Of a stretch of 64,000 nt of DNA, positions 1-64,000 are shown one piece after another. Below the pieces are notes generated by a model. The model did not search any database. It saw only the letters and a program-made list of their open reading frames with translations, and was not told where the DNA came from. The position numbers and the translations under genes were made by a program. Each line of letters opens with the position of its first letter. Position 1 is the first letter of the stretch. The DNA comes from an uncultured Paracoccaceae bacterium (GTDB taxonomy: Bacteria > Pseudomonadota > Alphaproteobacteria > Rhodobacterales > Rhodobacteraceae), in NCBI GenBank assembly GCA_947503765.1, contig CANNFA010000003.1, positions 372,001 through 436,000 on the forward strand, given 5' to 3'.

Positions 1-80
1 TGCTGCGCCCGCCCCGCTAGGGATGGGCTTGTTGCCCCCCGGGCGAAGTGGCACAAGCTCTGATCACTTGACGCTTTTGG
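1..80. other. Left edge, no gene assigned
   Basis: A TAG at 18-20 could close an upstream reading frame, but only six codons are visible, so nothing can be assigned. No repeat or terminator is evident before the first gene. Confidence 0.3.
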
Positions 81-749
81 GTGGGTATCGCCTTGAGTTT
101 TCTTTCGGTCACGTCCGTCCCGAAGCTCGGATGGAGCTCGCCCAGGGCTTTCACCTTGAAACCGCCCCTGCCCTCGGCCGCGTTTCTCGTCCTTGGCCTG
201 GTGGTCTTCGGCCTCGGAGAGGTGATGCTGGTCAGCGCGGGTGTCGGCGTAAGCCCCTGGACCGTGTTCGCCGAGGGGGTGACCAATGTGACAGGCTGGA
301 GCCTGGGATTCTCGACCTTCATCATCAGCGTGTCCATCCTGCTGCTCTGGATACCGCTCAGGCAGAAACCCGGCATGGGCACGATCCTGAACGCGATCAT
401 AATCGCGTTGGTGCTTGAATTCGTGCTGCCCTACATGCCCAGGTTCGAAACCTATGTCGCCAATGCCCTGCTTGCCCTGACCGGGGTGTTCGTGACCGGG
501 TTCGGCGGGGCGATCTACCTGATCGCAAACCTCGGCCCCGGCCCCAGGGATGGGCTCATGACCGGGCTTCAGGCCGTCACGCATCAACCCATTGCGCTGG
601 TGCGCACATGTCTTGAATTGACCGTCATCGCGATCGGCTGGGCCCTGGGCGGCACGCTTGGCCTTGGCACGATCTTCTTTGCGCTGGGTATCGGGCCAGC
701 AATGGCAATCGGGATGCAAGTTCTGCAATTGCGCAGCGCCGTGCGCTGA
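81..749 (+). CDS. YczE/YyaS-like integral membrane protein
   Basis: A 222-residue hydrophobic protein with about five membrane segments. After a polar N-terminal stretch of about 30 residues, the first helix is followed by a GVGVSPWTVF segment, which resembles the LGxxPWxVf region of the YczE/YitT-like family (COG2364). Later GLGPGPRDGLM and GLGTIFFALGIGP loops also fit that family. The biochemical role of the family is poorly defined. The start is uncertain: GTG at 81 is used, but the first 25 residues look unlike the family and a later start is possible. It stands alone, with 218 bases before the next gene. Confidence 0.75.
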   Translation: MGIALSFLSVTSVPKLGWSSPRAFTLKPPLPSAAFLVLGLVVFGLGEVMLVSAGVGVSPWTVFAEGVTNVTGWSLGFSTFIISVSILLLWIPLRQKPGMGTILNAIIIALVLEFVLPYMPRFETYVANALLALTGVFVTGFGGAIYLIANLGPGPRDGLMTGLQAVTHQPIALVRTCLELTVIAIGWALGGTLGLGTIFFALGIGPAMAIGMQVLQLRSAVR

Positions 750-967
750 TCGCCGCCGGAGCTGGGGGCGGGCGGTTCCATGTGCCGGGCCAGGCGGATG
801 ACCCCGGTCGGTGTATCGAGCCCCCGAAGCGCGGCGCGTTTTGACATCCCGCAACCGCCCTGCCGCTGCAAGCGCGTTTGTCGCCACCCGGCATGCCGCG
901 GGCCTTCCGGTTGCGAAAGCGTTCCGATTGCCGCAAGGGTCGACGCAGGAAATAACTGGCGCACCCG

Positions 968-2623
968 ATGTCCCTTTTCGACCGATCAGGCCTTTATGCG
1001 CTGCCCCTGCTTTTGGGGTTGCTGTTCTTCGCCACGTCGCTGACCCCCACCCTGATCCCGCGCGACTGGGTGACGCAGGGGGTCTTGGGCGGTGTGGTCA
1101 TGGGGGCGGGCTACCTGATCGGGCGGCTGGGCGTGGCGATCTGGCGGTTGATGGAGTTTCCGGAGCCGGGCGCGAAAACCCGGTGGATCGCGCGGGCGGT
1201 CTTCGGGGTGCCGGTCCTGGCGACAACGGCGCTGTGCCTGTGGGAGGCGCGCGATTGGCAAAACGGCATCCGCCTGCGCATGGGGATGGATCCGCTCGAC
1301 AGCGCGCATGCCTTGCGGATCGTCGTGCTTGCGCTGGCGGTGTTCGCGGTGCTGGTTCTGATCGGCTACGCGCTGCAATGGCTGTTCGACGTGGTCCGGT
1401 TCCGGCTGTACCGCTACCTGCCTGCGCGCACGGCGAATGTGGCCGGTTTCCTTCTATCCGGGTTCGTGGTGCTGATCGTGACCCGCGACGGCGTGCTGGA
1501 CCGGGTCATCACCGCACTGGACGAGTCCGTTACCGTGGCGCAGAACCTGTTCGACACGGCCCCGCCCGTTCCGGACGGGCTGGTCACGGGCGGCCCGGGA
1601 TCCCTGGTGGATTGGGGCGCGCTTGGCGATCCGGGGCGCGACTATGTCACCACCGGCCCGACTGCCGAGCAGATCGCCGCGTTCACGGGGCGCCCGGCCC
1701 TTGATCCGATCCGCGTCTATGTGGGCCGCGCGCAGGGCGAGACGCCGCGGGACCGCGCCGATATCGCGCTGGCCGAATTGATCCGACAGGGCGGATTCGA
1801 CCGCGAGGTGATGATTGTCGCGTTGCCGACGGGGACCGGATGGCTCGACCCGGGATCCGTGGACACGGTCGAATACATGCATGGCGGCGACATCGCCACC
1901 GTGGCTGTGCAGTATTCCTACCTGCAATCGCCCCTTGCGCTGATCCTCGAGACGAATTCCGGCCTCGATCAGGCGACCGCCCTGATCGATACGCTGCACA
2001 GCCACTGGCGCGGATTGCCGAAGGACGCGCGGCCAAGGCTCTATATCCACGGTCTCAGCCTCGGGGCGTGGTCGTCCATGTATGGCACGGATCTGTTTGC
2101 GCTGCTCAACGATCCGATCGATGGCGCGTTCTGGGCCGGGCCGCCCTTTCCCTCGGCCATGTGGCAGACCATCGTCGCCTCCCGCGAGGCGGGCAGCCCG
2201 TATGTTCTGCCGACGATCGGCGAGGGCCGGTTGATACGCTTTGCGTCCCGCACGGACAACGACGCGGGCGGGCCGGATGGCTGGGGCACCATGCGGATCG
2301 TCTATCTGCAATATTCGAGCGACCCGATCGTGTTTTACGAACCCACCTCGGTGTGGCGAAGGCCGCAATGGATGACCGAGACCCCGGCAGCGGATGTATC
2401 GCCCCGGATGAAGTTCATGCCTGTGGTGACCCAGTTCCAGCTGGCCGTGGACATGGCGTTGGCCAACACCGCGCCGGCGGGCCACGGCCATGTCTATTAC
2501 GGCCCCGACTACGTGGGGCCATGGGTCGCCGTGACCGATCCCGACAACTGGACGGCGGCGGATACGGAGCGGTTGCGCAGCCATTGCGACGGTGGTTTCG
2601 GCGCCGGATGCGGCGATGACTAG
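968..2623 (+). CDS. Membrane-anchored alpha/beta-hydrolase (COG4425 type)
   Basis: The 551-residue product has four or more N-terminal membrane segments (about residues 8-180), beginning with a TPTLIPRDW motif typical of the alpha/beta-hydrolase family 9 N-terminal domain (PF15420 type). A soluble C-terminal hydrolase domain (PF10081 type) follows. The nucleophile elbow is probably the GLSLGAWSS segment near residue 365, and a conserved GHGHVYYG segment lies near the C-terminus. Substrate is unknown; such proteins are predicted lipases or esterases facing the periplasm. The stop overlaps the ATG of the patatin gene by eight bases, so the two are probably co-translated and may act on the same lipid. 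Confidence 0.85.
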   Translation: MSLFDRSGLYALPLLLGLLFFATSLTPTLIPRDWVTQGVLGGVVMGAGYLIGRLGVAIWRLMEFPEPGAKTRWIARAVFGVPVLATTALCLWEARDWQNGIRLRMGMDPLDSAHALRIVVLALAVFAVLVLIGYALQWLFDVVRFRLYRYLPARTANVAGFLLSGFVVLIVTRDGVLDRVITALDESVTVAQNLFDTAPPVPDGLVTGGPGSLVDWGALGDPGRDYVTTGPTAEQIAAFTGRPALDPIRVYVGRAQGETPRDRADIALAELIRQGGFDREVMIVALPTGTGWLDPGSVDTVEYMHGGDIATVAVQYSYLQSPLALILETNSGLDQATALIDTLHSHWRGLPKDARPRLYIHGLSLGAWSSMYGTDLFALLNDPIDGAFWAGPPFPSAMWQTIVASREAGSPYVLPTIGEGRLIRFASRTDNDAGGPDGWGTMRIVYLQYSSDPIVFYEPTSVWRRPQWMTETPAADVSPRMKFMPVVTQFQLAVDMALANTAPAGHGHVYYGPDYVGPWVAVTDPDNWTAADTERLRSHCDGGFGAGCGDD

Positions 2624-3455
2624 GACTGTCGCCCTGGTTCTGGGGGCGGGCGGTGCGCGCGGGCTGGCCCATATCCATGCGCTCAGGGCCTTCGATGATC
2701 TGGGCATCGCACCTGTCATCGTCGCCGGCACGTCGATCGGATCCATCCTCGGCGCATGCTATTGCGCGGGCATGTCCGGTGCCGAGATCGAGGATTTCGT
2801 CACAAGGCGGTTCAACGACCGCACCCGCCTGATCGCCGACGCGTTCAAGATGCGGCCCGACAGCTTCAAGGCCTTTCTGGACGACGGCGGCATGCGTCTG
2901 GGCGAGCTCAATCTCGAAACGGTCCTGTCGATGTTCCTGCCCGATACGCTTCCCGCCACCTTCGAGGCGCTGGAGCTTCCGCTCATCGCCGTGGCCACCG
3001 ATTTCTACGCCGCCGCGGATGCCGTCTTCACCTCGGGCGATCTGCAAAAGGCCATCGCGGCCTCTGCGGCGATCCCCGCGGTCTTCCTTCCGGTCAGGAT
3101 CGGCGGGCGGTATTGCATCGACGGCGGCGCGACCAACCCCGTCCCCGTCGATGTCGTCGCTGCAAGGGCGGACCATGTCATCGCGGTGGACGTGTCGGGC
3201 GGGCCGGCGGGCGATGACACCAGCCGCCCCAGCAAGGTCGATGCCGTCTACGCATTCACACAGATGATGCAAAAGACCATGGCCCGCCAGATGTCCGAGG
3301 CCCACCCCAACAGCGTTCTGCTGCACCCCGCGGTAAGCCGGTACCGGACACTCGATTTCCTGAAGGCGACCGAGGTTCTGAAACACACCGCGCCGCTGCG
3401 CGAACAGGTGAAGGTGCAAATCGGAAAGTTGCTGGACAGGGCGCCAGACGCGTAG
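2616..3455 (+). CDS. Patatin-like phospholipase (RssA type)
   Basis: A serine hydrolase of the patatin family, about 279 residues. The oxyanion loop GAGGARG follows the first strand, the nucleophile elbow is GTSIGS, and the catalytic Asp sits in a DGGATNPVPVD segment, so the Ser-Asp dyad is complete. The family hydrolyses acyl esters of phospholipids or lipids. I prefer the ATG at 2616 over the upstream GTG at 2592: it gives MTRTVALVLGAGG directly, and it overlaps the upstream stop in an ATGACTAG arrangement that suggests translational coupling. Confidence 0.9.
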   Translation: MTRTVALVLGAGGARGLAHIHALRAFDDLGIAPVIVAGTSIGSILGACYCAGMSGAEIEDFVTRRFNDRTRLIADAFKMRPDSFKAFLDDGGMRLGELNLETVLSMFLPDTLPATFEALELPLIAVATDFYAAADAVFTSGDLQKAIAASAAIPAVFLPVRIGGRYCIDGGATNPVPVDVVAARADHVIAVDVSGGPAGDDTSRPSKVDAVYAFTQMMQKTMARQMSEAHPNSVLLHPAVSRYRTLDFLKATEVLKHTAPLREQVKVQIGKLLDRAPDA

Positions 3456-3528
3456 GCGTGTAATCGTGACTGCCGGCGCCGTGTAGTGACCTGCGATCGC
3501 ACGGCCCCTGCGATATCCGCCGGGCCAG

Positions 3529-5514
3529 CTAGCCTCTTTGATCCTTCGCCAATGCAAGCGCCGGGTCGGCCTTCCGTGTCCCGGCCTGTTCGGGCGTTTT
3601 CGCGGCGCCATGCCCGGGCCCTGCGCGGAGCAGGCGCAGGCCATTCAGCACCACCAGAACCGTCCCCCCTTCGTGGCCGACCACCGCCAGCGGCAAAGGC
3701 AGATCGAAGAACAGCCCGCCGGTCACAAGCACGGCCATGGCGCCCATGGCGAAGATCAGGTTCTGCCGGATGATCGTCGCGGTCCGGCGCGCCAGTTGGT
3801 GTGCCTCCGCAAGCTGCTTCATGTCTTCCGACAACAGCGCGACATCCGCGGCCTGAAGCGCGACCTCCGACCCCGCCGCGCCCATCGCGATCCCCACATC
3901 GGCGCGGGCGAGCGCGGCGGCGTCGTTGACGCCATCCCCGACGAACGCGACCTTGCTCTTGGCGGCAAGGTCGCCGACCATGCGGACCTTGTCTTCGGCA
4001 AGCAGGTCGGCGTGGATCTCTTCGTCCCGAAAGCCGAGTTCGGCCCCAATCCGCAGGGCGACGGGTTCGCGGTCGCCGGTCATCATCAGGATCTTCGTGA
4101 CCCCGCTGGCCCGAAGGGCCGCCAGTGCCGGCCCGGAACTGGTGCGGACCTCATCGGCGATGCTGACGGCACCGAGCAGTTGGTCATCCCGTCCGAAATA
4201 GATGACGGTCTCGGTATCCTCGGCCAGCGCGCTCAGGGCCGGATGGCCGATCTCGGCCCCCATTCGTGCGGCCATGCGCGGATTGCCGGCCCAGAGCCGG
4301 CCTTCATCCGCGTCGCCGACGATCCCCTCGCTTGGCCGGGCGGCCACGTTGCGCACTTCGACGGCCTCGATATCCCGGCGGGCCGCCTCTTGCCGGATCG
4401 CGGCGCCGCTGTGATGTTCCGAATTGGCTTCGAGACCGGCGAGCAGCGACAGAAGCCCCGGCTCGTTTCCGTCAAGCGCCACCACGTTGGTGACGGACGC
4501 CTTGCCGGTCGTCAGCGTCCCCGTCTTGTCGAACGCGAAGGTATCTATCGCCGCCAGGGTTTCAAGCGCGGCCCCGCCCTTGAACAGCACGCCCTTTCGT
4601 GCCGCGGCGGACAGCGCCGACAGGATCGCGGCGGGCACCGAGATCACGATTGCGCAGGGGCTTGCCGCGACCAGCAGGACGGCGGCCCGGTACAGCGCCT
4701 CGTGCCAGTCGCGCGTGAGCCAGGTGAAGACGGCAAAGGCAAGGACCGCGCCGACCAGAACCGCAATCGTGTAGCGCTGGCCGAACCATTCGCTGAATCG
4801 TTCGGATGGCGCCTTTGCCGCCTGCGCCTCGGTCACCAGCGCGATCATCCGCGCAACCGTGCTTTCCTCGACCGTCTTCGTGACGGCGGCTTCCAGCACC
4901 CCGTCGAGGTTGACCGTCGCCTCGAAGACCATTGCGCCCTTCTGTTTCGTGACGGGCATGGATTCGCCGGTGATGTTCGCCTCGTCGAGCGCGCCGCGGC
5001 CGCCGGTGATCTCTGCGTCGGTGGGCACGCGCGCGCCCGGCCGCAACACGAAGATGTCGCCCACCGCCAGTTCCTTGACCGGAATTTCCGTGATGGTGCC
5101 GTCCGGCGATTTGCGAAAGGCGGTTTCGGGACGCAGCGCCATCAACGCCTCGACGGCGCGCCGCGCGCGCCCAAGCGCGCGCTCTTCGAGGGCCGTGGAA
5201 ACGCTGAACAGCGTGAGCAGCACCGCGCCTTCGAAGGGGGCGCCCACGGCCGCGGCGGCAAGCGCCGCAACGACCATCAGCAGGTCGATATCGAGAATGC
5301 GGTCTTTCCACAATGCGGCCACCGCCCGCCATGCCGCCGGCAGGCCCCCGGCCAGATACACGAGCACAAGACCGACAGGCGACATAAGCTCGGCCGCGGC
5401 ACCCTGCAGCGGCCAGAACGCGAGCGCCGCGAGTAACATCCCGAGAACCGTGAGCGCCGTCAGCACCATGGTACGATCTATAGCGAAGAGTTTTTGCAAT
5501 TCATCTACCCGCAT
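3529..5514 (-). CDS. P1B-4-type heavy-metal P-type ATPase
   Basis: A 661-residue metal efflux ATPase. Visible motifs are TGES (182-185), SPC in the metal-binding helix (285-287), the phosphorylation motif DKTGT (329-333), TGD (479-481), GDGVND (526-531) and HEGGT in the last membrane region (614-618). SPC plus HEGGT, with no N-terminal CxxC metal-binding domain, is the signature of the P1B-4 subgroup (CoaT, CtpD, PfeT, CzcP), which exports Co, Fe(II) or Zn. An oddity is the HP dipeptide of the nucleotide domain, which here reads SEHH (365-368). There is no adjacent metal regulator. An alternative start is Met16. Confidence 0.9.
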   Translation of the reverse strand: MRVDELQKLFAIDRTMVLTALTVLGMLLAALAFWPLQGAAAELMSPVGLVLVYLAGGLPAAWRAVAALWKDRILDIDLLMVVAALAAAAVGAPFEGAVLLTLFSVSTALEERALGRARRAVEALMALRPETAFRKSPDGTITEIPVKELAVGDIFVLRPGARVPTDAEITGGRGALDEANITGESMPVTKQKGAMVFEATVNLDGVLEAAVTKTVEESTVARMIALVTEAQAAKAPSERFSEWFGQRYTIAVLVGAVLAFAVFTWLTRDWHEALYRAAVLLVAASPCAIVISVPAAILSALSAAARKGVLFKGGAALETLAAIDTFAFDKTGTLTTGKASVTNVVALDGNEPGLLSLLAGLEANSEHHSGAAIRQEAARRDIEAVEVRNVAARPSEGIVGDADEGRLWAGNPRMAARMGAEIGHPALSALAEDTETVIYFGRDDQLLGAVSIADEVRTSSGPALAALRASGVTKILMMTGDREPVALRIGAELGFRDEEIHADLLAEDKVRMVGDLAAKSKVAFVGDGVNDAAALARADVGIAMGAAGSEVALQAADVALLSEDMKQLAEAHQLARRTATIIRQNLIFAMGAMAVLVTGGLFFDLPLPLAVVGHEGGTVLVVLNGLRLLRAGPGHGAAKTPEQAGTRKADPALALAKDQRG

Positions 5515-5795
5515 GTCGGAACAGGACCATCAGCCAGAGCTACCACGCTCTTTCATCGGGTTGCCAGTGATCGCGTTTGCAATACCACAAACCCCGGACA
5601 GCTTCATTGCGGCCATGAATGCCGCGTCCGCGGTGCAAACCCCCCGTATTATGAAAGGGCAGCGGGAACCGGGCAGTCGACATCGCAGCCAGGCAGATAA
5701 TCAGGAGCGACGTTTTGACATACCGCGGCAGCAGTTGGCCGCCCTGCCCGCCTCGAGCCCGTTTGCGGCGCCGACCCTTTGGAGCCGGCCATGGA
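5515..5795. other. Intergenic region, no supported gene
   Basis: This 281-base stretch lies between the divergently placed ATPase start and the stop of the small secreted protein gene. A minus-strand reading frame of about 60 codons with a short hydrophobic patch exists (start near 5716), but I recognise no family and would not call it. Confidence 0.3.
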
Positions 5796-6245
5796 TCAGC
5801 GGCGGCACGCCACCGCGGTTTCATGAGTCTGATCCCGTTCCTGCAACACCATGTTGCGGGCGTCGATAATCCGGGCGATCATGAAGAAGGGCACCATCAC
5901 ACCCTGATAATAGGGATATTGCCCGTTCAGGACCACATAGGGCACGCCCCGGCTTTGTGTGTCCACGGCCCACTGGCCATTGATCCGGATTGGTGTGTCT
6001 TCCCCTGTCCATGGGGAATAATTGCTTCCCTGTGCCATGAACGTGCCTGATGGGCCCAGATCCACGGCGATGCGGATGAACCGGCCGCTGGGATCTTGGT
6101 TGGAATGGGGCATCCGCGAATATTCGCATTGCCATTGTCCGACGACCGACGCGTCGGTTTGCGCCATGGCGTTCCCGGTCCACCCGAGCAGCACCGAAAG
6201 ACAAACCGACGCAACGAGTGTCGCAAAGGAAAAACAGCGAATCAT
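5796..6245 (-). CDS. Small secreted protein of unknown function
   Basis: A 149-residue product with a clear Sec signal peptide: a hydrophobic core at about residues 7-24 and a probable AMA-Q cleavage near residue 28. The mature part starts SVVGQWQCEY and continues with alternating beta-type segments (SGTFMAQGSNY, RINGQWAVDT, RNMVLQERDQ), which is reminiscent of small lipocalin-like or META-like periplasmic domains. Two cysteines (in WQCEY and AVACRR) could form a disulfide joining the ends. I do not recognise the family. It is transcribed alone. Confidence 0.6.
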   Translation of the reverse strand: MIRCFSFATLVASVCLSVLLGWTGNAMAQTDASVVGQWQCEYSRMPHSNQDPSGRFIRIAVDLGPSGTFMAQGSNYSPWTGEDTPIRINGQWAVDTQSRGVPYVVLNGQYPYYQGVMVPFFMIARIIDARNMVLQERDQTHETAVACRR

Positions 6246-6546
6246 GAAGGATTATCCCGGGAAAATTGCGACAAATACTCTTTCAGGTTAGCATGGCCGG
6301 CGGCTGATCCAAGCTTTATTGATCTGCGGAATCAGTGCCGCCGTTATTTCTCTGGCAGTGCCGGATTGAATGGGCCGGACGATCTTATTCGGCGTGAAAG
6401 TTCGCTTTTGGCAAAACTCCCTTTTTTGTCAGGCACCGGGCAGCATTACACGAAGACAGCCAAGATCGGCTGCCCGACCCCCCGCAGACAAGTCACAACC
6501 GACAATTCTATCCAGCTCGGCCTTTCGGGGCCGGATCCCGGCGGCG
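6246..6546. other. Intergenic region
   Basis: About 300 bases lie between the start of the small secreted protein and the stop of the ATP-sulfurylase-like gene. A short CGGCC/GGCCG hairpin at 6518-6533 sits just downstream of the sulfurylase-like stop and could be a weak terminator, but it lacks a T-tract. I see no coding region. Confidence 0.35.
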
Positions 6547-8250
6547 TCAATCGTCCTGGCCCCGGTAACGATGATAAGGTAACGGATTCCATACACGATC
6601 GCCCGGCCCGGTCCCGTCCGGCACCGGCGGCGCGGCATCCAGCAATTGCCTTGCGGCGGCCAGTTCCCGTTCGGCCTCTGCCCGGTCTTGGTACATGAAT
6701 TCGTCCGACGCTTCGTCCGGGGCCTGCGCGACTTTTTCATGCAGGTCGGACAGCACCATTTCCTGGTGCTTCTTGAGCATCGCGCGAGCCTCGAGGATCC
6801 AGGTTTCCTGCAGGTGCAGGTTGTGGTCGGCCTGGCTGCTGTATTCGCTGTAGATGTCGCGGTAGATCCGGTTGGCATTGCCGCGCGCATCCAGGCTTGC
6901 GGCCTCCAGATCGCGCACGGTCAGTTCCTCGGCCTCGAGCGGCGTGGTGCGCAGAGGTCCGCCAAGGCGGGTGCGGGTCCGGTAATAGGGATACATGCTT
7001 TGCACCACCTTGCTTACCGGAAGCGTGCCTTCGCCGGTATCATCGACGCCTTTCGGCTGTATGCCCTGAATGGCGATGCGCGCCGCCTCGGGGCGGACGA
7101 CTTCCTTGACGGGCAGTATGCCGTGGCGCAGCATCTCGCGGATCCCGGTTCCGGAGATATTCAGCCGGTAACGCTCGTCATGCGGGCAGGTCTGTTCGCT
7201 GGCATGGCTGGCGCAGCGGGTGCAGTAGAACACCTCGTGAAACAGCCTGATATCGATGCCCAGCTCTTCGGCCGAATATTGATCAAAGATCGAATGGCTT
7301 GCGTATTTGTCGTAGAAACTGCCGATGCCGGCGTGGTCGCGCCCGATCAGGGCATGGGTGCAGCCGTAGTTCTTCATGATCAACGCATGCAGAATGGCCT
7401 CGCGCGGTCCGGCGAAGATATAGGTGACCCGCAACGGCGACATCATCGTGCGCTCGGTCGGGTAATAGGTTTCCAGCACGCTGCGATACGCCAGCATGCG
7501 GTATTCATGGCGGACATATTCGCGCTTGGCCATTTCCACCAGGGGCTGAACGAACAGCCCGTCAACCTCTTCAAGCGCGTTCTTGTGGATGTATTCATGG
7601 CCCCGGTGCAGGGGGTTCGCACCGGTGATGAACCCGGCGACCGATTGGAATTTCTTGTCTTCGTAGAACAGGCGCCAGGTATCCTTCGGCTCGCGCCTGA
7701 TCTTCTCGAACGGCCCCCAATCGGCGCGTTGCAGCAACGTCACCGGCCCGCCGATGGAGGTGTCGCCCATGCGCCGGAAGATCGAGTCGACGCCGGGATG
7801 GCTTCGGTCCGTGGTGCCGAACAATTGCTGCGCGCGGCCGCTCTTGTCGTAGTCGAACAGGTCTTCGATCCCGAGGATGGCGACGGGTTCGTTGCGATAA
7901 TCGGTAAGCGCAACCTCATCGCCGATGGACAGACCCCGGATGATTTCGCTGTTGCGATTGCCGACCGGCGCAAAGCTGAGCGGGACCGGCCAGATCGTGC
8001 CGTCGGCAAGCCGGCCGCTTTCGAGAACCGAATTGTAATCGGCCTGGTTCATGAAGCCGGTATTGGGCGACAGGACACCCGTGGCGATCATCTCGATGGT
8101 GATCACCGCCTCGAGGTCGACGCGGATCGACGGCAATGATCTGGCGCGTTCGATCGCATCATCGCGCTTGTCGGGCGCCACCACCTGATCGACCAATACG
8201 CCGCCATGCGGCCTTTGCGGGTATCCCTCGAAGGTCAGATCCTTGGGCAT
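6547..8250 (-). CDS. ATP-sulfurylase (Sat)-like nucleotidyltransferase with altered sulfate site
   Basis: The 567-residue product aligns throughout with bacterial Sat: PUA-like N-domain, HRGH nucleotide motif (215-218), AGPREAI (from 280), GRDHAG (303-308), zinc-type C343/C346/C355/H357, and an ISGTGIREML segment. The canonical QTRN sulfate-binding motif, however, reads TGAN (209-212), losing the Gln and Arg, and the usual MRYAG loop reads YIFAG (277-281), losing another Arg. The ATP side is therefore intact and the oxyanion side is not. A further 140 or so residues after about 425 are predicted helical and charged and carry no APS-kinase P-loop. The start at 8250 has AAAGGA upstream. The true acceptor is unknown. 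Confidence 0.8.
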   Translation of the reverse strand: MPKDLTFEGYPQRPHGGVLVDQVVAPDKRDDAIERARSLPSIRVDLEAVITIEMIATGVLSPNTGFMNQADYNSVLESGRLADGTIWPVPLSFAPVGNRNSEIIRGLSIGDEVALTDYRNEPVAILGIEDLFDYDKSGRAQQLFGTTDRSHPGVDSIFRRMGDTSIGGPVTLLQRADWGPFEKIRREPKDTWRLFYEDKKFQSVAGFITGANPLHRGHEYIHKNALEEVDGLFVQPLVEMAKREYVRHEYRMLAYRSVLETYYPTERTMMSPLRVTYIFAGPREAILHALIMKNYGCTHALIGRDHAGIGSFYDKYASHSIFDQYSAEELGIDIRLFHEVFYCTRCASHASEQTCPHDERYRLNISGTGIREMLRHGILPVKEVVRPEAARIAIQGIQPKGVDDTGEGTLPVSKVVQSMYPYYRTRTRLGGPLRTTPLEAEELTVRDLEAASLDARGNANRIYRDIYSEYSSQADHNLHLQETWILEARAMLKKHQEMVLSDLHEKVAQAPDEASDEFMYQDRAEAERELAAARQLLDAAPPVPDGTGPGDRVWNPLPYHRYRGQDD

Positions 8251-8573
8251 TGCGACACACATCCTTTCTTTCGAAGAAAACCCCCTTTATGGCGACCAAT
8301 TCCAGTGAAATCTACGCCGATTTCGGGGGCAAGAAACTGAAGACCTACTCCGTTTCGGTGCGGAATATTCTGGCGACGGCCAGTGTCGAACAAAACGGTC
8401 TTGGCAAACATCTTTTGCCCGGTTCCTGGCCGCCCATGAAGAATTTCCTGCGCACCTGACTTGCACCGGAAAGTGCAAAGCCGAGGCAGACAAGTTTTAC
8501 AGACTTCAGCCTAGCAGATGGGTTTTTTCTTGCAATGCCGCAGTTTGTTCTGATTGTTCAGGCGCGGCCCCTT
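8251..8573. other. Intergenic region with one inverted repeat
   Basis: About 320 bases between the upstream side of the sulfurylase-like gene and the stop of the nucleoside phosphorylase gene. It contains a perfect 6-base inverted repeat (8461-8478) and a 56-codon plus-strand frame (8289-8459) without recognisable similarity. Confidence 0.35.
8461..8478. promoter_or_regulatory. Inverted repeat TTGCAC-N6-GTGCAA
   Basis: Perfect 6-base arms separated by six bases. It could be an operator or a small transcript hairpin. It lies about 95 bases beyond the nucleoside phosphorylase stop and no T-tract follows it immediately. Confidence 0.3.
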
Positions 8574-9368
8574 CTATCCGAGGCGGGCCGCGATCCGTGC
8601 CACCACGGCCAGCGCGTCCGCGGTTCCGTCGGCCTCGCCCTTTTCGAAATCGCCGTCGACCCGGCCCATCTGGTTGGTCACATGGGCCAGGCAGATGACG
8701 GACCGGCCACGCGCCCTGGCAAAGGCGTAAAGCCCGGCGGCCTCCATCTCGACTGCAAGGATGCCTTGCGCGCGCGCCGCCGCGATGGCGTTTTCGGTTT
8801 CGCGGAACGGCGCATCGGTCGTCCAGGTCGCACCCGCCAGCACGCGCGGCCCTTCGTCGAACGCCCCTTCCAGCCGCGCCAGAAGCGCACCCGGCGCCAT
8901 GGCCCAGTCCGCGGGGGGCAGGTAGTGATAGCTCGTGCCCTCGTCGCGCAGCGCCCGGTCGATCACGATGAAATAGGGCGGCGGCCCCTGCGGCGCGATC
9001 TGCCCGGCCGAGGTGACGCTGATCAGCAGCGCGCAGCCCGAGGCAAAGAGTTCCTCGGCCACGAGCACCGCAAAGGACGCGCCGACAGCGCAGCCGACCA
9101 CGCCGATCTCGTGCCCGTCCAGGTCGAACACCCACATCTCGGTATGGTAACAGACCCAGCCCGCATGCCGGCGCGCCCGCCCGCCCGCGCAGAGCTGGCG
9201 CACGATGTCGCCATCCGGATCGAGCAGGCAGATCCTCGGCACCGCCACGGCCGCCGCGCCCTTCTGGCGCCGCGCCTCGCGCAGCAGGCTTTCGGGCGTG
9301 AAGGCCGATGCCTCATCCACATGCTTGCCACGCAGGATCGGCGGCAGCCCGCGCCCCGGATCACTCAT
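8574..9368 (-). CDS. Nucleoside phosphorylase family protein
   Basis: A 264-residue PNP/UDP phosphorylase-fold (PF01048) protein. A VGCAVGASFAVLVAEELFASGC segment matches the phosphate-binding GxGxP-like loop region and following helix of the family, and the VEMEAAGLYAFARARG segment near residue 215 carries the conserved MEA motif that binds ribose. These enzymes split nucleosides or related thio-nucleosides with phosphate. A GxPxA loop is less clear than in classical Udp, so substrate is open. The ATG at 9368 follows an AAAGGA ribosome-binding site. It lies 67 bases downstream of cysteine synthase. Confidence 0.8.
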   Translation of the reverse strand: MSDPGRGLPPILRGKHVDEASAFTPESLLREARRQKGAAAVAVPRICLLDPDGDIVRQLCAGGRARRHAGWVCYHTEMWVFDLDGHEIGVVGCAVGASFAVLVAEELFASGCALLISVTSAGQIAPQGPPPYFIVIDRALRDEGTSYHYLPPADWAMAPGALLARLEGAFDEGPRVLAGATWTTDAPFRETENAIAAARAQGILAVEMEAAGLYAFARARGRSVICLAHVTNQMGRVDGDFEKGEADGTADALAVVARIAARLG

Positions 9369-9435
9369 CTTGCGTCCTTTTCGCAGCCGCAGGCGGTCAT
9401 TAGCGCCGCCCTGCCGGCCGCCCTGCCCGCCCTGC

Positions 9436-10518
9436 TCACGCCAGCCGGTGGTTCGGCGTCGACCGCGAGATCTCGCTTTCCTCGGCATTCATCTCTTCGT
9501 CGATCCCCTCGAATAGCGGGGTCGACATGTAGCGCTCGCCGGTATCGGGCAGCATGCATAGAAGGACCGAGCCGGGCGCGGCCCTGTCCGCGATCTCAAG
9601 CGCGGTGGCAAAGGTCGCGCCGCCGGAAATGCCGGTGAAGATGCCCTCCTGCTGCGCAAGCGCCCGGGTCGCCTTGATCGCGTCGACACCGGCCACCGGA
9701 AGCACCTCGTCGCAATAGCCGTTGTCGAGCGCCTCTTGCAGGACCGCCGGGATGAAATCGGGCGTCCAGCCCTGGATCGGGTGCGGCTCGAACGCCGGAT
9801 GGCCGGTAGCGGGCGCGCCGCCCGGCCCGCGTTCCTGCTTCTGGCCGCTGCCGACCAGCGCGGCATTGGCCGGCTCGCTGAGGATGATCTTCGTCTCCGG
9901 CCGCTTCTCGCGCAGCATTCGGCCGACGCCGGTGACGGTCCCGCCGGTGCCGTAGCCGCTCACGAAGTAATCCAGCCGCTCGCCCTCGAAATCGCCGAGG
10001 ATCTCCTGCGCGGTCGTGGCCGCATGGATGGCGGCATTCGCCTCGTTCTCGAACTGGCGGGCCAGGAACCAGCCATGCGCCTCGGCCAGTTCCACCGCCT
10101 TGCGATACATGCCCATGGCCTTTTCGGCGCGCGGGGTCAGCACCACCTTGGCGCCCAGCATCCGCATCAGGCGCCGCCGCTCGATGGAAAAGCTCTCGGC
10201 CATGGTCACGACCAGCGGATAGCCCTTCTGCGCACAGACCATCGCCAGGCCGATGCCGGTATTGCCGCTGGTTGCCTCGACAACCGTCTGCCCGGGTTTT
10301 AGCGCGCCGGCGCGTTCGGCCGCCTCGATGACCCCGATGGCCAGCCGGTCCTTGACCGAGGCCGCCGGGTTGAACGCCTCGGCCTTGACGTAAAGCCGCG
10401 CATGGTCGGGGCCGAGATTGTTGATGCGAATGACGGGCGTGTCGCCGATCGTGTCAAGCACGCTGCCGAACAGCCGGCCGCGCCCGCTGGTGGTCCGGAT
10501 CCTGTCGTCCTGGGTCAT
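9436..10518 (-). CDS. cysK: Cysteine synthase A (O-acetylserine sulfhydrylase)
   Basis: A 360-residue fold-type II PLP enzyme that makes cysteine from O-acetylserine and sulfide. The PLP lysine lies in the NPAASVKDR motif near residue 56, the substrate loop is EATSGNTGIG, the phosphate-binding loop is SGYGTGGT, and a later SGGA segment holds the pyridine-ring serine region. It is about 40 residues longer than E. coli CysK, at the N-terminus and in a loop around QKQERGPGGAPATG. A strong GGAGG precedes the ATG by four bases. Confidence 0.9.
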   Translation of the reverse strand: MTQDDRIRTTSGRGRLFGSVLDTIGDTPVIRINNLGPDHARLYVKAEAFNPAASVKDRLAIGVIEAAERAGALKPGQTVVEATSGNTGIGLAMVCAQKGYPLVVTMAESFSIERRRLMRMLGAKVVLTPRAEKAMGMYRKAVELAEAHGWFLARQFENEANAAIHAATTAQEILGDFEGERLDYFVSGYGTGGTVTGVGRMLREKRPETKIILSEPANAALVGSGQKQERGPGGAPATGHPAFEPHPIQGWTPDFIPAVLQEALDNGYCDEVLPVAGVDAIKATRALAQQEGIFTGISGGATFATALEIADRAAPGSVLLCMLPDTGERYMSTPLFEGIDEEMNAEESEISRSTPNHRLA

Positions 10519-10938
10519 GTTTCCTCCGATGAGTCAGGCAATCGAGGCGCCCGCGATTCATCGGAACGCATGCCAAGCGTAGACGCGGGGGCGCGCAATT
10601 CAAAGCGGCGGCGTTGCCGCATGGCACCGGGGCACCTGCCGGCCCGATGCAGTCCGGCAGATTGCCACCCATCCGCACCACGGGCAGGATGGCGGCCCCT
10701 TATGCGACGCAAAGGCCGCGCCACTCTGCGCGGCCGGTGGCGCGATAGGCTGAAAATTCAACCGCCGTAATGGCTGCGCTCCGCTTTGTAGGTTGCGGAC
10801 CCAAGCGTGGATGGTGGCGACTATCTGCAAACCAGGCATACGCCGAAGCTGCCGCACCGACGATGCGCGCCTCCTGGCCACCTCAAAGTCAATTGCTCTG
10901 ACATCGCTCACCAAGTAGTTACCCCTATTTGGTCGATA
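10519..10938. other. Intergenic region carrying repeat copy 1
   Basis: About 420 bases upstream of cysK. Bases 10695-10868 are the first copy of an imperfect direct repeat. Minus-strand open frames across it are shared with the second copy and look incidental rather than coding. Confidence 0.5.
10695..10868. repeat. Direct repeat, copy 1 (left flank of AT-rich island)
   Basis: The core 10718-10868 matches 12422-12572 at a constant offset of 1704 bases with only a handful of mismatches, mostly in the last 25 bases. Homology continues leftwards to a GCCCCT at 10695, but copy 1 lacks about 17 bases that copy 2 has. Both copies are in the same orientation and bracket one low-GC gene. Confidence 0.85.
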
Positions 10939-12189
10939 TCAGTACAATCGCCTTAACCGGGCCCAAAGGCCGCGTTTGGGTCGTTTTTTGTCTTTCTCGC
11001 TATTATTTTCTGTAAATAATCTTTCGTGGCGAGGTGTGCCATTGCGGGGTATATCATTAGATTGTGCAGACGGCCAAGTCTCACTGAATACCTTTGAGCA
11101 AATTCCGATTATTCGGCCATCTTTTGGTGATGGAATCAAATCAACTCTCCCAAATAGATAAAGCTCCTCAATCAGATGGGGTCCAACAATTTGACGCATG
11201 TTTTTACCCTTATACAAAGGGTCAGCGCTTGTTGGAAATTCAATTATTAGATATTTTTTTGCAATTTTAGCGGAATTTCGCAGCGCCGCCACAGGATCAT
11301 CGACATGATGCAAAACATTTAGCAGCAATACGATGTCGTAAGAAGCATCGATCCCGTCGTCCAAGAAATTCCGATCCGTAAACTCGACAGCGCTGCCAAT
11401 TATTTCACCAAGCTGTTTTGCGGCCTGAAGGCGCGTCGAATTTTTGTCGCTTGCAACCACTTTTGCTCCACGTCGCTCAGCCTCAAATGAAAACGCTCCA
11501 TGTGCACATCCTATGTCGAGGAGCGACATCCCATAAAGAGATGGAGGAAAAACTAGCGGGAACCGATCCCAGACATCTTGGCCAGTCGCATGCAGACCAT
11601 AAGGCAGTTCCACCCGATGATATTTATCAAAATTATGGTCTATCAACATTCTCTCGATCTCGTTTTTTGAGTATCTCGTCTCGGTATTAGTGACTTCCTT
11701 TGCCAATGTCCTACGGATGGCCTCCGGCGAGATTACAGAAAAGGCCCCAAGGGAGCTTTCAACAAGGCGGACGCGAATACCGGTACTCTTGAGCAAGTCA
11801 ATCCATTCTTCGTAAAAGGACGCCCCGAATGCTTCACCCTCGCAGGCCTCCAGAATTTTTCGAGCGTTTTCGTATGGCTTCATCGAACGGCCGCTTGCGG
11901 TGCCGTAGTGATAGATGCGCTCTTTCAATTCAGAATCTGGTGTAATCAGGACGATAGCTTCGACTTCTCCAGCGGCCCTGATAGATTGGAGAATCTTTTT
12001 TGTGCCGCGCCTCGCCGCCCGATCAATATTAAAATGAAGGGTCATTCCGTCAAACGGATCTTTTCCATTTTTTATAAATGGGGCCAAGTATTCAATCTTA
12101 TTTTTATCAATTGGGACAATTTCAGCCCCACCCTCAAAAATAAATTGAGATTTTCCTGAAAAACTTGGGCCACTTACAATATATATCAT
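10939..12189 (-). CDS. P-loop domain fused to CmoB-like SAM methyltransferase
   Basis: A 416-residue protein. The N-terminus has a Walker A loop GPSFSGKS (7-14) in an NTP-binding or kinase-like domain of about 165 residues. The C-terminal half is a class I methyltransferase: an RVELPYGLHATG lead-in, motif I LLDIGCAHGAF (from 223), the acidic residue ending strand 2 in VVASD (248), and LLLNVLHHVDDP. The lead-in and motif I resemble the CmoB/DUF1698 group, often found in glycan or sugar clusters. The tail is basic. Codon and base usage are far more AT-rich than in neighbours, indicating transfer. GGAGG lies four bases upstream of the start. The substrate is unknown. Confidence 0.75.
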   Translation of the reverse strand: MIYIVSGPSFSGKSQFIFEGGAEIVPIDKNKIEYLAPFIKNGKDPFDGMTLHFNIDRAARRGTKKILQSIRAAGEVEAIVLITPDSELKERIYHYGTASGRSMKPYENARKILEACEGEAFGASFYEEWIDLLKSTGIRVRLVESSLGAFSVISPEAIRRTLAKEVTNTETRYSKNEIERMLIDHNFDKYHRVELPYGLHATGQDVWDRFPLVFPPSLYGMSLLDIGCAHGAFSFEAERRGAKVVASDKNSTRLQAAKQLGEIIGSAVEFTDRNFLDDGIDASYDIVLLLNVLHHVDDPVAALRNSAKIAKKYLIIEFPTSADPLYKGKNMRQIVGPHLIEELYLFGRVDLIPSPKDGRIIGICSKVFSETWPSAQSNDIPRNGTPRHERLFTENNSEKDKKRPKRGLWARLRRLY

Positions 12190-12773
12190 GCTTCCTCCAG
12201 ATTTACGATATTCGAGAGTTTAGTGAAGGTCGAAGTTTGCAAAATCAAGCGTCGCGTAGTAGATAGAAGCTCGAAGATGGCGTAACTTTGGAGTATTACG
12301 TAACCTACCTGACCAGCGGCTGCAACCGCCAGAATCACATCATACTGAGGCTAATTGACCTCCAATTGGGCAGCGACACTGCCCCTACGCGGAGCAAAGG
12401 CCGCACCACCCAGTAAAAGCTGCGCCACTCTGCGCGGCCAGTGGCGCGATAGGCTGAAAATTCAACCGCCGTAATGGCTGCGCTCCGCTTTGTAGGTTGC
12501 GGACCCAAGCGTGGATGGTGGCGACTATCTGCAAACCAGGCATACGCCGGAGCCGCGGTACCGACGATGCGCACCCTGTCAAGCAGCCCGAGCTGTCCCG
12601 CCTCGGCCCGGGCGCGCAGTCGCGGCAATCATGCGCCGGAAAAACGCGGCATTGGCGATGGACGTGCGGTATCGGTGCCGCTACGATTGAACGATGTTGG
12701 TCATGCGATCTTTGGTCTTGCGGGGCTGGTGCCTCTTTCCATGCGCACCCGGCCGGTAGAAGCAAGTGTCGAG
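12190..12773. other. Intergenic region with repeat copy 2 and presumed tor promoter
   Basis: About 580 bases upstream of both the methyltransferase gene (-) and the tor operon (+). Bases 12381-12572 are the second direct repeat. The 200 bases from 12573 to torE should hold the tor promoter, but I could not identify convincing -35/-10 or TorR-type boxes. Confidence 0.45.
12381..12572. repeat. Direct repeat, copy 2 (right flank of AT-rich island)
   Basis: Same orientation as copy 1 (10695-10868). The 151-base core 12422-12572 is nearly identical to it. The left part, 12381-12421, contains an additional stretch around ACCACCCAGTAAAAGCT that is missing from copy 1. Confidence 0.85.
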
Positions 12774-12962
12774 ATGAGCAAAGTGGCGACAAATCGAACA
12801 TCGGGTGCCGCGGCCGGATCACCGCGGACTGCCAGGCGTGAAATCACCTTGTTCCTGCTTCTGGCCTTCGTCCTGTTGCCGGTCGTGATGGTCGGCGCGA
12901 TCGCGGCCTACGGGTTCATCGTGTGGTTCCTGCAGATCTGGTTTTTCGGACCGCCCAGCTGA
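12774..12962 (+). CDS. torE: TorE/NapE-type small membrane protein
   Basis: A 62-residue protein with one membrane helix (about residues 24-56) ending in YGFIVWFLQIWFFGPPS. The YGFIVWxxQ-GPP ending is characteristic of the NapE/TorE family, which accompanies periplasmic nitrate or TMAO reductase operons. Its precise role is not established. It lies 68 bases upstream of torC and heads a torECAD operon. Start ATG at 12774 gives the family length; longer versions of this frame run back into repeat sequence and are unlikely. Confidence 0.85.
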   Translation: MSKVATNRTSGAAAGSPRTARREITLFLLLAFVLLPVVMVGAIAAYGFIVWFLQIWFFGPPS

Positions 12963-13030
12963 CGTTTCCGCAATGAGGCTCAAGGGGAGAAATACATGAT
13001 TGACCTGTTGGGCCGGCTTGGGGGAACGCG

Positions 13031-14260
13031 ATGATCAGAAAAACCCTCAGGGCGATCCGGGATCTCTTTCTCAAGCCATCGGTGACGATCGGCCTCGGCA
13101 TTTTGGTGACCGGCGGCTTCATCGCGGGCGCAGCCTCGTGGCAGGGGTTCAACACGGCGATGGACCTGACCAACCAGGAAGAATTCTGCGTGAGTTGCCA
13201 CACCATGCGCGACAATCTGCTGCCGGAACTGGCAAAGACGGTGCATTGGCGCAACCGGTCGGGGGTGCGCGCGCGCTGCCAGGATTGCCACGTCCCGCAT
13301 GAATTCACCGACAAGATCGCGCGAAAGATGCAGGCCAGCCGCGAGGTGTGGGGGCAGATCATCGGCACCATTCACACCCGCGAGAAATTCGAGAATCACC
13401 GCCTTGTCCTGGCGCGCCGCGAATGGGAACGCATGGAGGCAAACAATTCACGCGAATGCCGCAACTGCCATGATTACGAGGACATGGATATCAGCCTGAT
13501 GCGCCCGACATCGCAGGTGGCGATGCGTGCCGCCGCCGAACGCGATCAAAGCTGCATCTCCTGTCACAAGGGAATCGCCCACCAGCTGCCCGATCTCGAG
13601 GGCGAACATAACCCCGCATTCGACACGCTGGTGTCGGCGGCCTCGGCGCTGAAAGTGCAGGCCGACGGGGATTACTACGCCGTCCTGCCGCACAAGATCT
13701 ACGCCGATGCTGAATTGACCGAGGAGATCGGCTCGATCGAGGTGGCGGCCAAGGTGACGGTGCTGGAGGCGAGGGACGACGCCCAGAAGGTGGAGCTGGA
13801 CCTGTGGCGCAAGAACAAGGGGTTCGGCCGGGTCTGGTACAGCGATTTCGGGCTGAACATCACCAGCGCCATCCTCAGCAAGGAGGTGTCGCGCGACGAA
13901 GATCTCGTGAGCGTGCTGGAAAGCAGGGAGGACCCCGCGACCGGGCTGGAATGGCAGAACGTCAAGGCCGAGGTCTGGATGCCCTCTGCCAGCCTGATCG
14001 ACAGCCCCGAGGAGATCTGGGACATCGCGAGCGCCAGCTACAACGAAAGCTGCAGCGTCTGCCATCGCCAGCCCGAAGTGGCGCATTTCTCGGCCAATAG
14101 CTGGCCGGCGCAGTTCGGCGGCATGGTCGGCTTTACCAGCATGGATGACGACACCGCCAAGATGGTGCTGAAATACCTGCAGAAACATTCGTCCGATTTC
14201 ATCGGGACCGCCCATGGCGACGACCCGACCAAGGGCGTCATTCAATCGGCCCGCCCCTGA
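13031..14260 (+). CDS. torC: Pentaheme c-type cytochrome TorC (NapC/NirT family)
   Basis: A 409-residue membrane-anchored cytochrome that takes electrons from quinol and passes them to TorA. An N-terminal helix (about 17-38) is followed by four CxxCH sites in the NapC-like domain (CVSCH near 53, CQDCH near 83, CRNCH near 143, CISCH near 175). A fifth (CSVCH near 338) sits in the C-terminal domain that distinguishes TorC from four-heme NapC. Length matches E. coli TorC (about 390). A GGGGGA ribosome-binding site lies five bases before the ATG. The stop is 14 bases before the torA start. Confidence 0.93.
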
Positions 14261-14274
14261 CGAGGATGCATCCC

Positions 14275-16794
14275 ATGGACCTTCCCCGGCGAGATTTCCT
14301 GAAAGCGATGGCGGCAATATCGGGCGCCGCGCTGGTCGGCCCCAGCCTGCTGACGGCGCGGGAAGCCCAGGCGCAAAGCACCGCCACCGAGATGACCGAC
14401 GACATCACGACCTGGAGGGTGTCCGGCTCTCACTTCGGGGCGATCCGCGCCAGGGTGGTCGGCGACCGGGTGGTCGAGGTGCAGCCGCTGGAATTCGACA
14501 AGCACCCGACCGAGATGATCGAGGGCATTCCCGGCCTGATCTACGGCACCTCGCGCGTGCGCTACCCGATGGTGCGGCTCGACTGGTACAAGAACCGCCA
14601 TAACAGCGACACCAGCCAGCGCGGCGACAACCGGTTCGTGCGGGTCGGCTGGGACGAGGCGATCGACCTGTTCTATGAAGAGCTCGAGAGGGTGCAGAAG
14701 GATCACGGCCCCTGGGCGCTGCACACTGCCGGTGTCGGCTGGCGCTCGGTCGGGCAGATGCATAGCTGCGGCAACCACATGGTCCGCGCCGTGGGCATGC
14801 ACGGGCGCAGCGTCGGCACGATCGGCGATTATTCCACCGGCGCGGGGCAGGTGATCCTGCCCTATATCCTCGGCTCCACCGAAGTCTATTCGCAGGGCAC
14901 CTCCTGGGAGGTGATCCTGGAGGAAAGCGATCTGGTCGTGTTCTGGGCCAATGACCCGATCAAGAACCTGCAAGTGGGCTGGAACACCGAAACCCACGAG
15001 GCCTATGCCTATTACGCGCAGCTGAAGGACAAGATCGCCAGCGGCGACATCCGCGCGATCTGCGTCGATCCGGTGCGCAGCAAGACGCTGAATTACCTCG
15101 ACTGCGAACATCAATACGTCAACCCGATGACCGATGTGGCGCTGATGCTGGCCATGGCGCATGTGCTGGTCACCGAAGACCTTTACGACAAGGACTTCAT
15201 CGAGACCTACGCGCTCGGGTTCGACCGGTTCCTGCCCTACCTTCGGGGCGAGACCGAGGACATGGTCGAAAAGACGCCAGAATGGGCGGAAGGCATCTGC
15301 GGCGTCCCGGCCGACCGGATCCGCGAATTGACCCGGCTGATGGCGGCCAACCGCACGCAGCTTGTGTTCGGCTGGGCCGTGCAGCGCCAGCAGCATGGCG
15401 AACAGCCCTACTGGATGGGCGCGATCCTTGCGACGCTTCTGGGCCAGATCGGCCTGCCCGGCGGCGGCATCAGCTATTCGCACCATTACAGTTCGGTGGG
15501 CGTGTCGTCATCCGGCGCGGCGATGCCGGGATCCTTCCCGCTCAACCTCGATCCGGGGCGGTTCCCGAAACACGACAACGACGATTTCCAGGGCTACAGC
15601 AACATCATCCCGATTTCCCGCGCGCTCGACGCATTGGTCGAGCCGGGCAAGGAGATCGACTTCAACGGCGCCAGGGTCAAGCTGCCGCCCTACAAGATGG
15701 GCATCTTCACCGGCCACAACCAATGGCACCGCCACCAGGACCGCAACCGCATGAAAGCGGCGTATCGTTCGCTCGAAACCGTGGTGGCGATCGACTATAA
15801 CTGGACGGCGACCTGCCGCTTTGCCGATATCGTGCTGCCCGCCTGCACCCCGTTCGAGCGCAACGATATCGACGCCTACGGATCCTACAGCAACCGCGGC
15901 ATCCTGGCGATGCACAAGCTGATCGACCCGATGTACAATTCCAAGCCCGATTTCGAGATTTTCAGCGCGCTCTGCCGCCGCTTCGACCGCGAGGCGGAAT
16001 ATACCCGCGGCATGAACGAGATGCAGTGGATCGAGTTTCTCTACGACGAGTGCGTCGCCACCAATGTGCGCAACGAGATGCCGATGCCGCCCTTCGCCGA
16101 GTTCTGGGAAAAGGGCTATCACCTGTTCCCAGACGGCAAGCCCTGGGTGCGTCATGCCGCCTTCCGCGACGATCCCGAGGTCAACGCGCTGGGCACGCCA
16201 TCGGGGTTCATCGAGATCTTCAGCCGCAAGATCGAAAGTTTCGGTTACGCCGATTGCAAGGGCCACCCGATCTGGATGGAAAAAGCCGAACGCTCGCATG
16301 GCGGGCCCGGATCGAACCGCTTCCCGCTCTGGCTGCAATCGGTGCACCCGAACAAGCGCCTGCATTCGCAGCTTTGCGAATCCGAGCCGTTGCGCGAAAC
16401 CTACGCCATTCAGGGGCGCGAGCCGATCTATATCAGCCCCCGGGACGCCGAGGCGCGCGGCATCGCGCATGGCGATCTGGTGCGCGCCTATAACGATCGC
16501 GGGCAGCTGGTTGCGGGCGCGCATGTCTCGGACAATTTCCCGCCCGGCATCGTGCGGATCGAGGAAGGCGCCTGGTATGGCCCGACCGGCCCCGAGATCG
16601 GCGCGCTGGACACTTACGGCGATCCGAACACGCTGACCCTGGATATCGGCACGTCCAGCCTGGCCCAGGCCCCCAGCGCCAATACCTGCATTGTCGAGAT
16701 AGAGAAATTCGTCGGCGACGCCCCGGCAGTGACCTCCTTTGGCGGGCCGAAAGAGGTCGACCCGGACGGCAACCCGGTCGAAAGCGATGCCTGA
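14275..16794 (+). CDS. torA: Trimethylamine-N-oxide reductase (molybdopterin) TorA
   Basis: An 839-residue periplasmic Mo-bis-MGD reductase of the DMSO/TMAO group. The N-terminus has a Tat signal (RRDFLK, then a hydrophobic run, cleavage near AQA-Q at residue 33). The Mo-ligating serine is in GDYSTGAGQ (Ser187), matching TorA/DmsA/BisC rather than cysteine-ligated nitrate reductases. Length is close to E. coli TorA (848). There is no N-terminal iron-sulfur cysteine motif, as expected for this group. I chose the ATG at 14275 because GAGG is nine bases upstream; the ATG at 14266 touches it. DMSO or biotin sulfoxide are alternative substrates, but the TorC/D/E context favours TMAO. Confidence 0.93.
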
Positions 16795-17464
16795 CGCCGG
16801 CAATCGGGGTCTCGGCGCGCGTGAATGGGCCGAGGTCAGCGCGCAGCGGTCCCGCCTCTATGGCTGGTTCTCCACCCTCTATGCCCGCGAAATCCCGAAG
16901 GACACGCTCGCATCCTACCTGGCAGGCACGGATAGCCCGTTCGCGGCGTTCTCGGCCCTTGGCCTTGGCGCCGAAGTCCGGCGTCTTCAAGCCGGCCTCG
17001 ACGCCCTGCGCGGCGTGGCGGACGCGCATCTCGACCTGGCGGCGGATTTCGCGCTTTTGTTCCTGCTCGACGCCAGGACCGGTGCCCTGCCCTATGCTTC
17101 GGTTCACGGGGCGGAGGATGCGCGGCTTTACGGCCCGCCGGAAGCCCGCATGCAGGAATTCCTCGCCGGCGCGTCATTGGCCGTCCAGGATGAATTCAGG
17201 GAACCGGCCGATCACCTGGCCGTCTATCTCGCCGTGATGGCGCGCCTTGCCGAAGACCAGGGGCAGGCCGCGGATATCGGCGCGGCGGCGCGCGACCAAA
17301 TCGCCTTTCTGCAAGACGCGCTGCTTTCCTGGCTGCCAGCCTTCGACGCGGCCCATCACCAGGCGTCCCCGCGCTTCGATTTCTACCCCGCATTGGCCGC
17401 CCTGCTTGTGGCCGTGGTCAGGCTCGACGCCCAGTTCCTTCGCGGCGCCTTGCAACCTGATTGA
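16787..17464 (+). CDS. torD: TorD-family cytoplasmic chaperone
   Basis: A 225-residue mostly helical protein of the TorD/DmsD redox-enzyme maturation family. It binds the TorA leader and helps load the molybdenum cofactor before Tat export. The segment [18 protein letters not shown] corresponds to the family's conserved PYxSxY-type region, and a later [13 protein letters not shown] matches the EPxDHLxxxLxFM motif. Its ATG overlaps the torA stop by eight bases (ATGCCTGA), so translation is coupled. It ends the torECAD operon. Confidence 0.92.
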
Positions 17465-17648
17465 CGGGCGCTGTCCCGTGTGGCCGTATGCGGACCTCGC
17501 GCTAGGTCTTTTCCTCCCGGAACCGGCGCAATAACGGCCTTCCCGACGCGATAATCCCGTAAGCTTGTTGAAACTGCGCGTCTGATCGGCCAACGATTCC
17601 CGGCGCGAAGCCGGCAGAGCGGAGACGGCAGAAAGGTATGGACCCCGG

Positions 17649-19886
17649 ATGAAGACGGAAATGCGATCCAAGCGCTTCGAGCGGCTGCGCCAGCGCGACA
17701 TCAACAAGGAAGTCTTCGTGTCCGAGATGCCGGAGCTTGGGCTGATCGTGATGGACAGCCCCGGCGATCCGAAACCGTCGCTGGAGATCCGCGACGGCCG
17801 CATCACCGAGATGGACGGCCGCGCCGAGGCCGAATTCGACGCCATCGACCGCTTCATCGCGAAACACGGGATCAACCTGACCCATGCGCCGGACGCCATG
17901 GCGATGGGATCGCTGGAGATCGCGCGGATGCTGGTCGACATCCATGTGCCGCAGCGCCGCGTGATGCAGGTCTTTTCCGGCCTGACACCCGCGATGATCG
18001 CCGAGGTCATGAGCCATCTGAACGTGGTCGAGATGATGATGGCCATGCAGAAGATGCGCCAGCGCAAGCGGCCCTACGACCAGGCCCATGTCACCAACTG
18101 GAAGGAAAACCCGGCGCTGGTCGCGGCGGATGCGGCCGAGGCCGGGCTGCGCGGCTTTGCCGAAGGGGAAACCACCGTCCGCGTGGCGCGAATGGCGCCG
18201 TTCAGCGCGCTGGCCCTGCTGGTCGGCGCGCAGGTGGGCCGGCCTGGCATGATGACCCAGATCTCCTGCGAAGAGGCGCTGAACCTGCGGCTGGCGATGA
18301 AGGGGCTGGCGACCTATGCCGAAACGCTGTCGGTCTATGGCACGATCCCCAGTTTCCTCGACGGCGACGACACGCCCTGGTCCAAGGGCATTCTGGCCTC
18401 GGCCTATGCCTCGCGCGGGATCAAGTCGCGCTTCACCTCGGGGTCGGGATCCGAGGCGCTGATGGGCTACGGCATGGGCTTTTCGATGCTGTATCTGGAA
18501 ATCCGCTGCCTGCTGATGGTCAAGGGTGCGGGCAGCCAGGGGGTGCAGAACGGCTCGATCTCCTGCATCGCGCTGCCCGAATCGCTGCCCAACGGGGTGC
18601 GCGGCGTGATGGCGGAAAACCTGGTCGCGGCGGCCTTGGGGCTGGAGGTGGCGTCGGGCAATGACGCCATGTCCTCGCACAGCCAGATGCGCAAGACTGC
18701 CAAGCTGATGCTGCAGATGCTGCCCGGCACCGATTTCGTCACTTCCGGCCATTCGGTGATGCCGCGCAAGGACAACCTGTTCGGCGGCGGCAATTTCGAC
18801 GCCGAGGACATGGATGACTGGCTGGTGATCCAGCGCGACATGCAGGTCGATACCGGGCTGAAGCCGGTCCGCGAGGCGGAGGTGCTGGCCGTTCGGCGCC
18901 ATGCGGCAAAGGCGATCCAGGCGGTGTTCCGCGAGATGGACTTTCCGGCGATCACCGAGGCCGAAGTCGAGGCGGCCACCACGGCCTTCTCATCGGACGA
19001 CATGCCCGACCGCGAGTCCATCGCCGATCTGGCCGCCGCCGATGCCTTTCTGGACAGCGATCTGACCGCGCTGGACGTGGTCGCGGCGCTGGCGCGTGCG
19101 GGGTTCGAGGATGTGGCCGAAAACGTGCTGGAAATGCAGCGCCAGCGCGTGCTGGGCGATTACCTGCACACATCCGCCGTGTTCGACGAGGATTTCAACG
19201 TGCAAAGCGCGGTGAACACCCCGAACGATTACCGGGGGCCGGGCACCGGCTACCGGGTCGAGGGCAAGGTCTGGGACGATATCCGCGCGCTGCCGCAGGC
19301 GATCGACCCGCATGCGCTGGTCGAGGACGAGGCGCCCGATCCGGGCCTTGACCTCGCGCCCATCGGGCCCGCCGCTGCGGGCGATGGCGCCGAGGTCGTC
19401 GTCGCGCTCGGCCCGGCTTTCGCCAGCGTGATGAACAAGACGCTGGCCGGGCTGTCTCATGCCGAAGTTCTGCGCGCGATCCTCGACGGGATCGCGGCCG
19501 AGGGCGTGGCGTGGCGCGTCGTCAAGGTCTGGCATGGCGCGGATCTGGCCGATATCGGCCTGTCGGGCGCGCGGCTCTGCGGCTCGGGCATCGGCATCGG
19601 GCTGCAATCCAAGGGCACCGCGCTGATCCACAAGAAGGGGCTGGCGCCGCTCAACAATCTCGAACTGCTCAGCATGGCGCCGAACCTGACGCTGGACAGC
19701 TACTTCGCGCTGGGCCGCAACGCCGCCTGCTATGCTACCGGGCGCGCCCCCGCGCCGGTGCCGATGAAGGTGGACAACATGGCGCGGCTGCGGCTGATCG
19801 TGCACACGACGCTATTGCATCACCGCGAGGTGCGGCAGATCGACAAGGCGCGCAGCGTCGAGGAAATGAAGGTGACCTTCCGATGA
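17649..19886 (+). CDS. B12-dependent diol/glycerol dehydratase, large and medium subunits fused
   Basis: A 745-residue protein. Residues 1 to about 555 match PduC/PddA closely, including MMMAMQKMR, QAHVTN (Gln145, His147), GETTV (Glu174), YAETLSVYG (Glu225), GVQNG (Gln300) and ASGND (Asp339), which correspond to the catalytic and K+/substrate residues of Klebsiella diol dehydratase. Residues from about 590 match the medium subunit PduD (cobalamin contact), for example LCGSGIGIGLQSKG. The two subunits are separate in Klebsiella and Salmonella. The enzyme should dehydrate a 1,2-diol or glycerol to an aldehyde. The small subunit follows with ATGA overlap. No reactivase (DdrAB) or microcompartment gene is present. 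Confidence 0.92.
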   Translation: MKTEMRSKRFERLRQRDINKEVFVSEMPELGLIVMDSPGDPKPSLEIRDGRITEMDGRAEAEFDAIDRFIAKHGINLTHAPDAMAMGSLEIARMLVDIHVPQRRVMQVFSGLTPAMIAEVMSHLNVVEMMMAMQKMRQRKRPYDQAHVTNWKENPALVAADAAEAGLRGFAEGETTVRVARMAPFSALALLVGAQVGRPGMMTQISCEEALNLRLAMKGLATYAETLSVYGTIPSFLDGDDTPWSKGILASAYASRGIKSRFTSGSGSEALMGYGMGFSMLYLEIRCLLMVKGAGSQGVQNGSISCIALPESLPNGVRGVMAENLVAAALGLEVASGNDAMSSHSQMRKTAKLMLQMLPGTDFVTSGHSVMPRKDNLFGGGNFDAEDMDDWLVIQRDMQVDTGLKPVREAEVLAVRRHAAKAIQAVFREMDFPAITEAEVEAATTAFSSDDMPDRESIADLAAADAFLDSDLTALDVVAALARAGFEDVAENVLEMQRQRVLGDYLHTSAVFDEDFNVQSAVNTPNDYRGPGTGYRVEGKVWDDIRALPQAIDPHALVEDEAPDPGLDLAPIGPAAAGDGAEVVVALGPAFASVMNKTLAGLSHAEVLRAILDGIAAEGVAWRVVKVWHGADLADIGLSGARLCGSGIGIGLQSKGTALIHKKGLAPLNNLELLSMAPNLTLDSYFALGRNAACYATGRAPAPVPMKVDNMARLRLIVHTTLLHHREVRQIDKARSVEEMKVTFR

Positions 19887-20311
19887 CCGACGATCCCGAC
19901 CGCCCGTTCCGCTACCCGCTGGGGCAGCATCACCGCGACGAGATCGCGACGAAATCGGGCCGCCCGCTGAAGGATCTCGACCTGGACCGCATCCTGTCGG
20001 GACAGGTGGGGCCCGATGACGTGTCGGTCAGCGCCGAGACGCTGGAATTGCAGGCCGCCTTCGCCCGCAAGGCCGGCTACGGCGAGGTTGCCGAGAACCT
20101 GCTGAGCGCCGCCGAGATGACCCGCATTCCCAGCACCGAGATCCTGGAGATATACGAGGCGATGCGCCCCGGCCGGTCGACCTACTACCAGCTTCTGTCG
20201 CTCAGCCAGCGGATCGCCAGCATGTACCAGGCCGAACATACCGGCGCCTATATCCGCGAGGCGGCCGAGGCCTATCGCGATACCGGCCTGCTGAAGATGG
20301 ACGAGGATTGA
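19883..20311 (+). CDS. Diol/glycerol dehydratase small subunit (PduE-like)
   Basis: A 142-residue protein of the PF02287 small-subunit family. The opening YPLGQHHRDEIATKSGRPL matches the family's YPL..h.pE.i.T.tG.pl..it segment, and LRPGRSTYxxL-like sequence (MRPGRSTYYQLLSL) is the conserved core. It completes an alpha-beta fusion plus gamma dehydratase. The start overlaps the fused gene's stop by four bases. Confidence 0.93.
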   Translation: MTDDPDRPFRYPLGQHHRDEIATKSGRPLKDLDLDRILSGQVGPDDVSVSAETLELQAAFARKAGYGEVAENLLSAAEMTRIPSTEILEIYEAMRPGRSTYYQLLSLSQRIASMYQAEHTGAYIREAAEAYRDTGLLKMDED

Positions 20312-20322
20312 GACCGGCGGCC

Positions 20323-20346
20323 CTGCCCTGCGGGAACGGAGGGCAG
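20323..20346. terminator. Hairpin between convergent genes
   Basis: A perfect 7-base stem CTGCCCT/AGGGCAG with a 10-base loop lies in the 53 bases between the dehydratase small subunit stop and the convergent enolase-superfamily gene stop. A further CGG/CCG pairing follows after a two-base bulge. It has no T-tract, so a bidirectional terminator is plausible but not proven. Confidence 0.5.
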
Positions 20347-20364
20347 CCGAGGCCCCCTGCCCGG

Positions 20365-21537
20365 TCAATCCGATCCCGCAGCGCCCTGCCCGCCGAAAGC
20401 CGTGCCATAGGGCTTGAACTCGCCATCCGCCAGGTAGGCCTCATGCGCGGTCATGAGCTTGTCCATGTCCACGTCATAGCCGATGCCCGGCGCGTCGATG
20501 ACGCCCCATCGCGGGCCGCTGGCGATCGGGATGTCCTGCGCAAGGATGTCGCCTTCAAGCATATAGGCGGTCTGCTGGTTGCCGGCGGCGACATTGGGGA
20601 GGGTCAGCAAAATGTGCTGCGCGGCCGCGGCGGCCAGCCCGAATTCGCCATGGGTGTGCTTGTGGATCCTGATGTCATTCTGCGCGGCCATGAAGCACAG
20701 CGTCTGCCAGCGCCGCAGCGATCCGGTGAAATAGGGGCTGAAACACAGGTAATCGACCGACCGCGCCTGGATGATCCGGCTGGCATCCGCCTCGGTCCAC
20801 AGCCCCTCATTCGCGCAGACGGAGACCCCGGTGCGGCGGGCGATCTCGGCCATGTTCTCGTGGCGGGCGATGCTGGACGGCGCCTCGATGAAATCGAGAT
20901 CGCAGGCCGCGTGCATGGCGGCGATGTTCTTCAGCGCCTCGGCGAAGGGCCAGGCCTGGTTCGGATCCACCCGTAGTCTTGCCTGCGGGCCGACCGCGTC
21001 GCGAACGACCCGCAGCATGGCAAGCTCTGCCGCGAAATCCACCCCGGCTTTGAGGTAATAGGCGGTGAACCCCTTGGCCGCGCCATCTTCGCATTGGGCG
21101 CGCATTTCGGCCTCGCTGCCCCAGTCGAGATAGTAGAAATAGTCGATCTCGGCATTCAGCGCGCCGCCGAACAGCCGATGGATCGGCTGCCCCGCCGCCT
21201 TGCCGCACAGATCCCACAAAGCCATGTCGATCCCGGCAAAGGCGAAATTTCCGGTCATCGCCTGCCATTGCCAGCCGCCATGCACGAAGAAGTCGCGCGC
21301 GATCGCCTCCGTGTCCCAGGGATTGCGCCCCAGAACGAACGGGCGCGCGGCCTCGACCGAGGCGATGGTCGTGGCGATGTCGCAATTCATGCAGGCCTCG
21401 CCCCAGCCTTCCAGCCCGTCATCGGTGGTCAGGCGGATGATGACGCCGGACACGCCGCCGCGCGATATCAGCGCGCTGCGTTCGATATGCTTGTAGGGCA
21501 TGACGATGGGAAAGACGTCGAATGCGGTGATCTTCAT
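20365..21537 (-). CDS. Enolase-superfamily (mandelate racemase/muconate lactonizing type) enzyme
   Basis: A 390-residue enzyme predicted to abstract a proton alpha to a carboxylate. Metal ligands are visible as Asp191 (RVDPNQAW), Glu218 (FIEAP) and Glu244 (CANEG). A lysine base candidate is in YLKAG (about 163), and an HKHTHGEFG segment near 292-300 holds possible second bases. The set does not match DgoD and I cannot name the acid substrate; a sugar-acid dehydratase or racemase is the best guess. It is the last gene of the ten-gene operon, 36 bases beyond the aldolase stop. Confidence 0.85.
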   Translation of the reverse strand: MKITAFDVFPIVMPYKHIERSALISRGGVSGVIIRLTTDDGLEGWGEACMNCDIATTIASVEAARPFVLGRNPWDTEAIARDFFVHGGWQWQAMTGNFAFAGIDMALWDLCGKAAGQPIHRLFGGALNAEIDYFYYLDWGSEAEMRAQCEDGAAKGFTAYYLKAGVDFAAELAMLRVVRDAVGPQARLRVDPNQAWPFAEALKNIAAMHAACDLDFIEAPSSIARHENMAEIARRTGVSVCANEGLWTEADASRIIQARSVDYLCFSPYFTGSLRRWQTLCFMAAQNDIRIHKHTHGEFGLAAAAAQHILLTLPNVAAGNQQTAYMLEGDILAQDIPIASGPRWGVIDAPGIGYDVDMDKLMTAHEAYLADGEFKPYGTAFGGQGAAGSD

Positions 21538-21573
21538 GGCAGAACTCCTGTCATATTCGCAGCGCGGGTCTGC

Positions 21574-22461
21574 CTACGCCCCGAAACGGCCCAGATGGTC
21601 GGCCCAGCGCCGCGCCATGGCAAGACCGGCCGGGGCCGGTGCCAGCGCCGGGGCGCGGTCATGGATGTCGATCCCGGTGCGGTAGCCGAAGACGCGCTTG
21701 CCATAGCAGATCAGGTGTTCCACCGATTGCATCATGAAGACCAACGCCGGCAGCGCATGCCCATAGGCGGCCTCGGCCCCGGCCCGGTCGCCTGCCTGCC
21801 ACAGCGCGAATGTGCGCACCGCGTGGTCCACCGCATCGGGCGCCAGCACGAAGCCGGCCGCGCCATGGGCAAGGCAATCGGTCATCTCCAGCCCGCCGCG
21901 CCCGGCCAGATAGGTCAGATCCGGCCCGCAGCGCGCCGCCAACGCGGCGAAATCCACCGCGCTGCTTTCGGCCTTGACCAGCGCCAGTTCCGGGATCCGT
22001 TCGCGCAGCCGCGCCACGTCCTCGGGCGCCAGCGCGCGGCCCAGCAATTGCGGTGCGTTCTGGATCGCCACGGGCACGGGGCAGCCTTCCGCGGCCTCGG
22101 CGAAGAAATCGAGATAGACCTGCGCGCCGTAATTGCCCGCGAGCGGCGGCTGCAGGATGACGAAGGCCGCGCCGGACGCGGTGGCATGGGCGATCCGGCG
22201 GCGCTGTTCGGCGACCGAATTGCCGGCGATCGTCACCGACAGGGGCACGCGGGTGCCGATATCCTCGGCCGCCCAATCCACCACGTCGCGGCATTCGGCC
22301 TCGGACAATTTGCCGACCTCGGTGGCAAGGCCGAGCACTGTCACGCCGGCCACGCCGGCGCCCAGCACCGCCTCGACCTGCGCGCGCATGGCGCCAGGGT
22401 CCAGCGCGCCGGACTTGTCGAACAGCGCGTAAAGGACGCAATGAACCCCGGAAACGCTCAT
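21574..22461 (-). CDS. DHDPS/NAL-family aldolase-like protein, atypical
   Basis: A 295-residue TIM-barrel protein of the dihydrodipicolinate synthase/N-acetylneuraminate lyase family. The Schiff-base lysine is in LALVKAESS (Lys163). The usual YNxP tyrosine is replaced, reading IQNAPQ (Gln134), and the TTGE loop reads LATEV (45-49), so two of the three proton-relay residues are changed. These enzymes cleave or form 2-keto acids; in this operon a 2-keto-3-deoxy-sugar acid would be the expected substrate, but the altered site makes this uncertain. It overlaps the M24 gene by four bases. Confidence 0.82.
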   Translation of the reverse strand: MSVSGVHCVLYALFDKSGALDPGAMRAQVEAVLGAGVAGVTVLGLATEVGKLSEAECRDVVDWAAEDIGTRVPLSVTIAGNSVAEQRRRIAHATASGAAFVILQPPLAGNYGAQVYLDFFAEAAEGCPVPVAIQNAPQLLGRALAPEDVARLRERIPELALVKAESSAVDFAALAARCGPDLTYLAGRGGLEMTDCLAHGAAGFVLAPDAVDHAVRTFALWQAGDRAGAEAAYGHALPALVFMMQSVEHLICYGKRVFGYRTGIDIHDRAPALAPAPAGLAMARRWADHLGRFGA

Positions 22462-23564
22462 TCCAGCCGCCAATCCTGAACGAAATCGGTCAGGTTCTCG
22501 CATCCGGTGGCGGTGACGCGGAACATGAACTCGCAGCGCGCGCCGCCGATGCCGGGCACATAAGCGCCCGGCTCGACCATCAGCACCATGTTCTCCTCGA
22601 TCAAAGCGTCCTCGTCCGGCACGAGGCGCGGCCATTCGTGAACCGAGGTGCCGACACCGTGGCCGCTGTGATGCGGATAGCCATGGCCGCGCTTTTCCAT
22701 CGAGGCGCGCAGCATCGCATCGAAGGCACCGACCTTCAGGCCGGGGCGCAATTCGGCCTCGGCCAGCGCCAGCGCCTCGCGCGCGGCGGTCCACAGGTTC
22801 ACATAGGCGTCGCTGGCCGTATCGCCGATGACGAAGGATCCACAGCTATCGCCCCAATACCCGGCCACGCGCGGCGCCAGATCGCACAGGACCGGATCGC
22901 CCTTGTCCATGGTCGCCGCGCTGACCGGAAGGCCAAGCTGCGCGGTCCGGTCCGCCGTGGCAATATATTCGCCGGCCAGTGCGCAGCGTTCGCCCGCCAT
23001 GCCCTCCATCGTGGCGCGGATCGCGTTCAGCGCGCCAAGCTCGGTCTGGCCGGGGCGGCTGACCGCGCGCGCGGTCATCTGGCCGGCGGCGGCGACCTGC
23101 CCGCAAAAGCGCAAGAGTTCGATCTCGGCCGGGGTCTTGACCGCGCGCAGGCGTTTGAGCGGCTCTGCAATGTCGGACCTGTCAGCTGGCAGAAGCTCCG
23201 CCACGATGGAGGGCAGCGACGGCTCCACCCCGATCCGTCCCGAAACGCCCAGCCGCCCGGCCAATGTGCGCACCGCCGAAAGGTAATTGCCGACCTGGTC
23301 GGTCACCGCATTGGCAAAGCCGGGATAGCTCTCGTAGTCGGCATCCACCTGCACGCCTTCGATATTCGGGGCGACGATGCCGCGGCTTCCGTCCCGGCCG
23401 ATGAAGGCCAGCACGGGCCCGCCCGCGAATGGCGACGGGCCGGTCTCGATCCCGCAGACATGGCCGGTGGCAAAACAGGTACTGTCGAACCCCGACAGGA
23501 CCAGCCAGTCGAGCCCTTCCTCGGCCATCAGCCCCTGCAGCCGCGCGATGTTTCCGGTGCTCAT
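22458..23564 (-). CDS. M24-family (Xaa-Pro dipeptidase/creatinase-like) metallohydrolase
   Basis: A 368-residue protein with a creatinase N-domain and a pita-bread C-domain. The five metal ligands are visible: Asp in LCDLAP, Asp in YWGDSCG, His in GHGVG, Glu in VEPGAY and Glu in RCEFMFRV. It may cleave Xaa-Pro dipeptides or, like creatinase, another C-N bond. Its place in a sugar-acid operon is unexplained. Start ATG at 23564 lacks extra residues found in the longer frame and has GAGGACGGGG upstream. Confidence 0.87.
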   Translation of the reverse strand: MSTGNIARLQGLMAEEGLDWLVLSGFDSTCFATGHVCGIETGPSPFAGGPVLAFIGRDGSRGIVAPNIEGVQVDADYESYPGFANAVTDQVGNYLSAVRTLAGRLGVSGRIGVEPSLPSIVAELLPADRSDIAEPLKRLRAVKTPAEIELLRFCGQVAAAGQMTARAVSRPGQTELGALNAIRATMEGMAGERCALAGEYIATADRTAQLGLPVSAATMDKGDPVLCDLAPRVAGYWGDSCGSFVIGDTASDAYVNLWTAAREALALAEAELRPGLKVGAFDAMLRASMEKRGHGYPHHSGHGVGTSVHEWPRLVPDEDALIEENMVLMVEPGAYVPGIGGARCEFMFRVTATGCENLTDFVQDWRLE

Positions 23565-23574
23565 CCCCGTCCTC

Positions 23575-24723
23575 CTACCATTCCGCGATGGACCCGTCCG
23601 CATGGCGCCAGACCGGCGCGCGCCAGTCATGGCCTTCGGCGGCGCGGGCGATCACCGCGTCCTCGTCGATCTCGACGCCAAGGCCCGGCCCTTCGGGGAT
23701 CGGCAGATAGCCATCCTCGATAGCCGGACCCTTGCCGCCGATCACGTAATCGCCGTGACCGACATCGGCGTTGTAATGGATGCCCGAGGCGAATTCCTGC
23801 AGAGCCGCGTTGTGGCACAGCGCATCCACCTGCAGGCAGGCGGCCAGCGCGATCGGTCCCAGCGGGCAATGCGGCGCCAGCGCCACGTCATAGGTTTCCG
23901 CCCAGGCACCGATGCGCAGCATCTCGGTGATGCCGCCGACATGCGCGGTGTCGGGGTTCACGATCCCGGCGGCGCGGGATTCGAAAACCGGCTTGAAGGC
24001 GTCGCGGCTGTGCAGGCGTTCGCCGCAGGCCAGCGTGATCGGCGTGGCGCGGGCCAGATCCGCCATGGCACCCAGCTGGCTGGACAGAACCGGATCCTCG
24101 ACGAACAGGGGCCGCATCGGCTCCAGCTCTCGCAGCAGGATGCGCGCCATGGGAACGCTCGCGCGGCCGTGGAAATCCACCGCGAGGTCAAAGCCCGGCC
24201 CCATCGCATCGCGCAGTCCGCCGATATTTGCGACAATGGCATCCACCGCCGCATGGCTGTCGATCATCGCCAGTTCGGCGCCGACATTGAACTTGGCCGC
24301 GCCGAAACCGGCATCGCGGGCGCGCTTTGCATCCTCCAGCAGGGTATCGGCGCGGTCGCCGCCGATCCAGGTATAGGCGCGGATCCGGTCGCGGACCCGG
24401 CCGCCCAGCAGCGCATGAACCGGCTGGTCCAGCGCCTTGCCGCGAATGTCCCACAGCGCCATGTCGATCCCGGCAATCGCGCTCATCAGCACCGGGCCGC
24501 CGCGGTAGCAGCCATTGCGGTACAGCATCTGCCAGATATCGGTGATGCGGGCCGGATCGCGGCCGATCAGCATGGGCGCGTATTCGTCGATCTTGGCCGC
24601 AAGCGTGCGCGCGTGACCTTCGAGAACCGGCTCTCCCCAGCCGCTGATGCCGGCATCCGTCTCTATCTTGAGGAACAGCCAGCGCGGCGGGACGACAAAG
24701 GTGCGAAGGGCGGTGATCTTCAT
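23575..24723 (-). CDS. dgoD: D-galactonate dehydratase-type enolase-superfamily enzyme
   Basis: A 382-residue enzyme, the same length as E. coli DgoD. With the start at 24723, key residues fall at the same numbers as in DgoD: Asp183 and His185 (VDFHGR), Glu209 (VEDPV), Glu235 (CGERLH) and His285 (APHCPLGP). The RWLFLKIETD opening and NPDTAHVGGITE segment also match. It should dehydrate D-galactonate or a close analogue to a 2-keto-3-deoxy acid. Two further in-frame ATG codons lie 12 and 24 bases upstream, but the first would overlap little of the preceding gene and is less family-like. Confidence 0.88.
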   Translation of the reverse strand: MKITALRTFVVPPRWLFLKIETDAGISGWGEPVLEGHARTLAAKIDEYAPMLIGRDPARITDIWQMLYRNGCYRGGPVLMSAIAGIDMALWDIRGKALDQPVHALLGGRVRDRIRAYTWIGGDRADTLLEDAKRARDAGFGAAKFNVGAELAMIDSHAAVDAIVANIGGLRDAMGPGFDLAVDFHGRASVPMARILLRELEPMRPLFVEDPVLSSQLGAMADLARATPITLACGERLHSRDAFKPVFESRAAGIVNPDTAHVGGITEMLRIGAWAETYDVALAPHCPLGPIALAACLQVDALCHNAALQEFASGIHYNADVGHGDYVIGGKGPAIEDGYLPIPEGPGLGVEIDEDAVIARAAEGHDWRAPVWRHADGSIAEW

Positions 24724-24743
24724 GTCGCTTTTCATGTCCCTCT

Positions 24744-25991
24744 TCATTCCGCGGCCCTCGCCCCCGGCGGAGCGACGACGGTTCCGGCGGCGATCAGCCT
24801 GTCGATCTCCGGCCCCGAAAAGCCGGCCTCACCAAGAATGGCGGCGCTGTGCTGACCGTAAAGCGGCGCGTGGCGCAGATGTGCCTCTGGCGCGCGGGGA
24901 AAGTCGATGCCGGGGGCGACGGTGCGATAGGTGCCGCCGACGGGATGTTCCATCCGGGTCAGCAGCGACGCGGCCTGGGGATGATCGAGGAAGGCCGCGT
25001 AATCGTTCACCACCATGCACCAGACCCCGGCCGCGTCCAGCACCTTGTCCCAATGGGTGGCCGGCGCGTCGCGCAGCAGATCGGCAAAGGTGGCATAGAC
25101 CTTGTCGCGCCAGGCGGTGATCGCCGGCCCGTCCGCGTCGCGCGGGCGGCTTGACTTGAGCTGTGCCAGATCCGGCCGGTCCAGCGTTTCGGCCAGGACG
25201 CCCAGATCGGCCTGCGCAATCGCCAGGAACCCTTCGGAACAGGCAAAGACGCCATAGGGCGGCTCCTGGTAGGTGGACACGACCTGGGGCGCCGCGCCGC
25301 GTTCGGGCGGCGTTTCGGCGGCCAGATAGGTCGCGACCTCCTGGCACTGCATCTCCATGATGGCGCCGATCATCGTGACGCGCACCGGCTGGCCCCGCCC
25401 CGTCACCCCGCGCGAGACGAGCGCCGCGAGGACGCCTTCGCAAAGCATGTGGCTGGCGGCCACATCGACCATGTAAAGCGGGCTGGGACGTGGCAGGTCG
25501 CCCCGTTTCCCGCCATTCATCGTCAGCCCGGTAAAGGACTGGACCAGCAGATCCTGCCCCGGCCGGTCGGCCATCGGCCCGTCCTCGCCATAGCCGGAGA
25601 TCGACCCGTAGACCAGCGCCGGGTTGATCGCGGCCAGCGTGTCATAGTCGATCGCCAGCTTGCGCGCCACGCGCGGGCGGAAATTCTGCACCAGCATATC
25701 GGCCTCGGCGACCAGCCGGTGCAGGACCGCCCTGCCCTCTTCGGATTTCAGGTCCAGCACCAGCGAGCGCTTGTTCTGGTTGAGCTCGGTAAAGCACATC
25801 GCATCGCCGAACCGGCGCACCCCGGCCATCGGCGCGTGGCGGGAAAAGTCGCCGCCGCCCGGCGCCTCGACCTTGATGATCTCGGCCCCCATCTCGCCCA
25901 GCCGCTGGGTGCAGAGCGGCCCGGCCAGGGCGATGGTCAGATCCAGCACCTTCAGCCCGCCCAGGGGCCGTGTCTCCAGCATGGCAGTCAT
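24744..25991 (-). CDS. Class III CoA-transferase (CaiB/BaiF family)
   Basis: A 415-residue protein of the family III CoA-transferases, which move CoA between carboxylic acids. It opens with GLKVLDLTIALAGPLCTQRLGEMGAEIIKVE, the family's CoA-binding start, and the catalytic aspartate is in the RPGQDLLVQSFTGL segment (about 165). The usual NKRSLVLDLK motif is present. It is immediately downstream of an enoyl-CoA hydratase homologue (one base between genes). Together they suggest that one catabolic intermediate is processed as a CoA thioester. The acid is unknown. Confidence 0.9.
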   Translation of the reverse strand: MTAMLETRPLGGLKVLDLTIALAGPLCTQRLGEMGAEIIKVEAPGGGDFSRHAPMAGVRRFGDAMCFTELNQNKRSLVLDLKSEEGRAVLHRLVAEADMLVQNFRPRVARKLAIDYDTLAAINPALVYGSISGYGEDGPMADRPGQDLLVQSFTGLTMNGGKRGDLPRPSPLYMVDVAASHMLCEGVLAALVSRGVTGRGQPVRVTMIGAIMEMQCQEVATYLAAETPPERGAAPQVVSTYQEPPYGVFACSEGFLAIAQADLGVLAETLDRPDLAQLKSSRPRDADGPAITAWRDKVYATFADLLRDAPATHWDKVLDAAGVWCMVVNDYAAFLDHPQAASLLTRMEHPVGGTYRTVAPGIDFPRAPEAHLRHAPLYGQHSAAILGEAGFSGPEIDRLIAAGTVVAPPGARAAE

Positions 25992-25992
25992 G

Positions 25993-26781
25993 TCATTTCC
26001 CCCTGAAGACCGGGTCGCGTTTTTCGCCGAAGGCGCGCATGCCCTCGCGCGCATCCTCGGTCATCATGCACAGCGTGTAGCCGTCGTTTTCCCAGCTCAG
26101 CCCCTGGGCAACGGAGGTGCCCTGGCTCTGCCGGATCACGTTCTTGGCCGACTGGACGGCAATCGGCGGGTTTTTCGCCAGCCGCGCGGCCAGATTCATC
26201 GCCTCGGCGTCCAGATCCTCGGGCGCGCATAGCCGCTGGACGAAGCCGACGCGATACGCCTCTTCGGCCGGGAAGATGTCGCCGGTCAGGATCCACATGG
26301 CCGCGTTGCCATAGCCGATCAGCCGCGGCAGGATCGAGGTGTTGCCGCTGCCGGCATGCCAGCCGCGCTGCACCTCGGGCGCGCCGAAGAGCGACCGGTG
26401 CGTGGCGATGCGGATGTCGCAGGTGATCGCCACTTCCAGCCCGCCGCCAAGGCAATAGCCGTCGATCGCGGCAATGGCCGGTTTGCGCAGGCCCAGAAGC
26501 GGCGCGATATAGTCGCGGTCGTAATCGGCGCGGTTGCGCCCTTCCCAAGGGGTGCCGAGATCGTCGAGCATGTTGACATCGCTGCCCGCCGAAAAGGCCC
26601 GGTCCCCGGCGCCGTCGATGATCAGCACCTTGATCGCATCGTCGCAGTCGATCTCGCGCGCGATGCGGGCGATCTCTCCGCCCATCGCGGCGGTGATGGC
26701 GTTCATCTTGGCGGGGCGGTTCAGCGTCAGGCGGGCGATGCCGTCCTGAACGCGGTACTGGATATGGCTGTCCTCAGTCAT
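25993..26781 (-). CDS. Enoyl-CoA hydratase/isomerase (crotonase) family protein
   Basis: A 262-residue crotonase-fold protein. The oxyanion-hole segments are SAGSDVNML (about 62-70) and GYCLGGGLEVA (about 106-116). The first catalytic-region glutamate is kept in FGAPEV. The second glutamate of classical hydratases (in AMEMVLTG) is absent, since the equivalent segment reads AAMWILTG. Other crotonase chemistries (isomerase, hydrolase, lyase) are therefore possible. It overlaps the upstream mutarotase-like gene by eight bases. Confidence 0.87.
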   Translation of the reverse strand: MTEDSHIQYRVQDGIARLTLNRPAKMNAITAAMGGEIARIAREIDCDDAIKVLIIDGAGDRAFSAGSDVNMLDDLGTPWEGRNRADYDRDYIAPLLGLRKPAIAAIDGYCLGGGLEVAITCDIRIATHRSLFGAPEVQRGWHAGSGNTSILPRLIGYGNAAMWILTGDIFPAEEAYRVGFVQRLCAPEDLDAEAMNLAARLAKNPPIAVQSAKNVIRQSQGTSVAQGLSWENDGYTLCMMTEDAREGMRAFGEKRDPVFRGK

Positions 26782-27577
26782 GGCTGTCCTTTCCACCGGC
26801 GCGCAGCCGGATCGTCACCTGCCAGCGCCGGCTTGTGCCCGGTGCCAGCGATATTGCGTCTTCCCCGGCGGCGACCAGATCGTCGGCGGGCGCGGTCGTC
26901 GGCTCCAGCGCGACCTGGTGGACCGGCGCCTCTTCGGGCCAGCCGCCCTGGTCGAGCCACAGGCCGAAATGCCCGATCTCGTCTGCCGCCCATTCCAGCC
27001 GGATGCCGCCCTCCGGGCCGTCCAGCCCGACAGAGGCATGCCCCTTTACCGGTCCGTAGGCCTTGAGAACGGTGCCGTCGCGGGCGATCCGGTCCGGCAC
27101 ATCCGCGCGGTTCAGCGGGCCGATCCCGTCCAGGACCAGCCGTTCGCCGGGGCGGGCCTCCAGCAGGCAATGCTGGCTCCACATCCAGACCAGGGGCTTT
27201 GAGGCGGTATTCGTCACCTCGTAGCGGGCGATCACGCTGGCCCCGTCCAGCACCAATTCCCGGGCGAAGCGGTAGCCGGACCCGTCGAAATAGGCCGCAC
27301 CCGCGCCGTCTGCCTGCCAGGGCCGGCCCCAAAGCGCGCCGTGATCGCGCATCCGGCCCCAGGCGGGGTGATCGCAGGGCGCGACGGTCGGGAAACACTC
27401 GTCCCAGCCGCGCGCCTCGGCGCCGCGATAGCTGGCCGCGTCCGACGCATCGCCCTCAAGCCGGCCGCCCACCAGCCAGTCGCGGCCATTGCGCAGATCG
27501 CGCAGCGAGGTCACCCGCGCGCCGAAACCGGGGGCCATCTCAAGCGCCAGGACATCGTTGCGCAAGGACAGGGTCAT
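26774..27577 (-). CDS. Aldose 1-epimerase (mutarotase)-like protein
   Basis: A 267-residue beta-sandwich protein of the galactose-mutarotase-like superfamily. Supporting segments are GFGARVTSLRD at the start, WDECFPTVAPCDH and DHGALWGRPW (the conserved His region), and VWMWSQHCLLEARPGE with a second histidine. It probably interconverts sugar anomers after import, consistent with its position directly after the sugar permease gene (four-base overlap). Similarity to classical GalM is partial, so it may act on another carbohydrate. Confidence 0.7.
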   Translation of the reverse strand: MTLSLRNDVLALEMAPGFGARVTSLRDLRNGRDWLVGGRLEGDASDAASYRGAEARGWDECFPTVAPCDHPAWGRMRDHGALWGRPWQADGAGAAYFDGSGYRFARELVLDGASVIARYEVTNTASKPLVWMWSQHCLLEARPGERLVLDGIGPLNRADVPDRIARDGTVLKAYGPVKGHASVGLDGPEGGIRLEWAADEIGHFGLWLDQGGWPEEAPVHQVALEPTTAPADDLVAAGEDAISLAPGTSRRWQVTIRLRAGGKDSHD

Positions 27578-28620
27578 TTGCCGCCCCGCGCCGCCGCCCG
27601 TGCCTGCTGCCGTTCCGACCGGGCCAGCCGCCACTGGCCGATGGCCACGGCGATGACCAGCAGCAGCCCCTTGGCCACAAGCTGATAGAAGGTGGCGATG
27701 CCCAGAAGGTTCATCCCGTTCGACAGCACCGCGATCAGCGTGACCGCCAGCATCGTGCCCAGGATCGTCCCCTTGCCGCCCGACATCAGCGCGCCGCCAA
27801 GGAAAACCGCCGTGATCGCCTCGAGCTCCAGCCCCTGCGTGCCCGAGGCCGGCTGCCCGGACGACGTGCGCGCCGTCACGATCACCCCGGCCAGCCCCGC
27901 CAGCGCGCCCGATGTGGCGTAGATCTGGAACTTCATCCGGTTCAGCGCGATCCCCGCCAGCCTTGCCGCGGCGGGGTTGCCGCCCATGGAATAGAGCGAG
28001 CGGCCGAACACCGTGGTGCGCATGACGATATGGGCCACCACCGCGACGGCCACGAGGATCAGGAAGGCCACCGGGATGCCCGGAAACCCGTCGCTTTGCA
28101 GCAGGCGCCCGGCGCCGAGGAACCGCAGGTTCGGGTCCAGAACGCCGACCGGCCGCCCGCCGGGCGCGATCAGGAAGGCGACGCCGCGAAAGGCCGAATA
28201 GGTCGCAAGCGTCGCCACCACCGGGTTCACCCGCAGGATGGTGATGATCGCCGCATTGACCAGCCCCAGCACCATGCCGATGGCGATCCCGCCGGCCAGG
28301 CCCAGCCCGACCGATCCGGTATGCACCACCAGCAGCGCGCAGACCACAGAGGCACAGCCGGCGATCGAGCCGACCGAGATATCCAGCCCCGCCGAGACGA
28401 TCACCAGCGTCATGCCCACGGCGATGACCCCGACCACGGCCATGTTCTGCCCTATATTCAGCACGTTGCGGGCGGAAAAGAAGAATTCGGTCTGCGAGGC
28501 GATCAGCGCGATCAGGATCACCAGCGCGATCATCAGCGACAGGTTTTCCGCCCCGACATAGGTGCCGATCCGTTTGAACGGCGAGGCGGGGCGCGCGGAT
28601 TGCTGGTCCATTGCGGTCAA
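27574..28620 (-). CDS. Sugar ABC transporter permease (RbsC/AraH type)
   Basis: A 348-residue inner-membrane permease with eight to ten hydrophobic segments, of the BPD_transp_2 family. The VGMTLVIVSAGLDISVGS stretch and the GGNPAAARLAGI loop are hallmarks of pentose/hexose permeases. A TTG at 28620 has AGGA about eight bases upstream and is used here; ATG at 28611 is the alternative. It forms a three-gene importer with the ATPase and binding-protein genes. Confidence 0.92.
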   Translation of the reverse strand: MTAMDQQSARPASPFKRIGTYVGAENLSLMIALVILIALIASQTEFFFSARNVLNIGQNMAVVGVIAVGMTLVIVSAGLDISVGSIAGCASVVCALLVVHTGSVGLGLAGGIAIGMVLGLVNAAIITILRVNPVVATLATYSAFRGVAFLIAPGGRPVGVLDPNLRFLGAGRLLQSDGFPGIPVAFLILVAVAVVAHIVMRTTVFGRSLYSMGGNPAAARLAGIALNRMKFQIYATSGALAGLAGVIVTARTSSGQPASGTQGLELEAITAVFLGGALMSGGKGTILGTMLAVTLIAVLSNGMNLLGIATFYQLVAKGLLLVIAVAIGQWRLARSERQQARAAARGGK

Positions 28621-28639
28621 ATCTTGGTCCTTTCGGGCG

Positions 28640-30136
28640 TCAGGCCGCAGTGCCGAGAGCGAGGTTCACGATACGCTCTTCGGTCGCTTCGGATTTGGGG
28701 ATCGGGTCGGAAATCCGGCCGTCATGCATCACGATCACGCGGTCGGACATGGCCAGAAGCTCGGGCATTTCGGAAGATATCATCATGATGGCGAGGCCCG
28801 AGCGGGCAAGTTCGTCCATCAGGCGGTAGATCTCGGCCTTGGCGCCCACATCGACGGCGCGGGTCGGCTCGTCCAGGATCAGCAGACGCGGCTTGGCCGC
28901 CAGCCAGCGCGCCAGAACCACCTTTTGCTGGTTGCCGCCCGACAGCTTGCCCACCTCGGTGTCCAGCGTCGGCGTCTTGATGTCGAGCGAACGGACCAGC
29001 GGGCGCACGGTGTCCAGCATCTCGTTCTGGCGCAGGAAGCCCCAGCGCGAGAGCTTGTGGAACACGGCCATGCAGGCATTCTCGATGACCGAGCGGACCA
29101 GGATCAGCCCCTCGCCCTTGCGATCCTCGGGGGCCAGCCCGATATTCGCGGCGATCCCGTCGGACGGGCTGCGGATGTCCTTGGCCTCGCCGGCGATGCG
29201 GATCGTGCCGCCGGTGCGCGCGTATTCCCCGAAGATGACCTTGGCAAGCTCGGTTCGCCCGGCGCCGACCAGACCGGCGAAACCGACGATCTCTCCGGCG
29301 CGGATCTCGAAGCTGATATCGTCATGCCAGCGGCTCGACAGGTTCTCGACCTGCAGCACCACCTCGCCGCCAGTGATCGGCTCGCGCTGCATGCCGTGCG
29401 AATCGAGGTTGCGGCCGACCATCAGGCGCACGATCTCGTCCTGGTCGGTTTCGCCAATCGGCAGGTTTCCGGTCGGCTCGCCGTCCTTGAGGATGAACAC
29501 GCGGTCCGAAATCTCCATCACCTCGTGCAGCCGGTGACTGACATAGACCACCGCCAGCCCGTCATCGCGCAGCTGGCGGATCAGATCGAACAGCCGCTCC
29601 GTCTCGCGCAGGGTCAGCGACGAGGTCGGCTCGTCGAAGGCCACGACCTTTGCGCCGGGCTTGAGCGCGCGCAGGATCTCGACCAGTTGCATCTGCGCGG
29701 GCGACAGGGTGCGGCCCTGCTGGTCAAGGTCGATCAGCCCGCGAAAGCCGTAGCGGTCCAGCATGTCCTCGGCGGCGCGGCGCATGGCGGTGAAATCCAC
29801 CCGGCCGCCGGCGCGGCGCGGCAATTCGCCGATGAAGATGTTCTCCAGCGCGCTGGTGAAGGGCACGATCTCGGGCTCCTGCCGGACCAGGCGGAACCCG
29901 GCCTCGCGCGCCTCCAGCGGTGTGGCGCCGGACAGGTCGACCGATCCCAGATGCACGCTGCCCTCGTCCAGCGTGTAATCGCCCGACAATATCTTGAGCA
30001 GGGTCGACTTGCCGGCGCCGTTCTCGCCGACGATGGCGACGATTTCGCCGGCATTCAGTTCGACCGAGACATCGGACAGCGCCTTGACCCCCGGAAAGGA
30101 CTTGCCGACGGAAGCGATATTCATGGCAGCGGCCAT
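28640..30136 (-). CDS. Sugar ABC transporter ATPase (RbsA/AraG type, two NBDs)
   Basis: A 498-residue protein with two tandem nucleotide-binding domains. The N-half has Walker A GENGAGKST (about 39-47), signature LSPAQMQLVE and Walker B VVAFDEPTS. The C-half has the degenerate Walker A LVGAGRTEL and an intact signature LSGGNQQKV. This asymmetry is normal for the CUT2 sugar importers. GAAGGGG lies about seven bases before the ATG at 30136. Confidence 0.94.
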   Translation of the reverse strand: MAAAMNIASVGKSFPGVKALSDVSVELNAGEIVAIVGENGAGKSTLLKILSGDYTLDEGSVHLGSVDLSGATPLEAREAGFRLVRQEPEIVPFTSALENIFIGELPRRAGGRVDFTAMRRAAEDMLDRYGFRGLIDLDQQGRTLSPAQMQLVEILRALKPGAKVVAFDEPTSSLTLRETERLFDLIRQLRDDGLAVVYVSHRLHEVMEISDRVFILKDGEPTGNLPIGETDQDEIVRLMVGRNLDSHGMQREPITGGEVVLQVENLSSRWHDDISFEIRAGEIVGFAGLVGAGRTELAKVIFGEYARTGGTIRIAGEAKDIRSPSDGIAANIGLAPEDRKGEGLILVRSVIENACMAVFHKLSRWGFLRQNEMLDTVRPLVRSLDIKTPTLDTEVGKLSGGNQQKVVLARWLAAKPRLLILDEPTRAVDVGAKAEIYRLMDELARSGLAIMMISSEMPELLAMSDRVIVMHDGRISDPIPKSEATEERIVNLALGTAA

Positions 30137-30219
30137 CGCTGGACCCCTTCAAGCCGGTTCTGCAAAGGAAAGCGTGGCGGCACCCGGCGCCTTGCCGGAT
30201 GCCGCAAGACGTGCCTGCG

Positions 30220-31182
30220 TCAGCCGCAGGGCATCACGTCGGCATAGGTATCGGGATCGACAATCGTGGTATCGGCCACCGTGTTCAGCGGCAGCGGCTC
30301 GTCATTCTCGATCGCGTTCATCAGCGCGGTGGCCGCGGCGGCGCCCACATCGGTGCCGCTGAGATACAGCGCCGCCTTGAAGCCGGACGGCAGACCGGCC
30401 GCCCAGGGCCGGCACGCCTCGTAGGCGCCAAGGCCCACGGCGATGACGTCATCGGGCTGGAACCCGGCATTGGAAAGCGCATTGACTCCGCCAAGCACGC
30501 CCTCGTCATTGCAGGCCACGACCACCCACTTGTTCACCTGCGGATTGGCGGTGATCAGCGGGCCGGCGGCGGAAAGCGACGCATCCGTGGTGCCGTCATA
30601 GGGCACCTGGACGATGCTGGCCTCGCTGGCGCCGGCATCCATGAGCTGGCCCTTGGCGGCATTGGTGCGGTCCTCGCAGACCGACAGGGTCTGCACCTCG
30701 ATCGACAGGATGCCGTAGGTCTCGCCGTCCAGCCAGCCGCTTTCCTTCAGCAACTCGCCCGCCCGTTCGCCGACCTTGGTGCCCATCGCGGTGCCGTCGA
30801 AACCGGCAAAGGGCACCGGATTTCCGGCCTCGTCGGTCAGCGGGTCGTCGGTGGCGATGATCGGGATCCCCGCCTCGGCCGCCGCTGCGGCAAGCGCCGG
30901 GCCAAGCGCCTGGTCGGGGGCGGTGATGGCGATGCCCGCCGCGCCGCCGGCAATGGCGTCCGACACGGCATTGATCGCCAGGTTGCTGTCCAGTTCCACG
31001 TTGATCACCCGGCTGTCGAAACCGCGTTCTTCGGCGGCGGCCTGGAAGCCCTCGGCCTGGTCGATGAAATATTGCTGGGTGCCGCTCTTGTAGATCGCGA
31101 CGATCTCTTCGGCGCTGGCCGCAGAGCCGAGCGCCCCGGCGGCGCAAAGCGCGGCGACGCTGATATAGTTAAAGATTTTCAT
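30220..31182 (-). CDS. Periplasmic sugar-binding protein, AraF-like
   Basis: A 320-residue type-I periplasmic binding protein with a Sec signal (cleavage near ASA-E, residue 24). Its layout is closest, from memory, to E. coli AraF: AINAVSDAIAGGAAGIAITAPDQALGPA, a TKVGERAGELL segment, VVACNDEGVLGGVNAL, and a DDVIAVGLGAYEA segment. The cargo is likely L-arabinose, D-galactose, D-fucose or a related sugar. It is the first gene of the ten-gene operon, with a strong GGAGGAG ribosome-binding site and a recognisable promoter. Confidence 0.88.
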   Translation of the reverse strand: MKIFNYISVAALCAAGALGSAASAEEIVAIYKSGTQQYFIDQAEGFQAAAEERGFDSRVINVELDSNLAINAVSDAIAGGAAGIAITAPDQALGPALAAAAAEAGIPIIATDDPLTDEAGNPVPFAGFDGTAMGTKVGERAGELLKESGWLDGETYGILSIEVQTLSVCEDRTNAAKGQLMDAGASEASIVQVPYDGTTDASLSAAGPLITANPQVNKWVVVACNDEGVLGGVNALSNAGFQPDDVIAVGLGAYEACRPWAAGLPSGFKAALYLSGTDVGAAAATALMNAIENDEPLPLNTVADTTIVDPDTYADVMPCG

Positions 31183-31229
31183 TGATTTCCGTCTCCTCCT
31201 GAACGCCCTGTTGCAGCGTCTGAAATTGT

Positions 31230-31258
31230 TTTATAGGTTTATCATACAAAGTCAACAA
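31230..31258 (-). promoter_or_regulatory. Sigma-70-like promoter of the ten-gene sugar operon
   Basis: On the minus strand, TTGTTG (31253-31258) and TATAAA (31230-31235) are separated by exactly 17 bases. They lie about 50-75 bases before the binding-protein ATG. The spacer contains TTGTATGATAAA, discussed below as an operator candidate. Confidence 0.5.
31238..31249. promoter_or_regulatory. Candidate GntR operator in the sugar-operon promoter
   Basis: TTTATCATACAA lies between the -10 and -35 of the operon promoter and close to the divergent SDR start. A near copy, TTTATCTTATAA (10 of 12 bases the same), lies at 33939-33950 next to the GntR gene start. Position suggests repression by steric block. 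Confidence 0.35.
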
Positions 31259-31271
31259 AAGGGATAGCGCC

Positions 31272-32057
31272 GTGAAAAGACTTGAGAACGCGATCGCGAT
31301 GGTGACCGGCGCCGGCCAGGGGATCGGCCATGCCATCGCGCGGCGATTCGCGGCAGAAGGCGCGCGCGTGGCCATCGCGGAACTGGACGACGATCTCGGC
31401 CTAAAGGCGGCGCGGGACATCGCTGCCGAGACCGGCGCCGACGTGATCGCCATCAGGACGGACGTGGCCGATGAAGGCAGCGTGAACGCCGCCGTTGCCG
31501 AAACCCAGGCGCGGCTGGGGCCGGTCTCGGTTCTGGTGAACAATGCCGGCATCGCGGTCTTCAGCGACCCGCTGGAGATGACGGCCGAGGATTGGCGCCG
31601 CTGCATGAGCGTCGATCTGGAGGGCGCCTGGCATTGCAGTCGCGCAGTGCTGCCGGGCATGATCGCGGCCGGTGACGGCGCGATCGTCAACATCATCTCG
31701 AACCACTCCTTCTCGGTGATCCCCAAGACGTTCCCCTACCCTGTCGCCAAGCATGGCCTTCTGGGCATGACCCGCGCGCTGGCGCTGGAATACGCGGCGA
31801 ACGGCATTGCCATCAACGCGATCTCTCCGGGCTATACCGACACGCAGATCGCCGAGACCACCTTTGCCGAGACCGGCGATGCCGCCAAGGCGCGCGCAAG
31901 GGTCGAGGCGCTGCAGCCGGTCGGCCGCCTGTGCCGGCCCGACGAGATCGCCGCCGTGGCCGCCATGCTGGCCAGCCACGAGGTGCGGTTCATGATCGGC
32001 GAGAATATCGTGGTGGATGGCGGCATCGCGATCCGGATGTACGAAAACCTGCCCTAG
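31272..32057 (+). CDS. Short-chain dehydrogenase/reductase
   Basis: A 261-residue Rossmann-fold oxidoreductase. The cofactor loop is TGAGQGIG, the NNAG motif is complete, and the catalytic set appears as Ser in IISNHS and YPVAK. An acidic ELDDD after strand 2 favours NAD(H). It is divergent from the sugar transporter operon and probably acts as the sugar or polyol dehydrogenase of the pathway. It starts with GTG, with AAGGGA upstream. Its stop shares the palindrome CTAG (32054-32057) with the stop of the convergent GH105 gene. Confidence 0.9.
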   Translation: MKRLENAIAMVTGAGQGIGHAIARRFAAEGARVAIAELDDDLGLKAARDIAAETGADVIAIRTDVADEGSVNAAVAETQARLGPVSVLVNNAGIAVFSDPLEMTAEDWRRCMSVDLEGAWHCSRAVLPGMIAAGDGAIVNIISNHSFSVIPKTFPYPVAKHGLLGMTRALALEYAANGIAINAISPGYTDTQIAETTFAETGDAAKARARVEALQPVGRLCRPDEIAAVAAMLASHEVRFMIGENIVVDGGIAIRMYENLP

Positions 32058-33130
32058 CGGCCCGCCCAGGCGCGTCTTGCAGTTTCCGCCGTCAGCACCG
32101 GCCCCTGCCCCCAGGGCACGATTTGGTCCAGCGGGACATGCCAGTAATGCTGGTCCACCAGCGCCGACATCACCGCCGCCGAAACGCCCGTCAGGTTGCC
32201 GGCCGCGTCCAGCTTGCCGCGCATCGCGCGCCAGGCGCGGTCGGCCGGTTCGGCGAATTCCGCCTCGGGCAGCAGCCCCGCCGCCATACCCCGGTAGAAC
32301 GCCGTCGCCATGAAGGCGCTGGTCGAGCTTTCGGGGCCCGAGCGCGGCTCGTGCACCATCGCGTGCCAATGGCCGTCCTCCAGCTGGTACGACACCATGC
32401 GGCGCGCCAGGCGCAGCGCCTCGGCGCGGACCTCGGCGGCGCCATCGATGTCGCCGGCAAAGGCGGCCACGTCCAGCAGGCCCAGCAGCGCCCAGCCCTG
32501 CCCCCGCCCCCAGCCGTCGATCCGGGCCTCGCCGGTCCGTTCCAGCCAGTAATGCCGGTACAGGCCGGTCTCGGGGTTCAGCAGCAGATCGCGGCAGCCC
32601 AGGATCTCGTCCACCGCCGCCCGGTTCCAGCCCGCCCCCGGCGCGATCCGCGCCAGATGGGCAAAGAAGGGCGGGTCGAAATGCATGCAGTCCAGCCAGA
32701 TCCCCGGCCCCGGATCCTTCATCAACTCGCGGTCTTCGGCGGACAATTCCACCCCGCCATAGGGCGGGCGCAGCGAACGCAGCGTATCCTCGAAGGTGAC
32801 CGACACCGCCCCGACATGGCGCCGCGCCTTGAGATGCGCGGCGAGATCCAGCACCGCGTCTCGCAGGACCGCATCCGAGGTCCGTTCGATCACCTCGCAC
32901 ATCACATGGCCCGGCGCCGTGTTGTCGTCGGGCTGCCAGGGCGTGCGGCGCGTGCCCCAGGCCCGGAAGAAGCCGTGCGAGAAGTCGGCATAACGCGGAT
33001 TTCCCGTCGCATCCGTGGCCGCGACCAGCCCTTCGAACCCGATCGAATCGCCGTAGAACCAGCCCTGGAAGGCATGTTCCATCAGCCGGTCGGCGACCTG
33101 CCCGACCAGGGCATCGTCGAGGAACTCCAT
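32054..33130 (-). CDS. GH105/GH88-type unsaturated uronyl hydrolase
   Basis: A 358-residue (alpha/alpha)6-barrel protein resembling YteR-like unsaturated rhamnogalacturonyl hydrolases. The WGRGQGWALLGLLD segment (about 215) is the family hallmark, and the catalytic acid candidate is Asp in GIWLDCMHFDPPFF (about 155). Such enzymes remove an unsaturated uronic acid left by polysaccharide lyases. No signal peptide is visible, so it should act in the cytoplasm on imported disaccharides. The ATG at 33130 lies four bases after the gntR stop, so the two are an operon. Confidence 0.82.
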   Translation of the reverse strand: MEFLDDALVGQVADRLMEHAFQGWFYGDSIGFEGLVAATDATGNPRYADFSHGFFRAWGTRRTPWQPDDNTAPGHVMCEVIERTSDAVLRDAVLDLAAHLKARRHVGAVSVTFEDTLRSLRPPYGGVELSAEDRELMKDPGPGIWLDCMHFDPPFFAHLARIAPGAGWNRAAVDEILGCRDLLLNPETGLYRHYWLERTGEARIDGWGRGQGWALLGLLDVAAFAGDIDGAAEVRAEALRLARRMVSYQLEDGHWHAMVHEPRSGPESSTSAFMATAFYRGMAAGLLPEAEFAEPADRAWRAMRGKLDAAGNLTGVSAAVMSALVDQHYWHVPLDQIVPWGQGPVLTAETARRAWAGR

Positions 33131-33134
33131 GCCG

Positions 33135-33929
33135 TCAATCCTTGTCCAGAAGCTTGAACCCGGCATTCGCGTCGTCGATGGCGCACTGGATCAGTACACG
33201 CATCGCCGCCTCGGCCGCATCCGCATCGCGCGCGCAGAACGCCGCAAAGACCGCCTCGTGCATTTCCTGGCTCTCGCGCATCCCGATCATCTCGCTGGTA
33301 TAGCCGCGCGCCTGCATCTGCAGGTCGATCAGCAGTTCCAGCGCCGCCTCGATGACGGCAAACAACTGCTCCAGCAGTTCCGACGAGACGCAGGCGATCA
33401 GCGCGCGGTGGAAATCGAGGTCGGTCTCGACGAATTGCCGGCGGCGGATATCGCTGGGCAGGTCGGCATTCTCGTAGACATCGACCTTGGCCTCCCAGGC
33501 CTGGGCCATGGCGGCGCGCTGCGCATCGCTTGCCAGTTCGGTGGCCGTCCGCGCCACCCCCGGCTCCAGCACAAGGCGCAATCGCAACAGGTCACGCAGC
33601 AGGCTTTTCCGGTCGCCGGCCCGGATCCGCCACTCCATCACATCGGGATCGAGCAGCCGCCAGGACGCGGTCGGCTGAACGCGGGTTCCGTCAGAGGTGC
33701 GGCTGCGCAGCATGCCCTTGGCCGACAGGATGCGCACCGCCTCGCGCACGACCGAGCGGCTGACCCGCAGGTCATCGACCAGATCGGCCTCGCGCGTGAT
33801 GACATCGCCTTCGGCCCAGACGCCCCCGGCGATCCGCAGGCCAAGCTCGTCGACCGCACCGCCAAGGATACCCCGCACCTCGATCCGGCCCGAAAGTTCG
33901 TAAACACTGTCTTTAGGTGCGTAAGCCAT
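33135..33929 (-). CDS. GntR-family regulator, FadR/FCD subfamily
   Basis: A 264-residue regulator. A winged helix-turn-helix (about residues 25-95) contains DDLRVSRSVVREAVRILSAKGML. The helical FCD ligand domain follows, with metal-ligand-type segments FVETDLDFHRALIACVSSELL and a later MHEAVFAAFCARD. FCD regulators typically sense sugar acids or other carboxylates, which fits the dehydratases next door. It likely represses the SDR and the transporter operon. Confidence 0.92.
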   Translation of the reverse strand: MAYAPKDSVYELSGRIEVRGILGGAVDELGLRIAGGVWAEGDVITREADLVDDLRVSRSVVREAVRILSAKGMLRSRTSDGTRVQPTASWRLLDPDVMEWRIRAGDRKSLLRDLLRLRLVLEPGVARTATELASDAQRAAMAQAWEAKVDVYENADLPSDIRRRQFVETDLDFHRALIACVSSELLEQLFAVIEAALELLIDLQMQARGYTSEMIGMRESQEMHEAVFAAFCARDADAAEAAMRVLIQCAIDDANAGFKLLDKD

Positions 33930-33938
33930 ATGCCTCTC

Positions 33939-33950
33939 TTTATCTTATAA
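33939..33950. promoter_or_regulatory. Second copy of candidate GntR operator
   Basis: TTTATCTTATAA overlaps the predicted -10 region of the gntR promoter and matches the site at 31238-31249 in 10 of 12 positions, which would allow autoregulation. Confidence 0.3.
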
Positions 33951-33975
33951 TATGCTAAATAGCTTACCGTCGCAA
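33947..33975 (-). promoter_or_regulatory. Sigma-70-like promoter of gntR
   Basis: On the minus strand TTGCGA (33970-33975) and TATTAT (33947-33952) are 17 bases apart, about 20-45 bases upstream of the gntR ATG. The local sequence is clearly more AT-rich than its surroundings. Confidence 0.45.
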
Positions 33976-34110
33976 GTCTCTCCGGCCCGCACGCATTCTC
34001 GCGGCGCAGATCCGTGAAATGCCCCGCAATCGTGGCTCCGGCCCGGTTTTGCTGCGGCTCTTGGCGTTTTCCGGCCGGGATGCCGCGAAAGGCCGGGGCC
34101 TGTCGCGGCA

Positions 34111-34713
34111 TCAGCCCTTCCTTCGCGTCCTCAGAACCGCCCGCACCAAAAGGAAGCCGAGCAAGACGGTCACGCCCGCCGACGTGATCAGCCCCGCCCA
34201 ATCGGCGACGAGGGTCGCCAGGTCCAGCAGGCGCGCGCGAAACAGGTATCCAAGCGACACGTAGACGCCCACCCAGATCGCTTCGCCCGCGGCATCCCAG
34301 AGCGAAAACCGCAGCCAGCTCAGGCCCGCCGCGCCGGCGATGAGGTTCACCCACGGGCCAAGCGGCGCGAACAGCCAGGTCGAGAAGAAGACGCCGATCT
34401 CGCCCCAGGCCCGAATGGAGGTCTCTGCCCGTCCGATGACATCCGCCCGGCGCGGTTTGCGCTTCAGCACGGCGATCAGGGATCGCCCTCCCCTGCGCCC
34501 GATCTGGAACCCGGTCTGATCGCCCAGCACGGCGCTGACGAAGGCGACTAGGACGACCTGCCACAGGACCAGGTCGCCGGATGCCGCGAACGCGCCCCCC
34601 GCCAGCATCATTGCAGATGTGGGGATCGGAACCGCAAGGCAGGACAGGAACGCGGAAATGGCGATGGCGGCAAGCCCGTAGGTCGACACGTAGCCGAACA
34701 GGATCTCAGTCAT
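34111..34713 (-). CDS. DedA-family membrane protein
   Basis: A 200-residue inner-membrane protein of the DedA/SNARE-associated (VTT) family, implicated in lipid flipping. It has the family layout: YGLAAIAISAFLSCLAVPIPTSAMMLAGGAF, a re-entrant region with VLGDQTGFQIGRRGG, then FFSTWLFAPLGPWVNLIAGAAGLSWLRF with the conserved R/G...P pattern. The start overlaps the preceding small membrane-protein gene by eight bases. Confidence 0.88.
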   Translation of the reverse strand: MTEILFGYVSTYGLAAIAISAFLSCLAVPIPTSAMMLAGGAFAASGDLVLWQVVLVAFVSAVLGDQTGFQIGRRGGRSLIAVLKRKPRRADVIGRAETSIRAWGEIGVFFSTWLFAPLGPWVNLIAGAAGLSWLRFSLWDAAGEAIWVGVYVSLGYLFRARLLDLATLVADWAGLITSAGVTVLLGFLLVRAVLRTRRKG

Positions 34714-35083
34714 TCGGCCCTGCCCGGAACGCACCGATCGCCGTTTCCAGGTCACGGATCAGATCGTCAAGATCGCGCCCCTCGCGCTCCGCGATCTCCG
34801 CCAGCGTCTCCCTTCGGCCGGTTCCGTCGAAATCCTGGCCAAGCGCGGTGGCGACCACCTTTGGTGGAAGCTGCCAGGATCTGACCACGTAGCGGGGGGT
34901 CATCCAGCCCGCGATGGCCTGGTCCGTCCGATCGGGATCGGACCACACGATGGTGGACACGGTCAGCCGCACCGCGAAGAACAGCGTGATCGCAAGAGCG
35001 GCAAGAAAGGCGACCGCCAGAATAGCCTTGCGCTTCATGGCCGGGGCCGTCTTGTCCGGGCTGGGCCGCGGATTGCCCGACAT
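34706..35083 (-). CDS. Small membrane-anchored protein of unknown function
   Basis: A 125-residue protein with one N-terminal helix (about 18-42) after a short basic segment, then a soluble periplasmic part of about 80 residues. A segment TPRYVVRSWQLPPKVVATALG and a helical ETLAEIAEREGRDLDDLIRDLETAI tail are visible. I do not recognise a named domain. It overlaps the DedA gene, so they form an operon and may act together in the membrane. Confidence 0.65.
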   Translation of the reverse strand: MSGNPRPSPDKTAPAMKRKAILAVAFLAALAITLFFAVRLTVSTIVWSDPDRTDQAIAGWMTPRYVVRSWQLPPKVVATALGQDFDGTGRRETLAEIAEREGRDLDDLIRDLETAIGAFRAGPND

Positions 35084-35461
35084 GGCCGCCCGGCCGCCAT
35101 GCGCGAGCGCCGCAATGGTGCGCGGGCATCCGCCGTGCCGGATTGCGTCGAGGTTTCGGGCAGCGGCAGACCGTTCACAAGGCGTGTCCTTTCAACTCAT
35201 CGGGTTGCGGGCTGATACCCGGCGCGGCTGCCGACCTCGATCCGGGCGGCGTGACATTCGTAGCAATTCCGCCCGCCGCCCGCCAGCCGAAGGCGGCCCG
35301 CATTGGCGCAAGTTCGGATTATGGCGAGCGCGTCAGGCGAATGCCGGGATCGGCGCGACTGTCCGGGGAAACGGGGAGCGTTCGGAACGGCCATTCGGGG
35401 GAAATTGGCCGGCAGGTCATGCACCCGGCGGCAGGCAGACCGCCGCCGGGCACAACGTCGA
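35084..35461. other. Intergenic region, no supported gene
   Basis: About 380 bases between the small membrane-protein gene and the first PepSY-like gene. A minus-strand frame contains a single CYECH heme-like motif (near 35260), but without a signal peptide or surrounding cytochrome sequence. It may be the remnant of a cytochrome gene; nothing else is evident. Confidence 0.35.
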
Positions 35462-35836
35462 TCAGTTGCCTTCTGCGGCGGGCGCCGTTCCGTTGCCGGA
35501 CGCCCCGTTCTGCGGCGGCGCGACGGTGCCGGAAGGCGCCGGATTGCGGCCGGGCACAGGCGCGCCGTCTTCGTATTCCATCTTGACGATGCGCAGCGTG
35601 GCCGGGTCGAGGTCCACCTCTATCCGGCGCCCCTCGCGGTCGCGGCCTTCGATCTCGTAGCAGCCATCGTCGATCTCGAATTCGCTCACGGTCCAGCCGT
35701 TATCCGCGGCCAGCTGCATCACGGCCTCGCGCGGCTGCCACTGCGCACGCGGCACCGAACAGTTGTCGCCTCCGGCCAGTGCCGCCCCGGCGGGAAGCGT
35801 TGCTGCCAGTGCAATGATCATCAGGGTCGGTTTCAT
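35462..35836 (-). CDS. Secreted PepSY-like domain protein (copy 1)
   Basis: A 124-residue periplasmic protein: signal peptide (cleavage near ALA-G, residue 21), then a single PepSY-like domain with WQPREAVMQLAADNGWTV, IDDGCYEIEGRD and GRRIEVDLDPATLRIV. It has two cysteines (in NCSVP and GCYEI) that may pair, and a low-complexity Pro/Gly/Ala/Asn tail from about residue 100. It is a clear paralogue of the protein at 36661-36993. AAAGGAG precedes the start. Such proteins often modulate cell-envelope two-component sensors or cytochromes. Confidence 0.78.
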   Translation of the reverse strand: MKPTLMIIALAATLPAGAALAGGDNCSVPRAQWQPREAVMQLAADNGWTVSEFEIDDGCYEIEGRDREGRRIEVDLDPATLRIVKMEYEDGAPVPGRNPAPSGTVAPPQNGASGNGTAPAAEGN

Positions 35837-36008
35837 GGCTCATGTCTCCTTTTTCATCCATGTCCCGTAATCCTGGGGCGGTGACCTGAGCGTCTCCTGA
35901 CGGAGCCGCGCTTTTTGCTTCAGCCTGCCGTCAGCAAGAAAAGGCCCCGCCGCGGCATCGGGGCCGGGCGGGGCAAGTCGGGCCGACGGAGATGTTCAGC
36001 CGGGGGAT

Positions 36009-36668
36009 TCAGGCGATGTCGTCCGGACCGGGCGCGCGCTTGTCGCCGGTGACCATGGCGCGCGAAAGGTTTTCGCGGTGCCGGACCGAGGCAAGAACCA
36101 CGCCCGCCACATGCAGCGCCACCAGCAGGAGCAGCAGGTTGGCAAGCACTTCGTGCAGGTCTTCCAGCGCGTCTTCGGCCGCGGCGCCGGGCGTGCCACC
36201 ATCGTCATCCGCAAAAGCCGGCGCCGCGATGGACGGCAACCCGGACAGCAGCGCGGCGCGGTCCGGCTCCTGCAGCAGCCAGCCGGTAAACGCCGTGCCC
36301 GAAAGCGCCACCAGCAGCGCCGCGATCATCAGCGCGCCGGCCGGGTTGTGCCCGAGATACCGGCGTTCGCGCCCGCGCATCATCGCGCCCAGGTAGGCAA
36401 GCGTGGCGGAGGGGCCGCGCAGGAACTGCGAAAACCGCGCATAACGGCTGCCGGCAAAACCCCAGACGATCCGCAGCGCCACAAGCGCGGCGACGGCGTA
36501 GCCTGCGATTTCATGAACAAGCTGCTGCTCATCCGCCGTCAGCCAGGCGATGGCAAAGGCCAGGACAAGGCCCCAGTGGACGATCCGCACGAGCGGATCC
36601 CAGATGCGGACCGTTTCTTTCGGCGGTGCATCTGTCGGCGCGGCGGCCGGGGCGGTCATGTCAGTCAT
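36009..36668 (-). CDS. Cytochrome b561-type membrane protein
   Basis: A 219-residue b-type cytochrome with four membrane helices. Histidine ligands appear in VRIVHWGLVLAF, QLVHEIAGYAV and the late LEDLHEVLANLLLLLVALHVAGV, and the second helix has the family's RIVWGFAGSRYARFSQF segment. An extra acidic loop (about 150-170) lies between helices 3 and 4. The family passes electrons from quinone to periplasmic partners. It overlaps the upstream PepSY gene by eight bases, so both are co-translated. Start at 36668 is preferred; 36659 is possible. Confidence 0.88.
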   Translation of the reverse strand: MTDMTAPAAAPTDAPPKETVRIWDPLVRIVHWGLVLAFAIAWLTADEQQLVHEIAGYAVAALVALRIVWGFAGSRYARFSQFLRGPSATLAYLGAMMRGRERRYLGHNPAGALMIAALLVALSGTAFTGWLLQEPDRAALLSGLPSIAAPAFADDDGGTPGAAAEDALEDLHEVLANLLLLLVALHVAGVVLASVRHRENLSRAMVTGDKRAPGPDDIA

Positions 36669-36993
36669 CGCCCGGCCGCTCCCGATCGCGGCGGCGATCA
36701 TCATCGTCGTCGTCGTCCTCATACTCGAACTCGATCACCTCTAGCGTCGCGGGGCGTACCGTCACCTCGATCTCGCGCCCGGCCGCATCCGTGCCGTCGA
36801 TCTCGTAACAGCCGTCGTCGATCTTGATCCGCCGCACGGTCCAGCCATTCTCGCCCGCAAGCCGGGCGACCGCGTCCCGCGGCTGCCAATCGGCCATGGG
36901 CACGAAGCAATCGTCATCGGCCAGCGCGGGCGCGGCCGGAAAAACGGCCGGAACAGCCGCGAGAAAGGTCAGCATTGTGAGTGTCTTCTTCAT
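36661..36993 (-). CDS. Secreted PepSY-like domain protein (copy 2)
   Basis: A 110-residue paralogue of the 35462-35836 protein: signal peptide (cleavage near ALA-D, residue 25), WQPRDAVARLAGENGWTV, IDDGCYEIDGTD and GREIEVTVRPATLEV, again with two cysteines. It ends in a highly acidic run of aspartates followed by arginines and aspartates, which may bind cations. It is divergent from the two-component regulator gene, and lies upstream of and overlaps cytochrome b561. Confidence 0.8.
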   Translation of the reverse strand: MKKTLTMLTFLAAVPAVFPAAPALADDDCFVPMADWQPRDAVARLAGENGWTVRRIKIDDGCYEIDGTDAAGREIEVTVRPATLEVIEFEYEDDDDDDDRRRDRERPGDD

Positions 36994-37145
36994 GGGCCAA
37001 ACTCCATGCGAGGGGTGTCGCCAGCAGACCATGCGCGCCGAACCTGACGGGATCCTGAAGGCCCGGCGCGGCGCGCGTAAGCTTTGCGTCAGTCAGGGCC
37101 GTCAAGAGACAGGACCAGGACCAGGACCCGAGGAACCGAAACGCC

Positions 37146-37805
37146 ATGCGCATCCTGCTGATCGAGGACGACACCGTTCTGGGCACCGCCGTGCGCGACC
37201 AGATCGCCGGGGACGCGCATTCCGTGGACTGGGTCACGCGCCTTGACGCGGCAAAGGATGCGATGGCCGGAACCGGGTACGATCTGGTCCTCTTGGACCT
37301 CATGTTGCCCGATGGCCGCGGGGCCGGGTTTCTCAAGCGGCTGCGCGGCCGCGGCGACGCGACGCCGGTGATCATCCTGACCGCGCTCGACCAGGTGTCG
37401 GACCGGATCGAGGGGCTGAATGCGGGCGCCGACGACTACCTCGTGAAACCCTTCGATCTGGCCGAATTGTCGGCCCGTATCGGCTCGGTCGCGCGGCGCT
37501 ATACCGGCAACCCGAACCCGATCATCACCCACGGCGCGCTTGACATCGACCTGGCGTCCCGCAGCATCCGCAGGGACGGCCGGCCGGTGCCGTTGACCGC
37601 CCGCGAATGGGCCCTGTTCGAGGCGTTTCTGGCCCGCCCCGGTCATTTGCTGTCCAAGGCGCAGCTTGAGGAAAAGCTCTATGCCTTCGATGCCGAAGTG
37701 GAAAGCAACGCGATCGAGGTCCATGTCAGCCGCCTGCGCAAGAAACTCGGGGCCGGCGTGATCGAGACAGAGCGCGGCATGGGCTATCGCCTGGGGGCGC
37801 CATGA
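37146..37805 (+). CDS. OmpR-family response regulator
   Basis: A 219-residue regulator with a receiver domain (acidic pocket EDD at 7-9, phospho-acceptor Asp in LVLLDLMLPDG, Lys in DDYLVKPF) and a winged-helix DNA-binding domain ending in VHVSRLRKKLGAGVIETERGMGYRL. It overlaps the sensor kinase by four bases. Its divergence from the PepSY/cytochrome genes suggests it controls them. Confidence 0.94.
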   Translation: MRILLIEDDTVLGTAVRDQIAGDAHSVDWVTRLDAAKDAMAGTGYDLVLLDLMLPDGRGAGFLKRLRGRGDATPVIILTALDQVSDRIEGLNAGADDYLVKPFDLAELSARIGSVARRYTGNPNPIITHGALDIDLASRSIRRDGRPVPLTAREWALFEAFLARPGHLLSKAQLEEKLYAFDAEVESNAIEVHVSRLRKKLGAGVIETERGMGYRLGAP

Positions 37806-39133
37806 GGCTGCCGCGCAGCCTTCAGGCCCGGCTGGCGCTGTCCCTCGGCCTTCTGCTGACCGTTCTGTGGATCGCCGCCGCCTCGGTGACGGCGGTGATC
37901 TTGCGGCATGAGATGGACGAGGTCTTCGACTCGGCGCTGCAGGAAACCGCGCAGCGCCTGCTGCCGCTTGCCGTGGTGGATATCTTCGGGCGCGAGGAAG
38001 ATGGCGTCACCCAGCGGCTGGGCGCGATCCGCGAGCATGACGAGTTCTTCACCTATATCGTCCGCGACGCGCAGGGGCGCATCCTGCTGCAATCGCACAC
38101 CGCCGATCCGGCGGTATTCCCGGCCTATGACGGGCCGGGGTTTCGCCGGACTGCGACCCACCGGCTTTTCAACGACGACGCGTTGCAAGGCAGCATCCGC
38201 ATCACCGTGGCCGAGCCGCTGGCGCACAGGCGGGCGGTCGCGCGGGAAATCCAGATCGGTCTCGGCTTGCCGCTGCTGTTCGTGATCCCGGTGGCGCTGC
38301 TGGCGATCGGTCTTGCGGTGCGCGCCAGCCTTGCATCCCTGCGCCGCTTTCGCGAACGGCTGAGCGCGCGCGATGCGCGCGATCTGTCCCCCGTGCCGGC
38401 AGGGGGCATCCCGTCGGAATTGGCCCCGGTCGCCGCCACCCTGAACGACCTTCTGGCCCGCCTGAAACGCGCCTTCGATGCCGAGCGCAGCTTTGCCGCC
38501 AATGCCGCCCACGAATTGCGCACCCCGCTTGCCGGGGCCATCGCGCAGGCGCAAAGGCTGCAATCGGAAACCGGCGATCCCGCGGCACAGGCGCGCGCGG
38601 CCGAGATAGAGGCCACGCTCAAGCGGCTGACCCGGCTGTCCGAGCGCCTGATGCAGCTCTCCCGCGCCGAGGGCGGGCGCCTGCGGCTGGATCGGGTGTC
38701 GGATCTCGGGATCGCGGCGCGTATCGTCATCGACGATCTAACGCGCAGCGCGGCGCCGGGCCGCATCGCGCTGACGCTGCCGGACCGGCCGGTGATGTCG
38801 GACCTGGACCCGGACGTCTTCGGCATCCTGTGCCGCAACCTCGTCGAGAACGCGTTGCGGCACGGCGCGCAGGACGGCCCCGTCACGGTGGATCTGGCGG
38901 CGGACGGCACGTTGACCGTGGCCAATGACGGGCCTGTCATTCCCGCCGAAACGCTGGCCCGCCTGACGGCCCGGTTCGAACGCGCGGGCACGGGCGCGGA
39001 CGGCGCCGGGCTGGGACTCGCCATCGTCGCCGCGATCACGGAGCGTATCGGCCGCCCGCTTGTTCTGGCATCGCCGCGGCGGGGCGCCACTTCGGGCCTT
39101 GAAGCGGCCGTCACGCTGCCGGTCGAAGGATGA
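37802..39133 (+). CDS. Sensor histidine kinase (QseC/PmrB-like)
   Basis: A 443-residue kinase: TM1 (about 10-33), a periplasmic sensor of about 120 residues with an FTYIVRDAQGRILLQS segment, TM2 (about 153-178), a HAMP-like linker, the phospho-acceptor His in FAANAAHELRTPLAG, and an ATPase domain with NLVENALRHG and GAGLGLAIV boxes. The sensor region resembles the short 2CSK_N domain of QseC/PmrB-type kinases. The signal is unknown; the nearby periplasmic PepSY proteins are candidate modulators. Confidence 0.92.
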   Translation: MRLPRSLQARLALSLGLLLTVLWIAAASVTAVILRHEMDEVFDSALQETAQRLLPLAVVDIFGREEDGVTQRLGAIREHDEFFTYIVRDAQGRILLQSHTADPAVFPAYDGPGFRRTATHRLFNDDALQGSIRITVAEPLAHRRAVAREIQIGLGLPLLFVIPVALLAIGLAVRASLASLRRFRERLSARDARDLSPVPAGGIPSELAPVAATLNDLLARLKRAFDAERSFAANAAHELRTPLAGAIAQAQRLQSETGDPAAQARAAEIEATLKRLTRLSERLMQLSRAEGGRLRLDRVSDLGIAARIVIDDLTRSAAPGRIALTLPDRPVMSDLDPDVFGILCRNLVENALRHGAQDGPVTVDLAADGTLTVANDGPVIPAETLARLTARFERAGTGADGAGLGLAIVAAITERIGRPLVLASPRRGATSGLEAAVTLPVEG

Positions 39134-39137
39134 AGCA

Positions 39138-39172
39138 CCGCGTTTGCAAACGCGGCCGCGGGCCGGCCCGCG
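39138..39172. terminator. Two adjacent palindromes between convergent genes
   Basis: CCGCGTTTGCAAACGCGG (39138-39155) and, after one base, CGCGGGCCGGCCCGCG (39157-39172) are both perfect palindromes. They lie in the 70 bases between the kinase stop and the convergent exporter permease stop and probably form a bidirectional terminator. No clear T-tract follows. Confidence 0.55.
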
Positions 39173-39203
39173 AATGCCCGTAAAACCTGCCGAGCAAGCC
39201 GAC

Positions 39204-40328
39204 CTAGTTCGACAGGCTCATCGAGCGGCGGAACAGAAGCAGGCTTGCGGTGAAGAACGCGATTCCCAGCCCGGCCATCAGGGACAGCTCCAGCCAGACG
39301 GCGCCCGGCCCCGCGCCTCGAATGACCACGGCCTTCGCGAAGGCAAGGAAATGCCGCGATGGCAGCGCCAGGGTCAGGCGCTGCACGATGTCGGGCTGGC
39401 TCTCGATCGCGCCCTGCCCGCCCGACAGCATGATGATCGGGATGATCACCATGATCACCAGCAGCGCGAACTGTGCCATGCTTCGCGCCATCGTCCCGAG
39501 GAACATGCCGATTGCGGCCGCGGCGGCCAGATAGACCGCCGTTCCCGCCAGCAGCAGCGGGATCGACCCGGTCACCGGCACCTGAAGTGCCTGCTGCACG
39601 ACGAACAGCAGCGACAAGGTGAACGCCGCCAGAACCACGACGACATTAGCCAGCACCTTGGAGAACGCGATTTCCAGCGGCGTCAGCGGCATGACCATGA
39701 GATGCTCGATGGTGCCCTGCTCGCGCTCGCGCAGCATTGCCGCGCCGGTCAGCGCAATCGTCAACAATGACAGCTGGTTGAGCAGGGACGATACCGCCTT
39801 GAACCAGACCGGGTTTCCGTTCGGGTTGAAGGCGCGGCGCAGCTCCAGCCGCAGGGCGGGTTCGGGTGCGTCGGGGCTGCCATAGAGGAACGCACGGGTT
39901 TCGGATGTCAGGATATTGGCGATGTAGTCGGTTCCAAGCTGCGCCTGGCTGACGGCCGTTGCATCCACTTCAAGCTGGGCGGCCGGCCGCAATCCGGCGA
40001 TGACGTCCGCTTCGAAACCGGGCGGGAAGCTGAGGACGAACATGATCCGCCCGGCATCCATTTCCGGCATCACGCGGTCCGGCGCGATCGCGCCCGGCGG
40101 CTGGAACCAGGGCGGGCCAAGCGCGTCGGTCAGCTGCCGGGTCAGGGACGAGTTGTCTTCGTCGAGAACGGCGATGGCGGCGTTGTAGACCGTATCGCCC
40201 GCGCCGCTGGCCTCCAGCATGACCGCAAAGCCGAAGGACCACAGGATCAGGATGACCATGACCGGATCGCCCAGCACGCTTTTCAGCTCCTTGCCGGCAA
40301 GCCAGAAGATGTTGGCGAGGCTCCGCAT
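39204..40328 (-). CDS. yhhJ: ABC-2 type permease (YhhJ/YbhR-like)
   Basis: A 374-residue exporter permease with an N-terminal helix, a large periplasmic domain of about 150 residues and five to six C-terminal helices. MLREREQGTIEHLMVMPLTPLEIAFSK is the family's conserved EREQGTxExLxxxP coupling region. Length equals E. coli YhhJ. It follows the ATPase/permease gene by three bases, completing a yhiI-rbbA-yhhJ-like set. Confidence 0.9.
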   Translation of the reverse strand: MRSLANIFWLAGKELKSVLGDPVMVILILWSFGFAVMLEASGAGDTVYNAAIAVLDEDNSSLTRQLTDALGPPWFQPPGAIAPDRVMPEMDAGRIMFVLSFPPGFEADVIAGLRPAAQLEVDATAVSQAQLGTDYIANILTSETRAFLYGSPDAPEPALRLELRRAFNPNGNPVWFKAVSSLLNQLSLLTIALTGAAMLREREQGTIEHLMVMPLTPLEIAFSKVLANVVVVLAAFTLSLLFVVQQALQVPVTGSIPLLLAGTAVYLAAAAAIGMFLGTMARSMAQFALLVIMVIIPIIMLSGGQGAIESQPDIVQRLTLALPSRHFLAFAKAVVIRGAGPGAVWLELSLMAGLGIAFFTASLLLFRRSMSLSN

Positions 40329-40331
40329 CTG

Positions 40332-43103
40332 TCAGCGCTCTTGCTTGCGCAGCGCGAGGACCGCCAGCAGCGTCAGGACCGGCCCGAACGCCGCAAGACG
40401 CACCAGATTGCCCGAAAGCTCCGCCAGGCCCAGCCCCTTGGTGAAGGTCCCGACGCTGATCCCCATGTACCAGGTGGTCGGCCAGAGCGTGCCCAATATG
40501 CGCGCCGCCCCCTCGAGCGAGGAAACCGGGGTCATCATGCCGGAAAACTGCAGTGTCGGCATGACCGACAGGATTGCCGCCGCGAATACCGCCGTGACCT
40601 GCGTTTTCGTCATCATCGACACCAGCAGCCCGTAGCCGGTCGCGGCCACCGCATAAAGCAGCGCGCCCAGCACCAGCGCGAACGGATCGCCCTTGAGCGG
40701 CACGTCCAGCACGATCACGACCAGTGCCGTCAGGATCACGAAGTTCAACAGCGTGATGGCGATATAGACCAGCTGCTTGCCGATCAGGAATTCGGCGCGG
40801 CTGGTCGGCGTGACGTAGAAATTGGTGATCGTGCCGATTTCCTTTTCGCGCGCCACGCTGACGGCCATCAGGATCGCCGGAAACAGCAGCAGCAGCAGCG
40901 GCGGAATGGACGGGCCGATCGCCGGCAGGCTTTCCATCGACGGATTGTAGCGGAAACGCGCGATCAATTCCGCGGGCGGCGCGGCCTCCGGCCCGCGCGG
41001 CACCGCCAGATCGGCCAGCGCCAACGCCGATCGCGCATCCGTGGACAGCACATGGGCATGCGCGCTCTTGACGTAGCTTTCCACCGTGCCGGCGCGGTTG
41101 GTGTCCGAGCCGTCGATCAGGCCGGCAATCTCGGCGGTTTCGCCGCGCCGGATCGTCTTTCCGAAATCCGGCGGGATCTGCACCGCCAGCGCAAGCTCGC
41201 CGCTGGCCATCCGCCGTTCCAGTTCATCGGCGGCGGTGATGGGGGGAAGCTGCAGGAACCAGGCCGAATCCTCGAAGCCCGACAGATAGGCGCGGCTTTC
41301 CGGGGTGCGATCCAGATCGAAGGCGGCAAACGGGATGTTGCGCACCTCCTGCGAGATGCCGAAGGACATGATCAGCAGCAACAGCGCGCTGCCGACGAAG
41401 GAAAACACCAGCCGCACCGGATCGCGCCGCACCTGCATGGCCTCGCGCGCCGTGAAGGCCAGAAGCCGCTTCGCGCTGAAACGCGGCGTGGACGCGCCGT
41501 GATCCAGGGTTGCGCTGCTGGTCAGCAGCCCTTCATCCGCCGGCTCCTCGGGGGGGTGGGCGTCGATCATGTAGGCGATGAACGCGTCTTCCAGCGTATC
41601 GACGCCGCGCCCCGCAATGATCTTTTCGGGCACATCCGACACCAGGACCTTGCCCGCATGCATCAGCGAGATCCGGTCGCAGCGCATGCCTTCATCCATG
41701 AAATGGGTGGAAATGAAGATCGTCACCCCGTCGCGATGCGCCAGTTTCAGCAGCATGTCCCAGAACGCATCGCGGGCCTGCGGGTCGACGCCCGAAGTCG
41801 GCTCGTCGAGGATCAGGATGTCCGGCGCATGGATCACCGCGACCGCCAGCGACAGGCGCTGGCGCACGCCCAGCGGCAACGAGATCGCCATCTGGTCGAG
41901 GTAGCGTTCCAGCCCGAAGCGCGGCACCAGGTCTTCCATCCGCCGGGCCGTCAGCTCGGCGCCCAGATGGAACAGCCGCGCGTGCAGCAACAGGTTTTCG
42001 CGGACCGTCAATTCGGTGTAAAGCGAGAACGATTGCGACATGAAGCCGACCCGCCGGCGCGCATCGAGGTTCTGCGCATCTATCGGCTGGCCGAAGATCC
42101 ACGCCTCGCCCTCGGTGGCCGGGATCAGCCCGGTCAGCATCTTCATCGTGGTGGTCTTGCCGCATCCGTTCGAGCCGAGAAAGCCGAAGATCTCGCCGCG
42201 GGCGATCTCGAAACTGACCGAATCGACGGCCGTGAAATCGCCGAACCGCTTGGTCAGGTTGCGGGCCTTGATCGCCGGCGGGCCGGATTTGAAATCCGTG
42301 GCGGGGCCCGGATCGGACGGCCCCGTGGCGGCCGGCGGCGGGCCGCCCAGCAGCGCCACATAGGCCGCCTCGACCGTCTTTGCCTGCGCGCGCGTCATCA
42401 GCTCGGCCGGGCTGCCGCTGGCCAGCACGCGGCCGGCATCCATCGCCACCAGATGCTCGAAACGCGCGGCTTCCTCCATGTAGGCGGTGGAGACCAGCAC
42501 GCTCATCTCCGGCCGGTCGGCGCGGATCGCGTCGATCAGATCCCAGAACTGGCGGCGCGACAGCGGATCGACCCCGGTGGTCGGCTCGTCCAGCAGCAGG
42601 AAATCCGGGTCGTGGATCAGCGCGGCGCACAGCCCCAGCTTCTGCTTCATGCCGCCCGAAAGCTTGCCCGCAGGACGTCCCATGAACGGCGCCAGCCCGG
42701 TCGCACGGGTCAGACGCGCAATGCGCGCCTTGCGGTCGGCGCGGTCCAGCCCGAACAGCTTGCCGAAGAAGTCGAGATTCTCCTGCACACTCAGATCGTG
42801 GTACAGGTTCTTTCCCAGACCCTGCGGCATGAAGGCGATGCGGCGCCCCGCGCCGGCCCGGTGCCGGGCGCTGGCCATGTCACCGCCCAGCGCCTCGACA
42901 CGCCCGGTCTGAAGCCGCTTGGCCCCGGCGACCAGCCCCATCAAGGTCGACTTTCCCACCCCGTCCGGGCCGATCAGGCCGACCATCCGGCCCGCGGGCA
43001 AGTCCAGCGTCACCGCATCCAGCGCCCGCACCTTGCCGTAAAGGTGGCTCACGCCGTCCAGCCTTGCCGCCGGCGCTCCCTGGGAACCGGGCGCCGGTTT
43101 CAT
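40332..43103 (-). CDS. rbbA: RbbA-type double ATPase fused to ABC-2 permease
   Basis: A 923-residue fusion. NBD1 has Walker A GPDGVGKST (about 38), signature LSGGMKQKL and LLLDEPTTGVD. NBD2 has GSNGCGKTT (about 307), a degenerate signature SLPLGVRQRLSLA and LILDEPTSGVD. An ABC-2 permease half starts near residue 550 and contains EKEIGTITNFYVTPTSRAEFLIGKQ. Size and order match E. coli RbbA (911 residues). It should power export of a drug, hydrophobic compound or cell-envelope molecule with the HlyD protein upstream (four-base overlap). Confidence 0.93.
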   Translation of the reverse strand: MKPAPGSQGAPAARLDGVSHLYGKVRALDAVTLDLPAGRMVGLIGPDGVGKSTLMGLVAGAKRLQTGRVEALGGDMASARHRAGAGRRIAFMPQGLGKNLYHDLSVQENLDFFGKLFGLDRADRKARIARLTRATGLAPFMGRPAGKLSGGMKQKLGLCAALIHDPDFLLLDEPTTGVDPLSRRQFWDLIDAIRADRPEMSVLVSTAYMEEAARFEHLVAMDAGRVLASGSPAELMTRAQAKTVEAAYVALLGGPPPAATGPSDPGPATDFKSGPPAIKARNLTKRFGDFTAVDSVSFEIARGEIFGFLGSNGCGKTTTMKMLTGLIPATEGEAWIFGQPIDAQNLDARRRVGFMSQSFSLYTELTVRENLLLHARLFHLGAELTARRMEDLVPRFGLERYLDQMAISLPLGVRQRLSLAVAVIHAPDILILDEPTSGVDPQARDAFWDMLLKLAHRDGVTIFISTHFMDEGMRCDRISLMHAGKVLVSDVPEKIIAGRGVDTLEDAFIAYMIDAHPPEEPADEGLLTSSATLDHGASTPRFSAKRLLAFTAREAMQVRRDPVRLVFSFVGSALLLLIMSFGISQEVRNIPFAAFDLDRTPESRAYLSGFEDSAWFLQLPPITAADELERRMASGELALAVQIPPDFGKTIRRGETAEIAGLIDGSDTNRAGTVESYVKSAHAHVLSTDARSALALADLAVPRGPEAAPPAELIARFRYNPSMESLPAIGPSIPPLLLLLFPAILMAVSVAREKEIGTITNFYVTPTSRAEFLIGKQLVYIAITLLNFVILTALVVIVLDVPLKGDPFALVLGALLYAVAATGYGLLVSMMTKTQVTAVFAAAILSVMPTLQFSGMMTPVSSLEGAARILGTLWPTTWYMGISVGTFTKGLGLAELSGNLVRLAAFGPVLTLLAVLALRKQER

Positions 43104-44155
43104 TGCACGTCGGATCCCGCGCCGGCGGGGTCAGGTTCCGCGGGCGGGACGGGCAGCGCGGCGGCGACCGGCGGTGTCAGCCCCTCGGGCCAGTCCGGCA
43201 GGGTGCCATCCGCCCCCGCCAGCCGCACCCAAGCCACACCGCGCACCCCGGTCTTGATCTGCGACAGACGCTCGGCCACCAGCGCGTGCGGAATGCGCAC
43301 GCGGATACGGAACATCAGGCTTTCCCGCTCCTCGCTGGTCTCGACCTGTTTCGGGGTGAACTGCGCCTGCGGGGCGACGAAGCTGACGGTCGCCGGGATC
43401 GCGACGTCCGGCCGCACATCGACCACGACGCGCGCCTCGTCGCCAAGCTGCACCATCGGGGCGGCGGTCGCGGGAAGGAAGAACTCCATGTAGACGTCGC
43501 CAAGACTGACCAGCGTCAGAACCTTGCCGCCGGCGCCCAGAACCTCGCCGGGCTGCGCCAGCCGGTACAGGGCCCGCCCGCTCAGCGTGGCACGCAGCGT
43601 GCTGTCGGCAATGCGCGCCTCGATCTCGCCCAGGGCGGCCTGTTCCGCATCGACGGCGCGCCGCTTGGCCACGGCATTCGCCTGCGCGGCGGACAGCCCG
43701 GCCTCGTCAAGCTGCGCCTCGGTGCGCCTGATCTCGAGGTTCTCGTCGGACAGCACGTCCCGCTCGCTCAGCTTTTCGGCGCGGGCCAGTTCGCTTCGGG
43801 ACAGGGCGAGCTTCGCTTCGGCCTGGCGCGCGCCCGCTTCGGCCACGGCAACGGCGGCCTCGGCGCTGGCGACGGCGGCTTCGGCGCGCGCCTTTTGCGC
43901 AATCAGCTCTGCCGTGTCCATGACCGCGACAACGTCCCCCGGCTGCACAAGATCGCCTTCGCGGACGGAGATTTCGGCGACGCGGCCCGCCAGCCTTGTG
44001 GACACGTCGACAAGATCGGCTTCGATCCGCCCGTTGCCGCGCGCAAAGCCGTCCGGCGGCGCATCGCTCGGTTCAAGAAGAACCTTCCAGGCGGCGTAGC
44101 CCAGAAATGCTGCCAGAACGGCGAGGACGAGAGCGATGGAAATCTTGCGCGACAT
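43100..44155 (-). CDS. yhiI: HlyD/EmrA-family periplasmic adaptor (YhiI-like)
   Basis: A 351-residue membrane fusion protein: one N-terminal helix (about 5-24), a biotinyl-lipoyl half-motif (IEADLVDVSTRLAGRVAEISVREGDLVQPGDVVAVMD), a long Ala/Glu-rich coiled coil (about 85-200), then the second lipoyl half and a beta-barrel. It links the inner-membrane ABC exporter to an outer-membrane channel, which is not encoded here. It is the first gene of the exporter operon. Confidence 0.92.
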   Translation of the reverse strand: MSRKISIALVLAVLAAFLGYAAWKVLLEPSDAPPDGFARGNGRIEADLVDVSTRLAGRVAEISVREGDLVQPGDVVAVMDTAELIAQKARAEAAVASAEAAVAVAEAGARQAEAKLALSRSELARAEKLSERDVLSDENLEIRRTEAQLDEAGLSAAQANAVAKRRAVDAEQAALGEIEARIADSTLRATLSGRALYRLAQPGEVLGAGGKVLTLVSLGDVYMEFFLPATAAPMVQLGDEARVVVDVRPDVAIPATVSFVAPQAQFTPKQVETSEERESLMFRIRVRIPHALVAERLSQIKTGVRGVAWVRLAGADGTLPDWPEGLTPPVAAALPVPPAEPDPAGAGSDVQ

Positions 44156-44270
44156 AACCCGGCCAACTCCTGTTTCGGGCGCCGAGGGCGCGTCGTGGAC
44201 GTCGTTCGATCCCCCGCGCTGCTGTTTAGTGGCGTTTCCGCCGTGCTGCCCGGCCCGATCTGAGTCCCGT

Positions 44271-44286
44271 TAGTAATCGCTTACTA
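44271..44286. promoter_or_regulatory. Inverted repeat TAGTAA-N4-TTACTA upstream of the exporter operon
   Basis: Perfect 6-base arms around TCGC, 116-131 bases upstream of the HlyD start, in a locally AT-rich patch. The size and symmetry suit a TetR-family operator, and such exporters are often TetR-controlled, but no TetR gene is in the window. The rest of 44156-44446 holds nothing recognisable. Confidence 0.45.
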
Positions 44287-44446
44287 TCTCGTGATCCAGA
44301 CAATTCCGCGCCCGGCGACCATGTGGCGCGCCCGAAAGGCCCGGAGCCGTCCCCTTTGAATGCTGTCCGCCCCGGCACGGCCCCCGGCCGCCGTCGATAC
44401 CTGCCAAAGCGCGGCCGGCCGCCCCCGCATCGCGCAAGTCCCGGAC

Positions 44447-45394
44447 CTACGCGTATTCGATCCTCGGATCGACATAGGCATACAGGATGTCGACGGTCAG
44501 GTTGATCAGGACATAGATCACGAGGATCACCACGATACAGCCCTGGATTAGCGGGTAATCGCGGGTGTTGATCGCCTGGATCAGCAGGCGGCCGAGGCCG
44601 GGATAGGTGAACACCGCCTCGGTCACCACGGCGCCGCCGATGAAGCTGGCCATCATCAGCCCGACGATGGTGATGAACGGCAGCAGCGCGTTGGGCAGGA
44701 CGTGGAGGCGCATGATCGCCCCTTCGGTCAGCCCCTTGGAGCGGACCGTGCGCACGTAATCGGCGTTCAGCTCGGTCACCAGCGAGGCGCGCAGGAACCG
44801 CGCGATGACCCCCGAGACATAGACCCCCAGCGTGATCGCGGGCAGGATCAGGTTGCGCAGCGCGACCGCCGGATCCGCCCAGATCGCGACATGCTGCGAC
44901 ACCGACGGCAGCCAGCGCAAATCGACCGCGAACCACAGGATCAGCAGGATCCCGAGCCAGAAGGTCGGCACGCCCAGGGCAAGAGCGCTCCAGCCGCTGA
45001 GGATGCGGTCGGCCCAGCCGCCGGGATACATCGCGCTGATGACCGCGACGGGGATCCCCAGCACCAAAGCCACGATGGTGGCGGCGACGGCCAGTTGCAG
45101 CGTGGCCGGCAGGCGGTCCATGATCAGGTCGAACACCGGCTCGCGGCTGTGGATCGAGGCGCCCAGATCGCCGCGCACCGCATTGATCAGCCAGTCGGCG
45201 TATTGCACGGCAACGGGCCGGTCCAGCCCGAATTCGCGGCGCGCGGCCTCGATGGATTCGGGGGTGGCGTTCTCGCCGACGATCACGCCGATCGGCCCGC
45301 CCGGCACGGCATAGAGCATCGCCCAGATCCCCACCGAGGCGATCAGGAGCACCGGGATCAGTTGCAGGATGCGGCGGCCGATGAAGGCGATCAT
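44447..45394 (-). CDS. Peptide-type ABC permease DppB-like (system 1)
   Basis: A 315-residue permease of the DppB/OppB family with six helices: an opening MIAFIGRRILQLIPVLLI, the AVPGGPIGVIVGENATPESIEAARREFGLDRP loop typical of the family, and the EAA-type coupling segment NADYVRTVRSKGLTEGAIMRLHVLPNALLP. Last gene of a seven-gene operon; it overlaps the DppC-like gene by four bases. Confidence 0.93.
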   Translation of the reverse strand: MIAFIGRRILQLIPVLLIASVGIWAMLYAVPGGPIGVIVGENATPESIEAARREFGLDRPVAVQYADWLINAVRGDLGASIHSREPVFDLIMDRLPATLQLAVAATIVALVLGIPVAVISAMYPGGWADRILSGWSALALGVPTFWLGILLILWFAVDLRWLPSVSQHVAIWADPAVALRNLILPAITLGVYVSGVIARFLRASLVTELNADYVRTVRSKGLTEGAIMRLHVLPNALLPFITIVGLMMASFIGGAVVTEAVFTYPGLGRLLIQAINTRDYPLIQGCIVVILVIYVLINLTVDILYAYVDPRIEYA

Positions 45395-46253
45395 TTCAGG
45401 CTTCCTTGCAGGGCGGCATCGCGTGGATTCTCGATCAGCCGCGACAGCCCGCGCCCGATGGAATCGAACGCGAGGATGGTCAGCGTCAGCACGATACCGG
45501 GAAGCACCGCGTAATAGGGCGCCTCGTGCAGGTACGACTTGCCGGTGCGCAGCATCTCGCCCCAGCTGGGCGTGGGCGGCGGCACACCGACCCCGAGAAA
45601 GGCCAGCGCCGCCTCCAGCAGGATGGCGACCGAGGACAGGACCACGACCTGCACCAGGATCTGGCTCCAGGAATTGGGCAGGATGGTGCGGAACATGTTG
45701 TAGCTTGCCGTGCCGCCGAAAGCCTCGACCGCGACGACGAAATCGCGCTTGCGCAGGGTCAGGACCTGCGCGCGCACGATCCGGGCGAATCCGGGGATGC
45801 CGGTGATCCCCACCGCCAGCAGCGCCGCGCCCTGGCTGCGCCCGAACACCGCGATCAGCGCCATGGCGAACAGGATCGCCGGCAGCGCCATCATCACGTC
45901 GACCAGGCGCATCAGCACCGCGTCGCGCCAGCCGCCGAAGAACCCGCCGATCAGCCCCATCGGCACCCCGATCAGCGCCGCGATCGTCACCGCCCCCGCC
46001 GCCGTGACCAGCGAGGTGCGCGCACCGAAGACCACGCGCGACAGGATGTCCCGGCCCAGCTCGTCGGTGCCGAACCAGTAGTCGCGCGACGGCCCTTCCA
46101 GCGTGCGCAGGAAATCCTGGCCCAGCGGGTCCAGCGGCAGCAGGTCGGCAAAGACCGCGATCAGCACGATCAGCCCCAGAAACCCGAGGCCGAGCGTCGC
46201 GCCGGTCTGGCGCAGCAGCCCGCGCAGGGCCGCGAGGATGGCATGCATCTGTT

Positions 46254-46257
<4 letters not shown>
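45391..46257 (-). CDS. Peptide-type ABC permease DppC-like (system 1)
   Basis: A 288-residue permease with the OppC N-terminal region (DPLGQDFLRTLEGPSRDYWFGTDELGRDILSRVVFGARTSL) and the EAA loop RDFVVAVEAFGGTASYNMFRTILPNSW. The FGTDxLGRD motif is diagnostic. It pairs with the DppB-like permease and overlaps its neighbours on both sides by four bases. Confidence 0.93.
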
Positions 46258-48289
<2,032 letters not shown>

Positions 48290-48293
<4 letters not shown>

Positions 48294-49840
48294 TTGAAGC
48301 CGATCGTGCGGCCGACCAGCAGGTTGTCGATGTCCAGCGTGAAGCCGCCAAGCTTGTCGCTCGCCACGATCAGACCTGTCTCGTAGGTGTTGGTCGGGAT
48401 CGCGAAGGCCTCGTCGACCAGAACCTCGTTGAGGTTGTCATAGGCCGGCTGCACATCCTCGCCAAAGCTGTTGTCCACGCGCTTGATCGCCTCGACATAG
48501 GCCGGATGAGGGTGCGGGTCGCCGAAGACCGGGTTCTTCACCGTGCGGTAGATGCTGTTGGTCGCCACCCGCGACGGGAATTTCTGGACGTTGCCGACAC
48601 CGCCGAACACCGCCGCGAAATCGCCCGACAGCAGCGCGTCGATGAATTCGGCGCCCTGGCGCACGTCCAGCTCGATCTCGATGCCGACCTCGCGCAGCGA
48701 GCTTTGCACGACCTGGCTGATCGCCACCGACGCCTCGTCCGAGCCGTTGACCAGCAGCGCCCAGTCGCTCATCTCGGCATCGGACAGGCCGGATTGGTCC
48801 AGCAGCGCCTTGGCCTTGTCCACGTCGAACGCATAGGTGTCGTTGAACGACGGATCCGAGGCCGGGCTGGCGGGCGCCCAGGGCAGCGCCGTCGCCTCGC
48901 CGAGGCCCGCGTAGCCCACCTTCAGGATCGCGGGGCGGTTCATCAGGTGGTTGAAGGCCTGGCGGAACGCCTTGTTCCGGAACGGCCCCTTGGTCGAGTT
49001 GATGCGGAACACCTGCACCAGCTTGCCCGGCCCCTGAAGCACCTGGTAGCCGGCATCGCGCAGCCGTACCGCCGCGCGCGAGCCGCCGCCATAGACCAGA
49101 TCGACAGAGCCCGATTCCAGCGCCGAGGTGGCCGCGGCATTGTCGCTGAACACGGTGAACACGATCTCGTCGAGGATCGGCTGATCCGGGCGCCAGTAAT
49201 CGGGATTGCGTTTCAGCGTCACGCTCTGCCCGACCTTGCGGTCCGCCAGCAGGAAGGGGCCGGTGCCCGCGGGCACGGTTTCCACGTCCGCGATCCCCTC
49301 GGGGTCGAGCGGCAGCAGGAATTGCAGCAGATCGAGGATCTGCCTGTCCGGCACCGGATCGTTGAAGTTGATCGTGACCGTGTGGGCGTCGTCCGCGCTC
49401 CAGTCCTTGACGATGGACATGGTGGAATAGACGTTCTTGCCCTTCTCGGGATCGGCGGCCTTTTCCAGCGTCGCCACGACCGCCGCGGAATCGAAGGCAT
49501 TGCCGCTGTGGAAGGTCACGTCGTCGCGCAGCTTGACGGTGACCGAGGTGTTGTCATCGGCGATGGTCCATTCCGTGGCAAGGCCCGGTACCGGGTTGCC
49601 GTTCTCGTCATACTCGATCAGCGCATCGTACAGGTTCTTGATCATGAAGAAGTTGACCGTCGAGAACTGCATCGGATCGTAGTTGGTCATGTCGTTGGGC
49701 AGCCCCACACGCAGCGTGCCGCCCTTCAGATCCTGCGCCATCCCGGCGCCGGGAAACGTGATCGTGCCGGCACCAAGCGCCGTGGCCCCGATCCCGGCAA
49801 GGACCGTGCGCCGCGAAGGACGAAAATCGTGCTGTGTCAT
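48290..49840 (-). CDS. Periplasmic solute-binding protein, SBP_bac_5 family (system 1)
   Basis: A 516-residue DppA/OppA-type binding protein. It has a Tat-type leader (SRRTVLAGIGATALGAG, cleavage near GMA-Q), whereas most of the family use Sec. Conserved segments are LRVGLPNDMTNYDPMQFST, the LATEWTIADDNTSVTVKLRDDVTFHSGNAF motif, and VDKAKALLDQSG. Cargo could be peptides, opines or oligosaccharides. Co-transcription with MlrC-type hydrolases suggests a peptide-like compound. Confidence 0.92.
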
Positions 49841-49869
49841 ATTCTCTCTCCTGTTGGTTTCTTGGTTGG

Positions 49870-51375
49870 TTATTTCCGGTTCACCGGATGCGCCGCGTGC
49901 CAGTCCTCCACCTTGTCAAGCGGATGGATCGGGCGCGGCAGGCGTTTCCACGGCAGGGTGAAAACGTCCGATTGGCCCGGCCCGCGCGTGTCGGCGCGGA
50001 TCAGGCGCGAGGTGATCGGCGCGAAGAACTGAAAGTTCGACGCGGTCTTCAGCACGGCGATCTTGTACTCGGCCGGCTCGATCCCGAACGCGCGGTACAC
50101 TTCCGGCAGGTTGCCGGCGACGCCGCGCAATTCGGAAATCATCAACGTGACCGGCCCGACATCGAAGATCACGACGCGGCCCATGTTGATCCGGTCCTGA
50201 TGCGAATAGAACTCGACCGTCACGTCGCTGCCATCGGCGATGCGGCGCACCGTTCCCGTCACCTCCAGCGGGGTGAAGAACTCGGTCGCGGTGCAGCCGC
50301 CCAGGCCGAGCGTCACCTCGGCGCCCTCGCCGGCCGCGACCAGCCTTGCCACCGCATCGCGCGAGATCATCGGGATCAGGGCCGGCCCCTCGATCCCCAG
50401 CCGCAGCATCGATTCCAGGATCACGTTGCTGTCGCCGGACGAGCCGCCGAACACCGTGTCGCCGGTATCGCTGATGACGACGACGCCCTCGGGTTCCGCA
50501 TCGGCCATGCGCACCGCCTCGTCGACGGAGACCGCTTCGCGTTCCTGGAACGCATCGCGCAGCGCCCAGACATGTTCGGCCATCTGCTCGGCCAGCTTGT
50601 CCGCGAGATCCGGGTCATTGTCGGTCACCACCACGGTCGACCAGCCGCCCTCGGCGACGTCGAGCCAGGGCTGCATAGGGTAGTTCGACACCTGGAGCAC
50701 CCGCGGGTCGGATTCCAGCGCGCGGGCCGCGTCGAACCAGTCCTTCATCGGACCCTTGGACGTCAGGAACTGTTCCTGGTGCGACACCAGCGGGATCTTG
50801 CGCCAGGCCATCACGGGGCGCGCCGCACCCGAGGCGACCTTCAGCATCATCTCGCCGCCGATCTTCCCGGTATCGTGCAGATCGTGGGGCTGGGTTCGGT
50901 GGCCGACAATGCCGTCCACGTTTGCTATGATCTTGGTGGTGATGTTGGCATGGTGATCCAGCGCCAGCACGATGGGCACGTCCGGGCCAAGGATCTCGCG
51001 GCACAACTCCGCCTGCTCCCCCTCGACATCGTCGATGCCCTCGGCGGCGCAGGCACCGTGAAGCTGCAGCATCAGCCCGTCGATGTTCCCCGCCTCGCGC
51101 AGCCCGTCGCGGATGCGCTGCTGGAAATACTCGAAACTCTCGCGGTCCAGCCGTCCGCCGGCCACCGCAAAGCCGCGCACGATCGGAATCGTCTCGACCT
51201 CCAGCCCCGACTCGCGCACCGCTTCGAGGTAGCCGCCGATCATGCCGTGCCTGGCCTGCTGCTCGATCATCTCGGCGCCGCCGAGGATGCCGAAGGCGCG
51301 GTAATCCTCCATCGTCGTGGGCCGCGGATTGAAATCGTTGGTTTCCTGGGCGATGTGAATCAGCGCGATGCGCAT
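49870..51375 (-). CDS. M81 (MlrC) family metallohydrolase, paralogue A
   Basis: A 501-residue protein of the M81/DUF1485-MlrC family, whose founder hydrolyses linearised microcystin. Candidate zinc and catalytic motifs are QETNDF near residue 10, MLQLHGACAAEGIDDVEGE, the LALDHHAN segment and a GHRTQPHDLHDTG histidine segment. The C-terminal MlrC_C domain ends RPIHPLD. It lies 29 bases upstream of the binding-protein gene and 32 bases after the D-threonine-aldolase-like gene, within one operon. Confidence 0.9.
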   Translation of the reverse strand: MRIALIHIAQETNDFNPRPTTMEDYRAFGILGGAEMIEQQARHGMIGGYLEAVRESGLEVETIPIVRGFAVAGGRLDRESFEYFQQRIRDGLREAGNIDGLMLQLHGACAAEGIDDVEGEQAELCREILGPDVPIVLALDHHANITTKIIANVDGIVGHRTQPHDLHDTGKIGGEMMLKVASGAARPVMAWRKIPLVSHQEQFLTSKGPMKDWFDAARALESDPRVLQVSNYPMQPWLDVAEGGWSTVVVTDNDPDLADKLAEQMAEHVWALRDAFQEREAVSVDEAVRMADAEPEGVVVISDTGDTVFGGSSGDSNVILESMLRLGIEGPALIPMISRDAVARLVAAGEGAEVTLGLGGCTATEFFTPLEVTGTVRRIADGSDVTVEFYSHQDRINMGRVVIFDVGPVTLMISELRGVAGNLPEVYRAFGIEPAEYKIAVLKTASNFQFFAPITSRLIRADTRGPGQSDVFTLPWKRLPRPIHPLDKVEDWHAAHPVNRK

Positions 51376-51407
51376 GGCGTGTCTCCGTCTGGTAGGGCCG
51401 TCCCGGC

Positions 51408-52724
51408 TCAGAAAAAGGTCGTGATCCCCTTGGTCACGGTGTAATCGCCGTCGACGATCATCAGCAGTTTCCACTTGTCGAAGGTCGTGCAGGGATGGCC
51501 GATCCCGAAGCCGACCATGTCGCCCACCTGCAGCGGGCTGTCTTCGGGCAGAACCATGTGGCAATGCTGATCGTTCAGCGCCTCGACCTCGTGGCCGCCG
51601 GGCATCGGCGTCGGGGCCTTGAGCGATCCGTCACCGGGATAAAGCCAGATCGGTTTCGGCAGGCCCGCATCGCTGCCCACGTCGCGCTTGCCCATGGTCA
51701 GGATCGCCTTGCCGGCCTCGGGGCGCGACTGGACCATGGCCCAGACCTCCAGCGCGGACTCCAGACCGCCTTCGGGCAAGGTCAGCGAGGTTTCGCGCCG
51801 GATCCGCTCGAACGCGGCGGCGTAGCCCATGATGTCATGGGTCAGGTAGCAGCCCGACCGCAGCACGCGCCGCACCGGGCGGTCCGCCCCGAACGCCGCC
51901 AGCGTTTCGCCGACGCGGTCGAAGAAGGCCGAGCCCCCGGCGCTGAGGATCAGCGGCGCCTCTTCGGGCAGCATGTCAGCGTCCAGAATCGCGCGGCCGA
52001 CGGCCACCACCTCCGCCACCAGCGCCTCGGCGGCATCCGGGTCCGGCGCCACCCCCTCGAAACATTCGACCCCGGCCAGCACCAGGCCGGGCGTGGACGC
52101 CACCGCGCGCGCCACCGCCAGCGCGTCGTCGCGGCTGCGCGCGCCGGTGCGGCCGCCGGCAAAGCCGACCTCGACCAGGACGCGCAGCGGGTTGCGCGCC
52201 GGCGGCGCGCGCCGCGCCGTCCCCTCGCGCAGCGCGGCCACGCCCTCGACACTGTCGGCCAGGACGTAAAGCTCGACCCCGCCTGCCCCGTGCAGCGCGC
52301 CAAGACAGGCGTCGATGTTCTGCCGCCCGGCGGGCTGGTTCGCCAGGATCACACGCTCAACGGCGAATCGCTGCGCGACCAGAACCTGCTGCGCGGTCGC
52401 CACCGTGATCGCCCAGGAATTGTCCTCGATCTGCCGGTCATAGAGATGCGGCGCCATCGTGGTCTTGCCGTGCGGCGCCAGAAGCAGCCCGTTCGCCGCC
52501 GCGAAATCGCGCATCCAGGCGCTGTTGGCGCGCAGCCGCTCCTCGCGGATCACCGCCACTGGGAACGGCAGATCGCCGCGCAGGAGGTTCCAGCCCTGCA
52601 TGCCGATCTCGCCGAGCCGCAAGGTGCCCGCGGCCGCCGGCATCCCCTTGGTCAGCGCATCGACAAGCGTGTTGTCCAGCGGCCCGAGCGCGAGCCGGGG
52701 CAGGTTCTTGAGGTCTAAGTCCAT
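51408..52724 (-). CDS. D-threonine aldolase/D-serine dehydratase-like fold-III PLP enzyme
   Basis: A 438-residue protein with an alanine-racemase N-domain and a D-serine-dehydratase-like C-domain. The PLP lysine is in LLLAPHGKTTMAPHLYDRQ (about 86), RSGCYLTHD matches the family's RpGsYvfmD-like strand, and the metal pair is His in NDQHCHM and Cys in GHPCTTFDKW. The family acts on beta-hydroxy D-amino acids (aldol cleavage or dehydration). An N-terminal extension of about 60 residues precedes the barrel. It overlaps paralogue B by ten bases. Confidence 0.87.
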   Translation of the reverse strand: MDLDLKNLPRLALGPLDNTLVDALTKGMPAAAGTLRLGEIGMQGWNLLRGDLPFPVAVIREERLRANSAWMRDFAAANGLLLAPHGKTTMAPHLYDRQIEDNSWAITVATAQQVLVAQRFAVERVILANQPAGRQNIDACLGALHGAGGVELYVLADSVEGVAALREGTARRAPPARNPLRVLVEVGFAGGRTGARSRDDALAVARAVASTPGLVLAGVECFEGVAPDPDAAEALVAEVVAVGRAILDADMLPEEAPLILSAGGSAFFDRVGETLAAFGADRPVRRVLRSGCYLTHDIMGYAAAFERIRRETSLTLPEGGLESALEVWAMVQSRPEAGKAILTMGKRDVGSDAGLPKPIWLYPGDGSLKAPTPMPGGHEVEALNDQHCHMVLPEDSPLQVGDMVGFGIGHPCTTFDKWKLLMIVDGDYTVTKGITTFF

Positions 52725-54169
52725 GGTTTCGGATCCAGCGGTGCAAAGGGACGGCGCAGTTTCGTGAAGGTCTGCTTGAAAATGTCGTAGGGGTACGGGC
52801 CGCCCGTGTTCAGATACAGGATCTCTGCCGCGACGGGCCGGAACGCCGCGAAGAAGTGGTTCGAGGACTTGACCACGACGATCTTCTTCTTGGACAGGTC
52901 GATGCCCAGTTTGGTGAACGCTTCGGGGCTGAAGGTCTGCGCCCGCGTGCTGGCCAGAACCACGTCGAGATTGCCGATGGTGATCGCCGCCGCGGGGCCC
53001 AGCGACACGAGGCTCTGCTCGAACGGAATGATCAGATCGTCGCTGGTCGCGCGCACGGTGACGCGCGCGTCGATCGGCGGGCCCGAGGTGGACGCCGCCT
53101 TGCCGCAGAACCGCAGGTCGATCTCGGCCCCCGGCCCGGCGGCACGGCAGAACGACACCGCGATCGGATCCCACATCGCGCCGATGGCCGATGGAATGTC
53201 CGGGCGGCCCAGCAGCGCCGTGACCATCACCGTCGCATCCCCCGCGACCCCGCCGCCCGGATTGTCCCAGCGGTCGGCCAGCACGACCGGCTGCCCTTCC
53301 ACCGCCAGCGCGGCCTCGATCGCGGGCTCCGGCTTCAGCAGCGGGGCCGAGCCGCCACCGGGCCACGCCAGGATTTCGCGCGCCAGGTCTTCGGCCAGCG
53401 CGGCGGCGGCGTCCGACGGGCCGTCGGAGATGACCAGAACCTTCATGCCCATGTCGTAGACATCGGCGGCGGTGAACCCGTGGGCGATGGAAATCGACAG
53501 GATGCCGTCCTTGCCCTCCATCGCCATCAGGCGGTCGACAAAGCTGCGGCCCGGCTCCCGGCTGGTCATGAACCCGCTGAGCGAGCGCGAATCGTAAACC
53601 TGCATGACCGGCGCCACCTCGCCGCGCGCGGTGCGCAGGCACAGATCGGTCAGATCGCGCGCCCGCGCCAGGAAATCGGTATGCGGGAATTCCTTGAAGG
53701 CCACGATCACGTCGGCGGCCTCGACCATCTGGTCCGTCAGGTGGCAATGCATGTCCAGCTCGGCGCCGATCACGCAATCCTCGCCGACGATGGCGCGCGC
53801 AGAGGCCATGAGATCGCCCTCGCAATCGTCATAGCCGACCGCCACCATCGAGCCGTGCAGCCCGAACAGCACCACGTCGAGCGGCAGCGCGGCGCGGATC
53901 TGGTCCAGGATTTCGTCGCGCAGGCTTTCATAGGCGTGGCGCGATACCGGGCCGGCCGGTTCCGCCCAGGTGGCGGTGCCCTCGATCAGGGTGAACCCGT
54001 CCCGCACCGCCGCCTCGCGCGGGGCGATCATCGGTGCCGAGCATAGCGTCGGCGTGTCCGGATGCGTGCCCGGCGGGCAATACAGCGCCTCCTCGAACGC
54101 CTCGCGGCCGACATAGAGCGGCGAGAAGGTGTTGGTTTCGGTCGCCAGCGACGCGGCAAAGACGCGCAT
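52715..54169 (-). CDS. M81 (MlrC) family metallohydrolase, paralogue B
   Basis: A 484-residue M81 family member with ATETNTFSP at residues 9-17, LFGLHGSMVAVGYDDCEGD, ELDMHCHLTDQM and FKEFPHTDFLAR, so all the candidate metal motifs are present. The C-terminal domain includes LADRWDNPGGGVAGDATVM and ends RRPFAPLDP. It is the first gene of the seven-gene operon leading to transporter system 1, divergent from the IclR regulator. Confidence 0.9.
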   Translation of the reverse strand: MRVFAASLATETNTFSPLYVGREAFEEALYCPPGTHPDTPTLCSAPMIAPREAAVRDGFTLIEGTATWAEPAGPVSRHAYESLRDEILDQIRAALPLDVVLFGLHGSMVAVGYDDCEGDLMASARAIVGEDCVIGAELDMHCHLTDQMVEAADVIVAFKEFPHTDFLARARDLTDLCLRTARGEVAPVMQVYDSRSLSGFMTSREPGRSFVDRLMAMEGKDGILSISIAHGFTAADVYDMGMKVLVISDGPSDAAAALAEDLAREILAWPGGGSAPLLKPEPAIEAALAVEGQPVVLADRWDNPGGGVAGDATVMVTALLGRPDIPSAIGAMWDPIAVSFCRAAGPGAEIDLRFCGKAASTSGPPIDARVTVRATSDDLIIPFEQSLVSLGPAAAITIGNLDVVLASTRAQTFSPEAFTKLGIDLSKKKIVVVKSSNHFFAAFRPVAAEILYLNTGGPYPYDIFKQTFTKLRRPFAPLDPKPWT

Positions 54170-54339
54170 GTGTTCCCCCAGTCACCCGCAGGATCATTCC
54201 ACATTAAAGAACGACTTGACTTCCCTGCATGGCCATAGCAAACGCCGCGACCCGTCATCCTGTCAAGGAAAGAGTTCATGGGTTCATATTTTGGCAAATG
54301 ACTTGCCAGCACACAGGATTCGGTGCTTAGTCTACTGAA

Positions 54340-54349
54340 TTCCTTGGAA
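54340..54349. promoter_or_regulatory. TTCC-TT-GGAA symmetric site between paralogue B and iclR
   Basis: A short dyad, TTCCTTGGAA, about 40 bases upstream of the IclR start; IclR-family operators are often of the TTCC...GGAA type. The 54170-54385 divergent region presumably holds both promoters. This assignment rests on symmetry alone. Confidence 0.3.
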
Positions 54350-54385
54350 AGCGACGTTCCGCAATATGGGATAATCGGAGTATCC

Positions 54386-55180
54386 ATGCCGGAGGCAAGA
54401 ATTCAGTCCATCGGCCGCGCGGCGGGCCTCATGGAAGCGATGGGATCGGGCGACTGGGTCGCGCTGCGCGATCTCGCGCGGCAGGTCGGCGTCGCCAAGA
54501 CGACCGCCTTCAACCTTGTCAGCGCGCTGGTGGATGTGGGCCTGGCAGAGCATGACCCCGACAAGGGGCTGTACCGGCTCGGGCTGCTGAACATGGTGTA
54601 CGGGCGCGCGGTGGAACGCCGGCTCGACATGGTGGCCACGATCCGGCCCCATCTGGTGCGGCTCTGCGCCGAAACCCGCGAGACGGTGAACCTGGCCCTG
54701 CCCTGCCCGACCGACGCGATCATCGTCGAAAGCCTGGAAAGCAACCAGTCGCTGCGCGTGTCCTCCTATGCCGGCACGCGCGCCGACTTTCACGCCACGG
54801 CCTGCGGGCGCGCGCTGATCGCCTGGCGCAGCGACGACTACCGCAGGACGATCTTCGATCTGGCACCGCTGGCGCCCAAGACGTCCAACACCACGACCGA
54901 CCTCGACGCGCTGAACCGGCTGCTGGACGAGTGCCGCGCGCGCGGCTGGAGCCATGAATACGAAGAGAACGAGATCGGCAGCGCCTGCGTCGCCGCGCCG
55001 ATCTTCGACGCACAGGGCCAGCCGATCGCATCGGTCAGCGTGGCCGGTCCGGCGACACGGTTCGACGACGCCACGATGCAGCGGATCGGAACCATGCTGA
55101 CCGCGCGGATGGCCGAAATCTCGGCCGCGCTGCAACGCCAGTCGGGCAGCGCCGAACGCGCCCGCCAGCCGCAGGACTAG
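54386..55180 (+). CDS. IclR-family transcriptional regulator
   Basis: A 264-residue regulator. The winged helix (about 5-65) opens IQSIGRAAGLMEAMG and contains LARQVGVAKTTAFNLVSALVDVG. The IclR effector domain follows, with FHATACGRALIAW and GWSHEYEENEIGSACVAAPIFD. The usual start is the ATG at 54386, since upstream codons add a non-family stretch. It probably controls both the divergent MlrC-transporter operon and the MlrC-RidA-aminotransferase genes that follow it 12 bases later. Confidence 0.92.
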   Translation: MPEARIQSIGRAAGLMEAMGSGDWVALRDLARQVGVAKTTAFNLVSALVDVGLAEHDPDKGLYRLGLLNMVYGRAVERRLDMVATIRPHLVRLCAETRETVNLALPCPTDAIIVESLESNQSLRVSSYAGTRADFHATACGRALIAWRSDDYRRTIFDLAPLAPKTSNTTTDLDALNRLLDECRARGWSHEYEENEIGSACVAAPIFDAQGQPIASVSVAGPATRFDDATMQRIGTMLTARMAEISAALQRQSGSAERARQPQD

Positions 55181-55192
55181 AAAGGAGCCGCC

Positions 55193-56686
55193 ATGCCACG
55201 CGCCCCCCGCATCCTTCTGGCAGGGATATTCCACGAAACCCACACCTTCGTTCCGGGCAAGACGGCGCTGGCCGATTTCACGATCCGGCGCGGCGACGCG
55301 CTGCTCGGGCGCGCCGGCGACGGCTCGACCATGGACGGCTTTCTCGAGGTCGCCGCGGCCGAGGGCTGGGACATGGTGCCGGTCTGCGAATACATCACGG
55401 CGCCCTCGGCCACCATCGAACACGCCGCGTTCGAGGCGTTCTGGAGCGAGCTTGAACAGGGCGTGAAACGGGCGCTGTCGGACGGCCCGCTGGACGCGAT
55501 CCTGCTGGCGCTGCACGGGGCCGGGGTCACCGATGCCTGCGAGGATATAGAGGGCGAATTGATGGGCCGCCTGCGCGCGATGCCGGGCGTGGGCGACATG
55601 CCGATCTTCGGCTCGTTCGATCTGCATGCCAATTTCACCGACGCCATGTCGCGCCATGCCAACGCGCTGGTCGGTTACCGCGAGAACCCGCATATCGACG
55701 CCCGCGACACCGCCGTCCGCGCCGCCCGCCTGCTGGCGCGCACGCTGGCGGGCGGCGGGCTGCCGCACATGCTGTCGCTGCGGGTGCCGGTGATATGGCC
55801 GCCCACGGGCACCGGCACCGCCGTGTCCCCGATGCACGATCTCGAGGCGCGCGCGCGGCAGATCGAGGCGGAAAACCCCGACATCTGGGCGGTCAACGTG
55901 ATCGGCGGCTTTTCCTTTTCCGATGTCCATGATGCGGGGGTGGCGTTTTCGCTGGTCACGACCGGCGACGATGACGCCGCCCGCGCCGCGCTGGAGTCGC
56001 TGGCGGACATCGCCATTCGCCTGCGCGATGCCGGCCAGCCCGCCGAATGGGATCTGGACGCGGCCCTGGCCGAGATCGCGGCAAAGCCCGATGGTCCCTG
56101 GATCGTGATCGAGCCGGCGGACAATATCGGCGGCGGCGCGGCGGGCGACTGCACCAGCGTGCTGCGCGCCCTGCTGCGGCACGGGATCGCGAATTCCGCC
56201 GTGGTGATCGCCGATCCCGAGGCGGTGGCGGCGCTGGACGGCACCCGGATCGGCGGCACCGCGCAATTGCAGATCGGCGGCAAGCGCGCGCCGCAGGATC
56301 CCGGCCCGCTGGACCTGGCGGTGACGCTGGTCAGCCGGAGCGATGGCAATTTCGAGCTGGAAGACCGCAACAGCCACATGGTCGCCTCGCTCGGCGTGCA
56401 TATCTCGATGGGCCCCTGCGCGGTGGTCGAGGCGGACGGCGTGACGATCCTGCTGACCAGCCGCAAGACCGCGCCCGCCGATCTGGGCCAGCTCCGCTCG
56501 CAGGGGATCATCCCCGAAACGCTGAAGGCGATCGGCGTCAAGGGCGCGGTCGCGCATCGCCGCGCCTATGATCCCATCGCCGCGGGCAGTTATGTCGTCG
56601 ACACGCCCGGCCCCTGCGCCAGCGACCTGACCGCCCTGCCCTACCGGAACCTGCGCCGCCCGATCCACCCGCTGGATCCGGCCTGA
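55193..56686 (+). CDS. M81 (MlrC) family metallohydrolase, paralogue C
   Basis: A 497-residue M81 protein: FHETHTFVPG near residue 13, LALHGAGVTDACEDIEGE, FDLHANFTDAM, GYRENPHIDARDT, and C-terminal IEPADNIGGGAAGDCTSVL ending RRPIHPLDP. These match the typical family forms of the motifs more closely than paralogues A and B do. An AAAGGAG site precedes the start by six bases. Co-transcribed with iclR, ridA and an aminotransferase, it may generate an amino-compound product for them. Confidence 0.91.
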   Translation: MPRAPRILLAGIFHETHTFVPGKTALADFTIRRGDALLGRAGDGSTMDGFLEVAAAEGWDMVPVCEYITAPSATIEHAAFEAFWSELEQGVKRALSDGPLDAILLALHGAGVTDACEDIEGELMGRLRAMPGVGDMPIFGSFDLHANFTDAMSRHANALVGYRENPHIDARDTAVRAARLLARTLAGGGLPHMLSLRVPVIWPPTGTGTAVSPMHDLEARARQIEAENPDIWAVNVIGGFSFSDVHDAGVAFSLVTTGDDDAARAALESLADIAIRLRDAGQPAEWDLDAALAEIAAKPDGPWIVIEPADNIGGGAAGDCTSVLRALLRHGIANSAVVIADPEAVAALDGTRIGGTAQLQIGGKRAPQDPGPLDLAVTLVSRSDGNFELEDRNSHMVASLGVHISMGPCAVVEADGVTILLTSRKTAPADLGQLRSQGIIPETLKAIGVKGAVAHRRAYDPIAAGSYVVDTPGPCASDLTALPYRNLRRPIHPLDPA

Positions 56687-56712
56687 GACTTGCGAAACAC
56701 GAAGGACGCGCC

Positions 56713-57105
56713 ATGATCGAATATCCCGACAGCCCCGACACCCCGCATTCCCACCTGCCATTCAGCCCGGCGACCAAGGTCGGCAACCTGATCTTCGTCT
56801 CGGGCCAGGCATCCGTGGATGCGGACGGAAAGATCATTTCCGACACGATGGAGGGCGAGATCCGCCGCTCGATCGAGAACCTGGAAAAGGTGCTGAAGAC
56901 CGCCGGGTCCGACCTGAAACACGTCGTCCAGACCCGCAATTACGTTCGGTTGCACGAGGATATCGCCGAGTTCAACCGCGTCTATCTCGACTACTTCTCG
57001 GCGCCGTACCCGGCGCGCACGACGATCTCGGGCTGCCTGTCGCCAGCCCTGCGGTTCGAAATCGACTGCATCGCGGTCGTCGCCAACCAGGGAGACACCA
57101 AATGA
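56713..57105 (+). CDS. RidA/YjgF-family protein (enamine/imine deaminase)
   Basis: A 130-residue trimeric RidA-fold protein with LPFSPATKVGNLIFVSGQAS, TMEGEIRRSIENLEKVLKTAGSDLKHVVQTRNYV and PARTTISGCLSPALRFEIDCIAVV. The family hydrolyses reactive enamine or imine intermediates released by PLP enzymes. This fits its position between M81 paralogue C and an aminotransferase, whose gene it overlaps by four bases. The exact member (RidA or Rid2-7) cannot be set by eye. Confidence 0.88.
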   Translation: MIEYPDSPDTPHSHLPFSPATKVGNLIFVSGQASVDADGKIISDTMEGEIRRSIENLEKVLKTAGSDLKHVVQTRNYVRLHEDIAEFNRVYLDYFSAPYPARTTISGCLSPALRFEIDCIAVVANQGDTK

Positions 57106-58451
57106 CCGACACGAAGACCGACACATCGTCCGCCGGAACGGGCCGCAAGCGGCTGTCCTTCGACGGATCGAAGGCCGCGATCGAGCGCAATTCCCAGTGG
57201 CTCGCCGGCGGGGTCAGCAGCAACTTCCGGCTGGGCATCTCGCCCACGCCGCTTTTGCTCGAAAGCGCCGATGGCGCCCATGTCACCGACATCGACGGCA
57301 ACCGGCTGATCGACTACTATCTCAGCATGGGGCCGATGATCCTGGGCCACAAGCCCAAGGCATTGTCCGACGCGGTGGCACGGCAGATGCAGGACGGCAT
57401 CCTGTTCGGCGCGCAATCGGCGGCCGAAGCCGAGGCCGCCCGCCTTGTCTGCGAGATGGTTCCCAGCGCCGAGCGGATGCGCTTTGGCGGATCGGGGTCC
57501 GAGGTGATCCAGGCCGCCTTCCGCATCGCCCGCGCCGCGACGGGGCGCGACAAGATCCTCAAGTTCGAGGGGCATTACCACGGCTGGTTCGACAACGTGC
57601 TGTGGTCGGTCGCCCCGGGCGATGCGCAACCCGATGCGCATGGCGATATCGTCCCGCAACCGGGCACGCAGGGCCAGCTGGCCAGCACCGCCGACGCGCT
57701 GGCGGTGTTGCAGTGGAACGATCTCGATGCGCTGAAATCGCGCCTCGCGCGCGGCGACATCGCCGCCGTGATCATGGAACCGGCGATGTGCAACAGCGGG
57801 TCGATCCGTCCGCGCGACGGCTATCTCGAAGGCGTGCGCGAGGCCTGCACCGAGACCGGCACGATCCTGATCTTCGACGAGGTCATCACCGGCTTCCGCC
57901 TTGGCCCCGGCGGCGCGCAGGAACTGTTCGGCGTCACCCCCGACATGTCGACCTTCGGCAAGGCCATCGCAAACGGCTTTCCGGTGGCGGCCGTGGTCGG
58001 CCGCGCCGACCTGCTGGACCTGACAAACGGCAAGGTTCTGCACGGCGGCACCTACAACGCGCAGCCGCTGTCCATGGCGGCGACTGTGGCCACGCTGAAG
58101 CAGCTGACCCCCGACCTTTACGCGCGGATCGGCCAGCAGGGCGAGCGGCTGAAGGACGGGCTGCAACGCATCTTCGCCGATGCGGGCGTCACCGCCTCGG
58201 TCACGGGGTTCCCGCAGGTGTTCCACGTCGCGCTCGGCCTGGAAGAGCCGGCGAGGAACTACCGCGATCTGCGCGAGATGAACCGCGCCGGCTATGTCGC
58301 CCTGACGACCGAGATGATGTATCGCGGCGTGCGTGCGCTGGAACGCGGGGCGTGGTTCATGTCGTCCGAACATGACGACGACGTGATCGACGAAACGCTT
58401 GCCGTCGCGGCCGAGGCGGTGCGCGCGGTCAAGGACGCCGGTAAGATCTGA
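57102..58451 (+). CDS. Class III PLP aminotransferase (glutamate-1-semialdehyde aminomutase-like)
   Basis: A 449-residue fold-I PLP enzyme. IFDEVITGFR carries the PLP-binding Asp, and the Schiff-base lysine is in STFGKAIANGFP (about 287). The MRFGGSGSEVIQAAFRIARAATGRDKILKFEGHYHGWFD stretch is like GSA aminomutases and related omega-type aminotransferases. The strict hemL context is absent, so it is more likely a catabolic aminotransferase. It ends the iclR operon and converges on the SMP-30 gene 21 bases later. Confidence 0.87.
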   Translation: MTDTKTDTSSAGTGRKRLSFDGSKAAIERNSQWLAGGVSSNFRLGISPTPLLLESADGAHVTDIDGNRLIDYYLSMGPMILGHKPKALSDAVARQMQDGILFGAQSAAEAEAARLVCEMVPSAERMRFGGSGSEVIQAAFRIARAATGRDKILKFEGHYHGWFDNVLWSVAPGDAQPDAHGDIVPQPGTQGQLASTADALAVLQWNDLDALKSRLARGDIAAVIMEPAMCNSGSIRPRDGYLEGVREACTETGTILIFDEVITGFRLGPGGAQELFGVTPDMSTFGKAIANGFPVAAVVGRADLLDLTNGKVLHGGTYNAQPLSMAATVATLKQLTPDLYARIGQQGERLKDGLQRIFADAGVTASVTGFPQVFHVALGLEEPARNYRDLREMNRAGYVALTTEMMYRGVRALERGAWFMSSEHDDDVIDETLAVAAEAVRAVKDAGKI

Positions 58452-58472
58452 CACGGGACATATCGCGGCGCG

Positions 58473-59312
58473 TCAGCCTTCGGGCCGCGCCGCGAAACCG
58501 TGGATGGGGGCGCCGGCCACGCCGGCATCAAAGCGGAACAGCCCGCCGCCCCTGTCGCCGGGCACGTCGCCGCCCTCGGCCGTGGTGATGAACAGCGTGC
58601 GCATGTCCGCCCCGCCAAAGGCGCAGCTTGTGACGAACCCGGCCGGCACCCGAACATGGCCGGCGGGCGTTCCGTCCGGCGCCAGCCGCAGGACACAGGC
58701 CCCGCCCCAGACCGCAAGCCAGACATGGCCCGCAGCGTCGACGCACAGCCCGTCCGGCAGGAGCGGCGGGTCATGCCGGTGCAGCACCCGCCCGGACCCG
58801 AGCGTGCCGCGATCAAGGTCATACTCCCACGCGGTCAGCACGCCGGTGCCGGTATCGACATGATAGAGGACCGTGTCATCCACGCTCCAGCCCAGGCCGT
58901 TGGACATGCGCACGCCGTCCAGCATCATCGCCGGGCCGGCGCCGTCGATCCGGTACAGCGCGCAGACAGGTCGCTTGTCCGGCACCGCCGTGCCGATCCA
59001 GAGCCGGCCGCGCGCGTCGCATTTGGCGTCGTTGAGGCGTGTCTCGCCCGGCGGCAGCACCGCGATCTCCGCGCCCGCGCCGCCGGGGGTCAGGCGGAAC
59101 ACCCGCCGCCCCGCCGCGCAGGCAAGCCCGCCCCCCGCCAGCGGCACGATCGCGCCGGGGCGGTCCGGCAGGGAAACGCCGCGCGTGGCGCCGCTGGCCG
59201 GATCGGTCGTCAGAACCCGCGCGCCCGGCCCGTCGATCCAGTGGACGCGCCCCGCCGCACCGTCCCAGACCGGGCATTCGCCAAGCGCGGCCCGGTGCGT
59301 GCCGACCTGCAC
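58473..59312 (-). CDS. SMP-30/gluconolactonase-family protein
   Basis: A 279-residue six-bladed beta-propeller. The catalytic-metal residues are visible as Glu in ALGECPVWD, Asn in RLNDAKCDARGRLWIGT, Asn in GVRMSNGLGWSVDDTVLYHVDT and Asp in LPDGLCVDAAGHVWLA. The family opens sugar lactones to sugar acids. No ATG is available; the GTG at 59312 gives a family-like N-terminus. TTG at 59336, overlapping the upstream TGA, is the alternative. It follows an SDR gene, so dehydrogenase plus lactonase act in sequence on a sugar. Confidence 0.88.
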   Translation of the reverse strand: MQVGTHRAALGECPVWDGAAGRVHWIDGPGARVLTTDPASGATRGVSLPDRPGAIVPLAGGGLACAAGRRVFRLTPGGAGAEIAVLPPGETRLNDAKCDARGRLWIGTAVPDKRPVCALYRIDGAGPAMMLDGVRMSNGLGWSVDDTVLYHVDTGTGVLTAWEYDLDRGTLGSGRVLHRHDPPLLPDGLCVDAAGHVWLAVWGGACVLRLAPDGTPAGHVRVPAGFVTSCAFGGADMRTLFITTAEGGDVPGDRGGGLFRFDAGVAGAPIHGFAARPEG

Positions 59313-59332
59313 CGCCGTGCCGAGACAGCCGG

Positions 59333-60109
59333 TCAATACATCACCCAGCCGCCATCGACGCAGATCACCTGCCCGGTGATGAAGGCGGCATCGGCGCTGG
59401 CGAGGAACACGAAAGCGCCGGCCAGATCCTCGGCCACGCCGCGCCGTTTCAGCGACTGCTTTTCCATCATCGCGCGCAGCACGGGTTCGGGATCGGGTGA
59501 CAGCTCCACCTCCTGCTCGGTGCGGATCGCGCCGGGCATGACGGCGTTGACGCGCACGCCCTCGGGGCCGATCTCCCGGGCCAGCGCGCGAGTCAGCCCC
59601 AGGATCGCCGCCTTGGACGTGGTGTAATGCAGCGCCCCCGCCTGCCCGGTCATCGCCATGACCGATGTCAGCGTGATGATCGAGCCGTTCGCGCTGGCGG
59701 CCAGGCTTTGCCGCGCGGCCTGCGCCAGCAGCCATGTGCCGCGCACGTTCACCGCCTGCACATCGTCCCATTCGTGAACCGGGATCGCGTGCCAGTCGCG
59801 CCGGTGCGAGGCGGCGGCGTTGGCCACGACGATGTCGAGCGGACCAAGCGCCTTCTCGGCCGCGGCCACGGTGGCGGCGGGGCCGTCCTCGGTCGCAAGG
59901 TCGCCCGGTATCGCCACCGCGCGCGCGCCGGCTTCGCCAAGCTCTTGCGCCAGATCCTGTGCCAGCCGCGCCATCTCGGGCCTCGGCTGATGGGCGATGG
60001 CCACCGCCGCGCCCTCTGCGGCGTAGCGGCGCGCGACGGCGGCACCGATGCCGCGCGAGGCGCCGGTGATCAGGGCCGTCATCCCGGCCAGCCTTCGCGT
60101 ATCCGTCAT
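59333..60109 (-). CDS. Short-chain dehydrogenase (FabG-like)
   Basis: A 258-residue SDR: TGASRGIGAA cofactor loop, a VANAAAS segment in place of NNAG, catalytic Ser in ITLTSVMAMTG and YTTSK. It ends with CVDGGWVMY. The IAHQPRPEMA region after strand 2 lacks an acidic residue, which hints at NADP(H). Coupling to a lactonase suggests that it oxidises a sugar to a lactone. ATGA overlap joins it to the transporter ATPase gene. Confidence 0.9.
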   Translation of the reverse strand: MTDTRRLAGMTALITGASRGIGAAVARRYAAEGAAVAIAHQPRPEMARLAQDLAQELGEAGARAVAIPGDLATEDGPAATVAAAEKALGPLDIVVANAAASHRRDWHAIPVHEWDDVQAVNVRGTWLLAQAARQSLAASANGSIITLTSVMAMTGQAGALHYTTSKAAILGLTRALAREIGPEGVRVNAVMPGAIRTEQEVELSPDPEPVLRAMMEKQSLKRRGVAEDLAGAFVFLASADAAFITGQVICVDGGWVMY

Positions 60110-60921
60110 TCCAGCGCCTTTCCTGCCAATCCGCGTTCGACCGTCAGCACCGCATCGACCAGCGCCCGCGTCTCTGGCGCCTGCGGGGCACGGAACAGCT
60201 CCAGCGGCGGGCCGCGTTCGACCACGCGGCCGCCCGACATCACGGCCGCCGCGCTGGTCGTGTAGGCCACGACCGACAGATCGTGCGCGATCAGGATCAG
60301 GCCGAGGCCCAGGTCGGTCACCAGCGACTTGAGCAGATTCAGCACCTGCGCCTGGATCGACACGTCCAATGCCGAGACCGGCTCGTCCGCGATCAGCACC
60401 CGCGGGCGTGGCATCAGGCCCCGCGCGATGGCGATCCGCTGCAACTGGCCGCCGGAAAACTGGTGCGGGAACTTGTCCAGCGCCGCCGCGTCCAGCCCGA
60501 CCTGGCCGAGAACCTCGGCCACGCGGGCGCGGTGGTCGCCCTCGATCCCCAGGCTGCGCAGCGGCTCCAGCAGCGAGTGGCCGACGCGCATCCGCGGGTC
60601 GAGCGAGCTGCGCGGGTTCTGAAGCACCACCTGCACCGAACGGCGGAAGTTCAGCCAGTGATCCTGCCCGGATGTCCAGATGTTGCGCCCCTCGAACAGG
60701 ACATCGCCCGATGTCGGCTGCTCGACCCCGGTCAGCATCCGCGTCAGCGTGGTCTTGCCTGCACCGGATTCGCCGACAAGGCCGACAGCCTGGCCCGCGG
60801 CAACGGCGAAATCCACGTCATCGACGGCCTTCAGCATCGGCCGCGCACCCAGCAATCCGCGCCTTGGCAGCGGGTATTCCTGCGTGACGCCGCGCAACTC
60901 GAGGATCGGCTGTTCGCTCAT
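60106..60921 (-). CDS. Peptide/oligosaccharide-type ABC ATPase, DppF-like (system 2)
   Basis: A 271-residue ATPase: Walker A GESGAGKTT (about 49), Q-loop VLQNPRSSLDPRM, signature FSGGQLQRIAIARGL, Walker B LIADEPVSALDVS. The C-terminal oligopeptide extension is short and lacks the cysteine tail seen in its partner. It overlaps both neighbours by four bases. Confidence 0.93.
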   Translation of the reverse strand: MSEQPILELRGVTQEYPLPRRGLLGARPMLKAVDDVDFAVAAGQAVGLVGESGAGKTTLTRMLTGVEQPTSGDVLFEGRNIWTSGQDHWLNFRRSVQVVLQNPRSSLDPRMRVGHSLLEPLRSLGIEGDHRARVAEVLGQVGLDAAALDKFPHQFSGGQLQRIAIARGLMPRPRVLIADEPVSALDVSIQAQVLNLLKSLVTDLGLGLILIAHDLSVVAYTTSAAAVMSGGRVVERGPPLELFRAPQAPETRALVDAVLTVERGLAGKALE

Positions 60922-61895
60922 GGTGCCGCCCCGCGCGGGCCGGAGACCGGATGCCAGCACGCCGCCTTGCGCGCGCCGCCCTCCAGCGGCGGCATCCGTT
61001 CGCAAAGCTCGGTGGCGAAGGCGCAGCGCGGGCGGAAGGCGCAGCCTTTGGGAAGGGCGTGCAGCGGCGGAACCATTCCGGGGATGGATTCGAGCCGCGA
61101 GCTTCCGTCCGGCGCGATCCGGTCGATGTCGGGCTGCGAATCCAGCAGGCCGCGCGTATAGGGGTGGCGCGGGTCGCGGAACACCTCTGCCACCGGGCCG
61201 ATCTCGACGATGGTGCCGCCATACATCACGGCGACCGTCTCGCACATCGCGGCGACCACGGGCAAATCGTGGGTGATCATCAGCAGGGCCGATCCACGCT
61301 CGTCCACCGCCGCGCTCAGAAGGCGCAGCACCTCGCGCTGGACGGTGACGTCAAGCGCGGTGGTCGGCTCGTCCGCGATGATGAGCTGCGGGTAGCAGGA
61401 CAGCGCCATGGCGATCATCAGCCGCTGCTGCTGCCCGCCCGAAAGCTGATGCGGATAGGCGCGCACGATCTCCTCGGGGCGCGGCAGCTTCATCTGCGCG
61501 GCCAGGTCGACCACCTGCGCCATGGCCGCCTGCCGGCCCGCACCCGTGTGGCGGCGGATGACCGAGGCGATCTGCTCGCCCACCCGCTGCACCGGGTTCA
61601 GCGCCGACAGCGGATCCTGAAAGATCATCGACAGGGTGCGGCCGCGCCGGTTCGAGAACCGGCGGTCGGACAGGGTCAGCAGGTCGGCGCCGTCATGCAG
61701 GATCCGGCCCGTCGCGCCCAGCCCCGCGGGCAGCAGGCCCATCAGCGACAGCGCGGTCAGCGTCTTGCCGGAGCCGGATTCGCCCACCAGCCCCATGCGC
61801 CCGCCCGGCGGAATCGCGAACGACACGCCGCGCACCGCGCGCAGCCCGCCGGCCCGCACGACAAGGTCGCGCACGTCGATCGCCTGCTCGCTCAT
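60918..61895 (-). CDS. Peptide/oligosaccharide-type ABC ATPase, DppD-like (system 2)
   Basis: A 325-residue ATPase: Walker A GESGSGKTL (about 38), signature LSGGQQQRLMIAMAL, Walker B IIADEPTTALDV, and a C-terminal domain ending in PKGCAFRPRCAFATELC, the cysteine-rich tail of DppD-type subunits. Unlike system 1, this ATPase and DppF are separate proteins. Confidence 0.94.
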   Translation of the reverse strand: MSEQAIDVRDLVVRAGGLRAVRGVSFAIPPGGRMGLVGESGSGKTLTALSLMGLLPAGLGATGRILHDGADLLTLSDRRFSNRRGRTLSMIFQDPLSALNPVQRVGEQIASVIRRHTGAGRQAAMAQVVDLAAQMKLPRPEEIVRAYPHQLSGGQQQRLMIAMALSCYPQLIIADEPTTALDVTVQREVLRLLSAAVDERGSALLMITHDLPVVAAMCETVAVMYGGTIVEIGPVAEVFRDPRHPYTRGLLDSQPDIDRIAPDGSSRLESIPGMVPPLHALPKGCAFRPRCAFATELCERMPPLEGGARKAACWHPVSGPRGAAP

Positions 61896-62755
61896 GCGCC
61901 GCGCCTCGCCAATTTCGGGTCCATCACGTCGCGCAGCCCGTCGCCCAGAAGGTTCAGCCCCAGCACGACCAGCACGATGGCCAGCCCCGGCCACATCGCC
62001 AGCGGCGAGGACACGCCGACCTGCTGCTGCGCCTCGCTCAGCATCAGGCCCCACGAGATCGAGGGCCGGTTGACGCCGACGCCAAGGTAGGACAGCCCCG
62101 CCTCGACCAGGATCGCGGCGGCGAAGTACAGGGTGAACTGCACGATCATCACCCCGGCGATATTCGGCAGGACGTGGCGCGCCAGGATGAACAGCCGGCC
62201 GCGCCCGTAAAGGCGCGCGGCGGTCACGAAATCCTCGACCAGCACCGAAATCGCCGCCGACCGGATCACCCGCACGAAGGACGGCGTGAAGAACGCGGTC
62301 AGCGCCACGATGGTGGTGCCGGCGCCCGATCCGAACGTCGCCGCCAGTACCAGCGCGGTCACGATGCCGGGGATCGACAGCAGGATGTCGGCGGTGCGCA
62401 TGATCGTCTCGTCCGTCACCCGGCCCGCCGAAGCGGCCCAGAGCCCCAGCACGCTGCCCAACAGCAGGCTGAGCGACGCGCCGCCGACGCCCACCATGAT
62501 CGACGTGCGCGCACCCATCATCAGTTGCGACAGGATGTCCCGGCCCAGCACGTCCGTGCCGAACAGATGGCCCGGCGTGCCGAACGGCAAGAGCCGGTTG
62601 CGCACATCGGGCATGTTCGGATCGCCCGGCAGGTGGAACAGCGACACGAAGGCGATGCCCAGGAACGACAGCGTCAGCACCAGCCCGATCGCCAGCGACA
62701 CGTTCAGCTTGCGCCGGCGCCGGGGGGCGGCGGGGATGTCGGCAGCCTCGGTCAT
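61892..62755 (-). CDS. ABC permease DppC-like (system 2)
   Basis: A 287-residue permease with an OppC-type N-terminus (DPNMPDVRNRLLPFGTPGHLFGTDVLGRDILSQLMMGAR) and the EAA loop EDFVTAARLYGRGRLFILARHVLPN. Six membrane segments follow a short basic N-terminus. Four-base overlaps join it to the DppB- and DppD-like genes. Confidence 0.93.
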   Translation of the reverse strand: MTEAADIPAAPRRRRKLNVSLAIGLVLTLSFLGIAFVSLFHLPGDPNMPDVRNRLLPFGTPGHLFGTDVLGRDILSQLMMGARTSIMVGVGGASLSLLLGSVLGLWAASAGRVTDETIMRTADILLSIPGIVTALVLAATFGSGAGTTIVALTAFFTPSFVRVIRSAAISVLVEDFVTAARLYGRGRLFILARHVLPNIAGVMIVQFTLYFAAAILVEAGLSYLGVGVNRPSISWGLMLSEAQQQVGVSSPLAMWPGLAIVLVVLGLNLLGDGLRDVMDPKLARRGA

Positions 62756-63699
62756 GACGCGGTCCTGATGCGCGGGTCGAGGAACCCGTAGGCGAGATCG
62801 ACGATCAGGTTCAGCACCATCACGAACACGATGATCAGCATCACGGTGGATTGCACCACGATCACTTCGCGCGCGGCGACATTCGCCAGGATCATCCGCG
62901 CAAGGCCGGGCAGCGAAAACACCGTCTCGATGATGACGGTGCCGCCGATCAGCTCGGCCACCTGCAGGCCCAGCACGGTGACGATGGGCAGCGCGGCGTT
63001 GCGCAGGCCGACCTGGATCAGCGCCTCTGTCCGGGTCATGCCGACGGCCCGCGCGGTGCGCACGTAATCCTGGTTCATCACGTCCAGAACAGCGGTGCGC
63101 ACATAGCGCGACAGGATCGCGGCCAGCACCACCGACAGCGACACCACCGGCAGCACCAGCGAGCGGATGGCGGCCACCGGATCGACCGACCACGGGATCC
63201 AGCCCCCGGTGGGCAGCCAGCCCAGCTTGACCCCGAACAGCAGCGACATCAGCACGCCCGCCCAGAAGACCGGCACGGCGATGCCGATCTGGCTGAACAG
63301 GGCCACCGCCGCGCCCGAGGGCTTGCCGATGTTGCGCGCGGCGTAGATGCCCAGCGGCAACGCGATCAGCATCGCCAGCAGCAGCCCGGACAGGGCCAGC
63401 GGCACGGAAACCGGCAGGCGCGAGACGACAAGGCCGGCGACGCTTTCGCCGGTGCGGAACGACTGGCCCAGATCGCCCCGCAGCATTCCGCCGATCCAGT
63501 CGAAATACTGGACCGGCAAGGGCCGGTCGAGCCCGTATTCGACCACCAGCGCCTCGATCGCCTCGGCGCTGGCATCCTTGCCCAGGACCACGGCCGCGAC
63601 ATTGCCGCCGGCGACGCGGATCATCGTGAAGATCAGGATCGACGCGACGATCAGCGCCCCGAAGAAAAAGGCCAGCCGGCGCAGGATGTAGCGTATCAT
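62752..63699 (-). CDS. ABC permease DppB-like (system 2)
   Basis: A 315-residue permease: MIRYILRRLAFFFGALIVAS, the ALVVEYGLDRPLPVQYFDWIGGMLRGDLGQSFRTGESV periplasmic region, and the EAA loop NQDYVRTARAVGMTRTEALIQVGLRNAALP. It is 88 bases downstream of the binding-protein stop and belongs to the same operon. Confidence 0.93.
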   Translation of the reverse strand: MIRYILRRLAFFFGALIVASILIFTMIRVAGGNVAAVVLGKDASAEAIEALVVEYGLDRPLPVQYFDWIGGMLRGDLGQSFRTGESVAGLVVSRLPVSVPLALSGLLLAMLIALPLGIYAARNIGKPSGAAVALFSQIGIAVPVFWAGVLMSLLFGVKLGWLPTGGWIPWSVDPVAAIRSLVLPVVSLSVVLAAILSRYVRTAVLDVMNQDYVRTARAVGMTRTEALIQVGLRNAALPIVTVLGLQVAELIGGTVIIETVFSLPGLARMILANVAAREVIVVQSTVMLIIVFVMVLNLIVDLAYGFLDPRIRTAS

Positions 63700-63787
63700 C
63701 GGCGCCGCCCTTTCGCGCAGGTCCGGTCGCGGCCGCCGGGGCGATGCCCGGCGGCCGGCTTGGGGCCGCGATATGCGCCCGGCACGA

Positions 63788-64000
63788 TCACCAGTGCAGC
63801 GGCGCGAATTCGATCGCCACCGCGACGCGCGGCTCCTGGAAGCCCTTGAGGTCGGGATGGAACAGCCCGACGCCCTGCTTGGCGATGATCGGGATGATCA
63901 CCGCGTCATTGCGCAGGATCGCCGCGGCCTCGTTCATGTGGGCCTCGTATTCCTCGCGCGTCAGCGCGGCATCGGCGGCCGCGATCGCGTCGGTGTAGTC
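63788..64000 (-). CDS. SBP_bac_5 solute-binding protein, C-terminal part (system 2, cut by window edge)
   Basis: Only the last 70 residues are in the window, ending AIEFAPLHW. A helix with EEYEAHMNEAAAILRNDAVIIPII is the typical C-terminal region of DppA/OppA-type binding proteins (EAxxxLxxDAPxIPLY position). The N-terminus and signal peptide lie beyond base 64000. Its position fits the binding protein of transporter system 2. Confidence 0.85.
   Translation of the reverse strand, partial: DYTDAIAAADAALTREEYEAHMNEAAAILRNDAVIIPIIAKQGVGLFHPDLKGFQEPRVAVAIEFAPLHW

Follow-up and report, generated by a model that had tools for sequence, protein, structure and literature searches.

The window, a 64,000-nucleotide stretch of DNA from an uncultured Paracoccaceae bacterium, contains a sugar-acid operon that, judged by homology and synteny, is composed of two modules: a galactonate branch resembling the DeLey-Doudoroff pathway, and a unit of a GH105-type hydrolase, a crotonase (ECH) and a family III CoA-transferase (CoAT), the last two being enzymes more typical of fatty-acid chemistry. 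The best mechanism that we infer for the second module, at appreciably less than an even chance, is CoA-dependent dehydration of an acidic glycoside to make an unsaturated substrate for the GH105 hydrolase. The initial annotation had proposed one new catabolic pathway and is partly supported: the galactonate branch is joined to CoA genes, but the pattern of gene absences points to two modules rather than a single pathway. No description of the CoA pair joined to this galactonate-type gene set was found in searches of open-access literature, in keeping with the suggestion that the combination may be new.

Organization of the locus

The operon consists of ten minus-strand genes (20365-31182) with gaps of at most 83 nt and several overlaps, and family profile searches confirmed it together with all the genes originally named. 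The SDR and GH105 genes do lie beside it as described, but the SDR gene is on the plus strand, and the GH105 and GntR genes fall inside the interval that had been assigned to the operon. The features are as follows.

20365..21537, minus strand: MR1, enolase-superfamily protein (PF13378/PF02746)
21574..22461, minus strand: DapA/YagE-like aldolase, candidate 2-keto-3-deoxygalactonate aldolase (PF00701, DHDPS; start inferred from alignment)
22458..23564, minus strand: M24-family metal hydrolase, candidate sugar-acid lactonase (PF00557, Peptidase_M24)
23575..24723, minus strand: DgoD, predicted D-galactonate dehydratase (NCBIfam PRK14017 equivalog, 550 bits, cut-off 311)
24744..25991, minus strand: family III CoA-transferase, CoAT (PF02515, CoA_transf_3, 308 bits)
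25993..26781, minus strand: crotonase / enoyl-CoA hydratase, ECH (PF00378, ECH_1, 173 bits)
26774..27577, minus strand: mutarotase-like protein (Aldose_epim 15 bits, below the cut-off of 27)
27574..28620, minus strand: ABC sugar permease (PF02653, BPD_transp_2)
28640..30136, minus strand: ABC sugar ATPase, double domain (PF00005, ABC_tran, two stretches)
30220..31182, minus strand: AraF-type periplasmic sugar-binding protein (PF13407, Peripla_BP_4)
31272..32057, plus strand: SDR, candidate aldose 1-dehydrogenase (NCBIfam PRK07063, 338 bits, cut-off 306, function unnamed in the model)
32054..33130, minus strand: GH105/GH88-type hydrolase, predicted cytoplasmic (PF07470, 132 bits, cut-off 26.6)
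33135..33929, minus strand: GntR/FCD transcriptional regulator (PF00392 and PF07729)

The gene previously called a mutarotase is present, but because of its low Aldose_epim score it is labelled only as mutarotase-like.

Distribution of the two modules

The gene order GntR-GH105-SDR(-)-SBP-ABC-permease-mutarotase-ECH-CoAT recurs in Rhodobacterales, in Hyphomicrobiales including Devosia and in SAR324, and is kept in Vibrio except that no mutarotase gene is at its usual place; across these loci, ECH is 74-83% and CoAT 59-78% identical, and by sequence comparison the recurrence is more than chance. Among 23 loci with this CoAT (leaving out the distant locus L059 as well as L038 and L039, which have no CoAT), ECH is adjacent to CoAT in all 22 that cover that place, GH105 is present in all 19 that cover its place, DgoD directly follows CoAT in 16, and a TRAP permease gene is nearby in three. 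As the initial annotation had it, the CoA pair is conserved beside an operon that otherwise resembles the DeLey-Doudoroff type. Locus L129 is on the same contig as L053. Plasmid records were compared (17/29), and no relative was found in viral contigs.

Most of the 23 loci were found by searching with CoAT, which makes any statement that CoAT is invariant across all operons circular; therefore, the importer protein and GH105 were added as queries. In searches limited to 2000 genomes in all, close copies of the importer protein (at least 66% identity) occur in ten genomes (G782, with an importer of 41% identity, was left out), eight of which have GH105, ECH, CoAT and mutarotase; the other two, G065 and G291, lack all four, and partial sets of GH105, ECH and CoAT occur in none of the ten. 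The operons of G065 and G291 (loci L127 and L128) retain the regulator, importer, DgoD and DapA of the other operons, so that the pair is indeed absent from otherwise syntenic operons, a pattern that the initial annotation had said would refute its proposal. Since DgoD and DapA accompany the importer without the pair, the pair need not serve the galactonate branch; since the absence of the pair coincides with that of GH105 and mutarotase, the earlier idea of a uronate-containing substrate stays alive. All four close GH105 orthologues (in G000, G093, G678 and G697) sit with an ECH/CoAT pair. The mutarotase-like gene, missing from both operons that lack the triad, is also missing from L051 and L052, which have the triad, and an Afifella locus has GH105 but is missing the importer, SDR and mutarotase.

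The galactonate module

In the first module, a galacto-configured sugar would be imported by the AraF-type ABC importer and oxidised by the SDR to a lactone, which a lactonase (M24 here, SMP-30 elsewhere) would open to galactonate; DgoD would then convert galactonate to 2-keto-3-deoxygalactonate, to be cleaved by the DapA-family aldolase or, in relatives, by DGOK and DgoA. The order of SDR, lactonase candidate, DgoD and aldolase (DGOK and DgoA in relatives) resembles the DeLey-Doudoroff pathway of D-galactose and D-galactonate, from which the operon differs in having M24 at the lactonase position, a DapA-type aldolase with a Tyr to Gln change, and GH105, CoAT, ECH and mutarotase joined on. The nearest solved structure to the binding protein is the L-arabinose-binding protein 1abe (112 bits), and the conserved motifs of the importer are identical in operons with and without the GH105/ECH/CoAT module, which points to a single ligand resembling a monosaccharide; uptake of an acidic disaccharide may require a different importer.

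The score of DgoD against its equivalog model is that expected of a genuine galactonate dehydratase. DGOK and DgoA (KDPGal aldolase) have no match in the 26 kb of the window around the operon and are found in 10 and 5 of the 23 loci, respectively; the DapA-type aldolase may stand in for both, as in non-phosphorylated variants of the pathway. Its profile is nearest to YagE and L-KDA dehydratase, and it keeps Lys162, while the tyrosine of YagE is replaced by Gln133 in all ten aligned sequences. The possibility that it serves only the uronate half of a substrate is weakened by L127 and L128, which pair DapA with DgoD alone. MR1, whose nearest solved structure is 2pgw (160 bits), occurs in only two of the 23 loci (the window and L047, 44% identity) and so appears to be accessory. 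A rule that DgoD is found elsewhere in the genome whenever it is missing from the operon proved not to be clean: relatives exist for L048 (69%), L054 (69%) and L051 (48%), but the genomes of L056, L058 and L061 have none above 43%, and that of Afifella, in which DGOK and DapA lie beside the CoAT/ECH pair, has none at E 1e-40.

The M24 protein has a visible D, D, H, E, E pattern, presumably the metal-ligand motif of the family. Its nearest solved relatives are Xaa-Pro dipeptidases, and it fails the curated peptidase cut-offs (PepQ, 94 versus 630 bits; the aminopeptidase model PRK09795, 83 versus 393). Thirteen of the 23 loci have M24, seven have an SMP-30 lactonase, none has both and three have neither, an alternation that makes M24 look like a stand-in lactonase, to be annotated as a candidate, and that removes the support for an amide-linked substrate; this earlier suggestion is rejected as unsupported. 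The chance that M24 and SMP-30 would never co-occur is 0.0005, a figure that ignores kinship (L043 and L046 belong to one metagenome-assembled genome). Many forks of the CoAT tree are unresolved and it has two long Sodalis branches; placing the M24 and SMP-30 labels on it takes five and four changes, respectively, of which well-supported branches force two and one.

The GH105/ECH/CoAT module

The profile match and active-site residues of the GH105 protein are those of the GH105/GH88 hydrolase family. Asp147, Arg209 and Trp213 align with identical residues in all four solved relatives compared (3k11, 5noa, 4q88 and 4wu0) and His193 with histidine in 3k11 only; these are the positions that we take to include the catalytic residues. 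The likeness to unsaturated uronyl hydrolases (YteR, 4wu0 and 4ce7) extends to family and the three aligned residues, but the protein is distant from them (46 bits to YteR) and differs in being tied to CoAT and ECH. No signal peptide was seen by eye. The source genome has two matches to the KduI family, which were not distinguished from IolB and so carry no weight here.

CoAT belongs to family III by its family profile and by Asp147 of the motif RPGQDLL, presumably the catalytic aspartate, which is invariant in 13 of 13 aligned sequences. It falls below the cut-offs of all seven NCBIfam models listed (best, 174 versus 442 bits), including those named for L-carnitine, formyl, succinyl and mesaconyl CoA-transferases. 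ECH has Glu116 and Glu136, which do not vary among the 20 aligned sequences and which line up with solved hydratases at what we take to be the places of the two catalytic crotonase glutamates, as in a hydratase-type crotonase; Arg82-Asn83-Arg84 and Trp141-His142 are also invariant in the alignment. Two residues before Glu136 is Ala134, where the solved hydratases compared have Gln or Leu. In rat crotonase, E144 and Q162 are named as catalytic (PMC9007349, excerpt), and by our reading the place of this glutamine corresponds to Ala134.

We propose tentatively that GH105, ECH, CoAT and mutarotase act on an acidic conjugate of galactose, for which a small uronide is the likeliest candidate, and set the galactose free. 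The carboxylate of the uronide would receive CoA via CoAT, ECH would dehydrate the thioester across its alpha and beta carbons (with loss of C5-H and C4-OH from the uronide), and CoAT would hand CoA from the product to the next substrate. The product would be a 4,5-unsaturated uronide of the type on which GH105 enzymes act; its hydration by GH105 would break up the glycoside, and the freed anomer would be equilibrated by the mutarotase. The ECH/CoAT pair would thus take the place of a polysaccharide lyase, by the logic of CaiB and CaiD, the family III CoA-transferase and crotonase of carnitine metabolism. The operon has the same pairing, from which a beta-hydroxy acid dehydration with CoA recycling may be surmised, but it is a sugar operon, and the score of CoAT in the L-carnitine CoA-transferase model is 106 bits, below the cut-off of 413.

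The uronide mechanism is favoured by the all-or-none occurrence of GH105, ECH and CoAT in the importer genomes and the linkage of GH105 to the pair (19 of 19 loci and 4 of 4 orthologues), by the active-site residues and apparently cytoplasmic location of GH105, and by the kept glutamates of ECH. It is weakened by the importer motifs, unchanged where the second module is missing; by Ala134 at the glutamine place, the single match of His193 and the mutarotase-less loci L051 and L052; by the fact that operons lacking the module number only two; and by related cassettes with different neighbours.

Sister cassettes and alternative functions

Sister CoAT/ECH cassettes of about 40% identity have no GH105/GH88 match in 18 of 19 loci, some of which are near-copies (seven distant CoAT loci of 32-38% identity, L070, L071 and L073-L077, were left out). 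The 19 loci contain ECH (18), a cytosolic solute-binding-like protein (17), SDR (15), FAH (11), DUF4432 (10), an enolase-superfamily gene (5) and aldehyde dehydrogenase (3). IlvD/EDD was found in none of the 19, a result that rests mainly on the two of five query ORFs (L115 and L117) that are near in length to the open frame reported for them. The sister FAH has as its best match 9kkt, a fumarylacetoacetate hydrolase family protein, and also resembles 2-keto-3-deoxy-D-arabinonate dehydratase 2q18 (64 bits). In their SDR, FAH and aldehyde dehydrogenase genes, these cassettes are like Weimberg-type pentose operons with an FAH-type 2-keto-3-deoxypentonate dehydratase, but they differ in having CoAT with ECH or MaoC, no IlvD/EDD match, and the solute-binding-like protein.

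The sister cassettes favour the main rival of the uronide mechanism, which is possible but on balance doubtful: CoAT would make an aldonyl-CoA, ECH would dehydrate it at C2/C3, and the 2-keto-3-deoxyaldonate would be passed on. In the operon of the window, the substrate would be a second aldonate that DgoD cannot treat, from a second sugar delivered by GH105. The sister CoAT and ECH stand where a sugar-acid dehydratase is expected, and the Streptomyces locus L068 has a MaoC-type hydratase instead of ECH. In Sodalis (L059), CoAT and ECH accompany a DGOK-like kinase (26%), a KDPG-type aldolase and a fuconolactonase-like protein (106 bits, below the cut-off of 400), and no dehydratase match was found in the locus; however, a 54% DgoD relative lies elsewhere in the Sodalis genome. 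Afifella, with DGOK and DapA but no DgoD relative, also fits aldonate dehydration better than uronide dehydration. Aldonate dehydration alone, however, leaves unexplained why L127 and L128 lack GH105 and mutarotase along with the pair, and why DgoD is placed directly after CoAT in 16 of the 23 loci.

The pair might instead act after GH105, whose linkage to it would fit equally well: the freed acidic moiety would be activated by CoAT, then hydrated, dehydrated or cleaved by ECH on its way to central metabolism. This is improbable. The usual GH105 product opens to 5-keto-4-deoxyuronate, which does not have the beta-hydroxy acid arrangement needed by a hydratase, and none of the 13 genes typed at the locus is a thiolase or acyl-CoA dehydrogenase. 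A partial precedent is the deoxyribonate catabolism of Klebsiella michiganensis, for which a sugar-acid CoA ester was proposed and whose cluster holds a CoA-transferase; unlike here, a CoA-synthetase, a 3-hydroxyacyl-CoA dehydrogenase and a thiolase are proposed to act there, and the excerpted account names neither a crotonase nor GH105 (PMC6365646).

It is very improbable that CoAT and ECH open 3,6-anhydro-galactonate, with the C3 ether as leaving group, in a CoA-based counterpart to the cycloisomerase reaction in the breakdown of agar and carrageenan: the product, 2-keto-3-deoxygalactonate, would feed DGOK and DgoA where present, but GH105 would be left without a role, and hosts of the pair include Devosia and Pararhizobium, which are not obvious users of agar or carrageenan. 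That the pair belongs to a separate acyl-CoA pathway sharing the transcript by chance would agree with its absence from two operons, but is scarcely credible given the adjacency of ECH and CoAT across several bacterial orders in all 22 covered CoAT-found loci, their absence together with GH105, and the sister pairs likewise beside sugar genes.

Implications

Catabolic sugar-acid dehydrations are usually credited to IlvD/EDD or enolase-superfamily enzymes, and the making of GH105 substrates to polysaccharide lyases. A CoAT and crotonase tied to GH105, or standing at the place of an aldonate dehydratase, would if true offer a third chemistry for such steps, and genes for CaiB/BaiF proteins and enoyl-CoA hydratases next to sugar transporters would then be annotated differently. 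The full picture, rather unlikely as a whole, would be cytoplasmic cleavage of uronic-acid glycosides via a CoA thioester by CoAT and crotonase and then GH105, with the peptidase-fold protein M24 as lactonase; this route would be one branch of a larger group of sugar-acid dehydratases that depend on CoA, among them the aldonate versions of the sister cassettes. The gene swaps, M24 for SMP-30 and, beside the pair, GH105/GH88 versus the cytosolic solute-binding-like protein, lead to testable assignments, and the uronide mechanism, if true, would break a glycosidic bond by means of CoA and without a lyase.

Gene organization and family assignments

The initial annotation had described a sugar-acid operon containing CoA-ester enzymes, and such an operon was confirmed with Pfam and NCBIfam support for its gene assignments.

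20365-31182, minus strand: ten tightly packed genes for an enolase-superfamily protein (MR1), a DapA-family protein, a metal-hydrolase-family protein (M24), D-galactonate dehydratase (DgoD), a family III CoA-transferase, a crotonase, a mutarotase-like protein, and an importer permease, ATPase and binding protein
plus strand: SDR gene, divergent from the binding-protein gene
minus strand: GntR and GH105 genes, upstream of the operon

At its end, the SDR gene overlaps GH105. DgoD scores above the cut-off of an NCBIfam equivalog model that names its function (550 versus 311 bits), and the SDR above that of an equivalog model naming no function. M24, DapA, MR1 and the CoA-transferase reach the cut-off of none of the NCBIfam models listed for them, and the crotonase that of none of the best 25 of its 71 models, so that annotation does not assign reactions to these proteins. 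Convergent with the operon, at 17649-19886, a single reading frame encodes the large and medium subunits of a B12-type diol dehydratase (PF02286, PF02288).

Two separable modules

One scan of genome contigs with a CoA-transferase alignment yielded 22 loci; with L037 and L078 (the window and one family genome) added and a distant Sodalis locus removed, 23 were left for comparison. When the constant genes are counted only where the contig extends over their position, the crotonase is present in 22/22, GH105 in 19/19 (once as a 46-residue fragment at the end of a contig), GntR in 18/18, the SDR in 18/19, the binding protein in 19/20 and the mutarotase in 20/22, being absent from L051 and L052, which otherwise have the genes of its module. 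The tail is variable among the 23, some of whose contigs are cut short: M24 in 13, an SMP-30 family lactonase in seven, DapA and the kinase DGOK in ten each, the aldolase DgoA in five and MR1 in two. DgoD immediately follows the CoA-transferase in 16 loci but not in the other seven; in L048 it is 9 kb distant. The CoA-transferase and crotonase (CoA pair) thus belong to the constant genes and DgoD to the variable tail, contrary to the picture given by the initial annotation.

The constancy of the CoA-transferase is circular because the scan itself looked for it. To remove this bias, the binding protein was searched for in 295 family, 131 Devosia-family and 121 order genomes, and was found in four, seven (one at only 41% identity) and one (the window genome again), respectively. 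Ten distinct genomes have a binding protein at least 66% identical. Eight of them (G000, which is the window genome, G093, G678-G681, G697 and G761) carry GH105, crotonase and CoA-transferase together, and none of the ten carries a partial set. The other two, G065 (binding protein 85% identical) and G291 (68%), have GntR, the importer, DgoD and DapA, with the SDR also in the G065 operon; GH105, mutarotase, crotonase and CoA-transferase are all absent within the 19.9 kb fetched. The single pathway originally proposed is therefore not borne out: the CoA pair is missing from syntenic operons as its refutation had anticipated, but GH105 and the mutarotase are missing there too. In L125 (G697), the crotonase match at 6959-7743 is split over two overlapping frames, a frameshift or assembly error.

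GH105 searches gave matches in 2/295, 2/75 and 2/385 genomes, and each of the four close and distinct orthologues (G000, G093, G678, G697) accompanies the CoA pair. In G455 (L126, 7494-9373), the one weak, distant GH105 match (31%, 117 bits) directly adjoins a DapA homologue (42%), and the 19 kb examined there gave no match to the CoA pair. An M24 search of the 295 family genomes recovered the complete operon from G093; G013 has DgoD and M24 paired but lacks the rest, and in G057 the match spans 55 residues. From these searches the operon resolves into two separable modules: a DeLey-Doudoroff-like galactonate branch, and a GH105, crotonase and CoA-transferase unit that usually includes the mutarotase.

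The galactonate branch

Because DgoD and DapA follow the importer in G065 and G291, these operons suggest DapA as a candidate 2-keto-3-deoxygalactonate aldolase. Its nearest solved structures are YagE and L-KDA dehydratase; it retains the Schiff-base lysine, and the YagE tyrosine is replaced by glutamine in 10/10 aligned sequences. In KdaD, a glutamate stands in place of the superfamily tyrosine (PMC13398020).

The suggested amide-linked substrate is not supported, because M24 alternates with SMP-30: none of the 23 loci has both, and the two labels change five and four times, respectively, on the CoA-transferase tree. All seven proteins labelled SMP-30 match Pfam SGL (201-289 bits). On the grounds of this alternation and these repeated changes, M24 is proposed as a lactonase, although exclusion is not strict, as three of 19 sister loci (L064, L083, L121) hold both M24 (45-47%) and a seven-bladed lactonase.

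The GH105 unit and its relatives

GH105 residues Asp147, Arg209 and Trp213 align with four solved relatives and His193 with one of the four. No signal peptide was seen in GH105 by eye, and the enzyme is therefore predicted to cut inside the cell. The crotonase retains both hydratase glutamates but, as the alignment is read, has alanine in place of a glutamine named as catalytic in rat crotonase (PMC9007349); its invariant polar residues include Arg82-Asn83-Arg84 and Trp141-His142. A CoA thioester would allow the crotonase to remove water across the alpha and beta positions next to the carboxyl, and the dehydrated uronide, a 4,5-unsaturated sugar, would supply GH105. Such 4,5-unsaturated sugars are the substrates of GH105 enzymes. 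Both operons without the unit also lack the mutarotase, whose presence would fit a single anomer being set free in the cytoplasm. Each step of this unit is inferred.

The main alternative, that the CoA pair dehydrates an aldonate, comes from sister cassettes with a CoA-transferase about 40% identical. A tblastn search of plasmids returned 29 records (39-43% identity); the 19 sister loci comprise 17 plasmid records, the Sodalis locus and L069 on contig C5 of the window genome, several being near-copies. Among them are found crotonase (18), SDR (15), FAH (11), DUF4432 (10), a cytosolic solute-binding-like protein (17), an enolase-superfamily gene (five), aldehyde dehydrogenase (three) and GH105/GH88 (one); IlvD/EDD occurs in 0/19. 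DUF4432, SDR, CoA-transferase, crotonase and FAH occur together in five (L065, L079, L080, L081, L123). FAH shows likeness to 2-keto-3-deoxy-D-arabinonate dehydratase (64 bits) and best matches 9kkt (420 bits), for which no reaction was found. By gene content the cassettes look like a Weimberg-type route, differing in that the first dehydratase would be the CoA pair. In Streptomyces L068, a MaoC-type hydratase replaces the crotonase, and this plasmid's CoA-transferase, hydratase, FAH and aldehyde dehydrogenase genes are flanked by transposase genes. The window organism's own second cassette (L069, 14123-18048; SDR-crotonase-DUF4432-CoA-transferase), at a contig end, is 51-67% identical to the Pseudosulfitobacter and Croceibacterium queries.

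Of the 21 sister or intermediate loci (the sister set plus L072 and L130), 19 have the solute-binding-like protein (PF13416) near the CoA-transferase, as against none of the 23 window-type loci. The protein is missing from Croceibacterium L066, where a GH88 gene is found in its place, and from L069, a locus cut short by the contig edge; in no sister, intermediate or window-type locus were GH105/GH88 and PF13416 found together. No signal peptide is visible in the PF13416 protein of L064 (10188-11336) or of 18 further sister or intermediate loci. L130 (G782) holds an intermediate operon (importer 40-51%, CoA-transferase 48%, crotonase 43%, DgoD-like protein 39%, mutarotase 38%) with SMP-30 and a cytosolic solute-binding-like protein, and has no GH105 match in 20 kb.

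If the window pair acts as the sister pairs would, it too would dehydrate an aldonate; against this, it is missing together with GH105, and it adjoins DgoD. Nothing on a unit of this kind was found in searches of open-licence literature. The CoA pair and GH105 form a real, conserved unit.
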